Positions 1 through 64,000 of a stretch of 64,000 nucleotides of DNA are shown one piece after another. The notes under the pieces were generated by a model, which saw only the letters and a program-made list of their open reading frames with translations, made no database searches and was not told where the DNA came from. The number at the start of each line of letters is the position of its first letter. Positions within the stretch are counted from its first letter, which is position 1. This DNA is from Allomyces arbusculus (taxonomy: Eukaryota; Blastocladiomycota; Blastocladiomycetes; Blastocladiales; Blastocladiaceae): assembly GCA_027604705.1 (NCBI GenBank), contig JADHYV010000019.1:147637-211636 (forward strand). The letters are read 5' to 3'. Made by a program: the position numbers and the translations under genes.

Positions 1-604
1 GGTCCAGCATGGCGCCAGTCAGCCTCGATGTTGAGAGTCCGGGCGATCCGGCGGTTTGCCTGGCGCCTGACGATCGTGGGCCCATGGCGTCGGCACTTGG
101 AGCGAGGAGTTGGGAATGCAAGTTGGTGGCACCGTCGCACTGCCGCACCAGCTGCTCGCTGCTCGCGCGGCGCGTCTGGGCACGCGTCTCGCAGACGGCG
201 GATGGACGACTGAGAACGAGAACGACAACGACGTGCTGACAGTCGCTTATGTCACAAATGAACATGTGTGGCGAAGTGGCCGACAGAGAGCAGAGCGACT
301 TGACCGCAGCGCACGTGCCGCGAACAGTGATCAACTCAAACACATTTTTTCCACTTCGTCGACCCCGTCGTCCTTGCCCTGCCCGTCCCTCTCTGCTCAT
401 TGCCACTCCTCCGCGATCTGCTTTCGCCACCGACACAATCTTGACCAGAGAGAACGACTTTGTCACCAACTCCGTCCTGCACGCGCCGCACGACGCGGCG
501 ACAGCAGCTACCCGTCTTCTCCACCGGCTCTTTTACCAGCACCGCCCTTGGATCACCGTTAATCACTGCCGCATTCCATTCAAGCCCCGGTGACCGCCGT
601 CACC
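1..604. other. Upstream region of HOOK gene, no gene seen
   Basis: No open frame here resembles a protein family or shows convincing splice sites. The short overlapping frames look like by-products of high GC content. The last 150 bases before the ATG at 605 probably hold the promoter and 5' UTR of the HOOK gene, with pyrimidine-rich tracts around 355-420. I see no clear TATA box. Confidence 0.4.
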
Positions 605-2960
605 ATGGACAACGATGCGCGCCACCGCGCCCTGGTGCTCTGGGTCGGTACCGGCTCGTGCTCGCCCCGCTACGGCCACCCACCGGATCACAAACCGATG
701 GTTGCTGATACTCAGCACGCGTTCGACGCCAATTATCCTCCCCTTTGCAGGTCAACACGTTTGCGACCATCACCGAGCCATGCGCGTCGTTTGACGGGCT
801 CGCCACGGGCGTGCACCTCTCGCAGGCCGCTGTCGAAATGTGCGTATGATGCGATGCCCTGTCGACAAGCACAACGGATCATTGCTCACGAGCTTCGATT
901 CCGACTTTGCACGCATCCGTGTATCCAGCGACCCAAACTGGTTCGCCCTGACAGACCAGTTCCACGCCGACCCCGCGACCTGGATCGACCAGTACAACAA
1001 CTTGCGCACGCTGCACCGTAAAACCGTCCGGTTCGCGCAAACCGCACTCGGGCTCACATTGCACCCGGAATTCCACCTCGACATTGACTACGAGCAGATC
1101 GTGCGCGCCGCGCACCTCGACGACCTCGAAAAACTCGTGACTTTGCTGCTCGCGCTGGCGCTCTACGCACCCGCCAAGACCACGCTCGTCCCGCGTATCA
1201 TGGCCCTGCCCACGGACGTGCAGGAGACGGCCATGTTCATTATCCACGCGCAGCACGCAGCAATTCCGGAAATTCGCAATGGCCAGGTGCCACCGGAAAC
1301 GGTTCCACCACCACCTCCGGCATCACTTTCGGCGAGCCCGGAACTCGCGTCGGAGGCGGTCGGGTCAGCGCCTTCGAGTCCACCGGCAGCGACGGCGACT
1401 GCGGTGGGGGCGACGGGTGGTGCACTCCCGCCGGTGACCAACCCGCCGATCCCGCGCACCCCGGGCCCACGCACGCCGTTATCCGCTGCGCGGCGGCAGT
1501 CGCGCCTGTTTTCCGCATCGAGCACATCACTGCAGAATGGGACCGCCGTGGTCCCGCCACGCCCGGCGTCGCGCAGTCCGTCGACCTCCACACTCACGTC
1601 GCCCACACCGGCGCCGGCACTCGTCGTGTCGGGCGAGGCCACGGTCCCGGCCGCGCAACTTGATGCGGAGCGGCGCGACTGGGAGGCGCGTGTCCGCGCC
1701 CAGGTCGCCGAGTACGACCAGCTCGCTGAAAAGCACCGCGCGTTGCAGGCCGAGCATGCCGACTTGGCTGCGACCGTGCGCGCCATGGAAGCGACACGCG
1801 CCGAGTCTCCCGCGGATATTTTGCTCAAATCTGAAGTCTCCCGGCTCAAGGCGCAGCTGGCGGTCGTGGACGAGCAAAAGCACGCGGCCGATATGGCCTA
1901 TGCGCAGCAGTGCGACGTGACGGCCGACTTGGTCCGGCAAGTCGAGGAGCTCGAGGCCGAGGCTATGGACGCGCGGCGGTTGCGTGACGAAGTCGAGGAG
2001 TTGCAGTACGCGGCCGAGAAACTCGCAAAGGCCGAGGCCAAACTGGAACTGTTCAAGAAGAAACTCGACGAGTCGGCCGAACTGCGACGGCAAATGAAGG
2101 TGCTTGAAGAACAGAACCGCGCGTACCAGCAGCAGGCGCAAAGGCTCGAGGACGAGTACTTGAAGTTGTCGGAGACGCAGCCGCACCTCGATGGCGTGCG
2201 CGCGTCGGCGCAGCGTGTCGAGCTCGAGAATGAAGAGTTGCGCGCGCGCAATGTGCAGCTTGCCGAAGAACTCGCCGACGCACACCACCAGATTGCGCTG
2301 CTCGAGGACCGCGTCGCCAACGAACAGGAACGGTCGCGCGACATGGAAGAGCGACTGCGTGAGCTCGAGCTGAGCCAGTCGACGGGCGGGGATACCGTAC
2401 CCATGGCCTCGGTCGGTGCCGCGCACCACGAGGAGCTCGAGGGCAAGGTGGCCGAACTCGAGGCGGCCGTGCGGCACGCCGAGTCAGAATCGGCCAAGCT
2501 CGCGCAGGAAAAGACGGCGCTGATCGCGACACTCGACCAGCACAAGGCCCTGCTCGACAAGGCGCGCGATATGATCAAGCAGCTGGGTGCGAAAAAGGAG
2601 GAGCCCGCACCCATACCTGCACCAACTCCGGCGCCCGTCCCGGTTCCGGGGCAGGCCATGCCGCCGCTGCCGGCGCCAATCCCGCCACCATCGCCCGCGG
2701 CCGCTGCGCGAGCTGCCGAACAGGAAGCGACCGAGCGCGCGCTGCGCGACGAGCTCGAGGCAGCGTACCGCCGGTTACGCACGCTCGAGCACGATGCGGC
2801 CAAGGTGCGCGACGCGTGGCGCACGGAACAGGCCTTGGTCGCGAGCGCATGGTACCAGTTGCCGCATATCGATCCGGCAGCGAAATTGGGCACGGGTGGG
2901 GCGTCGTGGCTCGCGCAACAACGTAAGCTGCTCACACAGCAGATTCGCGGGCGGTTTTGA
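605..2960 (+). CDS. HOOK: HOOK-family dynein/cargo adaptor
   Basis: Hook proteins are coiled-coil adaptors that link cargo such as early endosomes to dynein-dynactin on microtubules. I join exons 605-643, 751-839 and 893-2960, giving 731 residues. The ATG at 605 has a good context (CACCATGG), and the N-terminus then reads ALVLWVNTFATI, matching the start of the Hook domain. Residues 1 to about 140 form the all-helical Hook domain. A Ser/Pro/Ala-rich linker follows (about 150-280), then long heptad-rich coiled coil (about 290-600), a Pro-rich break (about 620-650) and a final helix. Family length is usually about 700-730. The first donor (GTCGGT) is weak. HOOK is a dynein adaptor, and a dynein heavy-chain tail gene lies next door, though adjacency alone proves nothing. 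The family is supported by domain order and the N-terminal motif; the linker is poorly conserved. Confidence 0.8.
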
Positions 2961-2965
2961 ATAAA
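2960..2965 (+). terminator. AATAAA poly(A) signal overlapping HOOK stop codon
   Basis: The last base of the TGA stop (2958-2960) is the first A of AATAAA. A cleavage site would therefore lie 10-30 bases past the stop, giving a very short 3' UTR. No clear GT-rich downstream element follows, so use of the signal is inferred. Confidence 0.45.
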
Positions 2966-4496
2966 GGGCGGCGGCGTAGATGTAATGGCACATGTTTTTT
3001 CATTCGAGTTCACTGCCGCAAATGGGTGCAAATGCGAGATTCGTGAGGGTTCGCGCAGAGACAAGGCATGAAATTGCACCAGGGAAATCAGCTGTCAGAC
3101 ACAAGAGGGGAACGCGCCAAACAAGAGGACTCAAGCACGGCAAGATTGTTACTTTGACGTGATGCATTCGACACCAAGGCCCATGGCCCCATGGGACATG
3201 CTAACACCTGGCGCTAAGCTAGTTGAGCCTTCTCTACCCGGCCGCCATCGCACCGGGGGGCAAATGAACCGTCACCAGCAAGAGGCATTTGTCTTTTGAA
3301 AGCTGGTCTGGCGGCACACAAAATTCATAATTTTCTCACTCCGACAGCCAAACTGTTTTGCCTATCGTCGTGGGCACGCACTCGCCCACCTCTACTGACC
3401 CTCCATCATAATTAAGGCAGTAGTTCGCCCGCATCCTCGCTCTCTCACTTTCCATTTTATAATATCCTACCTCTTGCGACGCCTGAACGAGGAACACATC
3501 AAGCCATGGCGCTACGTTATTGGCTGGAACGAGCCGAACGGACCCCTCTGGCGACACGCTCTTAGCCGTATCGCGTTTGCACCGGATGGTGCAAACCGCC
3601 GAAAAATTGTGTGCATGCTCATTGGAACGGTACCCGCCAGCTTGCTATCCTGGCAGATGGATACCGCCTTGCTCGAGAATCTGCTCCAATTCCGCCCCAA
3701 GAAGCCGATTCCTCCCTCTGTCGCGTATTTGCGCCGGTTCCCTTGGTGTTCTGGCCCACCGCAGTTTCTTGGGTCACTTGACGTCATCAAATGGGTCCTG
3801 GCGCACAAGGGTTGGGCCCAGATACCATCACGACCTGCTCGTGGTCACGCTTGGTCAATTACGAGACTATGCCACCAGCGAAGAAGACGTCAAGCAGCAC
3901 ATTCTCCCCATCATCCAGTGTTTGATTTCCCAGCGATTGGGCCTTTAGGCTGCGACTTTTTTCAATCACGTCGAAGGCGGCGCACATGGCTCTGAATCAC
4001 TGCCCTAGTTCTTCGCTGGCGCAGACCTTAATGATGATTGGCTTCGAGAAGACGGTGTTTGTCCTGAACAGCACCATTCGCTTGTCACAGGATTTGGGCA
4101 TGCCGCAGCTGGCAGAGATGCTGGTTCAAGGACGTGCAAAACAGGTTGCCATGATGGATCAGGACCCAAATGAAATGTGGGATATTAGGCTGGCGGCCCG
4201 GTGGCTCATTTTGACAATGTGGGGTTATTGGCGATGCTGTTGATTGCCGGCAAGCGTGGTTGAGTATTGGTGTCTTGATTCATCCTGGAAATGAAAGCGA
4301 GCTGTCTGTTCCTGTGTCTGCAAGCAATCGACTGTCAGGCCGCGCAGTAGTATTGAATGCTAGGAATATGTCCACGGTTCCACAGTCCCACCCTCACCTC
4401 CACGGTCAAACCAAGGGATTGATTTTGAGCGTCTTGCCCGTCACACTTTCGAGCTTGTCGCAAAACGTCTCGGGGGTCGCCCCTACATCAAACATG
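2966..4496. other. Gene-poor stretch with possible decayed coding remnants
   Basis: About 1.5 kb with no gene I can name. Plus-strand open stretches at 3474-3995, 3520-3948 and 3986-4243 overlap in different frames. A short stretch starting at ATG 3505 reads ALRYWLERAERTPLA and then stops; this resembles the segment that follows F-box domains in many fungal proteins. Frames change repeatedly without convincing splice sites, which fits an old decayed gene or chance. Base composition is slightly lower in GC than the neighbours. Confidence 0.3.
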
Positions 4497-7400
4497 TTAG
4501 CTCCATCGCAGTACGGGCCCCAGGCAGGAAACAAAAGCCGTACCGCGCGGCGCCGTAACCACGACCATCACAAACGGCACCGTGTCGGGATCATACTCGA
4601 CCAACACCCCGATCGCACCCTCTTGCATCAGCTGCACCTCGAGCCCCGTCTCGCCCGCGGTCTCATCGACCAGACAGCTTAGGAAATACGCGACGTTGCC
4701 AACCTTGGTGTGCCAGGTCCCCCGACGCACAACATGCGGCCCGCATGCGATTGCGGGAAGAAGTGGGGCCGCAGCGTCATCCAAGGTGCCGGCGAGCGTT
4801 TGCGTCCACGGCGCAGCGTCGGGCACGTCGTAAGCGGTCCACTCGGCCTCGCGCGCGAGGTACCGCGGCACGTGCGGTGGTCGGGGCAAGACACCACGAA
4901 TTCGCGCGTACGGTATGGTCAGCGCGCGCTTGCCGGACGCAGCGACGGCGCTACTCGACGGTGCAGGTGCGGTTACACCGGACTTAGGGGCAGTCGCTAC
5001 TTTCTGCTGCGCGGTGGTCGACTCGGGCGTCCAGAGCGGCGGGCCCGGCGGCGTGGGGCCTTCAAGCAAGAGCGAGTTGGCCTGGAACGCACACGTCACG
5101 AGCGACCCCGACAGACCCACCCCGTCATTGGCAGCCGCATCGGCCGTCACAGCAGCGGGCTTGGCCGCCGCCGTCGCAGAATGATACCACGACGAACCAA
5201 GCCCAATCATATCTGGCAACACATCGCGGATCAAGTCGAGCTGGAGCGCGAGCACCTGGTCGAGCGTGAGCAATTCGAGGTCGTGCGCGGAAATACCCGT
5301 GCGCTTGGTGATTTGGAACCAGTGCTTCATTTGCAAGTGCGGCGAGCACAGCGCGTAGACGACGGGCCACAGCGCGGCCAGAGCATCAACGTCGCGCAAC
5401 ACGGCGGCAGCAACGCGCTGGATGACACTGGCCGCGTCATTTTCGGTCCACACCGGCTCGATCTCGCCCGGACGCACAGGCGGGGCCGTGACCGACTCGT
5501 CGAGCGCGCCCGTGACCACATCGAGCAAGCGGCCGCGGTACCCATCAAGAAACCGGTCGGGCGGGTCGGTCTCGTCCGTGGCCATAGCTTCGCGGTGCTC
5601 CTCGACCATGCCAGCCACGTCGCGCCGCCACCGGTCAATTGTTGGCCGCACCGTGTCACGCGCAATCCGAGCCAGTTTCTCACCGCGCCAGGTGGCCAGC
5701 TGCGTCCAAATGCCGGCGACGAGCGTCCACGCTGCGGCCGTACGCTGCACTTTTACTGCGATCCGCGCATGCGCGCGGACGAGATTATCGGCACGCGCCG
5801 GGTCCGGGTCCTCGGCAAGCGTTGATGCCGGGTCAGCCTCCTCTTCTCCAAGCATCGCGCCATGCTCGAGTGTCTGCAGGTCATCAAGGACGCTCCGTAC
5901 TCGCGCGAGCCGGTCGCGGATCCGCGCGACGCGCCGCGCCATGGCGGCCGCGTTCGTCGCAACCGTTGATGCGTCTGCAAGAGGTCGGATCGTCGGCATG
6001 TCCCCAGCCTCGCTTGCGAGATGGTCGAGACTGGTCCCGTCGAGGGACACGGCACGGCTCTCGCGCCGACGACCAGGAACGGTCGAAACGGGTGCAGGCG
6101 GCGCGGGCCACGACGAGGCGGCTTGCCCACGGACGGTCGCAAGTTCGCGCGCAGCGGCTCGCAATCCGTTGGAGACGTGGTCACGCAGCACGGTCATGCG
6201 CTTGATGTCGGCCGCGCGCGCGGCACGCATCAGGTCCATTGTCACGGCAACAGTCGCGGCCATGCGCCGCGGGACCGCACGCGCCGCCCAGTACTTGTCG
6301 GCGTTGGCCGTTTCCAATGTAGATGACGGCAAGCACAATGCTGCGGATCCCGCGTCGTCTTCGGCCTCGTCTTCGTCGTCAAACCCACTGCTGCGATCTG
6401 GGTCAAGCGACACGCAATGAGCCGTCGCCACGTCCCACCACACAGCGAGTGCGGCCCCTTCTTCATGCATCCGCTCGAGCCGCGCGTTCACGCCCGTCCA
6501 CACGGCCTTCAGGTCCCGCCACACCTTGCACGGGCGAAGCGTTTCGGTCATGGCCTGCGCAGTAGCGAGCACGTGGTGCACGAGGTCCATGCCCATGGCG
6601 CGCATCGACTCGTGCAGGGCACGGCGCCAACGCCGAGCACCTTGGCGAAGCGCACGCAACGTGGGCCCTGTCACGGCGTGAATAAGCCGTGTGTGCAAGG
6701 TCGGGTCAAACGCGGCCAGCTGCGCGGCGCTGGTGGCAAGTTTAGTGAGAAGTGTGTTGAATTGGGCCACATTCGCGCGGAAAATGGTCACGTCCAAGTC
6801 TGGGTTCGGTGTCGGGTCAGTGGGCAAATCGAGCAGCCAAAGGCACGGCGTGAGCGTCTGATCGAGGTGGGCCCCAATGAACTGGTACGAGTGGCGAATC
6901 GCGCGGTCGAGACGATTACTCACGCCCTTGACACACGTGTTGTCGTCAAACTGGTACGTTGGCGGGAGGCTCGGCGTGGACCCGACGGCGTGGTTCAGGG
7001 TAGGGAGTGCGGTCATGAGCGAACGAAACGCGTAGACCAAATCCGAGACCATATCCAACGCGTCTTCAAACGGCGGATCGAGCAGTACTGCGTCGTGATG
7101 GTCAGCAACGACCAAGTCCACCTGGAGGATCGGACTCCGAAGCAAGCGGCACTGCACAGCGTCGAGGATCCCTCCATCAACTTGGTCGCCCGGCGATAGG
7201 CATTGCACGAGCCCATGCAAATAGGCCTCCTCGAGGTCCGTCAAAACTTGACTGACGATCAAGTCGGCGACCCGTACGAGCCGCTGATGCGTTAACGTCA
7301 CGTACGGCGTATTGGTGAGCGTTACCAGCTGCGCCGGCCGCCACACGGTGCGCACTTCGTGGTCGACCCACGCCGCAAGGGCAAAAATCTGCTCGTAGAT

Positions 7401-8756
7401 GTGCCGAAACGAAGCGGGTGCCGCTGGGAACACGAGCGCCGGTGCAAGTCGTGCGAGACCGTCCCGCATGTCAGTGAGCATGGGAAAAGCGCCCGGCGTC
7501 GCCACGATGGCAAGGTCCGGCAACTGGACTGCGACTCGGTGCAGTCCGTTGCAAATCAGCGCGTCCCGCGCAAACATGCCGTCGGCTCCGGGGAACACGA
7601 GGCTTTGCTTCATCGCAAATACCCAGTGCCACGCCACGAGCTGTAGGCACTCTTCGACGCGGTCGCGCCACATGAGCGCAGCACTGGTCGGATCGAGAAC
7701 AGCACCGGCCCAGAGCTGCACGGCCAATTTCGACGTCGTGTTGGCAAGAATGCGATCAGCGAGTCGCACGCGGACGGTGTCAGGAAGTGCCGGGACCGGT
7801 GTGCGGAGAGCAACAATTTGGAGCCACTCGTCGACGCGTGCAATTTGATAGGCCCTGGTCTCGTTGGCGGAGCGAACGCGAGCAGCAAAAGTGAGTGGAG
7901 GCTCGCAATCAAGTTGGAGATTAAGCCGATGGACGCGCTTGGTAATGCCGGGGTTGTTGGCCCATTGGATGCGCAGATAACCAGCAGGTTCGACGTCCAT
8001 GACAATGCAGGGTACTTGGTCCCGCGTCCAGTTGGGGCACTCGGCTGTGTGGTAAACCGATGTGCCACGGAGCGCAGGTCCGCGACCAGCACGAGCGTCG
8101 GCGACAACTTGCTGCAACTCCACCGACTCCCATGTCGCCGGATCATCGAAAAACACAAACGGGATTGACGCGTCAGGTGTCCACGCCGCCGTCAAATCCG
8201 GATCGAGGGTACCAACTTGGCCGAGCGTCCATGGAGCCGCGTCAGGATCGAGTAGAGGCGGAGGCGTTGGCGGTGGTCGCAAACCGGCATCGTGAAGGCT
8301 GCACGACGCCACCTCTGCTGCACCATCGCCGACATGGACCACCACATCGCACGCCTCGTCGAGCCAGGCGGGGCGAGCGTCGGGAATGAAAGTTGATGAT
8401 GCAAGCCGACGCACAGATCGAACAGATCCTGCGCCAGATCCCGCGGTACTTGGCCGGGTTCGCACGGCGGAAGAGACTGGCGCGCTCCGAGGCCGTTCTT
8501 TCCTGGCATCAATTCTTGCAATTCGCGAACTGGCCGCAGCGCTTGGACTCACGGGCGGAGGGGTGGCGGGCGCTTTGGTGCTGGGAGCCCTCAACGAGGC
8601 ACTCCTCGGCTTGGACGGGGCGCTAGTTGGTCTAGTGCTCGTAGCTCGGGACGATTTGGTGATTGCGGAAGGCTCTGTGGGCGGTGATCGAGGAACGGCG
8701 ACGGCCGCACTCGATGGACGGGTTCGTCGGGTCGCTGGTGGAGTTGCAGCCATCAT
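4497..8756 (-). CDS. Dynein heavy-chain tail-like protein lacking the AAA+ motor
   Basis: A single open frame of about 1419 residues from the ATG at 8756 (a second ATG follows at once); the frame extends a few codons upstream without an ATG. It resembles the N-terminal tail of axonemal dynein heavy chains of the DNAH1 type. Residues about 1-130 are basic, Ser/Thr/Ala/Pro-rich low complexity. A segment near residue 290 (LQLDCEPPLTFAARVRSA) matches the DNAH1 pattern before the long helical tail. Near residue 1160, PHLQMKHWFQITKRTG is the hallmark start of the dynein linker (normally RxRHWxxI). The linker then stops: about 200 residues of unrelated, partly Ala/Pro/Thr-rich sequence lead to the stop. 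No P-loop, AAA module, stalk or microtubule-binding domain follows, and the DNA beyond 4497 has no open minus-strand continuation. It could be a degraded gene, but a 4.2-kb intact frame argues for selection. Family call moderate; absence of the motor is direct. Confidence 0.6.
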   Translation of the reverse strand: MMAATPPATRRTRPSSAAVAVPRSPPTEPSAITKSSRATSTRPTSAPSKPRSASLRAPSTKAPATPPPVSPSAAASSRIARIDARKERPRSAPVSSAVRTRPSTAGSGAGSVRSVRRLASSTFIPDARPAWLDEACDVVVHVGDGAAEVASCSLHDAGLRPPPTPPPLLDPDAAPWTLGQVGTLDPDLTAAWTPDASIPFVFFDDPATWESVELQQVVADARAGRGPALRGTSVYHTAECPNWTRDQVPCIVMDVEPAGYLRIQWANNPGITKRVHRLNLQLDCEPPLTFAARVRSANETRAYQIARVDEWLQIVALRTPVPALPDTVRVRLADRILANTTSKLAVQLWAGAVLDPTSAALMWRDRVEECLQLVAWHWVFAMKQSLVFPGADGMFARDALICNGLHRVAVQLPDLAIVATPGAFPMLTDMRDGLARLAPALVFPAAPASFRHIYEQIFALAAWVDHEVRTVWRPAQLVTLTNTPYVTLTHQRLVRVADLIVSQVLTDLEEAYLHGLVQCLSPGDQVDGGILDAVQCRLLRSPILQVDLVVADHHDAVLLDPPFEDALDMVSDLVYAFRSLMTALPTLNHAVGSTPSLPPTYQFDDNTCVKGVSNRLDRAIRHSYQFIGAHLDQTLTPCLWLLDLPTDPTPNPDLDVTIFRANVAQFNTLLTKLATSAAQLAAFDPTLHTRLIHAVTGPTLRALRQGARRWRRALHESMRAMGMDLVHHVLATAQAMTETLRPCKVWRDLKAVWTGVNARLERMHEEGAALAVWWDVATAHCVSLDPDRSSGFDDEDEAEDDAGSAALCLPSSTLETANADKYWAARAVPRRMAATVAVTMDLMRAARAADIKRMTVLRDHVSNGLRAAARELATVRGQAASSWPAPPAPVSTVPGRRRESRAVSLDGTSLDHLASEAGDMPTIRPLADASTVATNAAAMARRVARIRDRLARVRSVLDDLQTLEHGAMLGEEEADPASTLAEDPDPARADNLVRAHARIAVKVQRTAAAWTLVAGIWTQLATWRGEKLARIARDTVRPTIDRWRRDVAGMVEEHREAMATDETDPPDRFLDGYRGRLLDVVTGALDESVTAPPVRPGEIEPVWTENDAASVIQRVAAAVLRDVDALAALWPVVYALCSPHLQMKHWFQITKRTGISAHDLELLTLDQVLALQLDLIRDVLPDMIGLGSSWYHSATAAAKPAAVTADAAANDGVGLSGSLVTCAFQANSLLLEGPTPPGPPLWTPESTTAQQKVATAPKSGVTAPAPSSSAVAASGKRALTIPYARIRGVLPRPPHVPRYLAREAEWTAYDVPDAAPWTQTLAGTLDDAAAPLLPAIACGPHVVRRGTWHTKVGNVAYFLSCLVDETAGETGLEVQLMQEGAIGVLVEYDPDTVPFVMVVVTAPRGTAFVSCLGPVLRWS

Positions 8757-9265
8757 TTTCGTTGCGGTTGTTGTCCTCGGGAACAGTTGCAGCAAGTTCG
8801 GGCAAGCAGACAGGAGAACGTGGTCGGTGCAGTGGCTAGCAGTCGGCTGCTGCCGGACTCAGCACAGTAACGTCGCAAGCCTACCAAAATGGGAGAGACC
8901 AACGCGGTCATGTGGACCGCGATCAAGAGCTCGCTGCTTTTCTGCCATCGCTTTCAATCCGCGCTGTCTGTCGGGCCAGTCGAGGGCCAACATGACAGCC
9001 TCTCTCAACCAATCGCACGCGACCGCAATTTATCAGCCAATATGAGGCCAAGTGCCGTGCCAGCCGCTGCACTTCGGTGAGTGAAGGAGCCAACCGCTTC
9101 ACTTGAAAACCAACCATTGCCCAGCCCACGAGTCTTCTTCTCGCTTCCCTACCATCGCTACCACCGTCTACAATCTCCAAACGAAATCTCTTGGAAGACT
9201 ATCTCCACCGCTTGGACCTCGGGCCCGCATCCTCTCTAGCCATCTTCACGGCCTCGTTATTCACG
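8757..9265. promoter_or_regulatory. Divergent intergenic region between dynein-tail and membrane-protein genes
   Basis: About 500 bases separate two genes transcribed outward, so it must carry both promoters. I see no TATA box or repeated element that I would name. An alternative upstream start for the plus gene (ATG 9191) lies inside it. Confidence 0.35.
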
Positions 9266-9914
9266 ATGATGAAGCTCCCGACCTTGAATTCTATCAAACC
9301 GAGCCGGTCGGACCCGAACCTTTTGGACCCGCCGATGGCGCAAGAGAAATCTTACGACATGGTAAGGATGGAGAGGGTGAAGCTCAAGGAGAACGTATTC
9401 CTTTCTGTTGCGTCAATATCCTCACCCCCGCCCTGCGACTTCTCCCGCGTAGAATGTGCGCATCGCGAGCCGGCTGCTTCAAGTCGTTCTCGCCGCGCTG
9501 ACCGCGGCCATGGTGCAGCGCGTCGACCCTGCGGCCCTGCGTGACGCCAACGTCGTGTCAACCGCGATTGCCGTCATTTGGGTCACGTACCTGTCGGTGC
9601 CGACGGCCGGTATCCTGCTCGCCTACCACTACCTCCCGGCCGTGCGCAAAAAGTGGCCGCTGTCACGAGTTCTCGGCGTCGAAATGGGCATGTCGCTGCT
9701 CGGCACGCTCGTGCACGTCGGTATGACCGTGGGGCTCGCGCTCGCGACGGGGGCCGTGCGGTCCCCTGCCGCGGGTACGGCCATGGTGTTTGCGTCAGTC
9801 TTTGCGACTGGGTCGGCCGTCACGTGGGGGTACTCAGCGTACCGCGCGACGCGGGACTTGTTTTGGCGCGGTCGTGACAAGGGTACGTCCTTGGCGTCGT
9901 GGCGTGTTGCGTAG
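9266..9914 (+). CDS. Four-helix membrane protein, possibly MARVEL-like
   Basis: Two exons, 9266-9361 and 9453-9914, give 185 residues. The donor is GTAAGG and the acceptor CGTAG, both phase 0. The first about 33 residues are polar and cytosolic-looking. Four hydrophobic segments follow: around LLQVVLAALTAAMV, VVSTAIAVIWVTYLSVPTA, MGMSLLGTLVHVGMTVGLAL and MVFASVFATGSAVTWGYSAY. A short basic tail ends the protein. Four helices with a short N-terminal tail in a fungal protein of this length suggest the MARVEL fold (eisosome or vesicle membrane proteins). No diagnostic sequence motif is visible, so the fold name is a guess from topology. An in-frame ATG at 9191 would add 25 residues; I prefer 9266 because the added residues look like untranslated leader. 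Confidence 0.6.
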
Positions 9915-10305
9915 GGCTAACGCTGACATGGAACGGTACCGTTAATGTAGGCGAGTTCATTTCCATTTCTTCGCTCTCGCGATTCAATGACCAGCTCGGC
10001 CGCGGCCGCGGCCGTTTGTGACCGGTTTGTTCTTTGTGGCTGGGGCGTTTGAGACCGGCGTTTCGATGCTATACCAATACGGATGGGAAGGGAATTGTTC
10101 GCTCCGTTCACATGTTCCTGGTGGCTCTTAATTTTTGTCTCCACGACCAGCACGACGCGGCACGACACGGCAACGGCACGGGCCAGAAGCGTGCTGGTCA
10201 CTTCCTCGTGACCGCGCCATACTTGCCTGGGCCCCACCTTTGCCCGATGACCGATCAGCCAGCAAGCAACATTGCGCCATACTCCTCACAACCTCACTCA
10301 ACACC
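9915..10305. other. Intergenic, no gene seen
   Basis: A 391-base spacer between two plus-strand genes. It should hold the 3' UTR of the upstream gene and the promoter of the next. A NotI-like GC-rich palindromic stretch (CGGCCGCGGCCGCGGCCG) lies near 9998-10015. No convincing open frame. Confidence 0.35.
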
Positions 10306-11316
10306 ATGAACAACACAGGATACGACGGCGCCAGTCCCAGCAATCCGCCCGCCTCCACGCAGCAGCCGGCCGGCGGCGATGCGACAAGCGCAACCGCCGG
10401 CACTCTCGCGGGCCAGGCCGGCGATTTTGTACGGAGGATGCAAAACTACAAGATGACGCCCGAGGAAAAGGCCATTATTGACCGTGCGCAAGTCCGATCG
10501 CGCGCGTATTGTTCGTACTCGGCCCCAGCTTAGCGTCTGAGGAGAGGGTCAGAATGATCTGACTTGTTGCTCACGGTTAGCCACGACGGGCGCTATCCTT
10601 GGCGGTGTTGGGTCGATCGTGTGGGCGCGCACTCGCCGCGTGTCCCTGATCCGCACCTTCTTCATTTCGTCGGGTAGGTCGTTGATTGCGCCTGTCCGAT
10701 CGCACACGCCAGCACTGACCAGCTTGTCATGTCCAGTCGCTGTCTTTGCCACATCGCAGCTCGGGCCGATTCTCAGCGCCTACCAGGCGTCCAAGGAGCT
10801 CAAGGCGCTGCCCGAAAGCGGTCTGCGCCAAATCATTGTTGACGCGAAGTGCGTCCAGACCGCGCACGCCGATTCCGGAGCGTTCTATCTCGCTGATCGT
10901 TGTCCGCCCCTTTTTCCCGCAGAAACGGCAACTACCGCGGCCCAATGCCTCTGCCCACCCAGACCCGCTCCGGTGACGACCCCACTGGCGACAATACTGA
11001 CCGGCCGCAATCGGTGTGGGACGCGCTCCGGCAACAGGGCGTGCAGACGTCGGCATGGGACCGCGTGCGCACGGGCCAGGCGTCGCCGGCTCCTGCCACA
11101 CAGACGGTCCCGCCACCGCGCCATGCCGGGCCTGAAGAGCAAGAAGCGCCGATGCCCGTGGTGCGGTCATGGGATATGATTCGGAACGGTGCGGGCGAGG
11201 ATCACGGTGCGGTGCCGGGGTCGATTTCGGAGACACTGTCGTCGCCGCTGCGACCGGTCGCTGGGCCGGGGCGTGGAGTGCGCGTGAACAAGTATGGCGA
11301 TGAGGTGATGGATTGA
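10306..11316 (+). CDS. Small protein with two hydrophobic helices, weakly OCIA-domain-like
   Basis: Four exons close in frame: 10306-10483, 10581-10673, 10737-10848 and 10923-11316, giving 258 residues. The N-terminus is Ser/Thr/Gln-rich, followed by MTPEEKAIID, then two hydrophobic segments (around AILGGVGSIVW and TFFISSVAVFATS) and KELKALPESGLRQII. The order "TPEEK, two helices, LPxS...LRQ" resembles OCIA-domain proteins of mitochondria and endosomes, but the usual SFW and SYxxxC signatures are not visible, so the name is tentative. The C-terminal half (about 120 residues) is hydrophilic and Pro/Gly/Thr-rich with repeated SVWD/AWD/SWD tripeptides. The first donor (GTGCGC) was chosen because it alone keeps the hydrophobic frame. 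Confidence 0.55.
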
Positions 11317-11552
11317 TGGAATGGGAATGGTGCGAGCGGGTGGGGGCTGCGCGCGGGCCGTCCCCGAGTAGGTGTTGCTGTGGAACCGATTTAGCTCCAG
11401 TAAATGGTGTTTTGATCCAGGTTTCGCGATGTGGACTGCTGCTAGGTACGTGATTTATATTGCATGACCACGAAGACGCACGACTCGGGACAGGGCTCAA
11501 AATCTCAAAATCTGGCACAAAGTCCAGCCAATTTGACACTTATGTGCCTGAT

Positions 11553-12538
11553 TTACGCCTCGTTCACGGCGCCAAAGTACTCCTTGGACTTGATGGGGTC
11601 GGGCTTCATCGTGCGTGCGCCCTTGGACCAGTTGGCCGGGCAGACTACATATTCAAATCGAAGACAGGACATTGGTCAGCGCGTGCGTCCTTTACCGCCC
11701 TCCTGCGGAAATAACAATCTGTCAACGCACCTTCGCCGTGCTTGTCCGTGAACTGCAGCGCCTCGACGAGCCGCAGCGTCTCGTCCACGTTGCGGCCAAT
11801 CGGCAGATCGTTGACCGTGATCTGGCGCAAAATGCCCTTGGGGTCGATAATGAAGGTGCCACGGAGCGCAATGCCAGCGTCCTCGATCAGCACGCCATAG
11901 TCGCGCGAAATGGTCTTCTTGATGTCCGAGATCAGCGGGATCTGCGTCGCGCCGAGCCCACCCTGCTTGCGCGGCACGTTGGTCCAAGCCAGATGGGAGT
12001 GCTCCGAGTCAACCGAGACGGCCATGACCTCGGTGTTGAGCTTCTTGAAGTCGCCGGCGCGGTCGTTGAAGGCCGTGATTTCCGTCGGGCAGACAAACGT
12101 GCTGGTGGGCAGTGGAGTGGGGCGTGGTCAGCCGCGAAATCGGTTGCGTGCGCGCGGCGCGTGCAGGATTCGCGACTGGAAACAAGGCGATCCGTACAAA
12201 TCGAGCGGGTAAAAGAACAGGACAACGTATTTGCCGCGGAAGCTCGACAGGGACACGTCCTTGAACTCGCCATTGACGACGGCGCGCGCCGTGAACTCGG
12301 GCGCGGGCTTCTGAATTTGGGCGACAGCGTGATCTGGTGGAGGGTGACCGTATCCGCATCCATCAGCCAAATATGGGATCGGATCGCTGGCGCGCGCTAT
12401 TGTTGAATGATTGTGAACTCGCGTACGTGCTGCAATCCGCGAGGTCGAAAAGCGCGCCACGGCGGCAACGCGGGCGGCGGGCGACACGGTGGTGGCGAGC
12501 TGGCGCGCAGCGGGGGCGGCAAACGAGCGCAGGAACAT
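11553..12538 (-). CDS. PRDX3: Mitochondrial typical 2-Cys peroxiredoxin
   Basis: Reduces hydrogen peroxide and alkyl hydroperoxides, with thioredoxin as usual reductant; probably in the mitochondrial matrix. Four exons on the minus strand: 12427-12538, 12198-12333, 11731-12101 and 11553-11644, 236 residues, all phases closing. Residues 1 to about 40 are Arg/Ala/Ser-rich with no acidic residues, a typical presequence. The peroxidatic cysteine sits in YPLDFTFVCPTE, rebuilt exactly across the first two-base split codon, and the resolving cysteine in [13 protein letters not shown] and a C-terminal YF motif are both present, the pair linked in eukaryotes to overoxidation sensitivity. The start at 12538 (MFLRSF) is preferred over an in-frame ATG five codons upstream. 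It lies tail-to-tail with the preceding gene and in tandem with the CDGSH gene. Confidence 0.92.
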
Positions 12539-12948
12539 GGTGCTGGTGGTCAAACTGGTCGATTCAAGAAACGGGGTCGAGGATGAAGAGGAGAGAGAGA
12601 AAGCACACGCACAGCGATCCCTTCCTTCACGTTCAACAATCGGAACCGTCGGTCAGGTTTTCTCGGGGTAAGTTGCAAGCACTCCAACCCTAACCTCGTT
12701 TGCTGCCTTCGCATGCTTTGACTGACGCACGGTCACTGTGTCTACCTCTGCTCGCACGACCAACTCGGCCAGCGTTCCGTGCTGGGTAAATTCTAACATT
12801 GTGCATGTAATGGCCAAAAAATGTGGCGTGCAGAGCAACCAAATCAACGAGCATTGATGTCGTTGAGCATGCCCGCAAGCATGGGTCAAACGATGCGCCG
12901 TGTCCACGCGCCTTGCATCTCTCCGAGACCCAAGACGGCTCCAAAGGT

Positions 12949-13806
12949 TTAAAGATCAATGAGCACCGTGCCGGGAGTCCACCCGCATGCCGAGCAAATC
13001 TTGATGTCGTCCGTGTGTGGGCCCGTGCACGCCTTTTGCCGCTTGTAAACGTCAATCGGGCAGCTCATGTCTATGGGAGCGCACAAAGGTCAGACTCTTG
13101 ATGCGGAAAAATGCGAATGAGTGGATCAATACGCACGCGTCGCATCGCAAAGCGGCGGCTTTCTGCGAACCAGAAACATGGAGAAGACCGTTAGTCGATG
13201 CAAGCCGCTCTCGCTCGGAATGCAAGGACAATGGATCCCGTACTTCGTGTACTTGCAGTTACAGATATCGTAAATGGTCTGCGGCGTCTCAGGCACCTTC
13301 CACACCAATGGCTTGAACTCCGTCCCACGCTAAACGCACCATTGTGCGCAATTTGTCACGCTCGTGAATGACAAACGGTGGAGAATATTCGCGTACGTGA
13401 CTGCCATCGCACCATGGCTGCGATTTGGACAAGCCTGCGAATGGAACGGCTTGGTTTGCGACCCAGATTCGAACGACACGCTGCGTATGGCCATCAAAGC
13501 TCACGCACCACAAGTGCACCATTTCTTGGTCTCGCCCGGCTTCAGGTTGCGCACAATGCACGGGCCGTAGAACGGCACGGACGGGCACAGCTGCTTCTTT
13601 TCGCCATCGGCGGTGGGTGAGGTCGCGGGACTGCTGTTCACGCCACGGGCCAAATCCTCAACGTCGACGAGTGCTGAGCCGGAACAGGGCGCCGGCGCCG
13701 AGGCGGGTGCTGCTTGCTGAGAGGGCTCACTAGCACGCGAGGGCCCGGTCATCGATGAGCTCCTTGCTGCAGGTCGCGTGATGGCGGGCTGGAGCGTGTT
13801 GTTCAT
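12949..13806 (-). CDS. CISD3: Two-motif CDGSH iron-sulfur protein (CISD3-like)
   Basis: CISD3-type proteins hold two [2Fe-2S] clusters, each bound by three Cys and one His, inside mitochondria. Five exons: 13509-13806, 13397-13434, 13244-13317, 13137-13162 and 12949-13070, giving 185 residues with every phase closing. Motif 1 is rebuilt across intron 1 as CTCGLSKSQPWCDGSH. Motif 2 is rebuilt across introns 3 and 4 as CNCKYTKKPPLCDATH; its final His codon is split C|AC, which supports the join. CDAT replaces the usual CDGT. A Ser/Pro/Ala-rich N-terminus (about 70 residues) precedes the core. A Cys-containing C-terminal tail of about 38 residues (SCPIDVYKRQ...CSACGW) is unlike animal CISD3. Two exons are only 38 and 26 nt long. 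Confidence 0.85.
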
Positions 13807-14233
13807 GGTTTGGATATCGCTGGCTGGTGATTGCTTCAGTTGACCCAGTTCTTGGAGTTCAAGAGATTGAACCGTCGCAGAACGACAGTATCAGATCGAG
13901 TGTCCAAACCGATCTGTTGCAGCATGGTTGTGTTGGACTCTATTGGCGCGTCATGGTCGTCCTGAAGGTGCAACACGGCGTTTGGATCGGTGGGGTCGGC
14001 TGAACGGTTACGGTGGATGCGGTGGGCCCTGGCACGTTGCGAGTGATGAGTTTGACGGGGCAATGACTTGATGTCTTTGCAAGCGTTCGTGGTGCACTTC
14101 CAACAGGTGTTCTATAGTAACCTTGCTTCCAAGCTTTTCATGCACTGCATTCCTGACTGCATCCGCTTTCAATATTTCCACATCACATTCAAAGACAACT
14201 CGCTGCAGACCGTGGCCGACAATCAGCTAAACA
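13807..14233. promoter_or_regulatory. Divergent intergenic region between CDGSH and ZNHIT2 genes
   Basis: A 427-base spacer between outward-facing genes, expected to hold both promoters. A run of overlapping short frames on each strand has no recognisable content. No TATA box is obvious. Confidence 0.35.
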
Positions 14234-15643
14234 ATGGATGCATCAACGCTGCTCGAGTCCTTGCCGTGCGCCTTGTTCGTATTGCAAACTCAAATCACAC
14301 TGCGACAGGATGATCTCCAATCTCACCGGACGCGATTGACCAACGAACAGCTGCAATGGCAACCAATCCAAGTATCGCTGCCCACGATGCGATGCACCTT
14401 ACTGCTCGCTGAGTTGTTACCGTGCCGAGGTACGTACGGCTCTTGCTGGCTGAAGTTTTACAATGTCGTGAGTTTTGCGATACTGAAAATGAGCTTTGAC
14501 TACAAGCTTGACCCAACACGCGACAGAGGCACTGCTCATGCGTGACTGGCTTCCACCAAGCAACAATCAAGGAGAGTCTCTCCGCGCTCAAGGTCGACGA
14601 CAAGGGCCGCAAGACCATGGCCACGATTCTCCACCGCGTCGGGGCGAGCAAGCAAAGCAACAGTGAGCATGGTGACAACAACGCATCAATTAGTGATGGT
14701 ACGCTGATCACCTCTCTTGCCCCTTGCTCCGATACCAGCTGACCAGTTTTGCCCCATCGCTAGACCTCGCGCAACGCATGGAGGGCATCAACCTCGACAC
14801 GGCGACCGTCGACGAGATTCTCGCGCACATGACCGCGGCCGAGCGCGCACGGTTCGACGCAAGTGCGCAAGCAACCATGACCGAGCTCGCTGCCTCATGG
14901 TCTCCATGGTGGCGCGACGGCGAACCCTCGACTACATGGCCCAATCTCCCCGCTGATATGGCCGTGCTCCCGGAGCACCAACCGCGCAACCAAAACTTGA
15001 TATTCAATCTGCTCGAGGTCCTGGTTGCGTACGTGACTGTTGCGCGCATGACGTGTGGCGACCTTGGTCTCGACGGCACCGACCCGGACGTGAGCGTTGC
15101 CGCGGTGGTTTGGGATGTATCGCGCGTGTTGGGGACGCAGGACGCGTTTGCGTGGACTTCGGTCGACGATGTCGTGGAGAACGTGATCCACGTCGCGGAA
15201 AAGGTTCGTACAGGCACCGTCGCGTGAATTTGTGCCGCTCCATTCATGTGAACTGATTGAATAATGGTCGCCGTGTCCAACAGCACACCGAGTACTTTGC
15301 ATCGCCGGACCGCATCCCGACTCTCTTCGAGGACGTCTTGTATCTTTTGCGCACGCCCGGTGACCCGCCGGCGCTTCGTGCATTGGCGCAGCTCCAACGG
15401 CTGTTTGCCGTGGTCCAGCAGTGCACGATCGTGGCCAAACCTGTGCGCAAGCGCGCCATGCTGACGACCCGCAAGCTGCAGTTCTACCAGCAGTATTTGG
15501 CGTGGATCGTGTCTACGGACGATGGTGTCGGAATGCTGGCCGTGCTGCGCGTTGCTGTGAAAGCATCAATCACGCTGCCCGTGGCCGCTGACCGTGCGGC
15601 CAGCAACGGTGTGCAGTCCAGGCCGCTAATTCAAGAAATGTAA
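14234..15643 (+). CDS. ZNHIT2: HIT-type zinc finger protein ZNHIT2
   Basis: ZNHIT2 works with the R2TP chaperone (RUVBL1/2), for example in U5 snRNP assembly. Exons 14234-14274, 14351-14429, 14527-14637, 14739-15203 and 15284-15643 give about 351 residues. The N-terminal HIT finger is rebuilt across intron 1: PCAFCNGNQSKYRCPRC then YCSLSCYRAERHCSC, with the CxxC, CPRC, CxxxC and HxxC ligands. The middle has the family hallmark SPWWRDG followed by an NLLEVLVAYVTVARM segment, matching the region downstream of the PWW motif in ZNHIT2. The end is helical. The third donor (GTCGGG at 14638) is the only one that keeps phase, so this junction is the weakest. The stop lies 26 bases from the stop of the convergent APC7 gene. 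Confidence 0.82.
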
Positions 15644-15669
15644 TGTGTTCCTATTACCGCACGATCGTC

Positions 15670-17716
15670 TCAGATATCTTCATCCCCTGGCACCGCGTGC
15701 AGCTTTTCGTTCATCCGAACGATCCACTGCTGGGCCTCGACGCTCCGCGGAGCGCGCGTCCGGGCCTCAATAAACTCGTTCAGCGAAGCCAAAGTTTGAC
15801 CCTCGAGATCAAACGCGATCCCGCGCTCCACTAGTATCGTTTCCGTTTTGCCCATGAACGGCGTGCAAAAGTTGAGGCTACCATGGCAAGAGCGAAGCAA
15901 ATGCACGTAAGTCTTTGACGACCATCTGGAAAACGAATGGAGAACAGTGAAACGCACAGTTGGTGGATCCGAGCGGGGTTCTGTTGCCGAACGTACTCGG
16001 CACACAACAGGCGAAGGGCAGACTCGCACGTCGGGTGCTTCAGGATAAGCTTTTCCAAGAGCGCAACGGCGTCGGCCTTCCACGAGACGGGTGAATCCAA
16101 AAGGTATCAGCGCGATGCACCAGCTCCATCCGAAAAAAAGCGATGCTCAAGCCATACCTTGTCGTTCGGGCCGCCATGCAGCAGAAATGCATTTGCCACA
16201 ATGCCAATTGCCTCGGCATTGGCCGGGTATCTGGGCAGGACCTCCCTTGCCACGACCAGTGCGTGATTCGCCCAGTCCTCGCTCGCGCTGTACGCAGAGA
16301 GCGCAAAATGATACGCGAGCAAGTCCGGCGTCTGCTGCAACAAGTCCTTGGCAATCGAGATGGCGAGCCGCGAATCGTTTTCGAGCAGCGCCAAGTGTCC
16401 GCGGACAAGGCGGGCGAGACGATACCCGGGCTCAATTTGCTCGGCCTAGATAACAATGTTCCTCGTCAGTTTCCTGGTCTCGGTGGTGCATTCCATGGAA
16501 ATGCGTCGCACCAAGTCCAACGAGTGCTTGGCTTCTTCCAGCGCACCCACATACCACGCCCATACCGCATTCGCGATCGTCACCTCGACCGACTCGCGCG
16601 CGATCCGATTCAGCCGCTGCACAACGACCTGCACGCTCCGCTCCCACTGCACGGCACGTTCCGCGGCCTCCTGGTCGCTGCACGCCGGCTCCGGTCCAAT
16701 CTGTTTCAGCACGAACACATACATGTCCATGTCGCGCACGCGCCACGGGTCGAGGAGCCACACGCGATCAAACTGAGCACGCGCGTCCTTCCATTGCATT
16801 TGTCGCGCGAGCACGTTGGCGGCCCGAGCCGTCAGCTCAGGATCGTGTGTGAGCGGGTGCGTCGCGAGCTGATCGCGTGCAGCGGGTAAATTACCGTCGT
16901 TGCAGTGCGTCTCGGCCATGTGCAGTTGTTGGACCCACGCGGCAGGGTGAGCAGTATCAGTCGTAGCGCGAACGTCGGCGAGCGACAGACCGACGCGCTG
17001 CGCGGCGGATACGAGCTCGGTCGCGTCCGGGTATCGTGCGAGAAGGTGCGACAAGCACGTCCGGCGTTGACTAGTGGCATGAATGGTTGATCAGTGGCCG
17101 GCATACGTTCAACGGAAAAAACGTCGAGCACGCACGCAAAGTAGCCAAACTGCACAATTATCCACTTCAATTTGTCGGTCAGGGCATTTTCAGGCATCTT
17201 CTCCACCTGGTATCATGAGCCTGGTCAGTGTTTTTTCCATTTGCGCGCGACAGGCACAGCAGGCTGGGGGAAACCGCGTACCACTTTCAAGGCCTTGTCG
17301 TGCTCGTGCAGCTTGACGAGCAGTGCGACATACTTTTCAACCAGGCCAACAAAATGGGAGAGCTGGCCAGAAGGAATGGTTTGAATAGCTGCGTCGTAGT
17401 GCATGCACGCCTTGACACGCTCGCCGTCCTCGACACACGCATCGCCCACGATTTCGTGCCCTTGGATGGTGAATTGCACGTCGGTCGGCTCCCATGCCTT
17501 GGATTCGAGGTATGTCAAGGTGCAAGACGCCTGATTGATCGGGCACGAAGGAGTCGCTGGTCAGCACACAGGGACATACGTATTGGCGGTGACCTCGAGC
17601 GCCGTCAATACCAGACACTTGGCCGACTGGATAAACCCGACCGTGAGATGCGAGCGTGCCGCATGGAGTGTTCCTGGAACATCAAATGGAGCGCTTGCAG
17701 CAAGTTCGCGTGTCAT
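15670..17716 (-). CDS. APC7: Anaphase-promoting complex subunit APC7 (TPR protein)
   Basis: APC7 is a TPR subunit of the APC/C ubiquitin ligase that drives mitotic exit; budding and fission yeasts lack it. Seven exons: 17594-17716, 17282-17530, 17136-17206, 16512-17070, 16445 down to 16158, 16076 down to 15958, and 15877-15670. All phases close, giving 538 residues (animal APC7 about 565-600). The N-terminus MTRELAASAPFDVP matches the short APC7 head. TPR-like helices run throughout; the most telling stretch, WKDARAQFDRVWLLDPWRVR followed by DMDMYVFVLKQ, parallels the APC7 segment "FEQAQMLDPYLIKGMDVYGYLL" of animals. An acidic GDEDI ends the protein, shorter than the acidic tail of animal APC7. 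Introns are 59-80 nt, several with a CTGAC-like branch site. Confidence 0.75.
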
Positions 17717-17927
17717 GATCGCACCGATGCAGTGCTTCAAGTTGTGGGTGGCTCGACGTGGTATGGATTGCACTCAAAAGTGCCAAAATGACCATCACCA
17801 CGCGAACCACCACAGCGACCACATCGAAGCAACCATCAGTGAAAAACAGTAAACTGACAATGCAATGGGTGAAGTTCGAAAAACATCGTAACAACGCAGC
17901 TAATTAATGAAATTATATCAAAGCTGC

Positions 17928-19119
17928 TTAAACTGCGGTTTGCTCGCTCACCGCCTTGCCCGCTGGTCCCGCAATCTCGTGGAAGGCCTCAGGCAATGGC
18001 GACGCATCGTCACCCTCGACGACGGCCGGCAGAGGATTGATGAGCTTGCCGTGCATGTCGAGCTTGGGCCGGCTCGACCAATAACTGTCGCCGTACGACA
18101 CGAGCACTTCGCCGTCGACGGGAATCGCCTTGGTTGCCAAGTAAATAGCATGCCAGACATTGCGGTATGGCACGTACTGCACCTCGGCATTAATGTGATC
18201 GTGGTCGCCGTCATTGGCAAACCGGAACCAGTTGCCGCGGTCCTTCGCATCGATGCCCAAATCCAGCGTGTTGCCGACCTCGTCGCGTATTTCCGACGGA
18301 TACGACCACACGTAGTCTGTGGTGTGCGACCGATTCGAGAGCACGCCCGCGTAGACGCCGAGTACGTCGCCCTTGCGGATTGGTGACGCGGCAAACAGGC
18401 CAAACCCGCGCACGTCGTCCGTGAAGGCCACGTAGTAGCGCTGGTCGACCGTTGTACCGCGCTCAATCCACGCGCCGTACTTGAACACACGCTTGGTCAT
18501 TTCGTCGGGGTTTTCGGTGAAGGTCTTGTCCTTAGTCACGTCGTGAGCAACAACGTACCGCTCGATCGCCGGGTCGATCACCTATTGCGGGGGGCGTGGG
18601 TCAGGACGTGAAAAGAAGAACGAAGCGGCCAAGTCCAGCGACTTGCGACCGAACCAAATGATGAATTGGGTCGACCCCCAAGTGCGACAGAAAGTGCTCC
18701 ATGGTAAACCGGTGTGGCGGCCTCAACAAGTGCTCGCGCGAGGCTGGCGACGCAGACTGCGCTTTGGTCAGGTCTTGAAGCTGGCTGGCCAGTTGCGCGA
18801 CCTGCTCATGCAATTCGTTGGTCGCAGAGACAAGCTGCTCTTGGACCGCGAGGAGCTCAGTGACACTGGCGTGGCCATTCGCCAAAGTACGGGCAGGGCT
18901 TGGAATGCCGAATAACCGAGCGAGCGGGCCGTCCTGAACTACGAGCGCTTGGTGCAGCAGCAGGGCGAGCAGCGCCACCGTCAAGGCGGTCGACATGCAC
19001 GAGGGGAAAACACTGCTGGAAGGGCTTGTGGCGACCGGATGACGCTGCGCCGATGGTGACCGCCCTCGGCTCAACGTGGAACGTTTGACATGCGGGCTCG
19101 GACTCGGTGATGAGGACAT
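17928..19119 (-). CDS. Membrane-anchored SET-domain protein
   Basis: Two exons, 18655-19119 and 17928-18581 (intron GTTCGG...AATAG, phase 0), give 372 residues. Residues 1-40 are Ser/Arg/Pro-rich; one hydrophobic segment (around MSTALTVALLALLLHQALVV) looks like a signal anchor; a short coiled coil follows (VTELLAVQEQLVSATNELHE). The C-terminal half is a SET fold: GFGLFAASPIRKGD and GVYAGVL at its start, then GNWFRFANDGDHDHINAE, where canonical enzymes have RFxNHxCxPN, and EVLVSYGDSYW near the end. SET proteins usually methylate lysine. Here the NH of the cofactor-binding loop is ND and no post-SET cysteines follow, so catalysis is uncertain. The start at 19119 is the first ATG in frame and lies 49 bases inside the end of the upstream gene, in another frame. 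Confidence 0.7.
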
Positions 19120-22100
19120 GATGGCTGCAGACTTGCCTGGCTGGGCGAGAGGAATAATCGACAGGCTGGGATGGTCTCTTTCAAGGTGAGGGGGAAAGGG
19201 GACACGTCTGATTGACCGAGGCGGTGGAGCAGCCAGCTGCACGTGAGCGCGTCGTGCTTGTTGGACGAGAGGCCCAGCCTTTTCCCTGAAAATTTCAATG
19301 GTAATGTATTACATTCATGGACACGATTCGATGCTCTTGTCCAATGTGAAATGGCGCGGCGCCACCCCGCCAAGGCAGCTGTCAGCTTCAGTCCTCGTCG
19401 TCCCTCAGCACAATCACTACGTTGCGTGATCGTCAGTGCGAAATCCAACACACGTCCACACCAAGCACAATACGTACCTCTCTGCTGCATGGTCCGTGGT
19501 GGTTCAGGTAGAGGCGGCGGTGGAGGCGGGGACAGCCCGCCAGCCGCCGCGCCGCCCACCGGCCGCCCCAACGACCGTACATAGTATTCGGGAAGGTGGC
19601 GTTGCCGTTTGGCGGTGGCCACATCCTCGTAGTCACCGACAATGCTCGCCGACCGCCGCTTATGCATCCCCCGAGTCTGCAATGAATCCGACGGCCTATC
19701 ACGTCGATCGGCCCCCGCGTCGCGCGGCGCCTCGTGCGGCGGACGCGATCGTGACGGTGGTGGTGGCCGTCGCGGATCATGATTGCGCGGTGGTGGTGGT
19801 GGTGGTGGTGGTGGTGGTGGTGGTGGTGGCAACGCAGGTGCTGCGTTGCCGTGGCGGTCCGGCGGCGATTGCCCCGCCCAGAACCCACTAGCGTCGGGCC
19901 GATCCGAGGCCGCGGCCGGTGCGCCTGGCGGGGTCACCGACTCGGGCAGCGGCGCAACGCCTGGACGCGTCTGGCGGCCCCACCCCGTAGGTGACGCAGG
20001 GCGCGCGGGCGGTGCAGCCAAGTGGTTCGGGTCGCGCCCGTAGCCATTCCGCGACGGCGGCTGCGGCTGTTCCGCGAGCCGGTCGAATGCGTCACTGGGT
20101 GCCGGGCGACGTGGTGAGCGTGATATGATCTGCACTTCTTCGTCGCCGTCGTCGTCTTCGATCGGTGGCGGTGGTGGTGGCGGTACGACCGCAGGCCGCG
20201 GTGCCGGCGAAATGTTATGCAGGTCGTCGTCGCTGTCGTCACAGTCGACCAGGTCCACGGCTTCGCGAGGAGGCGGTTCCGGTGCGTTGTTGTGAGCCAG
20301 GCGCGAAGGGGTCGCCGCCAGATCCTCGATCGGTTCGGGCGTTGGTCTCGGCGTTGGCGTGGTGGGTACGCTCGGTCTGGCGCCCAGCGGGTACGCCGGC
20401 AGCGCTGCGGTCGGGAGCGGTGGCGAGCCCGGCGAGCTGCTTTCCGAGTCGCAAATGACCACACAGAGCACGGACGAAGCTGCTGCCAGAGAAGGCGGCG
20501 GTTCGCGTGGTGCCGGAGCAGGTTGCGCAGGGTCAAGCTGATGAGCTGGGGCCGGATCGGATGCGGGACGCTGCGTGCAGTGACTTGGAGACGGGCGAGG
20601 TGGGGAGGGTGGTAGTGGCGGTGCCGGATCCCTACCGCCAACCACATCAATCAAACGAGGACGTGCCTCGGTGTTGAGCGCGACCGGCGCGGCGGCAGCA
20701 GCGAGCGTATGGGCACCGCCCGCAGCCGCGTCCTCGACCACGCCGACGTCGCTTGCCAAATCGGCCCGCCCGGACACGGGCAAAAGCGCGTTGAGTGTGG
20801 CATCGATGAGCTGCGCGCCATGGCCCGGACGTGGGCCAGGCGGCGAGGGTGGCCGCGAAGGAACCGGTTCCACGTCACCAACCGTGGCTACCGCCAGTAG
20901 ACCTGTTTCATCGTTCAGCGCGATCGGCGCAGCAGCAAAGCCGTGCCCACGGTCGTCGCCGACAGTTGCGCCGTCCCCCATCGCGTCCGGGCCGCTACCC
21001 ACATCAATCGCCGGCGCTGGTGGCGGAATTGGCTCGCGCTCGGGCACAGTCGACGTGGCAGCGGGACAAGCAGGTGGCGCTGCACCGCGCGTAGGTGGCG
21101 TCGGTGCGCCATCAACAGAGCTCGCAACGGCCGGGAAGGAGAGCTCGTTGGCATCATCCATGGCCATATAGTCGTCGCTATCGTCGTCGAATGCGTCAGC
21201 AAGCTCGAAGGCAATCGCCGACTCACTTGGACACGTTGGCGCGACTTCGCCGCCCTCGTCGTCGCTCTCCTCGACCGTCGCTGCCCATGCAGGTTCGAGC
21301 GTAGCCGCGAACGTGCGCATCCGCGCAGCGCGGTCATCGAGCGACGGCAGGACGAGCCGCTTGGCGACAGGTACGGGAACCGGCAGCGGTGGCTCGAGCA
21401 GTGGCACGAGCGCAGCGAATCGAAACGCCAGCTTGGCCCGCGGCTCGAAGCGCATTGATCGGGTCCGGTGAAAATGGAATGGGCGAGAGTTGAAGCTCGG
21501 CTACCGATAAGAAACGGTGCGTGAGGTGAGAGGGAAAGGAACACTCGATAAGGCAAGGGACATACCGGCGCAAACGGGAGCGGCGGTCGTTTTGTAATCC
21601 GGATCGGCGGTAGCTCAATAAATTCGTCGGTCTCGTCTTGGTCCACTTCCATTGCGGCACCGTCAGGTGCGTGGAACGGTAAATCGTGAGCCTTCTCGTA
21701 ATGCGCAAAGAGATCGTCCCACGCGCCGCCCTACAATCACATTGTCAGCGTAAGAATTTGGTCAGTTTCAGGCCAATTTTTACGTCCAAGACGACCTGCA
21801 ACATACCACAAAGATGCACGACTCGAACTGGCACCGCACCGACGCGTACATCGGCACCTTGAATCAAAAAACGAGCAAGGAAGTGTCAGTCTTGGCATGA
21901 TCAGACAACATTCAGGGGCTAAAGCCAGCAACAATACCTCGACCACCACCGAGTTTGCCAGATCCGGTTCAGCACGCTGCACTTGCGCCTTGAGGTCCAC
22001 GTCGGCAACAATGGCTGCATCGACAATGCCCTCGCTTTTCACGGCGGGTTCATGCTCCTCGCGCCGCGTCGCCCCGACGCCCAGCTGCAGAGCCGGCACT

Positions 22101-23838
22101 GCATAGCTGCCACCGTCCTGAGCACCCGCACTGGCACCTCGCTCGCGTCTCGTCTCGCCGAAAAAGTCGCGCCAGTCGTCATCGCCAAAATCGGCGAAAT
22201 CGGCAGCTTTGATGTCGCTGTTCGGCTTCGCGGGCTCTATGGCATGACTCTCTACCTGATCGTTGCGCGCGGTGTCCACTGCTTGCGCAGAAACCGATGG
22301 CGCGCGTGCCGGATCGAGCGAAAGCAGTTGATCGTCCAGCAACTCGGCGTCAATCGACGGCGACGACGGGTTACAGGGTGGAGAAGACAGCGGCGAGTCT
22401 GCACGATCAGATGGGACAACTTCTGGCGACGCTCCGCGCAATCGCGAGGAGGTGCGCGACGAGGGGCGACTCGGCGTCGCCGCGCGGGCGGATCCAGCCG
22501 CTGCAACACTAGCCGGACGCAATACCGTTGGCGTCGTCGGCCGTTGTCGCGGTCGAGCAGCCATATACGGTGAAATGGGTGCCGGCGACGTGGAAGCCAG
22601 TGCTAGGAGCGGTGGAGGCGATGGCGTGATCGCGCGGCCGTAGCGGAACGCGCGAGATAGTGCCTGGAGAATCGGGCATTTCGAGTGGATCGACTTGGGC
22701 TCGGCGTTGTCAAAGACAAAGACGAGCAGCTGCTTGTGGAAAAACTGCGCTCGCCGGTTCAGGACCGTCGCAATGTCGTCGGTGGAACGAGAAAGCGCTT
22801 GCGCGACCTAATTCGTTCAGAAATCGCCGGTCAGATGTGTGATGACCAGATTCGAGGAGAGGGGAGTAATGAGGACGACAAAGAGAATGGCCTACCTTTT
22901 CCAGCACAGTCGTCGTGTCGAGCGCCTGGTTTTGGGCCACAATTTGCGCCAGAGCACCTACAAAAGGGTGGAGAAGATGTGCAACTGGTCAAGCATGGCC
23001 GAGCAACGGCGGAAAAGCCAGAATGGCTGCCAGTTCTGTTGAAAACTGTCTCAAGGCGTACTCAGCGTCTGAATCGCCAAGCTCGTCTGCGTATACGCGG
23101 TCCAGCTGGACGAGATGCTCTATCGCGCGCATGAGAAAGTTGGTGAGCTTCGACTCCAACTGCAGCTGCAGCTCCAGCGCCAAGCTCACCTTGATGGAGT
23201 ACCAGACGCGGCCGGACGAGACCCAAACGATAAATTTGAACTTTTGCAGGTCGCTGCTCTCCTTGCGTTCCTGTGGGGACGATTCGAACGTTGAGAACTG
23301 CATTGGCGTGTCTCTAAACCAAAACGGGGACCTACCAAGCTCCACTCCATGACCTCAAATTGGACCGGCTGAATTCCCGTCGCGTCCTTCGCCTTCTGCT
23401 TCATGGCCTTTCGGCACTCTGGGCAAGAGAAACGCAAGATTGCAGCGTCAGGACGAGCTCAGGGCCTGCCAATGCGCCCAAGAAGGTGCAAAATGAGACC
23501 TCTTGACATTTTGCCGCCCCAATCGAGCGTCCCCTGCGCAACGACATTCCCCTGTCGATTTCGCGGCGAAAAACCGAGCCAAAGTGGTGAGCGATTGAGG
23601 CCAATGGTGCAGACTCGTCCCTGCCACCAAGGGGGTGGAGCCATGGGGATTTTCTCCTCCCCCTGTTTGCCCCCGGCTAGACCGACGTGTACGGCACCAG
23701 CGAGTTGAGGTCGAGGAGGTCGCACGGTTCCTTGTTGTGAGGCGTGAAAAGATGAACGTCCGACAGCGCGATCTGGCGCAGCTCCAGGACTGCCGGATCC
23801 TTGGTCGACTTGAAGAAGTCGACGTCCCAGAGCGGCAT
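19071..23838 (-). CDS. Large C2H2 zinc-finger protein with SUMO-interaction-like motifs, family unknown
   Basis: Nine exons close in frame: 23683-23838, 23336-23416, 23000-23270, 22896-22957, 21938-22807, 21807-21857, 21566-21730, 19478-21500 and 19071-19285, about 1297 residues. I do not recognise the family. The N-terminal about 230 residues are well ordered (DLQKFKFIVWVSSGRVWYSI then helices). A C2H2 finger is rebuilt across an intron: RCQFESC, 12 residues, HYEKAH. The rest is acidic and Pro-rich with three hydrophobic-plus-acidic motifs typical of SUMO-interaction motifs: VLCVVICDSES, VDLVDCDDSDDD and EEVQIISRSP. A polyproline run of about 14 follows. The join at 22999 needs a GC-AG intron of only 42 nt; otherwise one TGA interrupts the frame. 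Confidence 0.5.
19789..19829. repeat. (GGT)n trinucleotide repeat
   Basis: About 13 perfect GGT units. On the minus strand it reads ACC/CCA and encodes the polyproline run of the zinc-finger protein. Repeat length is likely variable between strains. Confidence 0.9.
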
Positions 23839-24114
23839 TGCGGGTGGTCGTGCGAGGTGAGACCCGAGCTGTGCGCCGGGGGAGAAAGCATCGTGGGCAG
23901 TCGGGCACATTGACACACGGGTGTGTGTGCGGGTAGGGGGGTGACCGTGTTCGCTTGTGTTCCATTGTTGGCGATGCAATGTGGACTTGGCTCATGCAAC
24001 CTAACCTGCCCAAGTTGCGATGCTGTCAAAGTTCCGTCGCATTCTGTCGCTCTAAGTCTCGTCCATCCAGAGATCAAAATATGCAACAACGCATGCATCA
24101 AACCCGCCGCGACC

Positions 24115-27100
24115 ATGAGCCGACCACCCGCACTTCAAGTGGAGCACACGCTTGACCTCAACCGCCTTGCCGAACACCAGCATGGCCGCCAATGGGCCTG
24201 GACGGCAATACGACACTCGCATGCCGGCTCGCTGCTCCTTCTCGCACAGTCTGGGCACCGGCTCCGCATCGCTCTTGTCCCTCAGCAACAGCAACAACAG
24301 CAGCAACATCGCTGTCGTGCCATCCAGCTGTTTGGACCGAACGTGCCGCTTCCCAGCGACTTAACCAGCCCTGATGCGCAGGTCACGTCGCTGATCGCTC
24401 AAGACGATCCGGGCCGAATGGTCCTGTCGGGCGACCGCAACGGACGCGTTGTCGAACATGTCCTTTCGTTTGACCATTCATCGACGGGCGCGGTAACGCC
24501 GTCGGTCACACCAGTCGGGCTCGTGGCGCGGTTCCCCGGTCCCTGCACCCACCTCGCTCTTGGCCCAAGCCGGTTCGCGGCGTGCGTCGGTGCCGTCGTG
24601 TACGTCATGGTCGCGCCAGCTCCGACTACGACATGGCTCAAGCAGTCGTCGGCGTCAGTGGCGCATCGACCCGTGTCAAAATCGACCAGCGCCCGTACTC
24701 CCTCTGCTGCAGCTGCACAATCGATCTGGGCCACGGCGAGTCGTATTTGTTTGGAAGGCCACCACGCGGCTGCCATTTGCTCGCAGTTTGGCCGGTCGGG
24801 CGAATGGCTTGTCACCCTCGCCGAGGACAAGACGTTCAAGGTCTGGGATCTCGTTCAAGCGCGGTGCTGCTACCAGAGCGAAATTCTGTGCCCGCTCGCT
24901 CAATTGACGCACCTGGCCATTGATCCGGTCGCACATCACCTCTACGTCGGGTCCGACGACGGCATTCTGCGCGTCTATGCGTACAGGGCCGTGCGCGGAA
25001 GCGGGACTTCGGGCTTCAAACCTGGCCCGAGTGGTACTCGCACGACCGCGGTGCGCACCTCGAGCAAAGAATCTCGCGCGATACGGTTCGAGCCGCGGCT
25101 GCACGCCCTCATCAATCTGGCCCAACCTACAACGGGACCCGATGAATATGGGGCATCGAAACCCGCTGATATTGTCATTTCTGCGCGTGGGTCGGCGATT
25201 CCGCCTGGCGATCTCGGATTGGGAGTCAAGTCGGATAGCGCGACCAGTCTCACGGACCCAGTCGTGGACCCGATCATTGCGGCGGCTCGAGTGGACCATT
25301 TGCTCTACATTGTCACGGCGACACGTCTGGTCGTGGTCGACAGCAACACGCTCAGCCGCGTTGCCCACATCGATTTGGTACAAGCTGATTCCGACGACCA
25401 ATCTGACGCTGTGCATGCGCCTGCTGTTGGTCGAGTCGACCGAGTGTCATTACTTCACCCCAACGACGACAGTGACCATCCGCAATTCACCGCCGTCGTC
25501 TCGTGCCCATTTGACGGATCGCTCAAAATCCTCTCGCTGGACCCACAACACACCTCGGGCTCCAACAACGACAACGACGCCAACCCGCGCATTCAACTCG
25601 CGATTGACCGTATTGGCGCCTCCAAACTCCATCCGGGCCTGCTCGTTTCGACCATTCTCCCTGCCATCTTGCAGGCGCTTCGCGGCGGCCATCAGCCGGT
25701 CGACTCGATGTGGTCCAAGCACGCGCTCGCTACCGTTTCCGCATCGCTCGTTGCCGCAGGCGTCGCAACGCTCGCGGATGTGGCCCGAATCAGCAAGGAT
25801 GCATGGGCGCGCATGGCACTACCACTCGGTTTACCCGCCATCATCGCCGGGGTCGCTTCACGAGCGACCACGCCGCTGGAAGCGCGGAACCCGGTCGAAC
25901 AGTTTAACTGGTCGGCGGTCCCCGTTGCACACTTGCCCGCAGGCTCGCCGATGCGCAAATTTCTGTGGTCGACCAAGACCCCGGCCAAGGACCCGCGCGA
26001 CAAACCCGTCACGTTCCGTAAGACGGTCACGTCGTCGGGGTACACGAGCGCACCGTTTGTGCCCAAGCACTTGGCCAAGAAACCGGCCGCGGCGGCGAGT
26101 ACGCGGCCCAAGTCGGCAATGACGCGGTCCACGTCGGCCACGAGCGTGCGGTCGATGAGCAGTGCCGGCGGTGAGATGCCGAATGAGTGGATGGACGAGT
26201 GGCTTGGTGGCTCGGACGACGGGGACAGCGACACAAGCACGGTCGTGGTCCCACGCGCCACGCCACGGATTGCAAACGAAACCTACGTGCACCCGTCGGC
26301 GGTCACGGCCGTTGCTGTTTCGACACGCGGGCTCAAGACGGCAGTGGGCACGAGCGACAGGGCGATTTGTCTCGTGTCAACGCGGACCATGGCGCCCACC
26401 GCGGTCAGTTTCCGGATGCCGCAGCCGGTGCAGACTGTCGAGTGGAACCACGACGAGTCGCTTGTGGTTGCCAGCACGCGACAGGCCGTGGCCGTGTGGG
26501 ACGCACGCCCGAGTACCGAAAAGAGCGCGTTGGTCGTGATGATCGAGGAACCCTACGCACCCGATTCGGTCGTTGGCGCGCAGTTTTTCTACCAATCGCG
26601 GTTCCTGGTCGTCGGTCACGGGAACACCGTCGAGCTGGTCAAGTTCCGGCCCGGGTCCACGGACGGTGGGAGTGGCAGTGATGTGGGGCGCAAGTCGATT
26701 CGGTCATCCAACTCGTCACTGAACAAGGGCACGACCACGGGCGTCCAGCCCCGGCGGCACGCGGGCGAGTCCAAGGTCGTGGCCACGGTCCCGGTCGAGG
26801 GCGCGCAGTACCTGACATGCCTCGCTGCCGATAATCTCGCGGCCAACCCGTGGATTCTCGTCGGTGCCTCGGACAAGTCGGTCGCGTTGCTCGACATGGC
26901 CACCAGCCGCGTCGCAGCGCGCGTGAACCCGTCGGCCGAGACCGGCGAGCTCCCGCCGGTCGCGAGTGCTACGGCAGGTGGGCCGCGCGCGCCGTACGCC
27001 CTGCGCGTATCTGTGGGTGCGACGACTCCGTTATTTGTGACGACGGCAGTCAACGATCTGGCCAAGGTATGGGACGCGCGAACGATGCGCGTCGTGCACC

Positions 27101-27483
27101 GACTCGGCCCACAGATCAGTGCGCCCCGTTCGCGTGCAGCGGGGACCGGCGCGTGCCTGTCGCCGTGCGGCACGCTTGTGGCCGTTCCGACTGACGAGGC
27201 CAGCCGACCCGTGGCGCTGTTTGATTTGCGGCGGTCGGGCAGGGGTGCCAGTTTGCCCGTGGCTGTGCCAATGGTGACGCGGTCTGCGGCAAGCGCTCCA
27301 ACAGCATCACAGTCGTCACTGCTGCAAGGTACCAAATCGGAATTGGTGGCGCCGATTGGGCGTGGGGGACTTGGTGGTGGTGGAGGGCGCGAAATGTGGA
27401 CAGCGGTCGACTTTCATCCACGAGCACGGTGGCTCGTAGCCGGATCTAGTCGCGGATACTGCGCACTCTACGGAGGAATCTAA
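24115..27483 (+). CDS. WDR27: WD40-repeat protein WDR27
   Basis: A single-exon frame of 1122 residues from the ATG at 24115 (GACCATGA context). Upstream in-frame codons are open but poorly protein-like. It matches WDR27, an animal-type double WD40 protein of poorly known role. The N-terminal propeller includes TLAEDKTFKVWDL and HHLYVGSDDGILRVYAY. The centre carries the family-specific linker KTVTSSGYTSAPFVPKHL, the counterpart of the human "SKVRSSGYASAPHV" stretch. The second propeller has VVGAQFFYQSRFLVVGHG and TTAVNDLAKVWDARTMR. A polyglutamine tract (8 residues, encoded near 24285-24307) interrupts blade 1, and Ser/Thr-rich insertions make it longer than human WDR27 (about 830). Its gene starts 276 bases from the divergent zinc-finger gene, so the two share a promoter region. 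Confidence 0.85.
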   Translation: MSRPPALQVEHTLDLNRLAEHQHGRQWAWTAIRHSHAGSLLLLAQSGHRLRIALVPQQQQQQQQHRCRAIQLFGPNVPLPSDLTSPDAQVTSLIAQDDPGRMVLSGDRNGRVVEHVLSFDHSSTGAVTPSVTPVGLVARFPGPCTHLALGPSRFAACVGAVVYVMVAPAPTTTWLKQSSASVAHRPVSKSTSARTPSAAAAQSIWATASRICLEGHHAAAICSQFGRSGEWLVTLAEDKTFKVWDLVQARCCYQSEILCPLAQLTHLAIDPVAHHLYVGSDDGILRVYAYRAVRGSGTSGFKPGPSGTRTTAVRTSSKESRAIRFEPRLHALINLAQPTTGPDEYGASKPADIVISARGSAIPPGDLGLGVKSDSATSLTDPVVDPIIAAARVDHLLYIVTATRLVVVDSNTLSRVAHIDLVQADSDDQSDAVHAPAVGRVDRVSLLHPNDDSDHPQFTAVVSCPFDGSLKILSLDPQHTSGSNNDNDANPRIQLAIDRIGASKLHPGLLVSTILPAILQALRGGHQPVDSMWSKHALATVSASLVAAGVATLADVARISKDAWARMALPLGLPAIIAGVASRATTPLEARNPVEQFNWSAVPVAHLPAGSPMRKFLWSTKTPAKDPRDKPVTFRKTVTSSGYTSAPFVPKHLAKKPAAAASTRPKSAMTRSTSATSVRSMSSAGGEMPNEWMDEWLGGSDDGDSDTSTVVVPRATPRIANETYVHPSAVTAVAVSTRGLKTAVGTSDRAICLVSTRTMAPTAVSFRMPQPVQTVEWNHDESLVVASTRQAVAVWDARPSTEKSALVVMIEEPYAPDSVVGAQFFYQSRFLVVGHGNTVELVKFRPGSTDGGSGSDVGRKSIRSSNSSLNKGTTTGVQPRRHAGESKVVATVPVEGAQYLTCLAADNLAANPWILVGASDKSVALLDMATSRVAARVNPSAETGELPPVASATAGGPRAPYALRVSVGATTPLFVTTAVNDLAKVWDARTMRVVHRLGPQISAPRSRAAGTGACLSPCGTLVAVPTDEASRPVALFDLRRSGRGASLPVAVPMVTRSAASAPTASQSSLLQGTKSELVAPIGRGGLGGGGGREMWTAVDFHPRARWLVAGSSRGYCALYGGI

Positions 27484-27971
27484 GTCAATTGTCAACCCGC
27501 AAGGATATGTGCAACTGTGCCAGCGCGCGATGGCAAACCGCAAGCGAAAGGGATGCAAGGCTCCGAGAGAGACGTCTGGTCGCGATCACGTGTGCATGAT
27601 ATTGCCTGCTTGAACAACAAGCGTTGATCGTCCCCGCGAAGCCCATTCGGATGTACATGCCAACAACCCGTTGAACAACGCGCACACCCTGCACCAGATC
27701 TGCATTTTTGTCTTTGTTCAGCTGTCGAGCTGATCCGATTGGTGAGCGGCGGGACCCTCCACCAACGCACAAGCCAGTACCCGCATCGACGAGCCCATCG
27801 CAGCAACGGCCTACCGTTCGGCGATCAAGAACAAGGAGACGACGCGCAGGATTATTCGCTGGATCTCGTCCACCCGCTCGTGGCCCTCTAACGACTTGGC
27901 CCGGATCAGCGCCGTCATTCTTTTGCCGAGCAGGACGCTTGATCGATCGTATTCGCCACATGGTCTGTAAA
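27484..27971. other. Intergenic with a possible small minus-strand gene
   Basis: Between WDR27 and the repeat-protein gene. The minus strand holds a protein-like stretch around 27830-27950 (GKRMTALIRAKSLEGHER then VDEIQRIILRVVSLFLIAE) that meets a GTAGGC donor. A join to GTGTGCGCGTTG near 27680 would give a short hydrophobic C-terminus. I could not close a full gene or recognise a family. It may be a small real protein. Confidence 0.3.
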
Positions 27972-30900
27972 ATGACTTCGCGACACGGCGATCCCGTCGA
28001 TTCCCTTCTTTGTTCGACCGTTTGCGTCGCTCACGAATCCGGCCGCACAACTTTCGCCAATCCAGGGGTGCGGAGCATCCAAGCAGCTCGCGACGCAGTC
28101 GACGGCGCAGCCCACGGCCAATTCGGCGTCGTCGTCGCCGGCCAAGGGCAAGGGCAAGATCAAGTGTAAGTGCAAAGGCAAGTGCAAGTGCAAGGACGGC
28201 AAGGAGGAGCCCGCCACGAACGCAAATGCCGGCGCAGGCCACAAGACGGCAAGTACGCCGACGAGTCCTGTCAAGGCCACGCCGAAGCCGACACCCGTGC
28301 CCGAGCCGGATCTCTGCCCGACGGCCGCCGGGTATGCCGAAGCTGACGCAAAGAGAGCAGCTGCGCCTTCACCAAGTCATGCCCGAGTACGTTATTGCTC
28401 GGTACTCCTTTCCTTTCGCGCGACACCAATTTCCACACAGAATCTGACTCGTTACTCGCAACAGGGCCCCAATATAAATGATTCCACCGGCCACGTGGGC
28501 GCGGCATCGTCGTCCGCGCACGACGGCACCGGGTCCAGGCTGCATCTCGCAGCCGACACGTCTGACCACGCGCTGCGCGCCAACAGCTCGACCGTCGCGA
28601 TCCAGCCCGGGAGCACGCTGCACATGGCCATGTCGGCGTCGTCGACGGCGGGAATGCGCCCGCCAACGGCCGCCGCGTCCGTCTCTCTGTCGTCGAGCGC
28701 CGTCGGCGCCCTCGCCGCATCCGTCGCACCGGGCGTGTCGGATTCGTGCGATGTGGTGGAGACGGAAGTCGGGCCGTTCAAGGTGCCCAAGACGACGACT
28801 TCTGGCACGGCGGCTCCTGCGGTCGGGATGCCGGCGGGCGCACGCCCCGATGCGCTCACGCGCAGCCAGTACCTGGCGTTTTCGACGAGAATGATCGAGG
28901 AGACGGGTTCGTGGCGTCCAGCGGCAATGCTCGGGAGGGATGATGACATAGAACTGACGGTGGGTTCCCTTGACGTGCGCTTATCCAGCTGTCGCGCCAG
29001 TTGCCAAGCCCTCGCCTGCGCCGGTCGCGAGGAGCAACAAGGATCTGCACGACAAGACCGCGGCCACTGGCACTGGCAAGGACATCCGTATGATCACTAC
29101 ACCTGGGTGCGACCTCACTACCGTCAACGACTCAGCCACCAACTCGCACCGTACCCCCGATCCTATCGCGGAAAGCACCAAGAGTCTTGCTGAACAGCCA
29201 CGCGTGACGGCTGAGCACGAGGCCTACACGAAGACCGCCTCGGGCCGCAACTTGGCCGACGTCTACACGGCTCACAAGGAAGAGGACGACGACCGCAGCG
29301 AGCACCCGCGCGACGGGTCGCAAACACAGCTGTTTTCTGCCGCGTCCGACGCGCCAGCAGGGCGGGCGAGCCGGCACAGCATGCACGAGCACGCGGCCAT
29401 TTCGACCGCTCTGCCCGAATCTGTTTACGAGCTGCACACGGGTACCGATGACAAGACGGCCAGTCACACGAGTCTCGACGCGGCCGTGGCAGCTCCACTG
29501 CCGGCATCGACGCACGACTTGGCCGCGCGCGACCGCGGCAAAACGGCGAGCCGGATGAGTCTGCAAATGGCCGCAATGGCCGCGACACTGCCGACATCGG
29601 TCATGGAACTCGACGAGGCAAGGTCCGCGGAGACCCGCGACACGGCGTTGCCGCCGCGCGAGCAGGAGCAAGGGTCGGCCGACGACACCCGCGAGTATTT
29701 GCCGCTCAAGGGTCTTTCAGACGAGAACGTGGCGCAAACCGCCCTCAATGCGCCATTACCGGCGTCGATCATGGACTTGACTGCATCCGACCGTGCCGCG
29801 AGCCACGCGAGCTTGGCACACGCCAAGGGGGTCCCGCTCCCCGCATCAACCATGGACCTCGCCGCGCCCGAGTCGCCCAGCGAGTCGACCGGATCGGACC
29901 ACTCGCTCTCGGCCGCCCTCGCCACAAACCTGCCCGCGTCAACCAACAACCTCGCTGAGAGCCCGCACGCATCGCACGTGCAGCTCACCGCCGCCATGAC
30001 GCGCGCGCCGCTTCCCGCGTCCATGCACAATCTGGCGACGGCGAGCCGCGCATCCAGCCGCACGAGCGTGCGCGACGTGCGGTCGACGTCGCGGCCCGTC
30101 TCGGCCGGCAAGCCCATCACATCCAACCGAGCGACCAGCCGCTCGAGCACGCACATGGCGGGCATCCCCCTACCTGCATCGACCAATGACTTGCGCACGG
30201 CGAGCCGCACGAGCGTGCACGCGCGCAACGCGCCGCTTCCAGGATCGACTAACGACTTGGCCACTGGTTCGCGTGCGTCGAGCCGCGCGAGCGTGCATGT
30301 GGACCGCGCAATTCGAGCGCCGTTGCCCGGGTCGACTTACGAGTTAGCGGCGGCTGATGCGGGGGCGCCCCACGCGCCGAGTCGTTCGAGCCTGCGTGAG
30401 GGTGACGATGAGAGTCGTGCGGTTCATGCGGCGCTCCCGGCGTCCACAAATATGCTGGCTGAAGACGACGAGCCGCGTGGGTCGGCTGAGGCTTTACGGG
30501 CCACGTCTGAAGATACGCTCACGTCGCCATCGGGGAGCCGGCACAGTTTGCATGTGGCCAAGGCGGTGCAGGCGCCGTTGCCGGCATCGACGTGGGAGTT
30601 GGGTGTCGCCGGGGAGCCCGCGGCACGGTTGAGCCGCAATCAGCTGCACCAAGCAACGGCAGCACCGCTGCCTGCATCGACCATGGACTTGGCCGCGTCC
30701 GACGAGCCGTTGGCGAGCAGCGAGTCGGTGCAGCGGTCCTTGGAGCTCGGCGATGCCGCGCGTGCCGCGCCGCTGCCAGCATCCACGTACGATCTGAACG
30801 TGTCGAACGCTTCGCGCACGGCGAGCCGCGCAAGTCTGCATCTCGACAAGGCGACCAAGGTCCCGCTGCCTGGGTCGACGTACGACATAGCAGCCCTCGG

Positions 30901-31786
30901 CGAGGAGACGCGTGCGGCCAGTTGCACGAGCGTGCACCTCGACCACGCGGCCCGTGCGCCGCTGCCCGCGTCCACGTACGACCTCGCGCCCGAGTTGCCG
31001 TCAGGTAATGGGAGTCACGCGAGCGTGCATCTCGACACGGCCGCGCGCGCGCCGCTGCCGGCGTCGACCTACGATCTGGCCGACTCGTCGCCGCGGTCAG
31101 CGAGCCGCACGAGCGTGCACATGAACGACGCGGTCCGTGCACCCCTGCCCGCATCGACCTACGATCTCGCGCCGCTCACCAAGTCCGGGTCGCCGTCACG
31201 CACGGCGAGTCACACGAGTGTTCACCACGCGGCACGCGCACCGCTTCCGGCATCAACCTACGACCTCGCACCGGTCGAAGCGACGAGAACGTCTGAAGGC
31301 AGCACGGCGCATTTCGAGACGGCGGCGCTCGAATCCCCACTCTCGCCATCAGCGCAAGATCTCGCGCGGCCCACGAGCGCCGATACGGCCGCACGCGCAC
31401 CGCTCCCCGCATCCACGAACGACCTCGCGGACCGGTCCGCGACCAAAGTGCCGCTCCCGGCATCCACCATGGACCTCGCTTCTTCCTCTCGTCCAAGCCG
31501 TCCGGGATCGGCGAGCGGCACGCGCACGTCGCGCCCCGCATCGGGCAGTGCGCCGTCGCGTCCAAGCGGTGGGTCCGCGTCGTCGACACGGCGCGCAAGT
31601 GTGGGTGGACTGGTGCGGGAGGGGAGTCGCCGCGCGTCGGCAGCGGCGGTCGGGATCGGGTCGCCGTTGCGGCCGGCGTCGTCGGAGAGCCGCAAGGGGG
31701 TCGTGCAGGCGGTCGCGGTCGTGGGAAGAGGGTCAGTGCGGCCTGCGTCGGGTAAGGGGTCGAGTCGGCCGGGGTCTGGCGCGTGA
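27972..31786 (+). CDS. Novel repeat protein with about 22 copies of an APLPASTxDLA motif
   Basis: Proposed exons 27972-28019, 28066-28386, 28465-28906 and 28989-31786, about 1202 residues. The last three exons are well supported; the first is tentative. No family is recognised. Near the N-terminus lies a Lys/Cys stretch, KGKIKCKCKGKCKCKDGK, which looks able to bind metal. Residues about 150-320 are Ser/Ala-rich. From about residue 410 to 1120 a unit of 20-35 residues repeats about 22 times. Its core is RAPLPASTYDLA, and the linker usually contains SRTSVH or SRASLH before the next RAPLPAST. Variants include APLPGSTYELA, VPLPASTMDLA and TNLPASTNNLA. The tail is Ser/Arg/Gly-rich and basic. No membrane segment, signal peptide or enzyme motif is seen. 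It may act as a multivalent scaffold; Arg-x-Ser spacing suggests phosphorylation (inference). Confidence 0.7.
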
Positions 31787-32044
31787 AAGGATGGGTGGAG
31801 AAGGGACTGGAGACTTGCGAGAGGGGACAGGAGGGACGGGACTTGGGTGGGACAGGTGGCGAGGGGAGAATACATTGCGGGTGGCCGGAGAGGATTGAAT
31901 CAGCGAGACGCGTCGCGTTTCAACGTGCAGAAACCGCAACTCGACTCGACCTTTCTCTTTACTGAATGCTGTCGTCGTCGTCCTGATCAATGAGCCATCC
32001 GCCGGGACCACATACGATCACAGCGCACCACCTATGGCAACAAG

Positions 32045-33164
32045 ATGAAGATACCGCTCTTCACGTCCAAATCGCGGCAGCTGACGTTTGCCGCGACCGT
32101 CACGATCCACTCGCTCGACCAAGTGCCGATGCTTTCGGGCACTTTCTACGCCAAACTCAAGCTCTCGCGCACCAACACATCCTGGCCCGCAGCCAATGCC
32201 GCTAATGCCAGCGTGTCAAGCACGACAGTCGACAGCCTCGCACCTGTGCCCTTGGGCCCGACACCACCCCATTCGGGCGGCCACGGCGGTTTCCACTACG
32301 CTGGGCAATCCAGTACGAGCACGACGCCCACAACCTCTTCGCCGCGCACGCAGCTACGCGACCATTCCGTGCGGTGGGACTGGACGTGCGCGTTTGACGT
32401 GCACATGGTCAAGGACGACGATGGTATGCTGGAGCCGATGCCCATGACCGTGGTCGTCAAACAGGTGCGGCTTGCAGACGATTCTGAGAAATCGCGGCGG
32501 TGGAGACTGACGCAGTGGGCAAAGACAGTAGTTCAAGGCTGAAGAAAATGTGACGGAGCGCGTCGGGGTCGTCAAGCTCGACTTGGCGCCGTTTGCGGGG
32601 GCGCGGTCAACGACCCGCCGGTTCTTGCTTCAAGAGTCGAAAATCAACTCGACGGTCAAGGTGCGTGAGCGTCCTTTGTGATGCGAATCGAGTGCCGGGC
32701 TGCTTGAATTGACGCTGTTCCGGCGGAGTTTAGGTCACGATTGCCATGAATCTGATCAAGGGCGACCCCATGTTCAAAGTGTACGCATTCCGGTGTCGAT
32801 TTCGTTTCGCACGACGAGTTGGAATCTGACGCGCTGGCACGCTCCCTTTATCAGCCCGGACCTCTCACCGGACCTGCAAATCGACCTGTCGCGGATCGCC
32901 AAGGGGATGATGACGAGCACGTCGGGCGTGCAAAACGCGGCCGCCAACATCACCGACGCCTACTCGATGCGCGAAAATGGTATGCCAGACTCCATCGCAG
33001 CTTGTTGAACGAACCAACTCATCTTGCCTTGCACGAACTCCAGACGCGACCAGCGTGTATCGGCTGCGAGCCACGTCCATGTCCGAAGCCGTCGTCGCCG
33101 GCGTCAGCAACCCTAAATCGACCGCACGATCCATCATGACGCTGGTACGTGCCCCTCCCGTCAC

Positions 33165-33195
<31 letters not shown>

Positions 33196-33551
33196 AGCCT
33201 CCAATCGATCGGCTGACGGCGCCCACGCAGGACCAATTTGACGACCCGGCCACTGGCTCGTCCTCCGCCACGACCCCCCTCAACGCCGCCCCCCTCCCCG
33301 CATCCGGCACGCTCGACCGTCCCGTGCCCGTACCCGTCGTGGTCCCACTCGTCCCCAACGCGGACCCGCGGTCACCGGCCGACGTCGTCGCCGCGCTCTT
33401 TGCACAAGTCGTCCTCGCTCAAAAACAGCAGGCGCCGTTCCATGCCAAGGCGCACAGCGACGATACGGCCAGTGGACGTTCGCGCGGACTGAGTCGTTTG
33501 GCGCTCGCAGGGGTGGGCGCACGAAGTGAAGAGTTGTTGGTGGGGCCTTGA
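32045..33551 (+). CDS. NT-C2 domain protein (EEIG1/EHBP1-like)
   Basis: Six exons: 32045-32464, 32538-32660, 32734-32780, 32855-32979, 33044-33144 and 33231-33551, giving 378 residues with all phases closing. The N-terminal about 200 residues form an NT-type C2 domain: a start MKIPLFTSKSRQLTF, then VPMLSGTFYAKLKL, a variable loop of about 60 residues, VRWDWTCAFDVHM, RVGVVKLDLAPFAG and LLQESKINSTVKVTIAMNL ending in IKGDPMF. This order matches EEIG1/EHBP1 NT-C2 domains, which bind membranes or small GTPases; fungi have similar proteins tied to vesicle traffic. The C-terminal 170 residues are less ordered, with a helix and a Pro/Val-rich stretch. Intron 5 contains a polyC/CA microsatellite. The stop is 17 bases from the stop of the convergent POLD2 gene. 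Confidence 0.75.
33164..33196. repeat. PolyC tract followed by (CA)8 microsatellite
   Basis: Seventeen C residues, then eight CA units, inside the last intron of the NT-C2 gene and just upstream of its acceptor. The tract extends the acceptor's pyrimidine stretch; length changes could affect splicing. Confidence 0.9.
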
Positions 33552-33568
33552 ATGAGAGATGTATTTTT

Positions 33569-35358
33569 TCATCCGAATTGGACGGTGCGAATGGCGAGCG
33601 TGGCGAGGTTGACGAGAACGAGTAGTTTGGCGCGCGTGAATTCGGGCAGGAGAAGGACGCGCACGGAGGATGGGGAGGGTGGGGCGTCGTCGGTGTCCAT
33701 GGCGTCCGGGTCGGTGTTCTCGGCGTCGGTGGGGTCTATGCGCAGAAGAGGATGTCAGGAGGAGTTCCAGCGTCGGCGGAGGTGCAAAGTCGCGTATACC
33801 TTCGTAAATGCACGTCGCGAACTCGGGCTGGTTGCCGACGACGAGCAGGCGTGACCGTTCGGGCAGGACAAATGGGTCGTCGTCGACGTATGGGTAGCAC
33901 CCTGGATTGAGCAAAAGAGTCAGGATCATCGCTGCGAGGTGCACGACCAAGAGCAATGGGAGTAGCGTACACAGCGTATCTGGCGCGGTCGGCGCAATGT
34001 GCCGCCAATCGAGCATTCGTCGGGCCAGCGCAAGTCGGTCGTCGCCGGGCACGTACTTGAACAGGTCGTCGAGCGGTTGGCCGCTCGTCACGGCAAGACT
34101 ACAGTTCAGAATCACGACCGAAAGTCAACCACCGCGACCACTCGTCCACGAGCCAATCGCAATGACTAAAGAACGGACGGGAAGCCAGCACACTGCACAA
34201 ACAAGGGATTCGGTACACTCAAGAATTCCGAGTGTTTACTTGCTTGTGCAAAGAGCGACGGGTGCATGGGCTGTTGCGGCAAGACGTGCGTCGCTGGGTC
34301 GACGGGGCCGGGCAAGACCGTTACGGGTACTGTCGCGGCCATTTGTGCTAGGTAGGCGTCGGCCTCAGGCAAGCCCTTCTCGACATGCTCGGCCTCGATG
34401 ACATTGCCCACGACAAAGATGCGGCCGACACGGTGGAGAAGGTCGAGGTCCTACAGAGCATCACAAGTCAACAACAACATCCATTGATTCGTACGCGGAA
34501 GATGAGTTTGTGGACGCACCTCGTCACAACCCAACTCGCCCGCAACATAATCCGACAACATTTGCGCGGCGAGCAAGTCCGCATCGGCCGCCCCAAACCG
34601 GAACCCCGAGACAAATCCGACCCACGGGCCATCGTTGCCCTCCGGAACTGGCGACGTGAGTGATGGGAGGCCGGCATAGCACAAGTCGAGCACGTCAAAA
34701 CCACCCTGCGCGTTTTCTGACCCAAGCACGGCCGCGACAGTTCCCGTCACGACCGAGTAGTTGGCCAAGAGCGGTCCCTCGAGCCGCACGCGCCCATACT
34801 CGTCCTCGAGCATGACGACGTCCTTTTCCGAGTAGATTTTCTCGCGGTGCGGCGGCGGGAGCGCGGATCCGTACTGGTCGAGGCGGTTTTGAGCGGTCAG
34901 ACCAAGGAAATGAGAGGATCAATGAATGGGGCTCGCGTACTTCGCTGGCGATATCATCGAGAATATTGGGCTTGAGTGGCATTTCACAGAAGAGCGTGCC
35001 GACGATCCAAACCGTCGACTTTGGGCGAATGTCGACGACGCGCTCAACGTGCCGCACTGTGCCGCGTTCTGGTCCATGAGACGAGGCGATGAGAGGCAAA
35101 CGAATTTGGGCCTTGAGAAAGGCAATCCATGGCCAAATTACCCATGACCGAGCCCCATTTGCGATTCGCGGCCGCGACAACATGCGGACGCAGTTTTTGC
35201 AGGCGCGAAAAGTAGAGGTTGGCGTATTGCTGCGTGTAGGTGCGGTCCTTGAGCAAGAACGGTGCCGAGGCCGTCAAGTCGAGATTGGCAATGGTGCGCG
35301 TCTGAGGTTGGCTTGCAGCATCGGCGCCGTGATGCAGCTGGGTCGACGGTGCGGTCAT
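33569..35358 (-). CDS. POLD2: DNA polymerase delta small (B) subunit
   Basis: POLD2 (Pol31/Cdc1) is the structural B subunit of DNA polymerase delta, linking the catalytic subunit to POLD3, in the nucleus. Seven exons: 35149-35358, 34941-35111, 34520-34873, 34203-34450, 33971-34098, 33800-33901 and 33569-33735, 459 residues (human 469), all phases closing. Hallmarks in order: the OB-fold start APFLLKDRTYTQQYANLYF; VVMLEDEYGRVRLEG; GPWVGFVSGFRFGAADADLL; a calcineurin-like phosphoesterase fold with LPGPVDPATHVLPQQPMHP; TSGQPLDDLFKY; RRMLDWRHIAPTAPDTLWCYP, with the Trp codon rebuilt across an intron; and VVGNQPEFAT. The phosphoesterase site is inactive in this family. The stretch between VPNP and TSGQ is shorter than in animals. 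It is divergent from RIP1, with about 370 bases between start codons. Confidence 0.92.
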
Positions 35359-35730
35359 GGTTCCGGTTAATGCTCTTGCGGGGCTGCACCAGGACGTGCT
35401 CTGAAGCTCTGGTGGTACACTGTCAAACGGCAGTGGAGAGGAGGACGTCGTCGTTGAGGACGACCAGAGAACTTGAGTGACACGACGAATAGAATGCAAG
35501 CGTCTGGGTCTTTGATCCCAAGCTCGACACAAGTGGCACCTCGAGCAGGTGATTGTGCAGAGAAAAGGCAGGGCTTCTCATCTCGATCGCTTGTTGATTT
35601 GCGCGTGACCTGGCGTGAAAGCACTTTGCCTTCGTTCATCGTGCTGCCCGCGAGCCCCTGCCCGCCGCCGCCTTCGACGACGACGACCGCCCCAGCACCT
35701 TCGTCCACGACGTTGCCTGTTGCCGCAATC
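35359..35730. promoter_or_regulatory. Divergent promoter region POLD2 / RIP1
   Basis: The 372 bases between the two start codons must contain both promoters. I see no TATA box. A pyrimidine-rich stretch precedes the RIP1 ATG. Confidence 0.4.
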
Positions 35731-36844
35731 ATGTCCAGCAGCCTCGCCCTTGCCGCGCGCTCCGCCGCCCGCGCCGCCGTCGTACGTGTCCGGCTACGAC
35801 GGCTGCCACGGCTCAATCAAACGCCCAAGCACCCGGCGCCAATCGACCGTGCCCGAAGCTGCCCGGCCTGCAACGGCGCCTGAAGCGCTTCCAATGCCGG
35901 CATCTACGTCCAACCTGACCCGGGGAACCTGGTCATGGTCGACGTTGCCTTGCGGGGACCCCGGCCGCGATTGGTGTCGGCATCAAGGCGCTTGGAAGGG
36001 CCACATTGGTATAATGGAGCACCGAATACTGACGCTGGCTCTCGCGTCCTCATGTATCAATTCCACTCGCCGCCCATACGATCCAAACCGCTCGTTCCGG
36101 TGCATCATTGCCTGTTCCGTTCATCAGCGCACGACGGGTACGCTCGCCCCCCTCCATGTCGATGACGATGACGGCCCATCTGCATCGCAATCCGCGCAAG
36201 ACACCGGCCATGGGCATCAACCAACCTCCTTGCAACCCCTGCGTGTAGCCCGCGCCTCGTTTCACACTTCGGTCGCCGCCAAGACCGAGACGACGCAGAT
36301 TCCCGACTTTGGCGCCTACAAGAAGACGTCGTCGGCCGCCAACGATCGCGCCTTCACCTACTTCATGGTCGGGTCGACGGGTTTCCTGACGGCTGTTGCC
36401 GCCAAGAACACGGTGCACGACTTCCTTTCGAACTTGTCGGCCTCGGCCGATGTCCTGGCCCTGGCCAAGGTCGAGGTCGACCTGACAGCGATCCCGGAGG
36501 GCAAGAACGTGGTGCTCAAGTGGCGCGGCAAGCCCATCTTTGTGCGCCATCGCACGCAGGCCGAGATCGACGAGGCCAACTCGGTCGACATTGCCTCGCT
36601 GCGCCACCAGGAGACCGACGCGGAGCGCGCCAAGAAGCCCGAGTTCCTCGTCATGCTCGGCGTCTGCACGCATCTCGGCTGTGTCCCCGTTGGCGAGTCG
36701 GGCGATTTCGGTGGCTGGTACTGCCCGTGCCACGGGTCGCACTACGATATTTCGGGCCGCATTCGCAAGGGCCCGGCCCCGCTCAACATGGAGATCCCGG
36801 AGTACCAGTTCATTGAGGGCGACACCAAGATCGTCATTGGTTAA
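35731..36844 (+). CDS. RIP1: Rieske iron-sulfur subunit of the cytochrome bc1 complex
   Basis: The Rieske protein passes electrons from ubiquinol to cytochrome c1 in complex III of the mitochondrial inner membrane. The main exon, 36249-36844, is certain. It gives the matrix segment, one membrane helix (FTYFMVGSTGFLTAVAAKN), the hinge SASADVLALAKVE and the [2Fe-2S] domain with CTHLGCVP and CPCHGSHYD, which supply the two Cys and two His ligands. The presequence probably starts at the ATG at 35731 (SSSLALAARSAARAAV), ending at a GTACGT donor after 35781. The reading phases do not match directly. A 10-nt microexon at 36128-36137, flanked by CAG and GTACGC, would restore the frame and give 218 residues (family 210-235). 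That microexon is inference. Confidence 0.93.
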
Positions 36845-38573
36845 ATTGCTTGCGCTCGCGGTCGATGCCATTTCGGACGTGGCGACGTGGTTAACGGGCG
36901 CATTGATGCGTCACCGTCGCTGGTCGTGGCCATGTTCGGGTGGATTCAATTGATGGGTCTGTTCCTTTTTTGTTTTTGTTTGCCTTTGTCCCTACCCCTC
37001 CTTCAGTGCGCTCTTGGTCTAGGAATCCAAGGGTCGCTTGCGTTTTTTCCTCGTGCTCGCGCATCGCGTGCCTCGACCTTGGCCGCTCCCTCTCCTTTAT
37101 GTTCTGCCTATTAAATTTCCAAATGCTTGCCAATGCGGAATTCAGTATTGCTGAGCGAGTGCGACGTGGATAGACAATGAACAGCAATCCGATGCTGACC
37201 CACAATGCAGTTTGACCACTTTACCGACTGGTGATCGCAGTTGCTCTGAGCGAACACCCGGGTGGACAGCTGCTGTTCCTCGATGCAAGCAAGCAGGACG
37301 GCAAGAATGAACTCCACAGTTCGCTCAGACATCGACGACGTGATGTGAAGAGTATGCAGACGTCGCGCGTGGCTGGAAGGGAAGTGCTTTTGTTTGTCGA
37401 CTCGATGCTCACAACACAAACACGCTCTCCCCTTCACACTGCTCCACCAACGACTCGACGCTGCTGCACCCACCACGTTCCGTGCCCTCGCCCATCACCT
37501 GCACCATGCCGCCGCCTACGTTTGCTTGCACACGCGCGGCACCAGCCTTCAATTAATGGTACACTCCCGCGGCACGACCATTCAATAATCCGCGCACCCG
37601 CGTGCCGCCCGCATCCAACGATTAGTGCAATCGCGCAGGACCAGCATCCACCAATCGGTGCAATCGTGCAGCACGAGCGCTCAGCACTCGGTTCAAATTC
37701 GACCTCGCGGGAACAAGGCGACGCGCACAGAAATGCAAATGGGCAACACGGTCATGCAAATGCGCATCAATGGCAGCGACTGGGTCGGCTGCAGCTTCGC
37801 ATTCAAATTTGGTCACGATCACCACGACTCGGGCGTACTACGACAGCACTTCCTCGACAGATGGCACCTCCACGGACCATGTCGAGTACGATGTCAAGCC
37901 TCTTCCAGAGCCGCGCAAGCATACGAGTTCTTTTTGTTGATGTTGAGAGTGATGCGTTGCACTGTGTTCATCAAAAGCTATCCTCATTTTCGTCGTGCAG
38001 CGAAATCTTATCAGCGCTCCGTGCGCGTACCAGTCTCATTCATTCTCATGATACAAAAAACGTCCCCTCTCTCCCATCATTCTCCGAATAATTCTAGGGT
38101 GTTCCACGTTGCGCATCTCTTGTACTAAATATCACTCCGCTTCGATGACTAGATGCTCGTCCTCGAGGATGCAGTCATCGCGCATGAGGTGATCGCCGAG
38201 ACGGGCAATCCCAAGTTTCGTCACATGGAGTTCTGTGGCAAGACATGGTTCCCTGATTCCCACCTTCCATGATTGACACCCTCCCAACCCGCTCTTTTAC
38301 TGTCTCGTCGACCCTTCGCCTGTGCTCGCCAATGTCCTTTGCCAGGTCCGACAAGGCCAAGGTTATCCGGTCAGGGCCCCGTCCCACTTCGACGTAGAAC
38401 CCGGTCCACGGCGTTCCATTGCCACAACACCTGCAATATGTGGATTTGAAATCCTTGTTGATATATTGGCATTCCTTGATGTTTGTTCTCCACTCTCCAC
38501 CCGATCATTTTGCCGACAAATGATTATTTACAAGATCAAAACAGGCCCGCAACAAACACAGACCACAGCCAGT
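36845..38573. other. Gene-poor stretch downstream of RIP1
   Basis: About 1.7 kb. The first few hundred bases are T-rich and likely the RIP1 3' UTR. Around 37560-37700 there are imperfect short repeats of the form CCAATCGGTGCAATCGTGCAG. A 39-codon frame at 38152-38271 (MLVLEDAVIAHEVIAETGNP...) reads like protein but has no partner exon I can find. No family is recognised and no tRNA fold is seen. Confidence 0.35.
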
Positions 38574-39945
38574 TCAATCGCTCGCGCTGACTGCGACGTC
38601 AGCCAACACATTGGTCGTGTCGACAAACAGCGCAAACACGGCCTGGTTATACGGCGTCTCCACGAGCCCCTTGGCCACTGTGCGCAGTGCCATGCACGCA
38701 TCGTCGACGTGGTGCTTTCCAACGAGCGGCTTGGCGTCGTCCAGCACAAACAGGTACATGAGCGCCTCGCACTTGGTTGCCGTAATCGCGGACCGCGACC
38801 GAGCCGCGTCAGCCGCCCGCAACTTATCGCGCGCCTGGCCCAGGACCGCCGTAAGCGCGGCGGCGGCGTCAACCGCGTGCTGCATGGCCCGCCTGTACGC
38901 GTTTGGCATCGACGTCGACAAATCGTCGTTTGTGACGATTACTGCGCAGGCTGCTTGAAGAGTGCGCGCAGGTACGTTTCCTCGACGGTCGGGCGCAAAC
39001 GGGCTGACGCTTTGCGCCGGGTACGACGCGAGGATCGGCGCGAGCATGGCTGTTTGACGCGCGAATTGGTCAAAAAACGCGGCGGTCAGTGGCTGCCATT
39101 GGGCTACGCTGCGGTCCTTGACGAGAATCAGGTCGAGAAACATGAGCGGCCTGATCTTGAGCGAGTCGGCGAGCGCTGCCGCGTGCAGGAGTGTCAGGAG
39201 GAGCGCCGTCGGCCGTGACTGCACGGCGGCGCGGTCGATTCCGTATTTTGATGAGCAGTTCACGGATCGCGAGAGAAATCGGGCACGGGTACTTGGTCGG
39301 GTCGGTGCCGTCGGCGAGGTTCAGGTAGATCACGTAGACGCCGCACTCGACGAGCATCGTCGCGAGCCGCGACTTGCCCATGCCCGAGCTCTGCACGAGG
39401 AGGTGCCGGGGAACGCGATTTGGTAGGGGCTCGAGTTCTTTGCGTGGTCGTTGAGCCGGCGAGGTGGTGAACTGAGTCGCGTTGGTCGGCAGGTTGAGTG
39501 AGCCGGTGGCGAGGCCGCCGGTCACCGCTTGCGGCCGACTATTCGACAACGCGGGACTGCTGGTGATGCCGCTGCTGGTTGCCGATGGCGTGGCGCTCTT
39601 GTTGATCTTGACGCTACGAGTTTGGCACCGCGGTCAGCGTACTGCGTTTACGGGAGGGCCCGCCATCAACGCGGCGATCAGGAACTGACGAACCGAAGTG
39701 TCGCGCTATTTCCCAGCGCGTTGCGCATGCTGAAACTCGAGCGCGGCTTCGACCCGTCGGCGGCACGTAGCGTCGGCGTGACGCTGTTCTTGTCGAGGCC
39801 GACCTGGTGCGTGACAATGTGCGTCGCGAGCTCGGCAACTGACATGGCCGCGTCGTCGGCGATGAAGCGCACGGGGCGACGCAGGCAGCGCGCCGTCGCG
39901 GTCGCCGCGCTCAAAGTGTAGCGTTAGGCGGTGTGGCGGGGCCAT
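38574..39945 (-). pseudogene. Crinkler-like P-loop NTPase gene, apparently frameshifted
   Basis: The minus strand carries recognisable protein in pieces. An upstream part (39694-39860) reads RRPVRFIADDAAMSVAELA. It splices (donor GTTCGT, acceptor TCGTAG, phase 2) to 39613, leading to HLLVQSSGMGKSRLATMLVE with a Walker A motif, then VYVIYLNLADG and YPCPISLAIRELL. A helical C-terminal part, 38574-39263, reads PTALLLTLLHAAALADSL onward. The P-loop context resembles NTPase modules of Crinkler (CRN) proteins in fungi and oomycetes. The frame breaks at about 39240-39260 and again near 39890-39920, where no GT-AG intron can restore it. Two separate breaks suggest a pseudogene, or assembly errors. 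An open frame at 40054 begins with a signal-peptide-like stretch (MLLFVLAPT...ALLLLSAVLA) but ends in TGA before the Crinkler part. Confidence 0.5.
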
Positions 39946-40205
39946 GGCGAGATGGCTGGAGGGTAGCGAGAGTGTTGGCGAGGACGGCGGAGAGGAGGAG
40001 AAGCGCAACGGTCGGTTGATGGGTGCTGGTGGGAGCGAGAACAAAAAGCAGCATGGCTCAAAATGTCAACCAGACCGATGAGTGATCACCGCCCATAATT
40101 CCTCCAAGTTGTTGCTGCTGCCAATTGTCTCGCCGAGCCGCAACTTGGCGCAAAATTACCTGATCCGCACCGTCACCATGGTATTGCACGTCCCCGCAGC
40201 TCACG

Positions 40206-40982
40206 ATGGCGCTCGTCAACCGCGATGGCCTGGACTCGCACCGAGGGCCAGGCTCGCTGCGCCGAACGATTGATTCACACACCACGCACGATCCACGACC
40301 CACGCTTCACGCACCACGTCCCTCAACAATCCGTGCATCTTGTCCACCAGCCAAAAGAAACAATTCGCCCCGTCATCGACCTGGCCGCGGGCGCCGCCGA
40401 CAGCTTTGTCGCGTCCTACTACAAGTTCATGGACGAGCAGCGCGCCAGTCTGCGGTCGCTATACAAGGACACCTCCAATATCTCCTGGAACGGTACCCGT
40501 TGCGCGCACCGTCGTTCCATGCTCCGGCATCATAATCTGACCCGATGTGTCGCGTGTGCGTAGGCACGGCGTACGCTGGCCCGGCCTACCGCGAATTCTA
40601 CCTGTCGATGCCCGCGACCAAGCACGTTATTGATGCGTACGACGCGCACCCAGTCCTTGGTGCGCATGTTTTCTTGTTGACGGTTGTTGCGTTGCTTGCG
40701 AATTGTGGCTGATCTGTATCTCTGTTACGTTTCTAGCCTCGGCCACGCCCGACGGCAACTGCTGCTTCCAAATCATCGGTACGCCGTCAGCAAGTCATTC
40801 TTTGCCCGAGTCGAGTGCGCCCACTCATGCACCACCCGTCCACGCCGGTCTCAGTCCACGGCACCATCAAGTTTGCCAACGAAAAGCACGCTCGCCGGTT
40901 CACGTCCACGTTCCTGCTGGCGCCCACACCCGAGCAGGCCAACCTGCATTACATTGCCAATGAGTGTCTTCGCTTTGTATGA
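40206..40982 (+). CDS. NXT1: NTF2-like mRNA export factor NXT1/p15
   Basis: NXT1 pairs with NXF1/Mex67-type receptors to export mRNA through nuclear pores. Certain exons: up to 40492, 40564-40659, 40737-40778 and 40855-40982, each with phase 1 junctions that close. They give AADSFVASYYKFMDEQR, YKDTSNISWNGTAYAGPA, FYLSMPATKHVIDAYDAHPV, PDGNCCFQII, VHGTIKFANEK and FTSTFLLAPTPEQ...IANECLRF, the full NTF2 fold in order. The start is less sure. ATG 40206 with a 9-nt exon (40206-40214) spliced to 40351 gives 138 residues, almost the exact human length (140). An ATG at 40225 without that intron would add an unlikely Arg/His-rich leader. The third loop is expressed from a 42-nt exon. Confidence 0.82.
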
Positions 40983-41236
40983 ATCTCATTTGGTGTTGGT
41001 CGATCCCTCTCCACCCCTGCCCGCCCCTCTCCACCCGTCGCACGATGCGATTGGACGAGAGTGAGCCCAGACATTATAATCACTCGAACCGGTCGAGCTC
41101 CCACATTTAGGGCTGCAACCGTCTTGTACTGATACCCCATCCCGACCCATCCATCCCCCCAACCGACATCGGAGACACACGGGCAATTTAATGCATCTAA
41201 AAAGACTTACACAAGCAACCTCCGCCTCCCTGCACC

Positions 41237-43079
41237 TCACGACGACGACGGCGCCGGCGCCCCCACCGCCGGTCCCCCCACCGCTGCCTTCTTATGCTCG
41301 GCGTTGGCTCTCGCCTTGGCCTTGGCCGCGGCAATCCCCGCGACCTTACTCCAATGTGCGACCAACTCCGTTTCCGGGCGCGCCATCAAGTGCACGCCGG
41401 GAACATCGCGCGCGGCCGCGGCAAAGTCGGCGTACGAGACGCGGCCGTCCTTGTCCTTGTCGATCCAGGCGACGACCGTGGCCGAATCTTTGGCGCCGGC
41501 CTTGGCGAGGTCGGCGGCGTCGAGCAATCCACGCCGTGCCGCGTCGAGCCGCGTGAACGCGGCACGCAACTGCGCGTCGCGCATGGCGGAGCGCAAGTGC
41601 GTCGTGGTTTCCGAGAATGCCGTGCGCGCAACGGACGGTGCACCGCTCAGTGCGCTTTGCACGACCGCATCAGCGTCGAGCGCGGGCGCGGCCAGGCGCA
41701 CGGCGCGCGCAAAATCGGCCGCGGTCACTGCGCCGTCCTTATCGGCATCGAGCGCAGCAAACACGGCGTCCTCGTCCTTGGCGTCGCGGAACGCGACTAT
41801 CGACCGGCGGAACATGCCGAGGAAGACAAACGTGAGGCAGAAGTGCGGCCCAATCCGGAGGAAATGGCTGAGGAATCCCTTGTAGAGCGCGCGGTACCCT
41901 TCGTTGGCGACGACCGTCTTCGCCGCGTCCCAACCCGACGCGTAGATCGTGCCGCGGCCATTCACGTAGGGCTGGTTGTAGTACCGCGTGCGCAACACGT
42001 CGATTGGGTTCATGCAGATGACCGACGCGAGCCCCGACGACATGCCGGCGACCATATCGGTCGTGACGTTATCGGCCCACCCGTGCTCGGCCATCAAGTA
42101 ATTTTTCATCACGTGGAACGCCGACAGGTTCGCGCCGGACCCGACAATCGACCGGCCGACCGACATGGCCGACCCGCGGTACAACCCTTTGGTCCCGTCC
42201 TGCGCGACAATCGACTTGAGCGCCATCCAAATGCCCGTGTACCCGTGCTGGTGCCCGACCGCGAGCGACCCGTGCGCGGCGGATTGCAGCCGTGTCTTGA
42301 CGAGTTCAAACGGGTTGCATGCGAGCGCGCCCATGGCGCCGCAAATCGACCCGGCAATCATCATTTTCCAGGCGGGCGGTGGGCCGCGCGCCGGGTCATG
42401 CAATAGGGCAATGATCGGGTCGTACATGCCGAGCCGGAAAATGTTTTTCGAGCCTTCGCGGAGAATGGCTGGGGACAGGCCCTATGGGTGGGGAATGGTG
42501 GAGCAGACGTGAGCAAGCGAACATTAGCAAAGATACCGTCGCGGTTCTACCCGTCGCGGGTCTACCCGTACTCGGAAAAAGGGGGGGAAGGACGACGCAC
42601 CTTTTGCAACCCACGCACGCCCTCCATTTTGAGCGTCTTGTACATGCAATCGAAGCTGTTCTTGTAGACCTATGGTTCGTCGCGATGCAGCAGATCAGTT
42701 TCCAGCGGTTCGCGAACGGATCTTAGCGTTGTCCGGCGGTCAGAGATAAAAACGTACCACCGACGGTGCTGCTGCGGCACCGGATTGCGCCGCCCTCAAC
42801 CGCTCACCTTGCAGCTGTAATCGGACTTGTAAAAAGACAGAGAAGACAAGGATGTTAATTCACGAATTCGCGAGCTCTCTGAGTACCCCGAGCACAAATA
42901 TACGTATTTGCAGTGTCAAACGGGTTGGTGAAGACGACGGCAAACCCGGGCGCAATCGATGAGATGGTAAACGAGGTGGCGGCATCGAGTTTGCGCGGCG
43001 CTTCCGACGGCGGGTAGACGCATGGCAGCGCGAGCGCCGGTTCGCTTGCGGCCGGTGACGGAGATGAGGACGAGGCCAT
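41237..43079 (-). CDS. Mitochondrial carrier (SLC25A35/OAC1-like) with C-terminal EF-hands
   Basis: Exons 42904-43079, 42808-42825 (18 nt), 42758-42771 (14 nt), 42601-42669 and 41237-42481. The carrier part has three repeats with PxD/E motifs: NPFDTANT followed by RLQLQ, NPFELVKTRLQ and NPIDVLRTRYYNQ. Repeat ends include EGVRGLQKGLSPAILREG and LYRGSAMSVGRS. Closest in type to the OAC1/SLC25A34-35 group (oxaloacetate, malonate and sulfate transport in yeast). The inner-membrane carrier is normally about 300 residues. Here about 170 extra residues follow the last helix, with two good EF-hand loops (DADKDGAVTAAD, DKDKDGRVSYAD) and a degenerate one (LDAARRGLLDAAD). Known calcium-regulated carriers have EF-hands at the N-terminus. 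The junction between exon 1 and the 18-nt exon is one base out of phase, so that splice or the sequence needs checking. Confidence 0.8.
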
Positions 43080-44540
43080 GGTGACGGGGAGCAACGGGTT
43101 GAATCGACTCGGCGTGCGAGACGAGGAGATGTTGAAGAGAGAGAATGGAGAGTGGCGAAAAAGCTGCTGGTTGAAATGGAGCGAGAACACGCGCTGCGTG
43201 TCGTCAGTCGACTGCTGGTTAGGCCATTGTTCTCGCACACCAAGAAATCAACTCCGTGGGCGAGCATCGTCGGCGAGCACGACAAGGATCGCGACATCGC
43301 GACAGGGTCAGCGGCGCACGCGTTGGATGGTCCATCCCTGCCGACGAGCTGCGCACTTCTCCACCCCACACCCCGCTCCAGCGCCGCGCACAGAGCCCGG
43401 GAAGAGAACCAGCACGAAGCAGAGGGGCCGCCAAGACTGCTGCACTCTACGCTATCGTGCAGATGCATGCGCGCATGGCGGAGCATGCCGCTCAACAGTC
43501 GCACCACTTGGCAAAGCGGCCCTGATCACTGCCTGCTCAACCACCACCACCACGACGCCGAACACCAAAACAATCCGCGCGGAAACAAAGGCAATGCAAC
43601 CAGTGTTCGCGCGCGGGGGAAAAAAGCGCCATTGCGGCGGCAACGGACCTTGTCCCTGCACAGCAGGCCGCACAGGTCGGGTCGGCAGCGTCAATCGCAG
43701 TGCTGCTCGGCTTGTTGGCGAGAACGTGAACTGTTGTTGTTGGCGGGTCCCTCGCCGTTGTCGTCGTCACGAGCACTTGTTGCGGCGGGCGGGTTCCGGG
43801 TGTCGGCACGGTCCGCGACGGTGCTGATCAGCGGGTCCAGGGCGGGTTGGTTGGTTTTCAGTGCGTGCGCGGAGGCCGGACTTGGTGCCGCGTTGGTTGG
43901 TTGGTGATCACTCAATGGCGAGAGCGTGGGCCGGGAGCGAGGAGAGAGGAAGGGAGGGCGGGGACGAGGCTGGCAGCGGACACGAGGGGCGGGCCGAGTG
44001 GGCGCGCCGCCTGCCCGTCGAAAACGGGTCGGGTGACTTGTGCGCCCAAGCAGCTCGCAGCCGCGGCGCAGTGGCGCGGCCGTCGCAGGCCAATCGCGAC
44101 GTAATCGCGTTGGCGTGACGGCGACGGTCGGTTCGGTGGGGTGGGGGTCCCTTGTCCGTCTCGTGGGGCCCGCGCGGCGCGCCGTCGTGCAGCGCGGTGC
44201 GCACCGTCGTCGGCCGGCCGCCCGGCGAAGCGGTGGGCCGGGCGTGAGGCGCGGCGCGGAGCAGGCCGGGACGCGACGAGTGTGCAAAACGTGACTTCGA
44301 CACACGCTGTCTCGCATGCCTGACGTCATGAAGCGGCGGGCTTCTGACGCGAAGCCCTGCCACGCCTCTTTTGAGCGACCCGGCGCCAAGTCATCGCGGC
44401 CGTTCCTTGCCCACCTGTCTCTGCTGGTGGCAAGCCTCCCGCTGCCAACGTCGTCGCCCTCTCGTCGATCCGCCGACCACACTCCACAACGCCGCTGCAT
44501 CTGCCCGCCACTACCCGCACCCACCCGCACTCGCTCCGCC
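43080..44540. promoter_or_regulatory. Long divergent intergenic region, carrier / CPSF30
   Basis: About 1.46 kb between two outward-facing starts, long for this compact window. Several overlapping open stretches on both strands are compositional and match no family. Very GC-rich (CpG-dense) around 43900-44300. Both promoters should lie here. Confidence 0.35.
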
Positions 44541-45380
44541 ATGCCGCCGCCCGCCTCGCTCGACGCGCTCACCGCGACCGACAGCATCGCGTTCGACTTT
44601 GAAGACTACATTGCCACCGAACGCGGCATCTCGCTCTCGCTCGAGCGCGTGCCCGTCTGCCGCAACCACCTCCGCGGCGGCTGCTCGCTCGGCAATGCGT
44701 GCCCGCTGCGGCACCCGGCACCAGGCAAGCGCGTCGTCTGCAAGCACTGGCTGCGCGGCCTCTGCAAAAAGGGCGACGCGTGCGAGTTCCTGCACGAGTA
44801 CAACATGAACAAGATGCCGGAGTGCTGGTTTTTTGCGAAGTACGGCGAGTGCTCCAACCCGGACTGTGTCTACCTGCACATTGACCCGTCGGTCAAGCGC
44901 CGCGAGTGCCCCTGGTTCGCGCGCGGGTTCTGCAAGCACGGGCCGCACTGCAAGCACCGCCACGTCAAGAAAGTGCCGTGCCTGCTTTACCTCGCGGGAT
45001 TCTGCCCAGACGGACCCAATTGCGCCAATGGCCAGTGCGTAAATGCCACTGCAATAAAGATTTGTTGTTGTGTTCTCGATTTTCTGGCTGTCTTTGGATG
45101 TACGAGCTGACCAGTGCGGCTGCTCCTCCGATGCCCACCCACCCGTCCATCCGTTCCGCTTGCCAGCCCCAAGTTCGAAGTCTCGACCGTCGACGACGAC
45201 GAGTTTGCCGACGCAGCACTCCCACCTGGCGGGTCCGCGACCAACCCGACCAGCGGCCCGCGCGGGTTCGGTAATCACAACGGCGCTTTCGACCACATTG
45301 TATGCTTCAAGTGCGGACGCAAGGGCCATTTCGCCAACCACTGTCCATTGCGCGCGCAGCACCACCAGCGGCAGTTTTGA
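44541..45380 (+). CDS. YTH1: CPSF30/Yth1 polyadenylation factor with CCCH fingers and zinc knuckle
   Basis: CPSF30 binds the AAUAAA signal and is needed for mRNA 3'-end cleavage and polyadenylation, in the nucleus. Two exons, 44541-45034 and 45167-45380, give 235 residues. Five CCCH fingers run in order: CRNHLRGGCSLGNACPLRH, CKHWLRGLCKKGDACEFLH, CWFFAKYGECSNPDCVYLH, CPWFARGFCKHGPHCKHRH and CLLYLAGFCPDGPNCANGH. The final His of finger 5 is created only by splicing (CA|C). A CCHC zinc knuckle (CFKCGRKGHFANHC) ends the protein, as in animal CPSF30 and unlike budding yeast Yth1. The start follows GCTCCGCC and gives the usual acidic leader. Its one intron (132 nt) contains a strong poly(A) signal, described separately. 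A decayed partial copy lies 300 bases downstream. Confidence 0.95.
45053..45077 (+). terminator. Intronic poly(A) signal in the CPSF30 gene
   Basis: Inside the only intron, AATAAA at 45053-45058 is followed at once by a GT-rich stretch (TTTGTTGTTGTGTTC), the standard downstream element. Use of this site would stop the mRNA after finger 4 and half of finger 5. The retained-intron frame would end at 45110 and lack the last His and the zinc knuckle. Sequence elements are seen; use is inferred. Confidence 0.55.
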
Positions 45381-45682
45381 ATTATATCCGTTTTTCTTCC
45401 GTTTCAAGTGCTACTTCCATGTGCCTGAATCACAATCATATGGTACGCGTGGTGATGCGAGACGACGCGACCAGCTTGTCGTGGGCTCAATGTTATTTGA
45501 CACCTCGCCACTAGTGAGCCCAACGCAACGCCAGTATTCTGCTCGCACCTGCCTGCTTCACCCCCATATTGCACGCTCGCGCGCTACGCTCCTAGGACGC
45601 AGATCAACCATGTACAGCGCTAATGGCGCCTTGACGCCCAAGCGCCCATCAACACTCGCAGCGACCCTGGCTCGCCCCCACC

Positions 45683-45840
45683 ATGCCGCCGTCCTCCTCG
45701 TTTGGCGCCCTGACCGCGACCGCCGACACTATCACGTCCGACTTTGACGGCCACTTCGCTACCAAGCTCGATCGAGTGCGCGAGTGACGCAACCATCTGC
45801 ATGACAGTTGCTTGCTGGGTTCCGCGTGCAATACATGTTT
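45683..45840 (+). pseudogene. Decayed partial duplicate of the CPSF30 gene 5' end
   Basis: From the ATG at 45683 the translation is MPPSSSFGALTATADTITSD then FDGHFATKLDRVRE, a TGA at 45785-45787, and RNHLHDSCLLGSACNT. This parallels the start of CPSF30 in this window, MPPPASLDALTATDSIAFDF then EDYIATERG...LERVPVCRNHLRGGCSLGNAC. A block encoding the end of the acidic leader is deleted and one finger cysteine is replaced by the stop region. No later fingers are found downstream, so the copy covers only the 5' part. It is non-functional as read. Confidence 0.75.
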
Positions 45841-46393
45841 GAATTTGTGCTTGGTAAGGAGATTCTTCCTCGCCGTGAATACGCGTACTGATTGGTGCAC
45901 ACGCCTTTCTCCACTAGTTTTCATTTCAAATAAACAGCCCACAGTTTGATATCTTGGCCATTTGACAGCCACAGGGACAAGCTTGCTGATCCAACATGAC
46001 CGCCAGCGAGTGGACGTGGCCAACCTATGGCCGGTTTACGCAGCAGCGACACGACCGACACTTCAGATCATTAATAATCGTTCAGTTCCGAGGAAGTGGG
46101 ATCACACGCTCATATCGGCGTCGCACACTGTCGCGAATCTGTGATCCTAGTGTATGACCACGCCCACGTCCATGCACAGCAGCCACATCCACGGCAGCCG
46201 GTCAACATGGCGTTGAATAGTGTGGCAACCGTGCGTGTCACGGCCAGGGCACGACTCTAATGGGGGTCCATCATAGACTCTCAACTGTCAGCCCCTCTCC
46301 ACCGTTGCATTGCCGTCACGCGAGACCTGTTGACGACACATACCCGCGCGCGTTCCCTGCCCGCAGACCTGGTCCACGTCACGATTCAGCGAT
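45841..46393. other. Intergenic, no gene seen
   Basis: About 550 bases between the CPSF30 remnant and the end of the J-domain gene. No open frame resembles a protein and I see no repeats. Composition is slightly lower in GC than the neighbours. Confidence 0.35.
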
Positions 46394-47097
46394 TCACGAT
46401 GCTTTATTTTTCAGCCACGTCTGCAAGATCTCGTAGTACTTGTTGACCTTGATCATCTTCTCCTCGCACTTCGGCTCGTGGCACTTGTCCGGGTGGCTAC
46501 AAGCATCAAATCGCACGTGAGCACAGGTCAGGCTCCCTTGTCCACCCTCCCGCCACCTCCAAACTCCATAACCACGTACTACTTCTTGGCCAACTGCCGG
46601 TACGTGCGCTTAACCACATCCTCAGACGCCGACTCGTCGAGCTTGAACGCCTTGAGCGCCTTGCGAATATTACGCGGGTTCGACGGATCGTTTGGGTCCC
46701 CCGGCGGCATCCCCCCACGCCGTCCACCATGCCCTTGATGGAACCCGCCGCCCGGACCGCCAAACATGAATTGGAACCCGCCGCCGCCGCCGCCGGGCCC
46801 ACCGGCCCCACCGCCCATCATTTGCTCGAGAATCCGCGCAAAGTCAAACTCCATGTGCATCTGCTGGTGGTGCTGCTGCTGTTGTTGGCGACGCGCGCGG
46901 CCCTTGCTGTTCGCGTCGGCCGCGACCACGCCGCGTAATGCCGCGGCGCCGGCGGTCAAGACGGCGGCGAGCGGGCGGTGCCCGGGAAGGACGCGGTGCG
47001 CGGTCACGGGACTTGGGGAGGAGGCGAGCGCAAACAGCGCGAGGATCGCGGCCGGGACGGCGAGCGCGACCAGGGCCCGTACGAGCCGCGGGAGCAT
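46394..47097 (-). CDS. Membrane-anchored protein with C-terminal J-domain
   Basis: Two exons, 46583-47097 and 46394-46496 (donor GTAGTA, acceptor TGTAG, phase 2), give 205 residues. The N-terminus has one hydrophobic stretch (LVRALVALAVPAAILALFAL), a signal peptide or anchor. A Gln/His-rich run (RRQQQQQHHQQ) and a Gly/Phe-rich segment (GGGGGFQFMFGGPGGG) follow. The C-terminal about 65 residues form a J-domain: ALKAFKLDESASEDVVKRTY, RQLAKNHPDKC with the HPD motif rebuilt across the intron, and KVNKYYEILQTWLKN. J-domains stimulate Hsp70 ATPase; an anchored one suggests a partner at the ER or another membrane. In most DnaJ proteins the J-domain is N-terminal and the Gly/Phe region follows; here the order is reversed. 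Confidence 0.78.
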
Positions 47098-50000
47098 GGT
47101 CAGGTTGCTGGTTGGTGGTCAATTGATTGGTACTTGTGCGCGGTAGGGCGTGGATGACGCGCTCGATCGTGCGGTCGCGCGGGTACTGCTGTGGGACGTG
47201 GTCGGGCAGACTCGATCGGCGCGGCGGGAATGGATGCGTGCGGTTGGTCGGTCAGGTCGGCGCGGCGGGCGCGTTGGTATTTGGGAGTGCCGGTGACCGT
47301 GGAAGTTGGCAACGTGGTAGTCGCGACGGTGGTCGATGGTTCGCATGGGCCAGTGGTGGTGGCAACTTGGGTGAAAAGGCGAGCGGAACGGCGAGGTGAC
47401 GGGCGTGGCAGGTGGAAGCGTCCTCGCTGAGCTGGCAGCACGTGATCGCGACGCCGCGCCCGCGAGACACGCCAGCAGATGTCTCGCACCCCGCACTCCC
47501 TTGTTCTACCGCATCGCCGCCCTGGACCCTGCCCCGCCGCGGCCACCGCGCTTGTGTCGTGCGCGTCTCGGCCACGTCCTCGCCCCGTGTTCTCTCGCCC
47601 ACCGACGCGCCCTGTCTCTCCGTCCTCGCGTGTCTCCCAGCTGGCGCCGCTGCCAGCTGAACCGCGCTGAGACCGAGACCCCGCGCCGATTCCAGCAGCC
47701 ATCAAGCGCCCAAATCAGTATGACTATTTACGAGCGACGATTCTCCCCGCGTCATCGATCGCGAACGAGCCAGGCGACGTGCCGAACACATGCGCATGCG
47801 TGCCCCAAATCGACACCAAGTGGGCGCAGGGCGAGGCACCTCACGCCGTCATGATCGCCAGATTTGCTGGAAGGGACCCTGGCGAGTCCACCAACCCCAT
47901 CCCCACCCCACGACGCGTCCAACACCCACCTCCAGACACCTCCACAGCCCCCATCATTGCCAGACACTTGTCGGGGGCGGTTCAGGCTTCAGCCGTGGCA
48001 GTTATTTGCCACGAGGGACTGAGCCTCGACGCCCTCCGTGCACGCTCCACGCCAACGACCACCACCAGCACCGCCATGGCTTCGTCCGCGATGGCCAGCC
48101 ACCAAGCCATGGTCGTTGTAACACCATGGTGGCGACGGACCCTCCCCATCTCTTGCTTCTGGGCGGGCGCCCTGCTTCTTTGCGCCGCGTCATTGTATCT
48201 GTTCGTATTTGTCGCGCGTGCCGGTGCATGGGCCCTGCTGCAGCGCGCTGCAACCAGCTCAATCGTGCGTGGGTGGCGATCAACGCGTGAGGGGTGCCTT
48301 CCGGCCGCGGCCGCGCTATATAAATCACGCTCGCCCACGCCGACATCGAACACGGCCCGCCGGCCGCAACCACGTCGGCCAACGACGCACCTGTCCTCGT
48401 TGCTCTCTTGTCGACCCGTTCCGCTCATGTTTCGGACGCGATGGATCCAGTACTTGATACAACACCGACCGCTCTCCAACTGAACTGCACGACTTTGTCC
48501 CCGTCGCGAGCTGAAGGGTCGACCACGTTATGGTCCGTCCAGCTCGCTCGTGTGCTCACGGTCCGGTCGATCGCGGTCGCGCGCCATGCCGCTTCAACGT
48601 CTCTCACCACGGTCAACTCAACTCTGTACGCGTGCTTGGTCGTAGCTTGCGCCATGAACCTGACGCGTCGACACTGTGACCTCCAAGTTCAAGTCGCGCC
48701 GCGACTTGCTCGCCGGTACTCGACCATCACGCACCATGTTATCTCGATTTTTCGGTACGTTTTCCTCGGCCGTTGGGCATCATGACGGACGCGCCACCGG
48801 TTGAGCAAAGACATGCGTAGACTGACCATGCCCCACTCGTGCCCTCCCGCCCACCAGACCACACCCACGTCGCCCACGACGCAGCGCAACGTCATGACCG
48901 ACGTGGAAGACATCAAAACGCGCTCCTGACCCGGAAACGTCGTTCTCGTCGCCGGGCCTGACGCACCGACTGATGATCCGTGCTGATCGCCGTCTGCATT
49001 AGCCGCGACAACGCGTGAGACGCGTTGCGCATCATGTCCCGCACCGAGCTCTGCCGCCGCCGCGCGTCCCGCCACGACCACGATTAACTCGCGCATACAA
49101 GGGCATGAACGTCGCCCGAAATATCGTCGGCCCGCGGCGCGGTGTGTGCTTGATTCTACGCGGTTTCTCGCACGCTCATAATGATGTCGGACACGCGTGT
49201 GTTTCACCGCCCCGCCGGCCGCCCAGCCGCGCCTGCACCCAGGGCCTTCACCGCGACGGTACACCGCAGGGACCCATGATTGCGGCGACCGCGCGCGCAC
49301 TCGCCAGCGCGGCCCGCTCACGGCGCGGCTGGCGTGGGACACGACCGAACGGTCCATGCTGATCAACCTGCCGATTCTGGCGCGTTGCGCCGACCACGGG
49401 GGCGAAGTGGGAACTTCAGGTCGGTCAGGCGCCCGGACGAGGTGGTGAACGATCGCGTCGTTCCCACGTTTTCTTGACCGCTATACGCGCCGCATGGTAC
49501 GACCGTAGTGCGCTTGTGGTCGTGCCTATGCACGCGCGGGATTGGTCGTTGAACGACTCAAGCTTGGTCATCATGGTGGCAGTGGTGGCCGACTTCCCGA
49601 CGGTCGCGCGCGTGTTCGGGGCGGCCGCTCGCATCACTTTCGAAGTGCTTTTCAAGCGGGCGGCAGGCTTTGGTTGCAGCTGCTGGCGACGCGATCGTGG
49701 TCACAAATGACCTCGTTGGCCGGGTTGGGGTGCATAAGGAGCGTCCTTGGGCGCGTCGCGTCGCGTTCAAACGCCGCTCATGGTCACATCGGCCGCCACT
49801 TGTTCGCCACAGGAGCCGACTTGATCCACTCGCACCCGATTCTGTTCTTCTATCATTCCATTACCATTTACACATCCCACGCAGCGACGATCACCAGCCG
49901 GCCCGCCTTGAGCCCAGGGATAGGTCCATCGGCAGCTCTCGTCCAGCTTTTCATTTCGAGAGCCATAGACTCGATCCTGTCGCCACAGTGCGCAAATTTT

Positions 50001-51610
50001 CATTGCTGAGCCTCCGATGTGTGGCGGCCCGATGAGGAAATGGATCATGGGGACAGCGGCGTGCGTTGGCCGAGGCGTTGCCAGCGTCCCTCATGGGTCG
50101 GTCGCATGGGCAGTTGGTGGCACAGGCAGGTCATGGTGAGGCAGGCAATGGAGCACGCGCAAGGGTGTGGGGTGCAATGGGATGGGCCCCTCGTTTGTTT
50201 TCGCTGTAGTCGGCATGCGCAAGACACTGGAAACGCTCTGGAAAACACAAAAGCTCTTGTGCAGTGCGCCACAAGGGCGTGCTGCGGTACGAAAGGGACC
50301 CTGCGAGCGCCCCCTTCCAAAATTCCAATCTTCAACCGTCGTCGACGGCAAATCCCAGCTGTGACGAGATTTACGGTTCGCAAACAGAGTTTTGGCAGTC
50401 TGTTTTTGATAATGTATTCGTATCGTGGTCGTGGCGTGCGGTCCTGCCCTCACGAGGTCATCCAGCGCAAGCAAGATTTACGTGGCTGGAGTTGGCTCTT
50501 CTCGTTACGAAAGTCGGCCTGGCGTTCTCGTTTTGTCTCGTTTTTCTTGCTGATTTTTTCTTCGCTTGCGCGCTCCTTGGTCTCGGGCGACGACGTCGAC
50601 GCCTTGAGCATCGCTGCCATTGGGGCGCCGACGCAGTGGCATCGCGCGAACCCCTGGCGCGCATCGAGGCGCCTGTGGCTCGGCTGACAAGGCAGTCCGT
50701 GCGCGCCATGCAGCAACCCATGCGCAACAGAGTCCCGCCCAACGACCCAGCATCGGTCGTGCGCCGGGCCAACACGCCCCGAGAATCCATGCGGCCTGCA
50801 CAGGCTTGAAGACCCGCCCGGCCGGTCGGCTCGCAGTTGGCGTGCGCCGTCAACGACGGTCGGCCGCTCGCTCGCTGTCGGACACTGGCGGCGTTCTCTC
50901 GGTGTTCTATTTCGGCGTGGACCTCGCCCGACCTTGCCCGACCCCTACATAACTCGGGCCCTCCCCCTGCCCAGCCCGACTCGGCCTGCTCCTCCCCTCC
51001 TGCCTCTCGCCCCACACGCTCGGCCCCCACCCTGCGTGCGACACTCGAGACCAGCGGACGGACCAGCACAGTCTCCGACGCCAGCGCCAAGGATTACGAC
51101 CTGTGCGCTGCCCGCCGCCGCACTGCTGCCCCTCTCCTCGCTTGCCAAAGCAGAGTGCTGCCCACCAGCCTCTAGCTCGCGTGCTCGACCAGGTCTTGCG
51201 CGCCGGCGTCCCTGATTCGACGGGATCTGTCTCGCGTTGCGGCCGATCTCCTCTTCATCTCGCTGACCCGGTCGAGTCGATTGTGAGCAACTTTGGTGCG
51301 TGCGTCCTCGCGTCGTCCTCTCTTTTTGCGCTGTCGCGCACGGTGCCGAAGTGCCGCGGTGCCGGTGATGCGCCCGCTGTGGTGTGCATGCTGGCCGAGC
51401 CGTGTTCGGCGTGGTTGAAGTCGAGCCGACGATTCGATTGTGGTTCGAGAATCGCGCCCGTGACCGCGCAACGCCGCCAAATCCGGCTGGCATCGCCGAT
51501 TTACACCGCAGACTAACCTGTTCGCTTGCGTATGTTCTGTTCGCGTTCGCTCTTCGTCTCTCTCTCTTCGTAGCCGGACCACTACCACCACCGTCGTCGC
51601 TGCCATCACC
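47098..51610. other. 4.5-kb gene-poor region with no gene I can support
   Basis: High-GC DNA with many overlapping short frames and no recognisable domain. A plus-strand frame at 48076-48290 has a hydrophobic stretch (ISCFWAGALLLCAASLYLFV) but no partner exon. A TATA-like box at 48317 precedes a 114-codon frame at 48441-48785 that I cannot identify. Around 49475-49700 the plus strand reads LVIMVAVVADFPTVARVFGA, also unassigned. The last kilobase before the ABC transporter ATG is probably its promoter and leader. Some of this may be a decayed insertion. Confidence 0.35.
48317..48324 (+). promoter_or_regulatory. TATA-like box (TATATAAA)
   Basis: An AT-only octamer in otherwise very GC-rich DNA, about 120 bases upstream of an unidentified 114-codon plus-strand frame (48441-48785). 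It fits a TATA box by sequence. Whether a gene is driven from it is unknown. Confidence 0.3.
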
Positions 51611-54600
51611 ATGACCGCCGAGGACAAGAAGCAGCTTGTCGAGGGCGGCCCGCGTGCCCCAGGCACGTCGTCGCGGCGTCTGCGCCGTGCCGTCAACCTC
51701 GGCTCGAGCTTTTTCCTCAACAACTGGTGGTACCTGTGGGTCTTCACGCTCATTCACCAAGTGCGCTCGACGGCGACGCGCGGTGCCATTAACCTGCGCA
51801 AGCTGCGGTTCCGCTTGCCCGAGAACCTGTCGGCGCGCACGAACGGCCGTGCGATCGACGATGCCTGGAAGGAGGAGTGCAAGTCGGGCAACCCGACGGT
51901 GCTCGGCGCGCTGCGTCGCGTCTACCAGTCGCACTACATTTTGATCGGCATGTGGAAGCTTGTCTGGGGTATTTTCACTTGGGCCGGTACGTTTTTGCCT
52001 TTTCCTGCGTGTAGTTCGCGTTTGCGCGGTCGCTCGCGGCCCCCATGTTTCCCCCTGAATTCGCTCATGCTCACCATCACCGACTCGGGTCATTTTTCTC
52101 GTTGCCTAGGTGCCTACTACTTCCTCAAGGTCTTTGTGCTGTTCCTGCAGAACGACGAGGAGGAGTTCAAGGGTCACATGTGGGCGCTCGCGCTTGGTCT
52201 CTCGTCGCTTTTCTCGTCGATCGCGATTCACCAGCTCTACGGCGAGTGTGCGCGCGAAGGTGTGCGCGTCAAGTCGGCGCTGACGGTGCTCGTCTACCGC
52301 AAGGCCCTGGTTCTCGCGCGCGTGCGCGGCGGTGCTGGTGAAGTGATCAACATTGTCTCGACCGATGTGGCCCGTGTGCAAGACGCGGTGCTCAACGTGC
52401 ATTTCCTGTGGACCTCGGCGATCGAGACGACGGCGATTTTGATTATCGCGTTTGTCGAGATTGGCTACTCGGCCTTCACGTCGCTCGCCATCATTTTCGC
52501 GCTCATGCCCGTGCAGGCCTACCTCGGCAAGATCACGGCCACGATGCAGCGCGAGAACACGGAGATTACGACGCAGCGCGTGCACATCATGTCGGAGGTG
52601 CTGACGGCCATCAAGCTGATCAAGTTCTACGCGTGGGAGGCGCCCTTTTCGTCCAAGATCAACGAGATTCGTGCGCGCGAAATGGCGCTTATCTACAAGT
52701 CGTTCCAGATCAAGGCCATCAACTTTGCCGTTGTCTTTGCCGCGCCTGTCGTCGTCGCCATTGTTGCGCTCGCCACCTACCGGTACACGGGCCACACGCT
52801 CACGTCGTCGATCTCGTTCACTGTGCTCTCGGTCTTCAACACGCTGCGTTACCCGTTGCTCATGCTGCCGCAGGCTGTCAAGTCCTTCTCGGGCGCCAAC
52901 GTCTCGCTCGACCGTCTGACCGCATACATGACGCAGACTGAGGTCGAGGAGTTCAAGGCGCTGCCGCAGCGCAAGGACGACCCGACCGCCATCGAAATGG
53001 TCAACGCCTCGTTTACGTGGGAGGGTGAGCCGAAGCCGGCGCTCGAGGACATTTCGATCAAGGTGAACCGCGGCGAGATTCTGGCCGTTATTGGTGATGT
53101 CGGTTCCGGCAAGTCGTCGCTCGTGGCCGCGCTGCTCGGCCAGATGCGCCAGACGGGCGGCGAGAAGTTCAAGGTCTACGGTTCGACGTCGTACGTGCCG
53201 CAGGAGGCCTGGCTCATCAACATCACGCTCAAGGACAACATCACGTTTGGTCTGCCCTACGAGCCCCGCAAGTTTGACGAGGTCATTCGCGTGTGCGCGC
53301 TGCAGCGCGACTTGACGCTTCTTGCGGCCGCCGAACAGACGGAAATTGCCGAGCGCGGTGCCAACTTGTCGGGTGGGCAGCGCCAGCGCACGTCGCTCGC
53401 TCGCGCCGTCTACGCCAACGCTGACATTATTTTGCTTGATGACCCCCTCTCGGCTGTCGACCAGGCGGTCGGTCGCCACATCTTCACCGAGTGCATCAAG
53501 GGCCACTTGAAGGGCCGCACGGTCGTCATGGTCACGCACCAGCTGCAGTACCTGCACGAGGTCGACAAGGTGTTGCACTTGAAGGACGGCAAAATTGCGC
53601 GCTACGGCACGTTCACCGAGCTCATGGAGGAGGAGGAGTTTGCCGAGCTGATCAACAACCACGTCGCGGCCGGCGAGGAGGGCGACGACGACGTCGAGGC
53701 CATGCCGCTCGAGCCAATTTCGAACAACAAGGTGACCGTGGCCGGCCCGTCGGGTGAGGTCGAGCTCAACCAGCTGACGGTCAAGTCGATGAAGAACCTG
53801 CAGCTCTCGGAGCGCGACCTGGCGTCGATGGCCGAGCGCAACCAGTTGTCGGTGATCAAGGGTGGTGCTGGCGCGTCGCACGATGTCGCCGCTGCGATTC
53901 AGCGCAACGAGCTCACGATTCACTCGATTCGCGACCTGGCGCCGGGCATTGGCGACTACGTGCTCGACACGGACGACGAGTACGACTCCGACGAGGACCG
54001 CGACGAACGCAAGGCCGGCCAGCTCGTGACCGAGGACAAGTCGACCGAGTCGCTCGGCTGGGCCGACTACATTGCCTACGCGCGCTCGGGCAACGGCACG
54101 CCGCTGACCGTCTTCACCATGATTTTCTTCTTTGTCGTGCACGGCGTGCGTATCGGCTCGGATTACTGGCTGAAGTGCTGGATCCCGAACACGCTCAAGC
54201 TCGGCGACAATGCCGACGCCATCTACGTCGGCACCTACGCCGGTTTCATTGCTCTGTTCGTCATTGGTGTCTTGTCGCGTGGTCTGCTGTTCGCGTACGA
54301 GGCTGCTGCCAAGGCACGCGCTCTCCACGACAACATCTTCAACCGCCTCATGCGCGCGCCCATGGCCTTCTACGTACGTTTTCCCTCGATCTCGGGTTCT
54401 CCTTGTCGTTGACAACGCGCACAGAAAGCTGACGGAGGTCCTGCTTGCTTTGACCCAAAATAGGACATGACGCCGCTCGGCCGTATCCTGTCGGCGTTTG
54501 CCAAGCACCAGTTCCACGTCGACGAGACGATGCCCGACTCGGCCATGCAGGGTCTGCAGTACGTGCCGCTCACGCTCGGCGCCTTCCTGCTCGTGGCAAT

Positions 54601-55975
54601 TATTGTGCCGTGGAACTGGGCGCCAATCATTGGCCTGCTCTTCATTGCCGTGCTCGTGATCATGTGGGTCACGCCCGTCGAGAACGCGCTCAAGGCCCAG
54701 GAGGCAGTGTCGCGCTCGCCGATCTTCTCGCACCTCGGCACAACGCTCGAGGGTCTCTTCTCGATTCGCGCTTACCGCGCCCAGTCGCGGTTCGACGCCA
54801 TGAACATGGGCAAACTCGACGACAACCATGAGCTCTTTATTGGTCTCTCGATGGTCAAGTCGTGGACGGCGCTCTACATGGATGTGATCACTTCGATTGC
54901 CATCTACACGACTGGTCTCTTCATGGTCGTCTTCCGCGACGATCTCGGCGCCACGGCCAAGGAGCGCGCGTCGACGGGTGGTCTCGCCCTCTCGAACGCG
55001 CTGCAGATTCTCGTCTTCTTGCAGTGGTCGATTCGCATGATTGGCGAGGTTCAGGCGCAGATGTCGTCGGTCGGTGTGCTCACCTACTACGCGACGCAGG
55101 TCAAGCAAGAGGCGCCCGCCGAGATTCCGGACCGCGCGCCGCCGGCCAACTGGCCGTCCGAGGGCCGTGTCCGGTTCGAGGACATTGTGCTCAAGTACCA
55201 CGAGTTTGGCGTGGCTGTGCTCAAGAACGTGTCGCTCACGATCGAGCCCAAGGAAAAGATTGGTATTGTCGGCCGTACCGGTTCGGGCAAGTCGACGTTG
55301 CTTGTCTCGCTGCTGCGTATTGTCGAGTCGTGCGGCGGCCGCATCACGATCGACGGCATCGACGCGTCGACGATTGGGCTCAAGAACCTGCGCGAAGCCA
55401 TTGCCATTATCCCGCAGGAGCCCGTGCTCTTCAAGGGCGACATTCGGTACAACCTCGACCCCTTCTCGCGGTCGACCGACGAGGAGATTTGGAAGGCGCT
55501 CGACGCCGTCTACCTCGGCGACAAGATCCGCAAGATGCCGCTCAAGCTCGAGTCGCCTGTCATTGAGAACGGCAAGAACTTCTCGCTCGGCCAGCGCCAG
55601 CTGTTCTGTATTGCCCGCGCGATCTTGTCCAAGGCCAAGATTCTCGTTCTCGACGAGGCCTCGGCGTCGATTGACATGCAGACCGACGCGCTCATCCAGG
55701 CGTCGATTAAGAAGAACTTTGCCGACCTGACGGTGCTCACGATCGCGCATCGTCTCAACACGATTATCGAGTCGGACCGTGTGCTCGTCATGGAGGCTGG
55801 TCGCTTGGTCGAGTTTGACGAGCCGCTCAAGCTGCTCGACATGCCCGGCGGCCACTTCGCGTCGCTCGTGGCGAACACGGGCGAGGCCACGTCGCGCAAG
55901 CTGCGCGAGATTGCGCAGGCCGCGCACGACGAGCGCGTGGCCAAGCGCGCCGCCGAGGCGTCGCGCCCGTACTAA
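51611..55975 (+). CDS. ABCC/MRP-type full ABC transporter without TMD0
   Basis: Three exons, 51611-51986, 52110-54373 and 54464-55975, give 1383 residues, the size of short MRPs such as ABCC4/5. Order: cytosolic head, TMD1, NBD1, an acidic linker of about 150 residues (DTDDEYDSDEDRDE), TMD2, NBD2. NBD1 has Walker A GDVGSGKSS, signature LSGGQRQR and Walker B IILLDDPLSAVD, where Asp replaces the catalytic Glu, as usual in ABCC NBD1. NBD2 has GRTGSGKST, a variant signature FSLGQRQL, and VLDEASASID with the catalytic Glu, so one active and one degenerate ATP site are expected. Likely exports organic anions or conjugates at the plasma membrane or vacuole; substrate unknown. Codon use is far more uniform (mostly C-ending or G-ending) than in its neighbours, suggesting strong expression. 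Confidence 0.95.
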
Positions 55976-56559
55976 ACGCGCCGTCGGTTCCTTGACGGGG
56001 TTCCGATTGATTGTCGTTGAAGAGAGGACGCGCGTGGTCGCCCTCGGTTTTCTCAGCCATCTTTTTTGTGTCGCATTGAATTGTTGTCTTTCACCCTTCA
56101 TTCGTTCGCTTTGCTGTTTCTTGTTGCCGTGGATTCGAATCGGTGCGCGCCCCGTCCCTGTTGCGCTGCCCACGTCGAGAAAAATCGACCTGTACAGCTC
56201 GTGGCAACGCACACCGCCGCGCGCCGTTTCTCATTGGGCATCGTTCATGCGTGCTCTTGCTCTTGTTTCGTTCATACATGTGCCAAATACATAGTATATT
56301 CGGGCTTCTATTGTGCTCGTCTAGTGTGCTTGATTCTCATCGAGTTTTGATGTTTTGAATCGCTTTGTTGAAACCAACGTGTCTCAACCACATCGCAACC
56401 TCGCCTTTGGTGCCTACTCACTCGTGCAGTGCTTGCACACGCCCCGCCACACCTCACATTGTGCAGAGCAACTCGCTCACGCTCTTCCTGGCCTCAGATT
56501 GTGTGTGCCAGAGCATCAACACCGCCCACGTCCATGTCCACAGACCCACGCTGCTTGCT
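55976..56559. other. 3' flank of the ABC transporter gene
   Basis: T-rich and lower in GC than the gene, typical of a 3' UTR and terminator zone. No protein-like frame. CpG density falls towards 56550, where the depleted block begins. Confidence 0.4.
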
Positions 56560-59500
56560 ATACTCATCGTCCATGCTGAGAGAACATGTGCATGCAAAAA
56601 TGTGTCTCAAGGGGCTGTGACACATGGGCGGAACTAACTCACCATCATGCTGCAGAGAATACCATTCAGTCCACCACCTGCACATCTTTGGTCATTTGTT
56701 GAGCAGTATGTTTGCATGTTTTATGTGCTGCAAGTGAAGAACCACTGGAGAAACACAAATATATAATATGCATGGGAAACAAGACAAGAGAAACAAGGCT
56801 GCCCAAAGGATGGAGTAGTCTTTGCTTCCAAAGTGGCATATCCAGCTTATTGCCCAAATAGGCGTGGTTGCAGGGCCACCATCAGATGGCTGTCCTGACA
56901 GCTCCCTTGGCACTCAACAGCTGGTATTTGGTTTGGCCAGTGACAGCTCACATAACCATGCTCATATGGATGGCTGATTACAGACCTTGAGCAAAGTCCT
57001 GACCCATTGTGTGGCCTGTTGTGGCCTGTTAAAAACTATGTTATGGCCAATCTCTGCAAGACGTATTGCAGAGATTTTTTCTCAGGAATGTCAACACAGA
57101 CACAAGGTATCTCTCAGGTTGCAGCAGGGCTGACCTGAGGTTTTTGCAATGCAACACAATGGATCCACTCCAACAACCACCTCCAGCCCACTTCAAGAAT
57201 GCCCACCATGGCCACACCCTGCTTCTGCAGTCCTTGCCTGTCAACTCATCCAGATCAAATGGAATACAGTGGCGGGTGCAGTTTGGGTGGACCCAAAAGT
57301 GGTGGTGGGGTAAGGGTGCAACAAGTCCACCTTTCTTTCCACACACAACACCACAATGATGGCGGCTCATGATGCAGTGGCAGCAGTTGCGGATCATGTG
57401 CAACAACAGCATGTTTGGCATGACCACCTGCTGCAACTGGTGGAATAACAGGAGCAGATTGTTGCAGTCCATGAAATTGGTTGGGGAGCACAGGCACACT
57501 GCAGAACCATTACCAGCAAAGCAATGCTGGTGCTAACATCATAATTGATGATTCAATGGAAGTGGAGCAAGCGTGACACAGTCACCTTGTCTTGTGTGAC
57601 ATCTGTGGTATGTCCCATAGAATTTCATGTTATTCGTGAGAAATTGAACAGAAGCAGGGATGTCTAAACCTTGGGGAAAAACTCGTCTCAGGACTTTGCT
57701 AAAAGTCTCTAGAATTGATTCACAGCCTCTGACCTGGCCATCCCCTTCATCCTCTTCCTTCATGCCACCTGCTGCTCTTCTGTCCAGTTCAAGTATTCCA
57801 AGTTCCTGAGCTGTTGTTTACTGCCCTTCCCAGCCACCAATGACCATCTTCTCACCAAGCACTGCCATCATTGGCACATGATGTTGTGTGTGTCAGCCTT
57901 CTCCTTCAGCTGCCACTTTTTTCCACTGTCTCATTTCAACCAGCAGCAATGATGTCAACTGGCCTCCTCCACATGGGTTGATCATGGCCACCAGGCTGGT
58001 GGTGTTGCTGACATTGGCGCACATCTCATTTTGCTCTTCACTAGGTCCAATGCTGTGGGTCTCTGTCTGTACATGTGCAACACCATGACACACACACTTG
58101 ACAGCCAGCTGTTGGCAATCCCTCCCCCTGACCAAGTCCATTGCAGCTGCCAACACTGACCATGCTGCTGACACCATTGCTCTTCCTTGCTTGCTCTCTG
58201 CTCAGACAGTGCTGCAGGTCGCCATCCATGCATGCATGAAACACTGTCACCCATGCAACTGATGGCATGCAGAAGCAGTTTGTGGGTGCCACTGCTGCCT
58301 GCACATGCATTGCTCACAGAGTCAATGCCCCATTTCTTTGGTTTTTTTGTTGTGTCCCCTTGGTGAAGACAAACGTGTTGCAGAGTGGGTTCAAATGGCT
58401 GGGGAGCCCATCAGTGGGTACTCATGCCACCTGCCCTGCCCCACTGGAAGAGAACTGCCCACTAATGCAAATTGTCCCTGTCACTCAGGTCCATACCATC
58501 TTCCTTTTTGTTGTCCACCATTTGGTCTGCACATTGGTTGTCTATATTGTCAGAGTTGAAGTTGAATACATGGTGCCACCTGCCTTGCCCCACCAAAACA
58601 GCACTGCCTGCTCACGCATTTTGTCACTGTCACTCAGAGCATCATAATAGCCATTGTCAACACGCACATTTTGCCTGGTTTTTGAGGACTCACAACACAT
58701 GCCATTCCCACCTCCAGGCCATTTGCACACTGCTAGCTTTGTGGTGAAACAGGACACAACAATCACCTGTGCCTCTTGCTGAGCCTGGGCTCCCTTGCCC
58801 TTCTCCTCTGCTAGTTTTGTGCCAGCAGCCTGCCCTTGAAGCCATCTGTGTGTCCCACAGTGTCTAACCCCTCCCCCTGACCATGATAATGGCTGCCAAT
58901 AGCAACTGTGCTATTGACACCACTGCTCACCCTCGCTTGGTCTCCACTTGGATGGTGCTGCAAGTTGCCATTCTGCACAGATGTAACACTGATGGCATGC
59001 AGAAATGATTTGCAGCTGCCACTGTTGCTGGCATGTGCTTCACCAACAGGATTGACACTGTTCTTTTTGCTGTTTTTGTGTTCCCTCAGTGACAGCAACC
59101 ACATTGCAGAGTGGGTTCAAAAAGCTGGTGGGACTGCTGGTGGGTGCTTGTTGTACTCCCTGCTCTGCCCCACCAGAAAAGATTCACCTGCTGATGCATT
59201 TCATCCCTGCCACTCAGGTCCAAACTGTTTTACTCTATGTTGTCCACCAGTTGATCTGTGGGGTTGTCCATATTGTTGGAGTCAAAGTTGAATACATGGT
59301 GCTGCCACACTGCCCCAGTGCACTGAATGATGGGGTGGAGGGTGAAGTTGAGGTTTGGCCAGTGTTGTTTGCTGTTCTTCATGTTTTGGGCTTGTTCATT
59401 GTTTTCTGCACCCAGTAGGTGCTTGGGGTGGGAGAGCAAGTTTGCATGGTATTGTGATCTGACCTGTGTTGGTTTTGGAGTCTCAGGGTCCAGCAAAGTC

Positions 59501-59640
59501 AGGAGCCACCACATAGTGCTTCACCCTGGGTGGAAATTGGTGCAGACCAGTGTAATCTCGCCTATAATCAGGAACAGCCTCTTGAATTGAGAGGCAAGAA
59601 GCAATCCCAACATGAAGGAACTAGTGCAGCCAGTTGCGGG
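56560..59640. repeat. CpG-depleted, TG/CA-rich repeat block with internal duplication
   Basis: About 3 kb sharply unlike the rest: AT-richer, dense in TG, CA and CTG/CAG-like words, and almost without CG dinucleotides (I count only about 15). Two segments of roughly 0.5 kb, about 58110-58600 and 58860-59330, align along their length at an offset near 730-750 bases. Matching landmarks are CCCTCCCCCTGACCA (58120 and 58869), TTGCAGAGTGGGTTCAAA (58378 and 59104) and GTTGAATACATGGTGC (58561 and 59288). No terminal repeats or transposase are found. Best reading: an old repeated or transposon-derived sequence methylated at CpG and decayed to TpG/CpA. Confidence 0.75.
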
Positions 59641-61132
59641 CCAATTGACATCAGAAAATGAACAAAAATCTGCAGTAAGGGCGATTCTGGTCCTCTGGGG
59701 GCGTTGCGGCACAGTGTTGACCGCTCCCACGCGAATTGAACTGACGCGGTCACAACAGCCATCTGAAAGGGTTGACACTTGGCAGGGCGAGATTCAGTGA
59801 CGGTGGGAAACTGGCTGGTTGCAGCGGCGGTGCGGCGGCGTGTTGGCGCCATCATTTGTGCGCCGCTTGTTGTCGCTGTCTCGCGCGCGCACCGCGCGCA
59901 TTGTTCGCAGGGGAGTCTCTTTGGCGTTCGCGCTCCCTCTGCTCGCTTTCATCTCATGTGGTTATGAAAGCAAGAGGAGGCGTGCGCACGCGGGGGTGGG
60001 GCGGTCGGGTGATGCCGGAGCCATTGCTGGCGAGCGGAGAAAACCGGGTGGTTTCGGTGTACGTGGCGCGCTGCGTCCGCAGGAGAGCGAACGTGATCGA
60101 ACGAGTCTGTGCCTGTGCGATCAAGCTTGCAGCGTATCGTGCGCAACGCGCCGCACGCACGCGCATTGCGCATGTGGAGAGGGCAGCGGGTTCGCGCCTG
60201 GGTGCGCACGAGCACGATTAGGGCGGAGGCCTTCGAGCGGGTGCTGTGCCTGTGTTGCCGACGGAGGGTGGCGTGCTGACCGAACTGGCCGGTGCGTCCT
60301 GGAGACTGCAAGCAGGGCTTGGTAAATGAGAGGAGCTTCGCGGAGCTTTCCGTGCTTGTCGGTTGCGCCGTCATCATCAACCGCCGGACGTGTGGGGGTG
60401 GGTGTGGGTCGCTGGGCGGCCCCGGCGTGGTGGTGGGCGAGCGCGACGCTGATTGGCCCGAGGCGACAAGTGGTTGCGGCACGTGATGGCATACGGGAGG
60501 CACGCGTGTGAAACAAAACGGGCGCTTGTCGTTCGAGAGGTCTCGGTGCCGCGGGGCTGCGAGGCATTCTGAGACAGCCTTTGCACGGCCCCACGTTTCC
60601 GCAGGCACGGACGTGCCTGGCCGCAGCTTCTTCCACACCCAGACCCCCAACGCCGCAGCCACGGCCCAGTCTTGGCTCCCCCTGGTGTGCATGGCAGAGC
60701 AATGCAGTCGGCGAGCTGGTCCCTGCCGATAGCCGCCCCCGCCCGCACCAACCATTGAGAGGCAGTAAATAGGAGCGCACGCCCACACCGAACGCACCCC
60801 ACTGTCGACTTGGCCGCCCGCGCACAGCCATCGCTGCTTTCGCGACGCGTTGCGACGCTGGTGCTGACTTGCGCTGCCCGCCTGCTGACGCTCTCGCTCT
60901 CGGAGCTCGCCGGAGTTCAAGAGCAGCGGCTCCCCCCGACGTGCGCGCGCTCTCCCGCGCTCTCTCCATCTCTCCTCCAACTGCCGCTCTTTGCCCGACG
61001 CAGCTGCCGCTCCTTGCCCGACCCAGCTGCCGACTTCAAGACCACTGCCGCGACTCGTCATTCGCGCCAGCCCACCCACCACCACCCGACACTCAACCTT
61101 ACCGCGCCCCGCCAACCCTTCATTCGACTGCA
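59641..61132. other. Upstream region of the MPV17-family gene, no gene seen
   Basis: Composition returns abruptly to CpG-dense, GC-rich DNA around 59690. Several long overlapping frames on both strands are compositional. A TA-rich spot (CAGTAAATAGG, near 60764-60774) and a long pyrimidine-rich leader (about 60900-61120) probably belong to the promoter and 5' UTR of the downstream gene. Confidence 0.35.
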
Positions 61133-61970
61133 ATGGTCCTGCGCTCACCGACCGCGCAGAAGTTCCTCAAGTCCTCGCTCACGGCGTGCGCGCTCTTCAC
61201 GGCGAGCGACGTGGTCGCGCAACGCGTCGTGACCGTGCCCAACTCGGAACACCCGGCACCATACTCGACGAGGGAGTTTTTCAAAACCACCTATGACCCG
61301 CACCGCACCGTGCGCATGGCGCTGACGGGCCTCCTGGTCAATGGTGCGCATCCAGGCCATCCAGGCCATCCAGGCCTCACCCAGCCGACGAGGCGCGCAT
61401 CATCGTGCCATCATCAGCTGACAGCCGGCGGCGCTTGCGCTCTTGTGACCTTCCTCTTTTCTAGGCCCGTGGTTCATGGCCGGTTTCGCCGCCATGGACA
61501 AGCTCTACCCCGTCAGGCACGCGATTTCGACGACGGCCCCGGCATGGCGTGCACCGCTGATGCGCGCCATTAAGAAGGCGTTGACGTTCCACACGATTGT
61601 GAACCCGCCCTACCTCGTCATGTTTGTCTCGTTCACGACCGCCGTCGAGTACCTGCAATCGACGCGGTTCGGTGCGCCGTTGCCACCGGACCACAACACC
61701 GAGTTGGTCGACCGGCTCCAGTCGCGCGTCGGGACCAAGGTCGTGCCCATGATCATCGCCGGCACGTTCCTGTGGCCGTGGTTCAACACGCTCAATTTCT
61801 GGCTCTTCAACGGCACTGCGCGCGTCATTGCCATGAACACGGTCGGGCTCGGGTGGAACGCGTACCTGTCATGGTACCTTGCGACGCACCCACACTCGGA
61901 AGAGGAGGTCGAGGAGGTGTTTGAGGAGGAGGTCGGGCAGATGGTGATGGTGGAGGCTGCCGAGTTGTAA
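61133..61970 (+). CDS. MPV17/PXMP2-family membrane protein
   Basis: Members are small four-helix proteins of the mitochondrial inner membrane or peroxisome, thought to form channels or regulate metabolite flux (MPV17, SYM1, PXMP2). Two exons, 61133-61343 and 61465-61970, close in phase 1 and give 238 residues. The N-terminus TAQKFLKSSLTACALFTASD matches the family start that leads into DVVAQ. The second exon has GPWFMAGFAAMDKLYP, then the pattern PPYLVMFVSFTTAVEYLQ, and VPMIIAGTFLWPWFNTLNFW, the counterpart of the family motif WPxxNFxNFxxVP. It ends with an unusual acidic tail (EEEVEEVFEEEVGQ). The intron contains a short tandem GGCCATCCA repeat near 61352-61377. The paralogue (MPV17, SYM1 or PXMP2) cannot be told by eye. 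Confidence 0.85.
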
Positions 61971-64000
61971 ATAACCGCACGGAGCGAAGTCGCAGCGCAG
62001 TCGTGGCAACATTTTTGTAATATTCGTCCGGGCACGACTAATGGGAACAAGTTGCGCAATGCTCCATGCGCGGATACCAATCGTCTTTGGCGTCGTTCGA
62101 CGGTTTCTTTGCTTTTCTCTGTAAGCCAACGCGGTACAATCCATCATCCTCGTCAATACGGCCGCGACAACGCCGCTGTTCGGCCTGCTGGACGCGCTGT
62201 TCATGTTGCTGGGTTGAGCCCTTGCCGCCGCCGGGCACAAGGCTGCATTGTTGGGCTCGAAAACAGAGTTCAACGGATCGAGTCAGTGCAGGGTTTGGGA
62301 ACGAAACGACACGTTGTAAACAAAGAGCGCCATCCAAAACTTGTGCCACGCGGTGCCGCTTTTGCTTCGGCAGTGCCACGACCTTCGTCCTCAGCCCCGG
62401 GTACACCGTGGTGAGCTTTACCGCAGGCACTGCGGTGTCTTGATCCTTGATCGCCATATTGATGGGCGACCAATGCACGCCGCTCTGACCGAGAACTGCC
62501 CAAAGCATGTCGGCAACAAAGTGAAAAGCACCACTCACGAGTCGGACCACCAGGCCGGCTGTCGGGTGTTGGGCGGCGGTTACCTTACTGTACCGCACAA
62601 ACGCCGCCCAACAACACGACGCGTACGACCCTGCAAGCACGTTACTCACGCACTCTGCCCTGTAATCAACCCGCGCGTGAGTATTTCGAGCGACCGTGCG
62701 CGCGTATGTACCGCTGGGTCCACCGGGCCCAATCTTGCGCGCCAGCTCGACGCGTGCCCGCGCTGCGCGCGCCCACGCACAACACTTGAATTCTACATCT
62801 CTCGGTCCCCAGGCACTTTGCTCCTGCATTTCTCCAGGCGCGGCTCGCCAAACTGGTCGTCGATGTTGCCATCGAATATCGTTTTCGTGCCGCCTGCGAG
62901 TGAGCATTTTTGTAAATTCGCTCGTGACGACCGACCGGAAACAACCGCAACGACCGTGTCGCCTCATGGCCGCGCACGCTTCCGGCGGGCGCTTCTCTCA
63001 TGACAATTCTGGACGCGTGACTACCCTTGCCGACCTCGTCACGCGGCACCTCGCCGCGGAGACAGTGCTGGATCGACGTGGGCATGCTCGCCGAGAAACC
63101 GCGACGCGTCACGACCGGCATTGGACCCTTGATCGCCGCCACATCGCGCGTGCGCTTGATGTCCGGCTGCGCGGCGCGCACGCATGTCTCGCGCGCGGCC
63201 TGAGCACGGCACGCGCGCGCAGGCGCGGACGTCTCTTGAACCGGCCAGACAAGTGTCTTGCATATTTACCGCAGGCGGCCTTCAATTACCGCGGGCGCGC
63301 TGCAAGCAGCAGCTCCTGCACACACTGCGCGTCGATCCGTTGAGCGTTCGCCCGGCGCATTTGCGCGCGCCAACGCAGCACGCAGCAACGGCCGACGACG
63401 CGGTCACAGGCGGTCTCAATCCAAGGACGAAATCTGTTACCGATGGCGAGTCCGCGGGATGTGGTTCCGGCGAAGGAACGACACTTGTCGTGGACAGACG
63501 CCAAGCGACTGCACTCGTCGATCAGTCTTGAGTCGACGACGTGTGGCAGGCCTTTTTTGCGTGCGGCCTCTCATGGGCTCGCGAAGACGCGTCCATTGTT
63601 GCCGCGACTGGTCGTGACGGCCGAAGTGCGTGCTGCCGTCGACCGACGACCTCGAGCGGAAGATGGCGCGATGGACCGGGAGGGGGGAGGGGGGGGAGGG
63701 GGGGGGGGAGGCAGCGACGGCGGTTTTGGCGCGAGTGGACACGCTCGGCCGTTCACTCGCGTAGCGCACCCGCATCGTAGGCACTTGATCCCCGCGTCTG
63801 GCTGGTTGGGAGTCAGACAGGACGAGCTGCGACTGCCGTTGCCCCCGGACGACTCCGCGATCTTTCATCCTCCCGAGACGACTGTCTTTGAGTCAGTCGG
63901 ACCGCACGTTGCTCGCGCGCCCACCATACCCTTCCCATTTTGGGGGGGGGGGGGGGGGGGGCCCCCCCCGGGGCGCCGGGGGGGGGGGACCACGCGGGGG
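61971..64000. other. Terminal region, no gene supported, homopolymer end
   Basis: The minus strand is open from 62967 to 62038 (309 codons, with stretches such as VSGAFHFVADMLWAVLGQSG), but composition and missing homology leave it unsupported. Another minus stretch near 63080-63180 (VAAIKGPMPVVTRRGFSASM) is equally uncertain. Runs of G occur at about 63678-63710, and the final 60 bases are almost only G and C runs, which looks like low-quality contig end rather than biology. Confidence 0.35.
63943..63990. repeat. PolyG/polyC terminal run, probably artefact
   Basis: About 19 G, then 8 C, then further G runs at the very end of the sequence. It is not a telomere repeat. Such runs are typical of poor basecalls at a contig or gap edge. 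Confidence 0.7.

What the first reader, a model, noticed from the sequence alone, without database searches (positions are those of the whole stretch)
28989..31786. Undescribed protein with about 22 copies of an APLPASTxDLA repeat
Units of 20-35 residues share a near-invariant core (RAPLPASTYDLA) and a linker often containing SRTSVH. The core is far better conserved than the linkers, while DNA codons differ between copies, so selection acts on the protein. I know no family with this signature. A Lys/Cys-rich cluster (KCKCKGKCKCK) lies near the N-terminus, and the repeats could be multivalent docking sites.
Basis: seen in the sequence. Interest (0 to 1): 0.85.

Follow-up and report, generated by a model that had tools for sequence, protein, structure and literature searches.

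The report
Lipid-anchored repeat scaffold of swimming fungi
A fungus related to the water-dwelling genus Allomyces carries a long, floppy protein with a predicted fatty-acid membrane anchor at its start and about 21 copies of one conserved short motif; it looks like a membrane-bound docking strip, but what docks there is not known.

Summary
The repeat is real. The frame at 28989-31786 (+) is the last of four exons of a predicted 1187-residue protein with 21 copies of A-x-x-[AV]-P-L-P-A-S-T-x-[DE]-L-A. The closest proteins are two full-length 'hypothetical proteins' of Allomyces macrogynus (81 and 79% identity over the repeat region); a distant relative is in Catenaria anguillulae, so this is a family of the phylum Blastocladiomycota. 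Core positions are conserved between species more than linkers. The Lys/Cys cluster lies in exon 2, outside the given coordinates, and Catenaria lacks it. No Pfam, NCBIfam or PDB family reaches its cut-off. Best reading: a disordered, lipid-anchored, multivalent docking scaffold on the inner face of a membrane, perhaps that of the zoospore or its flagellum. Anatomy is shown; lipidation is predicted; partner and location are inferred. New variant of a known kind; interest 0.45.

The parts
27960..27962 (+). exon 1: the start codon alone
   Evidence: splicing to exon 2 gives MGCGASKQ..., the annotated start of both A. macrogynus proteins; the annotation is theirs, no transcript was seen
28066..28386 (+). 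exon 2: acylation-type N-terminus (GCGASKQ) and Lys/Cys cluster
   Evidence: introns GT..AG at 27963-28065 and 28387-28464
28144..28194 (+). Lys/Cys cluster KGKGKIKCKCKGKCKCK (residues 28-44)
   Evidence: present in both A. macrogynus proteins, absent from Catenaria
28465..28906 (+). exon 3: low-complexity region ending in the conserved TRSQYLAFSTRMIEET motif
   Evidence: intron 28907-28988; donor chosen so that the join agrees with the A. macrogynus proteins (MVEETAVAPVAKP)
28858..28905 (+). central motif TRSQYLAFSTRMIEET (residues 240-255), SRSAYLAMQSNMVEDT in Catenaria
   Evidence: local alignment score 59 against mean 31 and maximum 50 in 500 shuffles
28989..31786 (+). exon 4: repeat array, basic Ser/Arg-rich tail, stop codon
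29405..31483 (+). array of 21 cores (starts 29405, 29492, 29582, 29750, 29831, 29924, 30005, 30164, 30230, 30317, 30428, 30572, 30662, 30767, 30860, 30956, 31049, 31139, 31238, 31397, 31448; 36 bases each)

Best explanation
The gene encodes a cytosolic-face, membrane-anchored, intrinsically disordered scaffold. Step 1 (predicted from sequence): Met1 is removed, Gly2 is N-myristoylated and Cys3 palmitoylated; in Allomyces the Lys/Cys cluster adds charge and possibly more palmitates. Step 2 (inferred): the chain stays disordered, and each of about 21 repeats shows one short linear motif, AxxAPLPASTxDLA, in which PLP breaks the chain and S-T-x-D-L-A starts a short helix with a Ser N-cap and Asp/Glu capping box. 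Step 3 (inferred): one partner domain binds the motif in a groove through Leu, Pro and the second Leu, so one scaffold gathers many copies of that partner under the membrane; Ser sites in the linkers (R-x-S type) and the core Ser (S-x-x-D/E, a CK2-type site) could switch binding. Step 4 (weakest inference): since the known hosts are zoospore-forming fungi and MGC starts take calflagin and RP2 to flagella or cilia, the zoospore plasma or flagellar membrane is the likeliest place.
For: Four-exon model collinear with two annotated A. macrogynus proteins. MGCGASKQ identical in four of four proteins, including the otherwise very divergent Catenaria relative, whose only cysteine is Cys3. The host genome has N-myristoyltransferase and an UNC119-type myristoyl-cargo chaperone (best PDB match unc-119 homolog A, E 1.1e-32). 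21 cores here and 6 in Catenaria at 8 bits or more, against a shuffle mean of 0.022; cores more conserved than linkers between species. Max 19-residue hydropathy 1.45, in an Ala/Ser-rich stretch, gives no clear transmembrane helix. AlphaFold2 mean pLDDT 32.8, fitting disorder. Dual acylation directs calflagin and RP2 to flagella or cilia (PMC6678300, section 6 read).
Against: No experiment: lipidation, partner and location are untested. AlphaFold2 had 3 sequences, so low confidence is weak proof of disorder; the three-repeat model from 15 pseudo-homologous rows stayed at pLDDT 52.1 with only short helices. Many non-ciliary proteins also start MGC (19 genome matches to ATG-GG-TG-pattern with S/T/R/W-K, against 5 for the reversed control), so the start does not prove a flagellar place. 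No RFX X-box-like site lies near the gene (3 in the window, 4.53 expected). The core is not perfectly kept: single copies read LPAPM or LPAAT in AMAG_17963 and LHASA in AMAG_01027.
Confidence: 0.55

Rival explanations
1. Submembrane skeleton: the repeats bind a filament (microtubule or other polymer) all along its length and tie it to the membrane, as SAXO/MAP6 repeats or alveolin repeats do; the motif is then a filament-binding unit, not an adaptor site.
For: Long array of regular units with a lipid anchor and, in Allomyces, an N-terminal Cys-rich cluster; basic Ser/Arg tail (16 Lys/Arg to 2 Asp/Glu in residues 1091-1187).
Against: No Pfam match to a SAXO, tubulin-binding or alveolin-type family; the array itself is slightly acidic (60 Lys/Arg, 76 Asp/Glu in residues 371-1090), which is unusual for a microtubule binder; the Cys cluster is not conserved.
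Confidence: 0.2
2. Phospho-switch platform: the core Ser (S-x-x-D/E) and linker Ser (R-x-S) are kinase sites and the protein works mainly as a multisite phosphorylation target that recruits phospho-readers such as 14-3-3 or FHA domains.
For: Core Ser in 21 of 21 copies, Asp/Glu at +3 in 18 of 21; many R-x-S and R-x-x-S sites (24 and 30, K counted with R).
Against: The other invariant residues (Leu, Pro, Leu, and Ala at -3) are not needed for a kinase site; the same Ser...Asp/Glu spacing is a helix capping box; +3 is Asn or Met in the remaining 3 copies.
Confidence: 0.15
3. Neutral, low-complexity repeat expansion in an Ala/Ser-rich GC-rich gene, with no function for the motif.
For: Ala 18%, Ser 14%; one in-register unit loss in AMAG_01027 shows that the array can change by recombination; linkers drift freely.
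Against: Synonymous sites between copies are near saturation while LPxS...L stays; core above linker between species; the same core in Catenaria with unrelated linkers.
Confidence: 0.05

Closest known systems
AMAG_17963 and AMAG_01027, hypothetical proteins, Allomyces macrogynus ATCC 38327
   Same: Same protein end to end: start, Lys/Cys cluster, central motif, repeat order, tail
   Different: Two copies there; AMAG_01027 lacks one unit, cut in register. Neither has a described function in the records seen
BCR44DRAFT_1510248, hypothetical protein, Catenaria anguillulae PL171
   Same: MGCGASKQ start, [ST]RSxYLA....MVE[ED]T motif, LPxSxx[DEN]L repeats with Ala at -3
   Different: 722 residues, 6 cores at 8 bits or more, different linkers (KKxxS types), no Lys/Cys cluster
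Dual-acylated flagellar/ciliary proteins (calflagin/FCaBP, RP2)
   Same: Gly2 and Cys3 in an MGC start (PMC6678300, passages and section 6)
   Different: Calflagin carries EF-hands (recalled) and RP2 its own folded domains (recalled); none found here
SAXO/MAP6 family (recalled)
   Same: Cys-rich N-terminus plus tandem short modules
   Different: No Pfam match; the motif is not the SAXO module as I recall it; Cys cluster not conserved

Membership tests
The Allomyces/Catenaria MGCGASKQ-LPASTxDL family | MGCGASKQ start | tested here: met
   4 of 4 proteins
The Allomyces/Catenaria MGCGASKQ-LPASTxDL family | tandem LPxSxx[DE]L cores | tested here: met
   21 in the window protein; 22, 21 and 6 hits at 8 bits or more in P0004, P0005, P0006; 0 in the neighbouring WD40 protein as control
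Dual-acylated membrane proteins | MGC start with Ser at 6 and Lys at 7 (recalled consensus) | tested here: met
   sequence only
Dual-acylated membrane proteins | myristate and palmitate present on the protein | not testable with these tools
   needs click-chemistry labelling or mass spectrometry
Flagellar membrane proteins | location in the flagellum | not testable with these tools
   no expression or imaging data found for these genes
Calflagin/FCaBP | EF-hands | tested here: not met
   no EF-hand in Pfam scans of P0001, P0002, P0004, P0005, P0006
SAXO/MAP6 | match to a SAXO/MAP6 profile | tested here: not met
   no such model among the Pfam matches
Metallothionein | conserved Cys pattern as the core of the protein | tested here: not met
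   cluster absent from Catenaria; no Pfam match

The most novel reading that the evidence does not exclude
AxxAPLPASTxDLA is an undescribed docking motif of Blastocladiomycota: a dual-acylated scaffold displays about 21 copies to concentrate one partner, still to be found, under the zoospore or flagellar membrane (for example part of the light-steering or beat-control machinery), so that the number of copies sets the density of the assembly.
Probability: 0.25. Interest if true: 0.7.

Novelty: new variant of a known kind. Interest (0 to 1): 0.45.

Why it matters
If right, it gives a phylum of flagellated fungi its own membrane scaffold with an unusually clean, countable docking motif. A single tandem peptide could be used as bait to find the partner, and zoospore-forming relatives would let one test what the copy number does. 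It would also add a lineage-specific part to fungal zoospores, whose known flagellar parts list rests on reference proteins from other organisms (PMC13358043, abstract start and passages seen).

Tried and rejected
Pfam near-misses dropped because all lie under their cut-offs: Tlde1_dom 20 of 30.1 bits in P0001, Mpp10 11.9 of 29.9 in P0005, NCBIfam conj_PilL 13.7 of 64.15 in P0001. PDB by profile: 0 matches at E up to 1.

First gene model (1206 residues) was dropped: its exon-3 donor added 19 residues not found in the A. macrogynus proteins; the model agrees with them. The choice was thus guided by those proteins and is not independent of them.

Paralogues: the repeat finds only this exon (4 matches); a strict codon pattern for PLP[AG]STx[DE]L has 14 matches in the genome, all here, with 1 for the reversed control; a looser one has 30 matches, 11 here and 19 scattered singly, against 10 in the control; the Catenaria protein finds only this exon (4 matches). 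The full-length search with P0005 failed twice, so a paralogue without repeats is not excluded.

A second gene starting MGCGASKQ was found on contig C17. By eye it looked stathmin-like; this was not borne out: Pfam gives no stathmin match, PDB none, and the genome's stathmin match is on contig C4.

C-terminal tail likeness to Catenaria is not above shuffles (73 against a mean of 56 and a maximum of 102). X-box search: nothing. Structure: both AlphaFold2 jobs low, so no fold search was made.

Limits: each protein search scored only about 8000 candidates sharing most words (7996, 7990, 7994), so relatives in other flagellated fungi may have been missed. The Catenaria hit is E 6.4e-3 by itself and rests also on the shared start, central motif and cores. 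The region-based N-terminal search did not find it.

Full report
What is there. The open frame at 28958-31786 (+) encodes the repeats. Upstream, in another frame, lie the Lys/Cys cluster and a start of the form GCGASKQ. Three GT..AG introns (27963-28065, 28387-28464, 28907-28988) join an ATG-only first exon and three coding exons into a 1187-residue protein. Both Allomyces macrogynus records, annotated by others, have the same start and run collinear to the end, which supports the model; I saw no transcript. The third donor was chosen with the help of those proteins.

The repeat. A profile finds 21 cores. Column counts over the 21: Leu at +2, Pro at +3 and Ser at +5 in 21 of 21; Leu at +9 in 20 (Ile in one); Ala at -3 in 19; Pro at +1 in 17; Thr at +6 in 17; Asp or Glu at +8 in 18; the residue at +7 is free (Tyr, Met, Asn, His, Trp). 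Codons vary, and synonymous differences are near saturation, so the copies are old and not a recent DNA expansion. The low pN/pS in the core (0.087 at L,P,S,L; 0.33 over nine columns; about 1.06 in linkers) is partly built in, since these residues defined the copies. The test free of that compares species: window against AMAG_17963, core 171 of 189 identical, linker 412 of 519; against AMAG_01027, core 173 of 187, linker 404 of 490; all three identical in 85.6% of core columns, against 75.7% on average for circular shifts, with 33 of 5000 shifts as high. So the support is real but moderate. The C-terminal tail is about as conserved as the core (85 of 98 and 88 of 98), a result that tempers the claim that the core is special.

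Relatives. Three searches of 5.8 billion proteins, each scoring about 8000 candidates, returned the two A. macrogynus proteins and, in one of the three, a 722-residue Catenaria anguillulae protein (E 6.4e-3). That protein starts MGCGASKQ, carries SRSAYLAMQSNMVEDT where the window protein has TRSQYLAFSTRMIEET (score 59, shuffle maximum 50 of 500), and has 6 cores at 8 bits or more (shuffle mean 0.022, maximum 2 in 500), each with Ala at -3. Its linkers differ and its only cysteine is Cys3. What has been kept between the two lineages is therefore the start, one central motif and the core; the Lys/Cys cluster and SRTSVH are Allomyces features.

Host. The genome has 25.9 Mb in 197 contigs. The two best proteins make it Allomyces or close kin. 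It holds N-myristoyltransferase and UNC119, the machinery for an MGxxxS protein. The motif, read as a strict codon pattern, occurs nowhere else in it (14 of 14 matches here).

How it may work. Shown: gene, repeats, conservation, relatives. Predicted: N-myristoylation at Gly2 and palmitoylation at Cys3 (consensus recalled). Inferred: disorder (AlphaFold2 mean pLDDT 32.8 from 3 sequences; 52.1 for three repeats aligned with other repeats, with short helices at model residues 12-17 and 25-28), a short N-capped helix at STxDLA, and docking of a partner. The flagellar or zoospore membrane is the weakest step: it rests on the lifestyle of these fungi (general knowledge) and on dual acylation as a route to flagella and cilia (PMC6678300, section 6), while no X-box-like element was found and MGC starts are not confined to cilia.

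What is known in print. Full-text searches of the held library for LPASTYDL (0 papers), for the three locus tags and MGCGASK (0) and for PLPAST (3 papers, none on a protein by title) found no description; subscription papers are not in that library. For the fungal flagellum atlas (PMC13358043) I saw only the listing and nine passages.

Surroundings. Upstream on the same strand is a WD40 protein (23914-27483), downstream an NT-C2 domain gene (from 32045). Neither explains the repeats.

Verdict. It is an undescribed, blastocladiomycete-level family of predicted lipid-anchored multivalent scaffolds: a new variant of a known kind.

Noticed in passing
G000 contig C17:343469 (L010 970-1915): A second gene of the same genome starts MGCGASKQ; two exons, 290 residues, Ala-rich then a coiled-coil-like end; no Pfam or PDB match. 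The same acylation start on an unrelated protein.
   Followed up: partly
27960-28065: The first coding exon is the start codon alone, followed by a 103-base intron.
   Followed up: partly
23914-27483 +: WD40-repeat protein directly upstream, two WD40 stretches; NEDD1-like by eye only.
   Followed up: no
32045-32541 +: NT-C2 domain gene directly downstream (29.1 bits, cut-off 25.2).
   Followed up: no
4497-8858 - and 795-2960 +: Dynein heavy chain N-terminal region (31.3 bits, just under the cut-off 31.9) and a HOOK protein (68.6 bits) near one end of the window.
   Followed up: no
51464-54412 + and 54464-55975 +: Two adjacent ABC transporter frames, each with membrane and ATPase regions.
   Followed up: no
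35609-36844 + and 33372-34124 -: Rieske iron-sulphur protein and DNA polymerase subunit B fragment.
   Followed up: no
P0005 near residues 1014-1016 (AMAG_01027): One repeat unit is missing, cut core to core in register, which suggests recombination between cores.
   Followed up: partly
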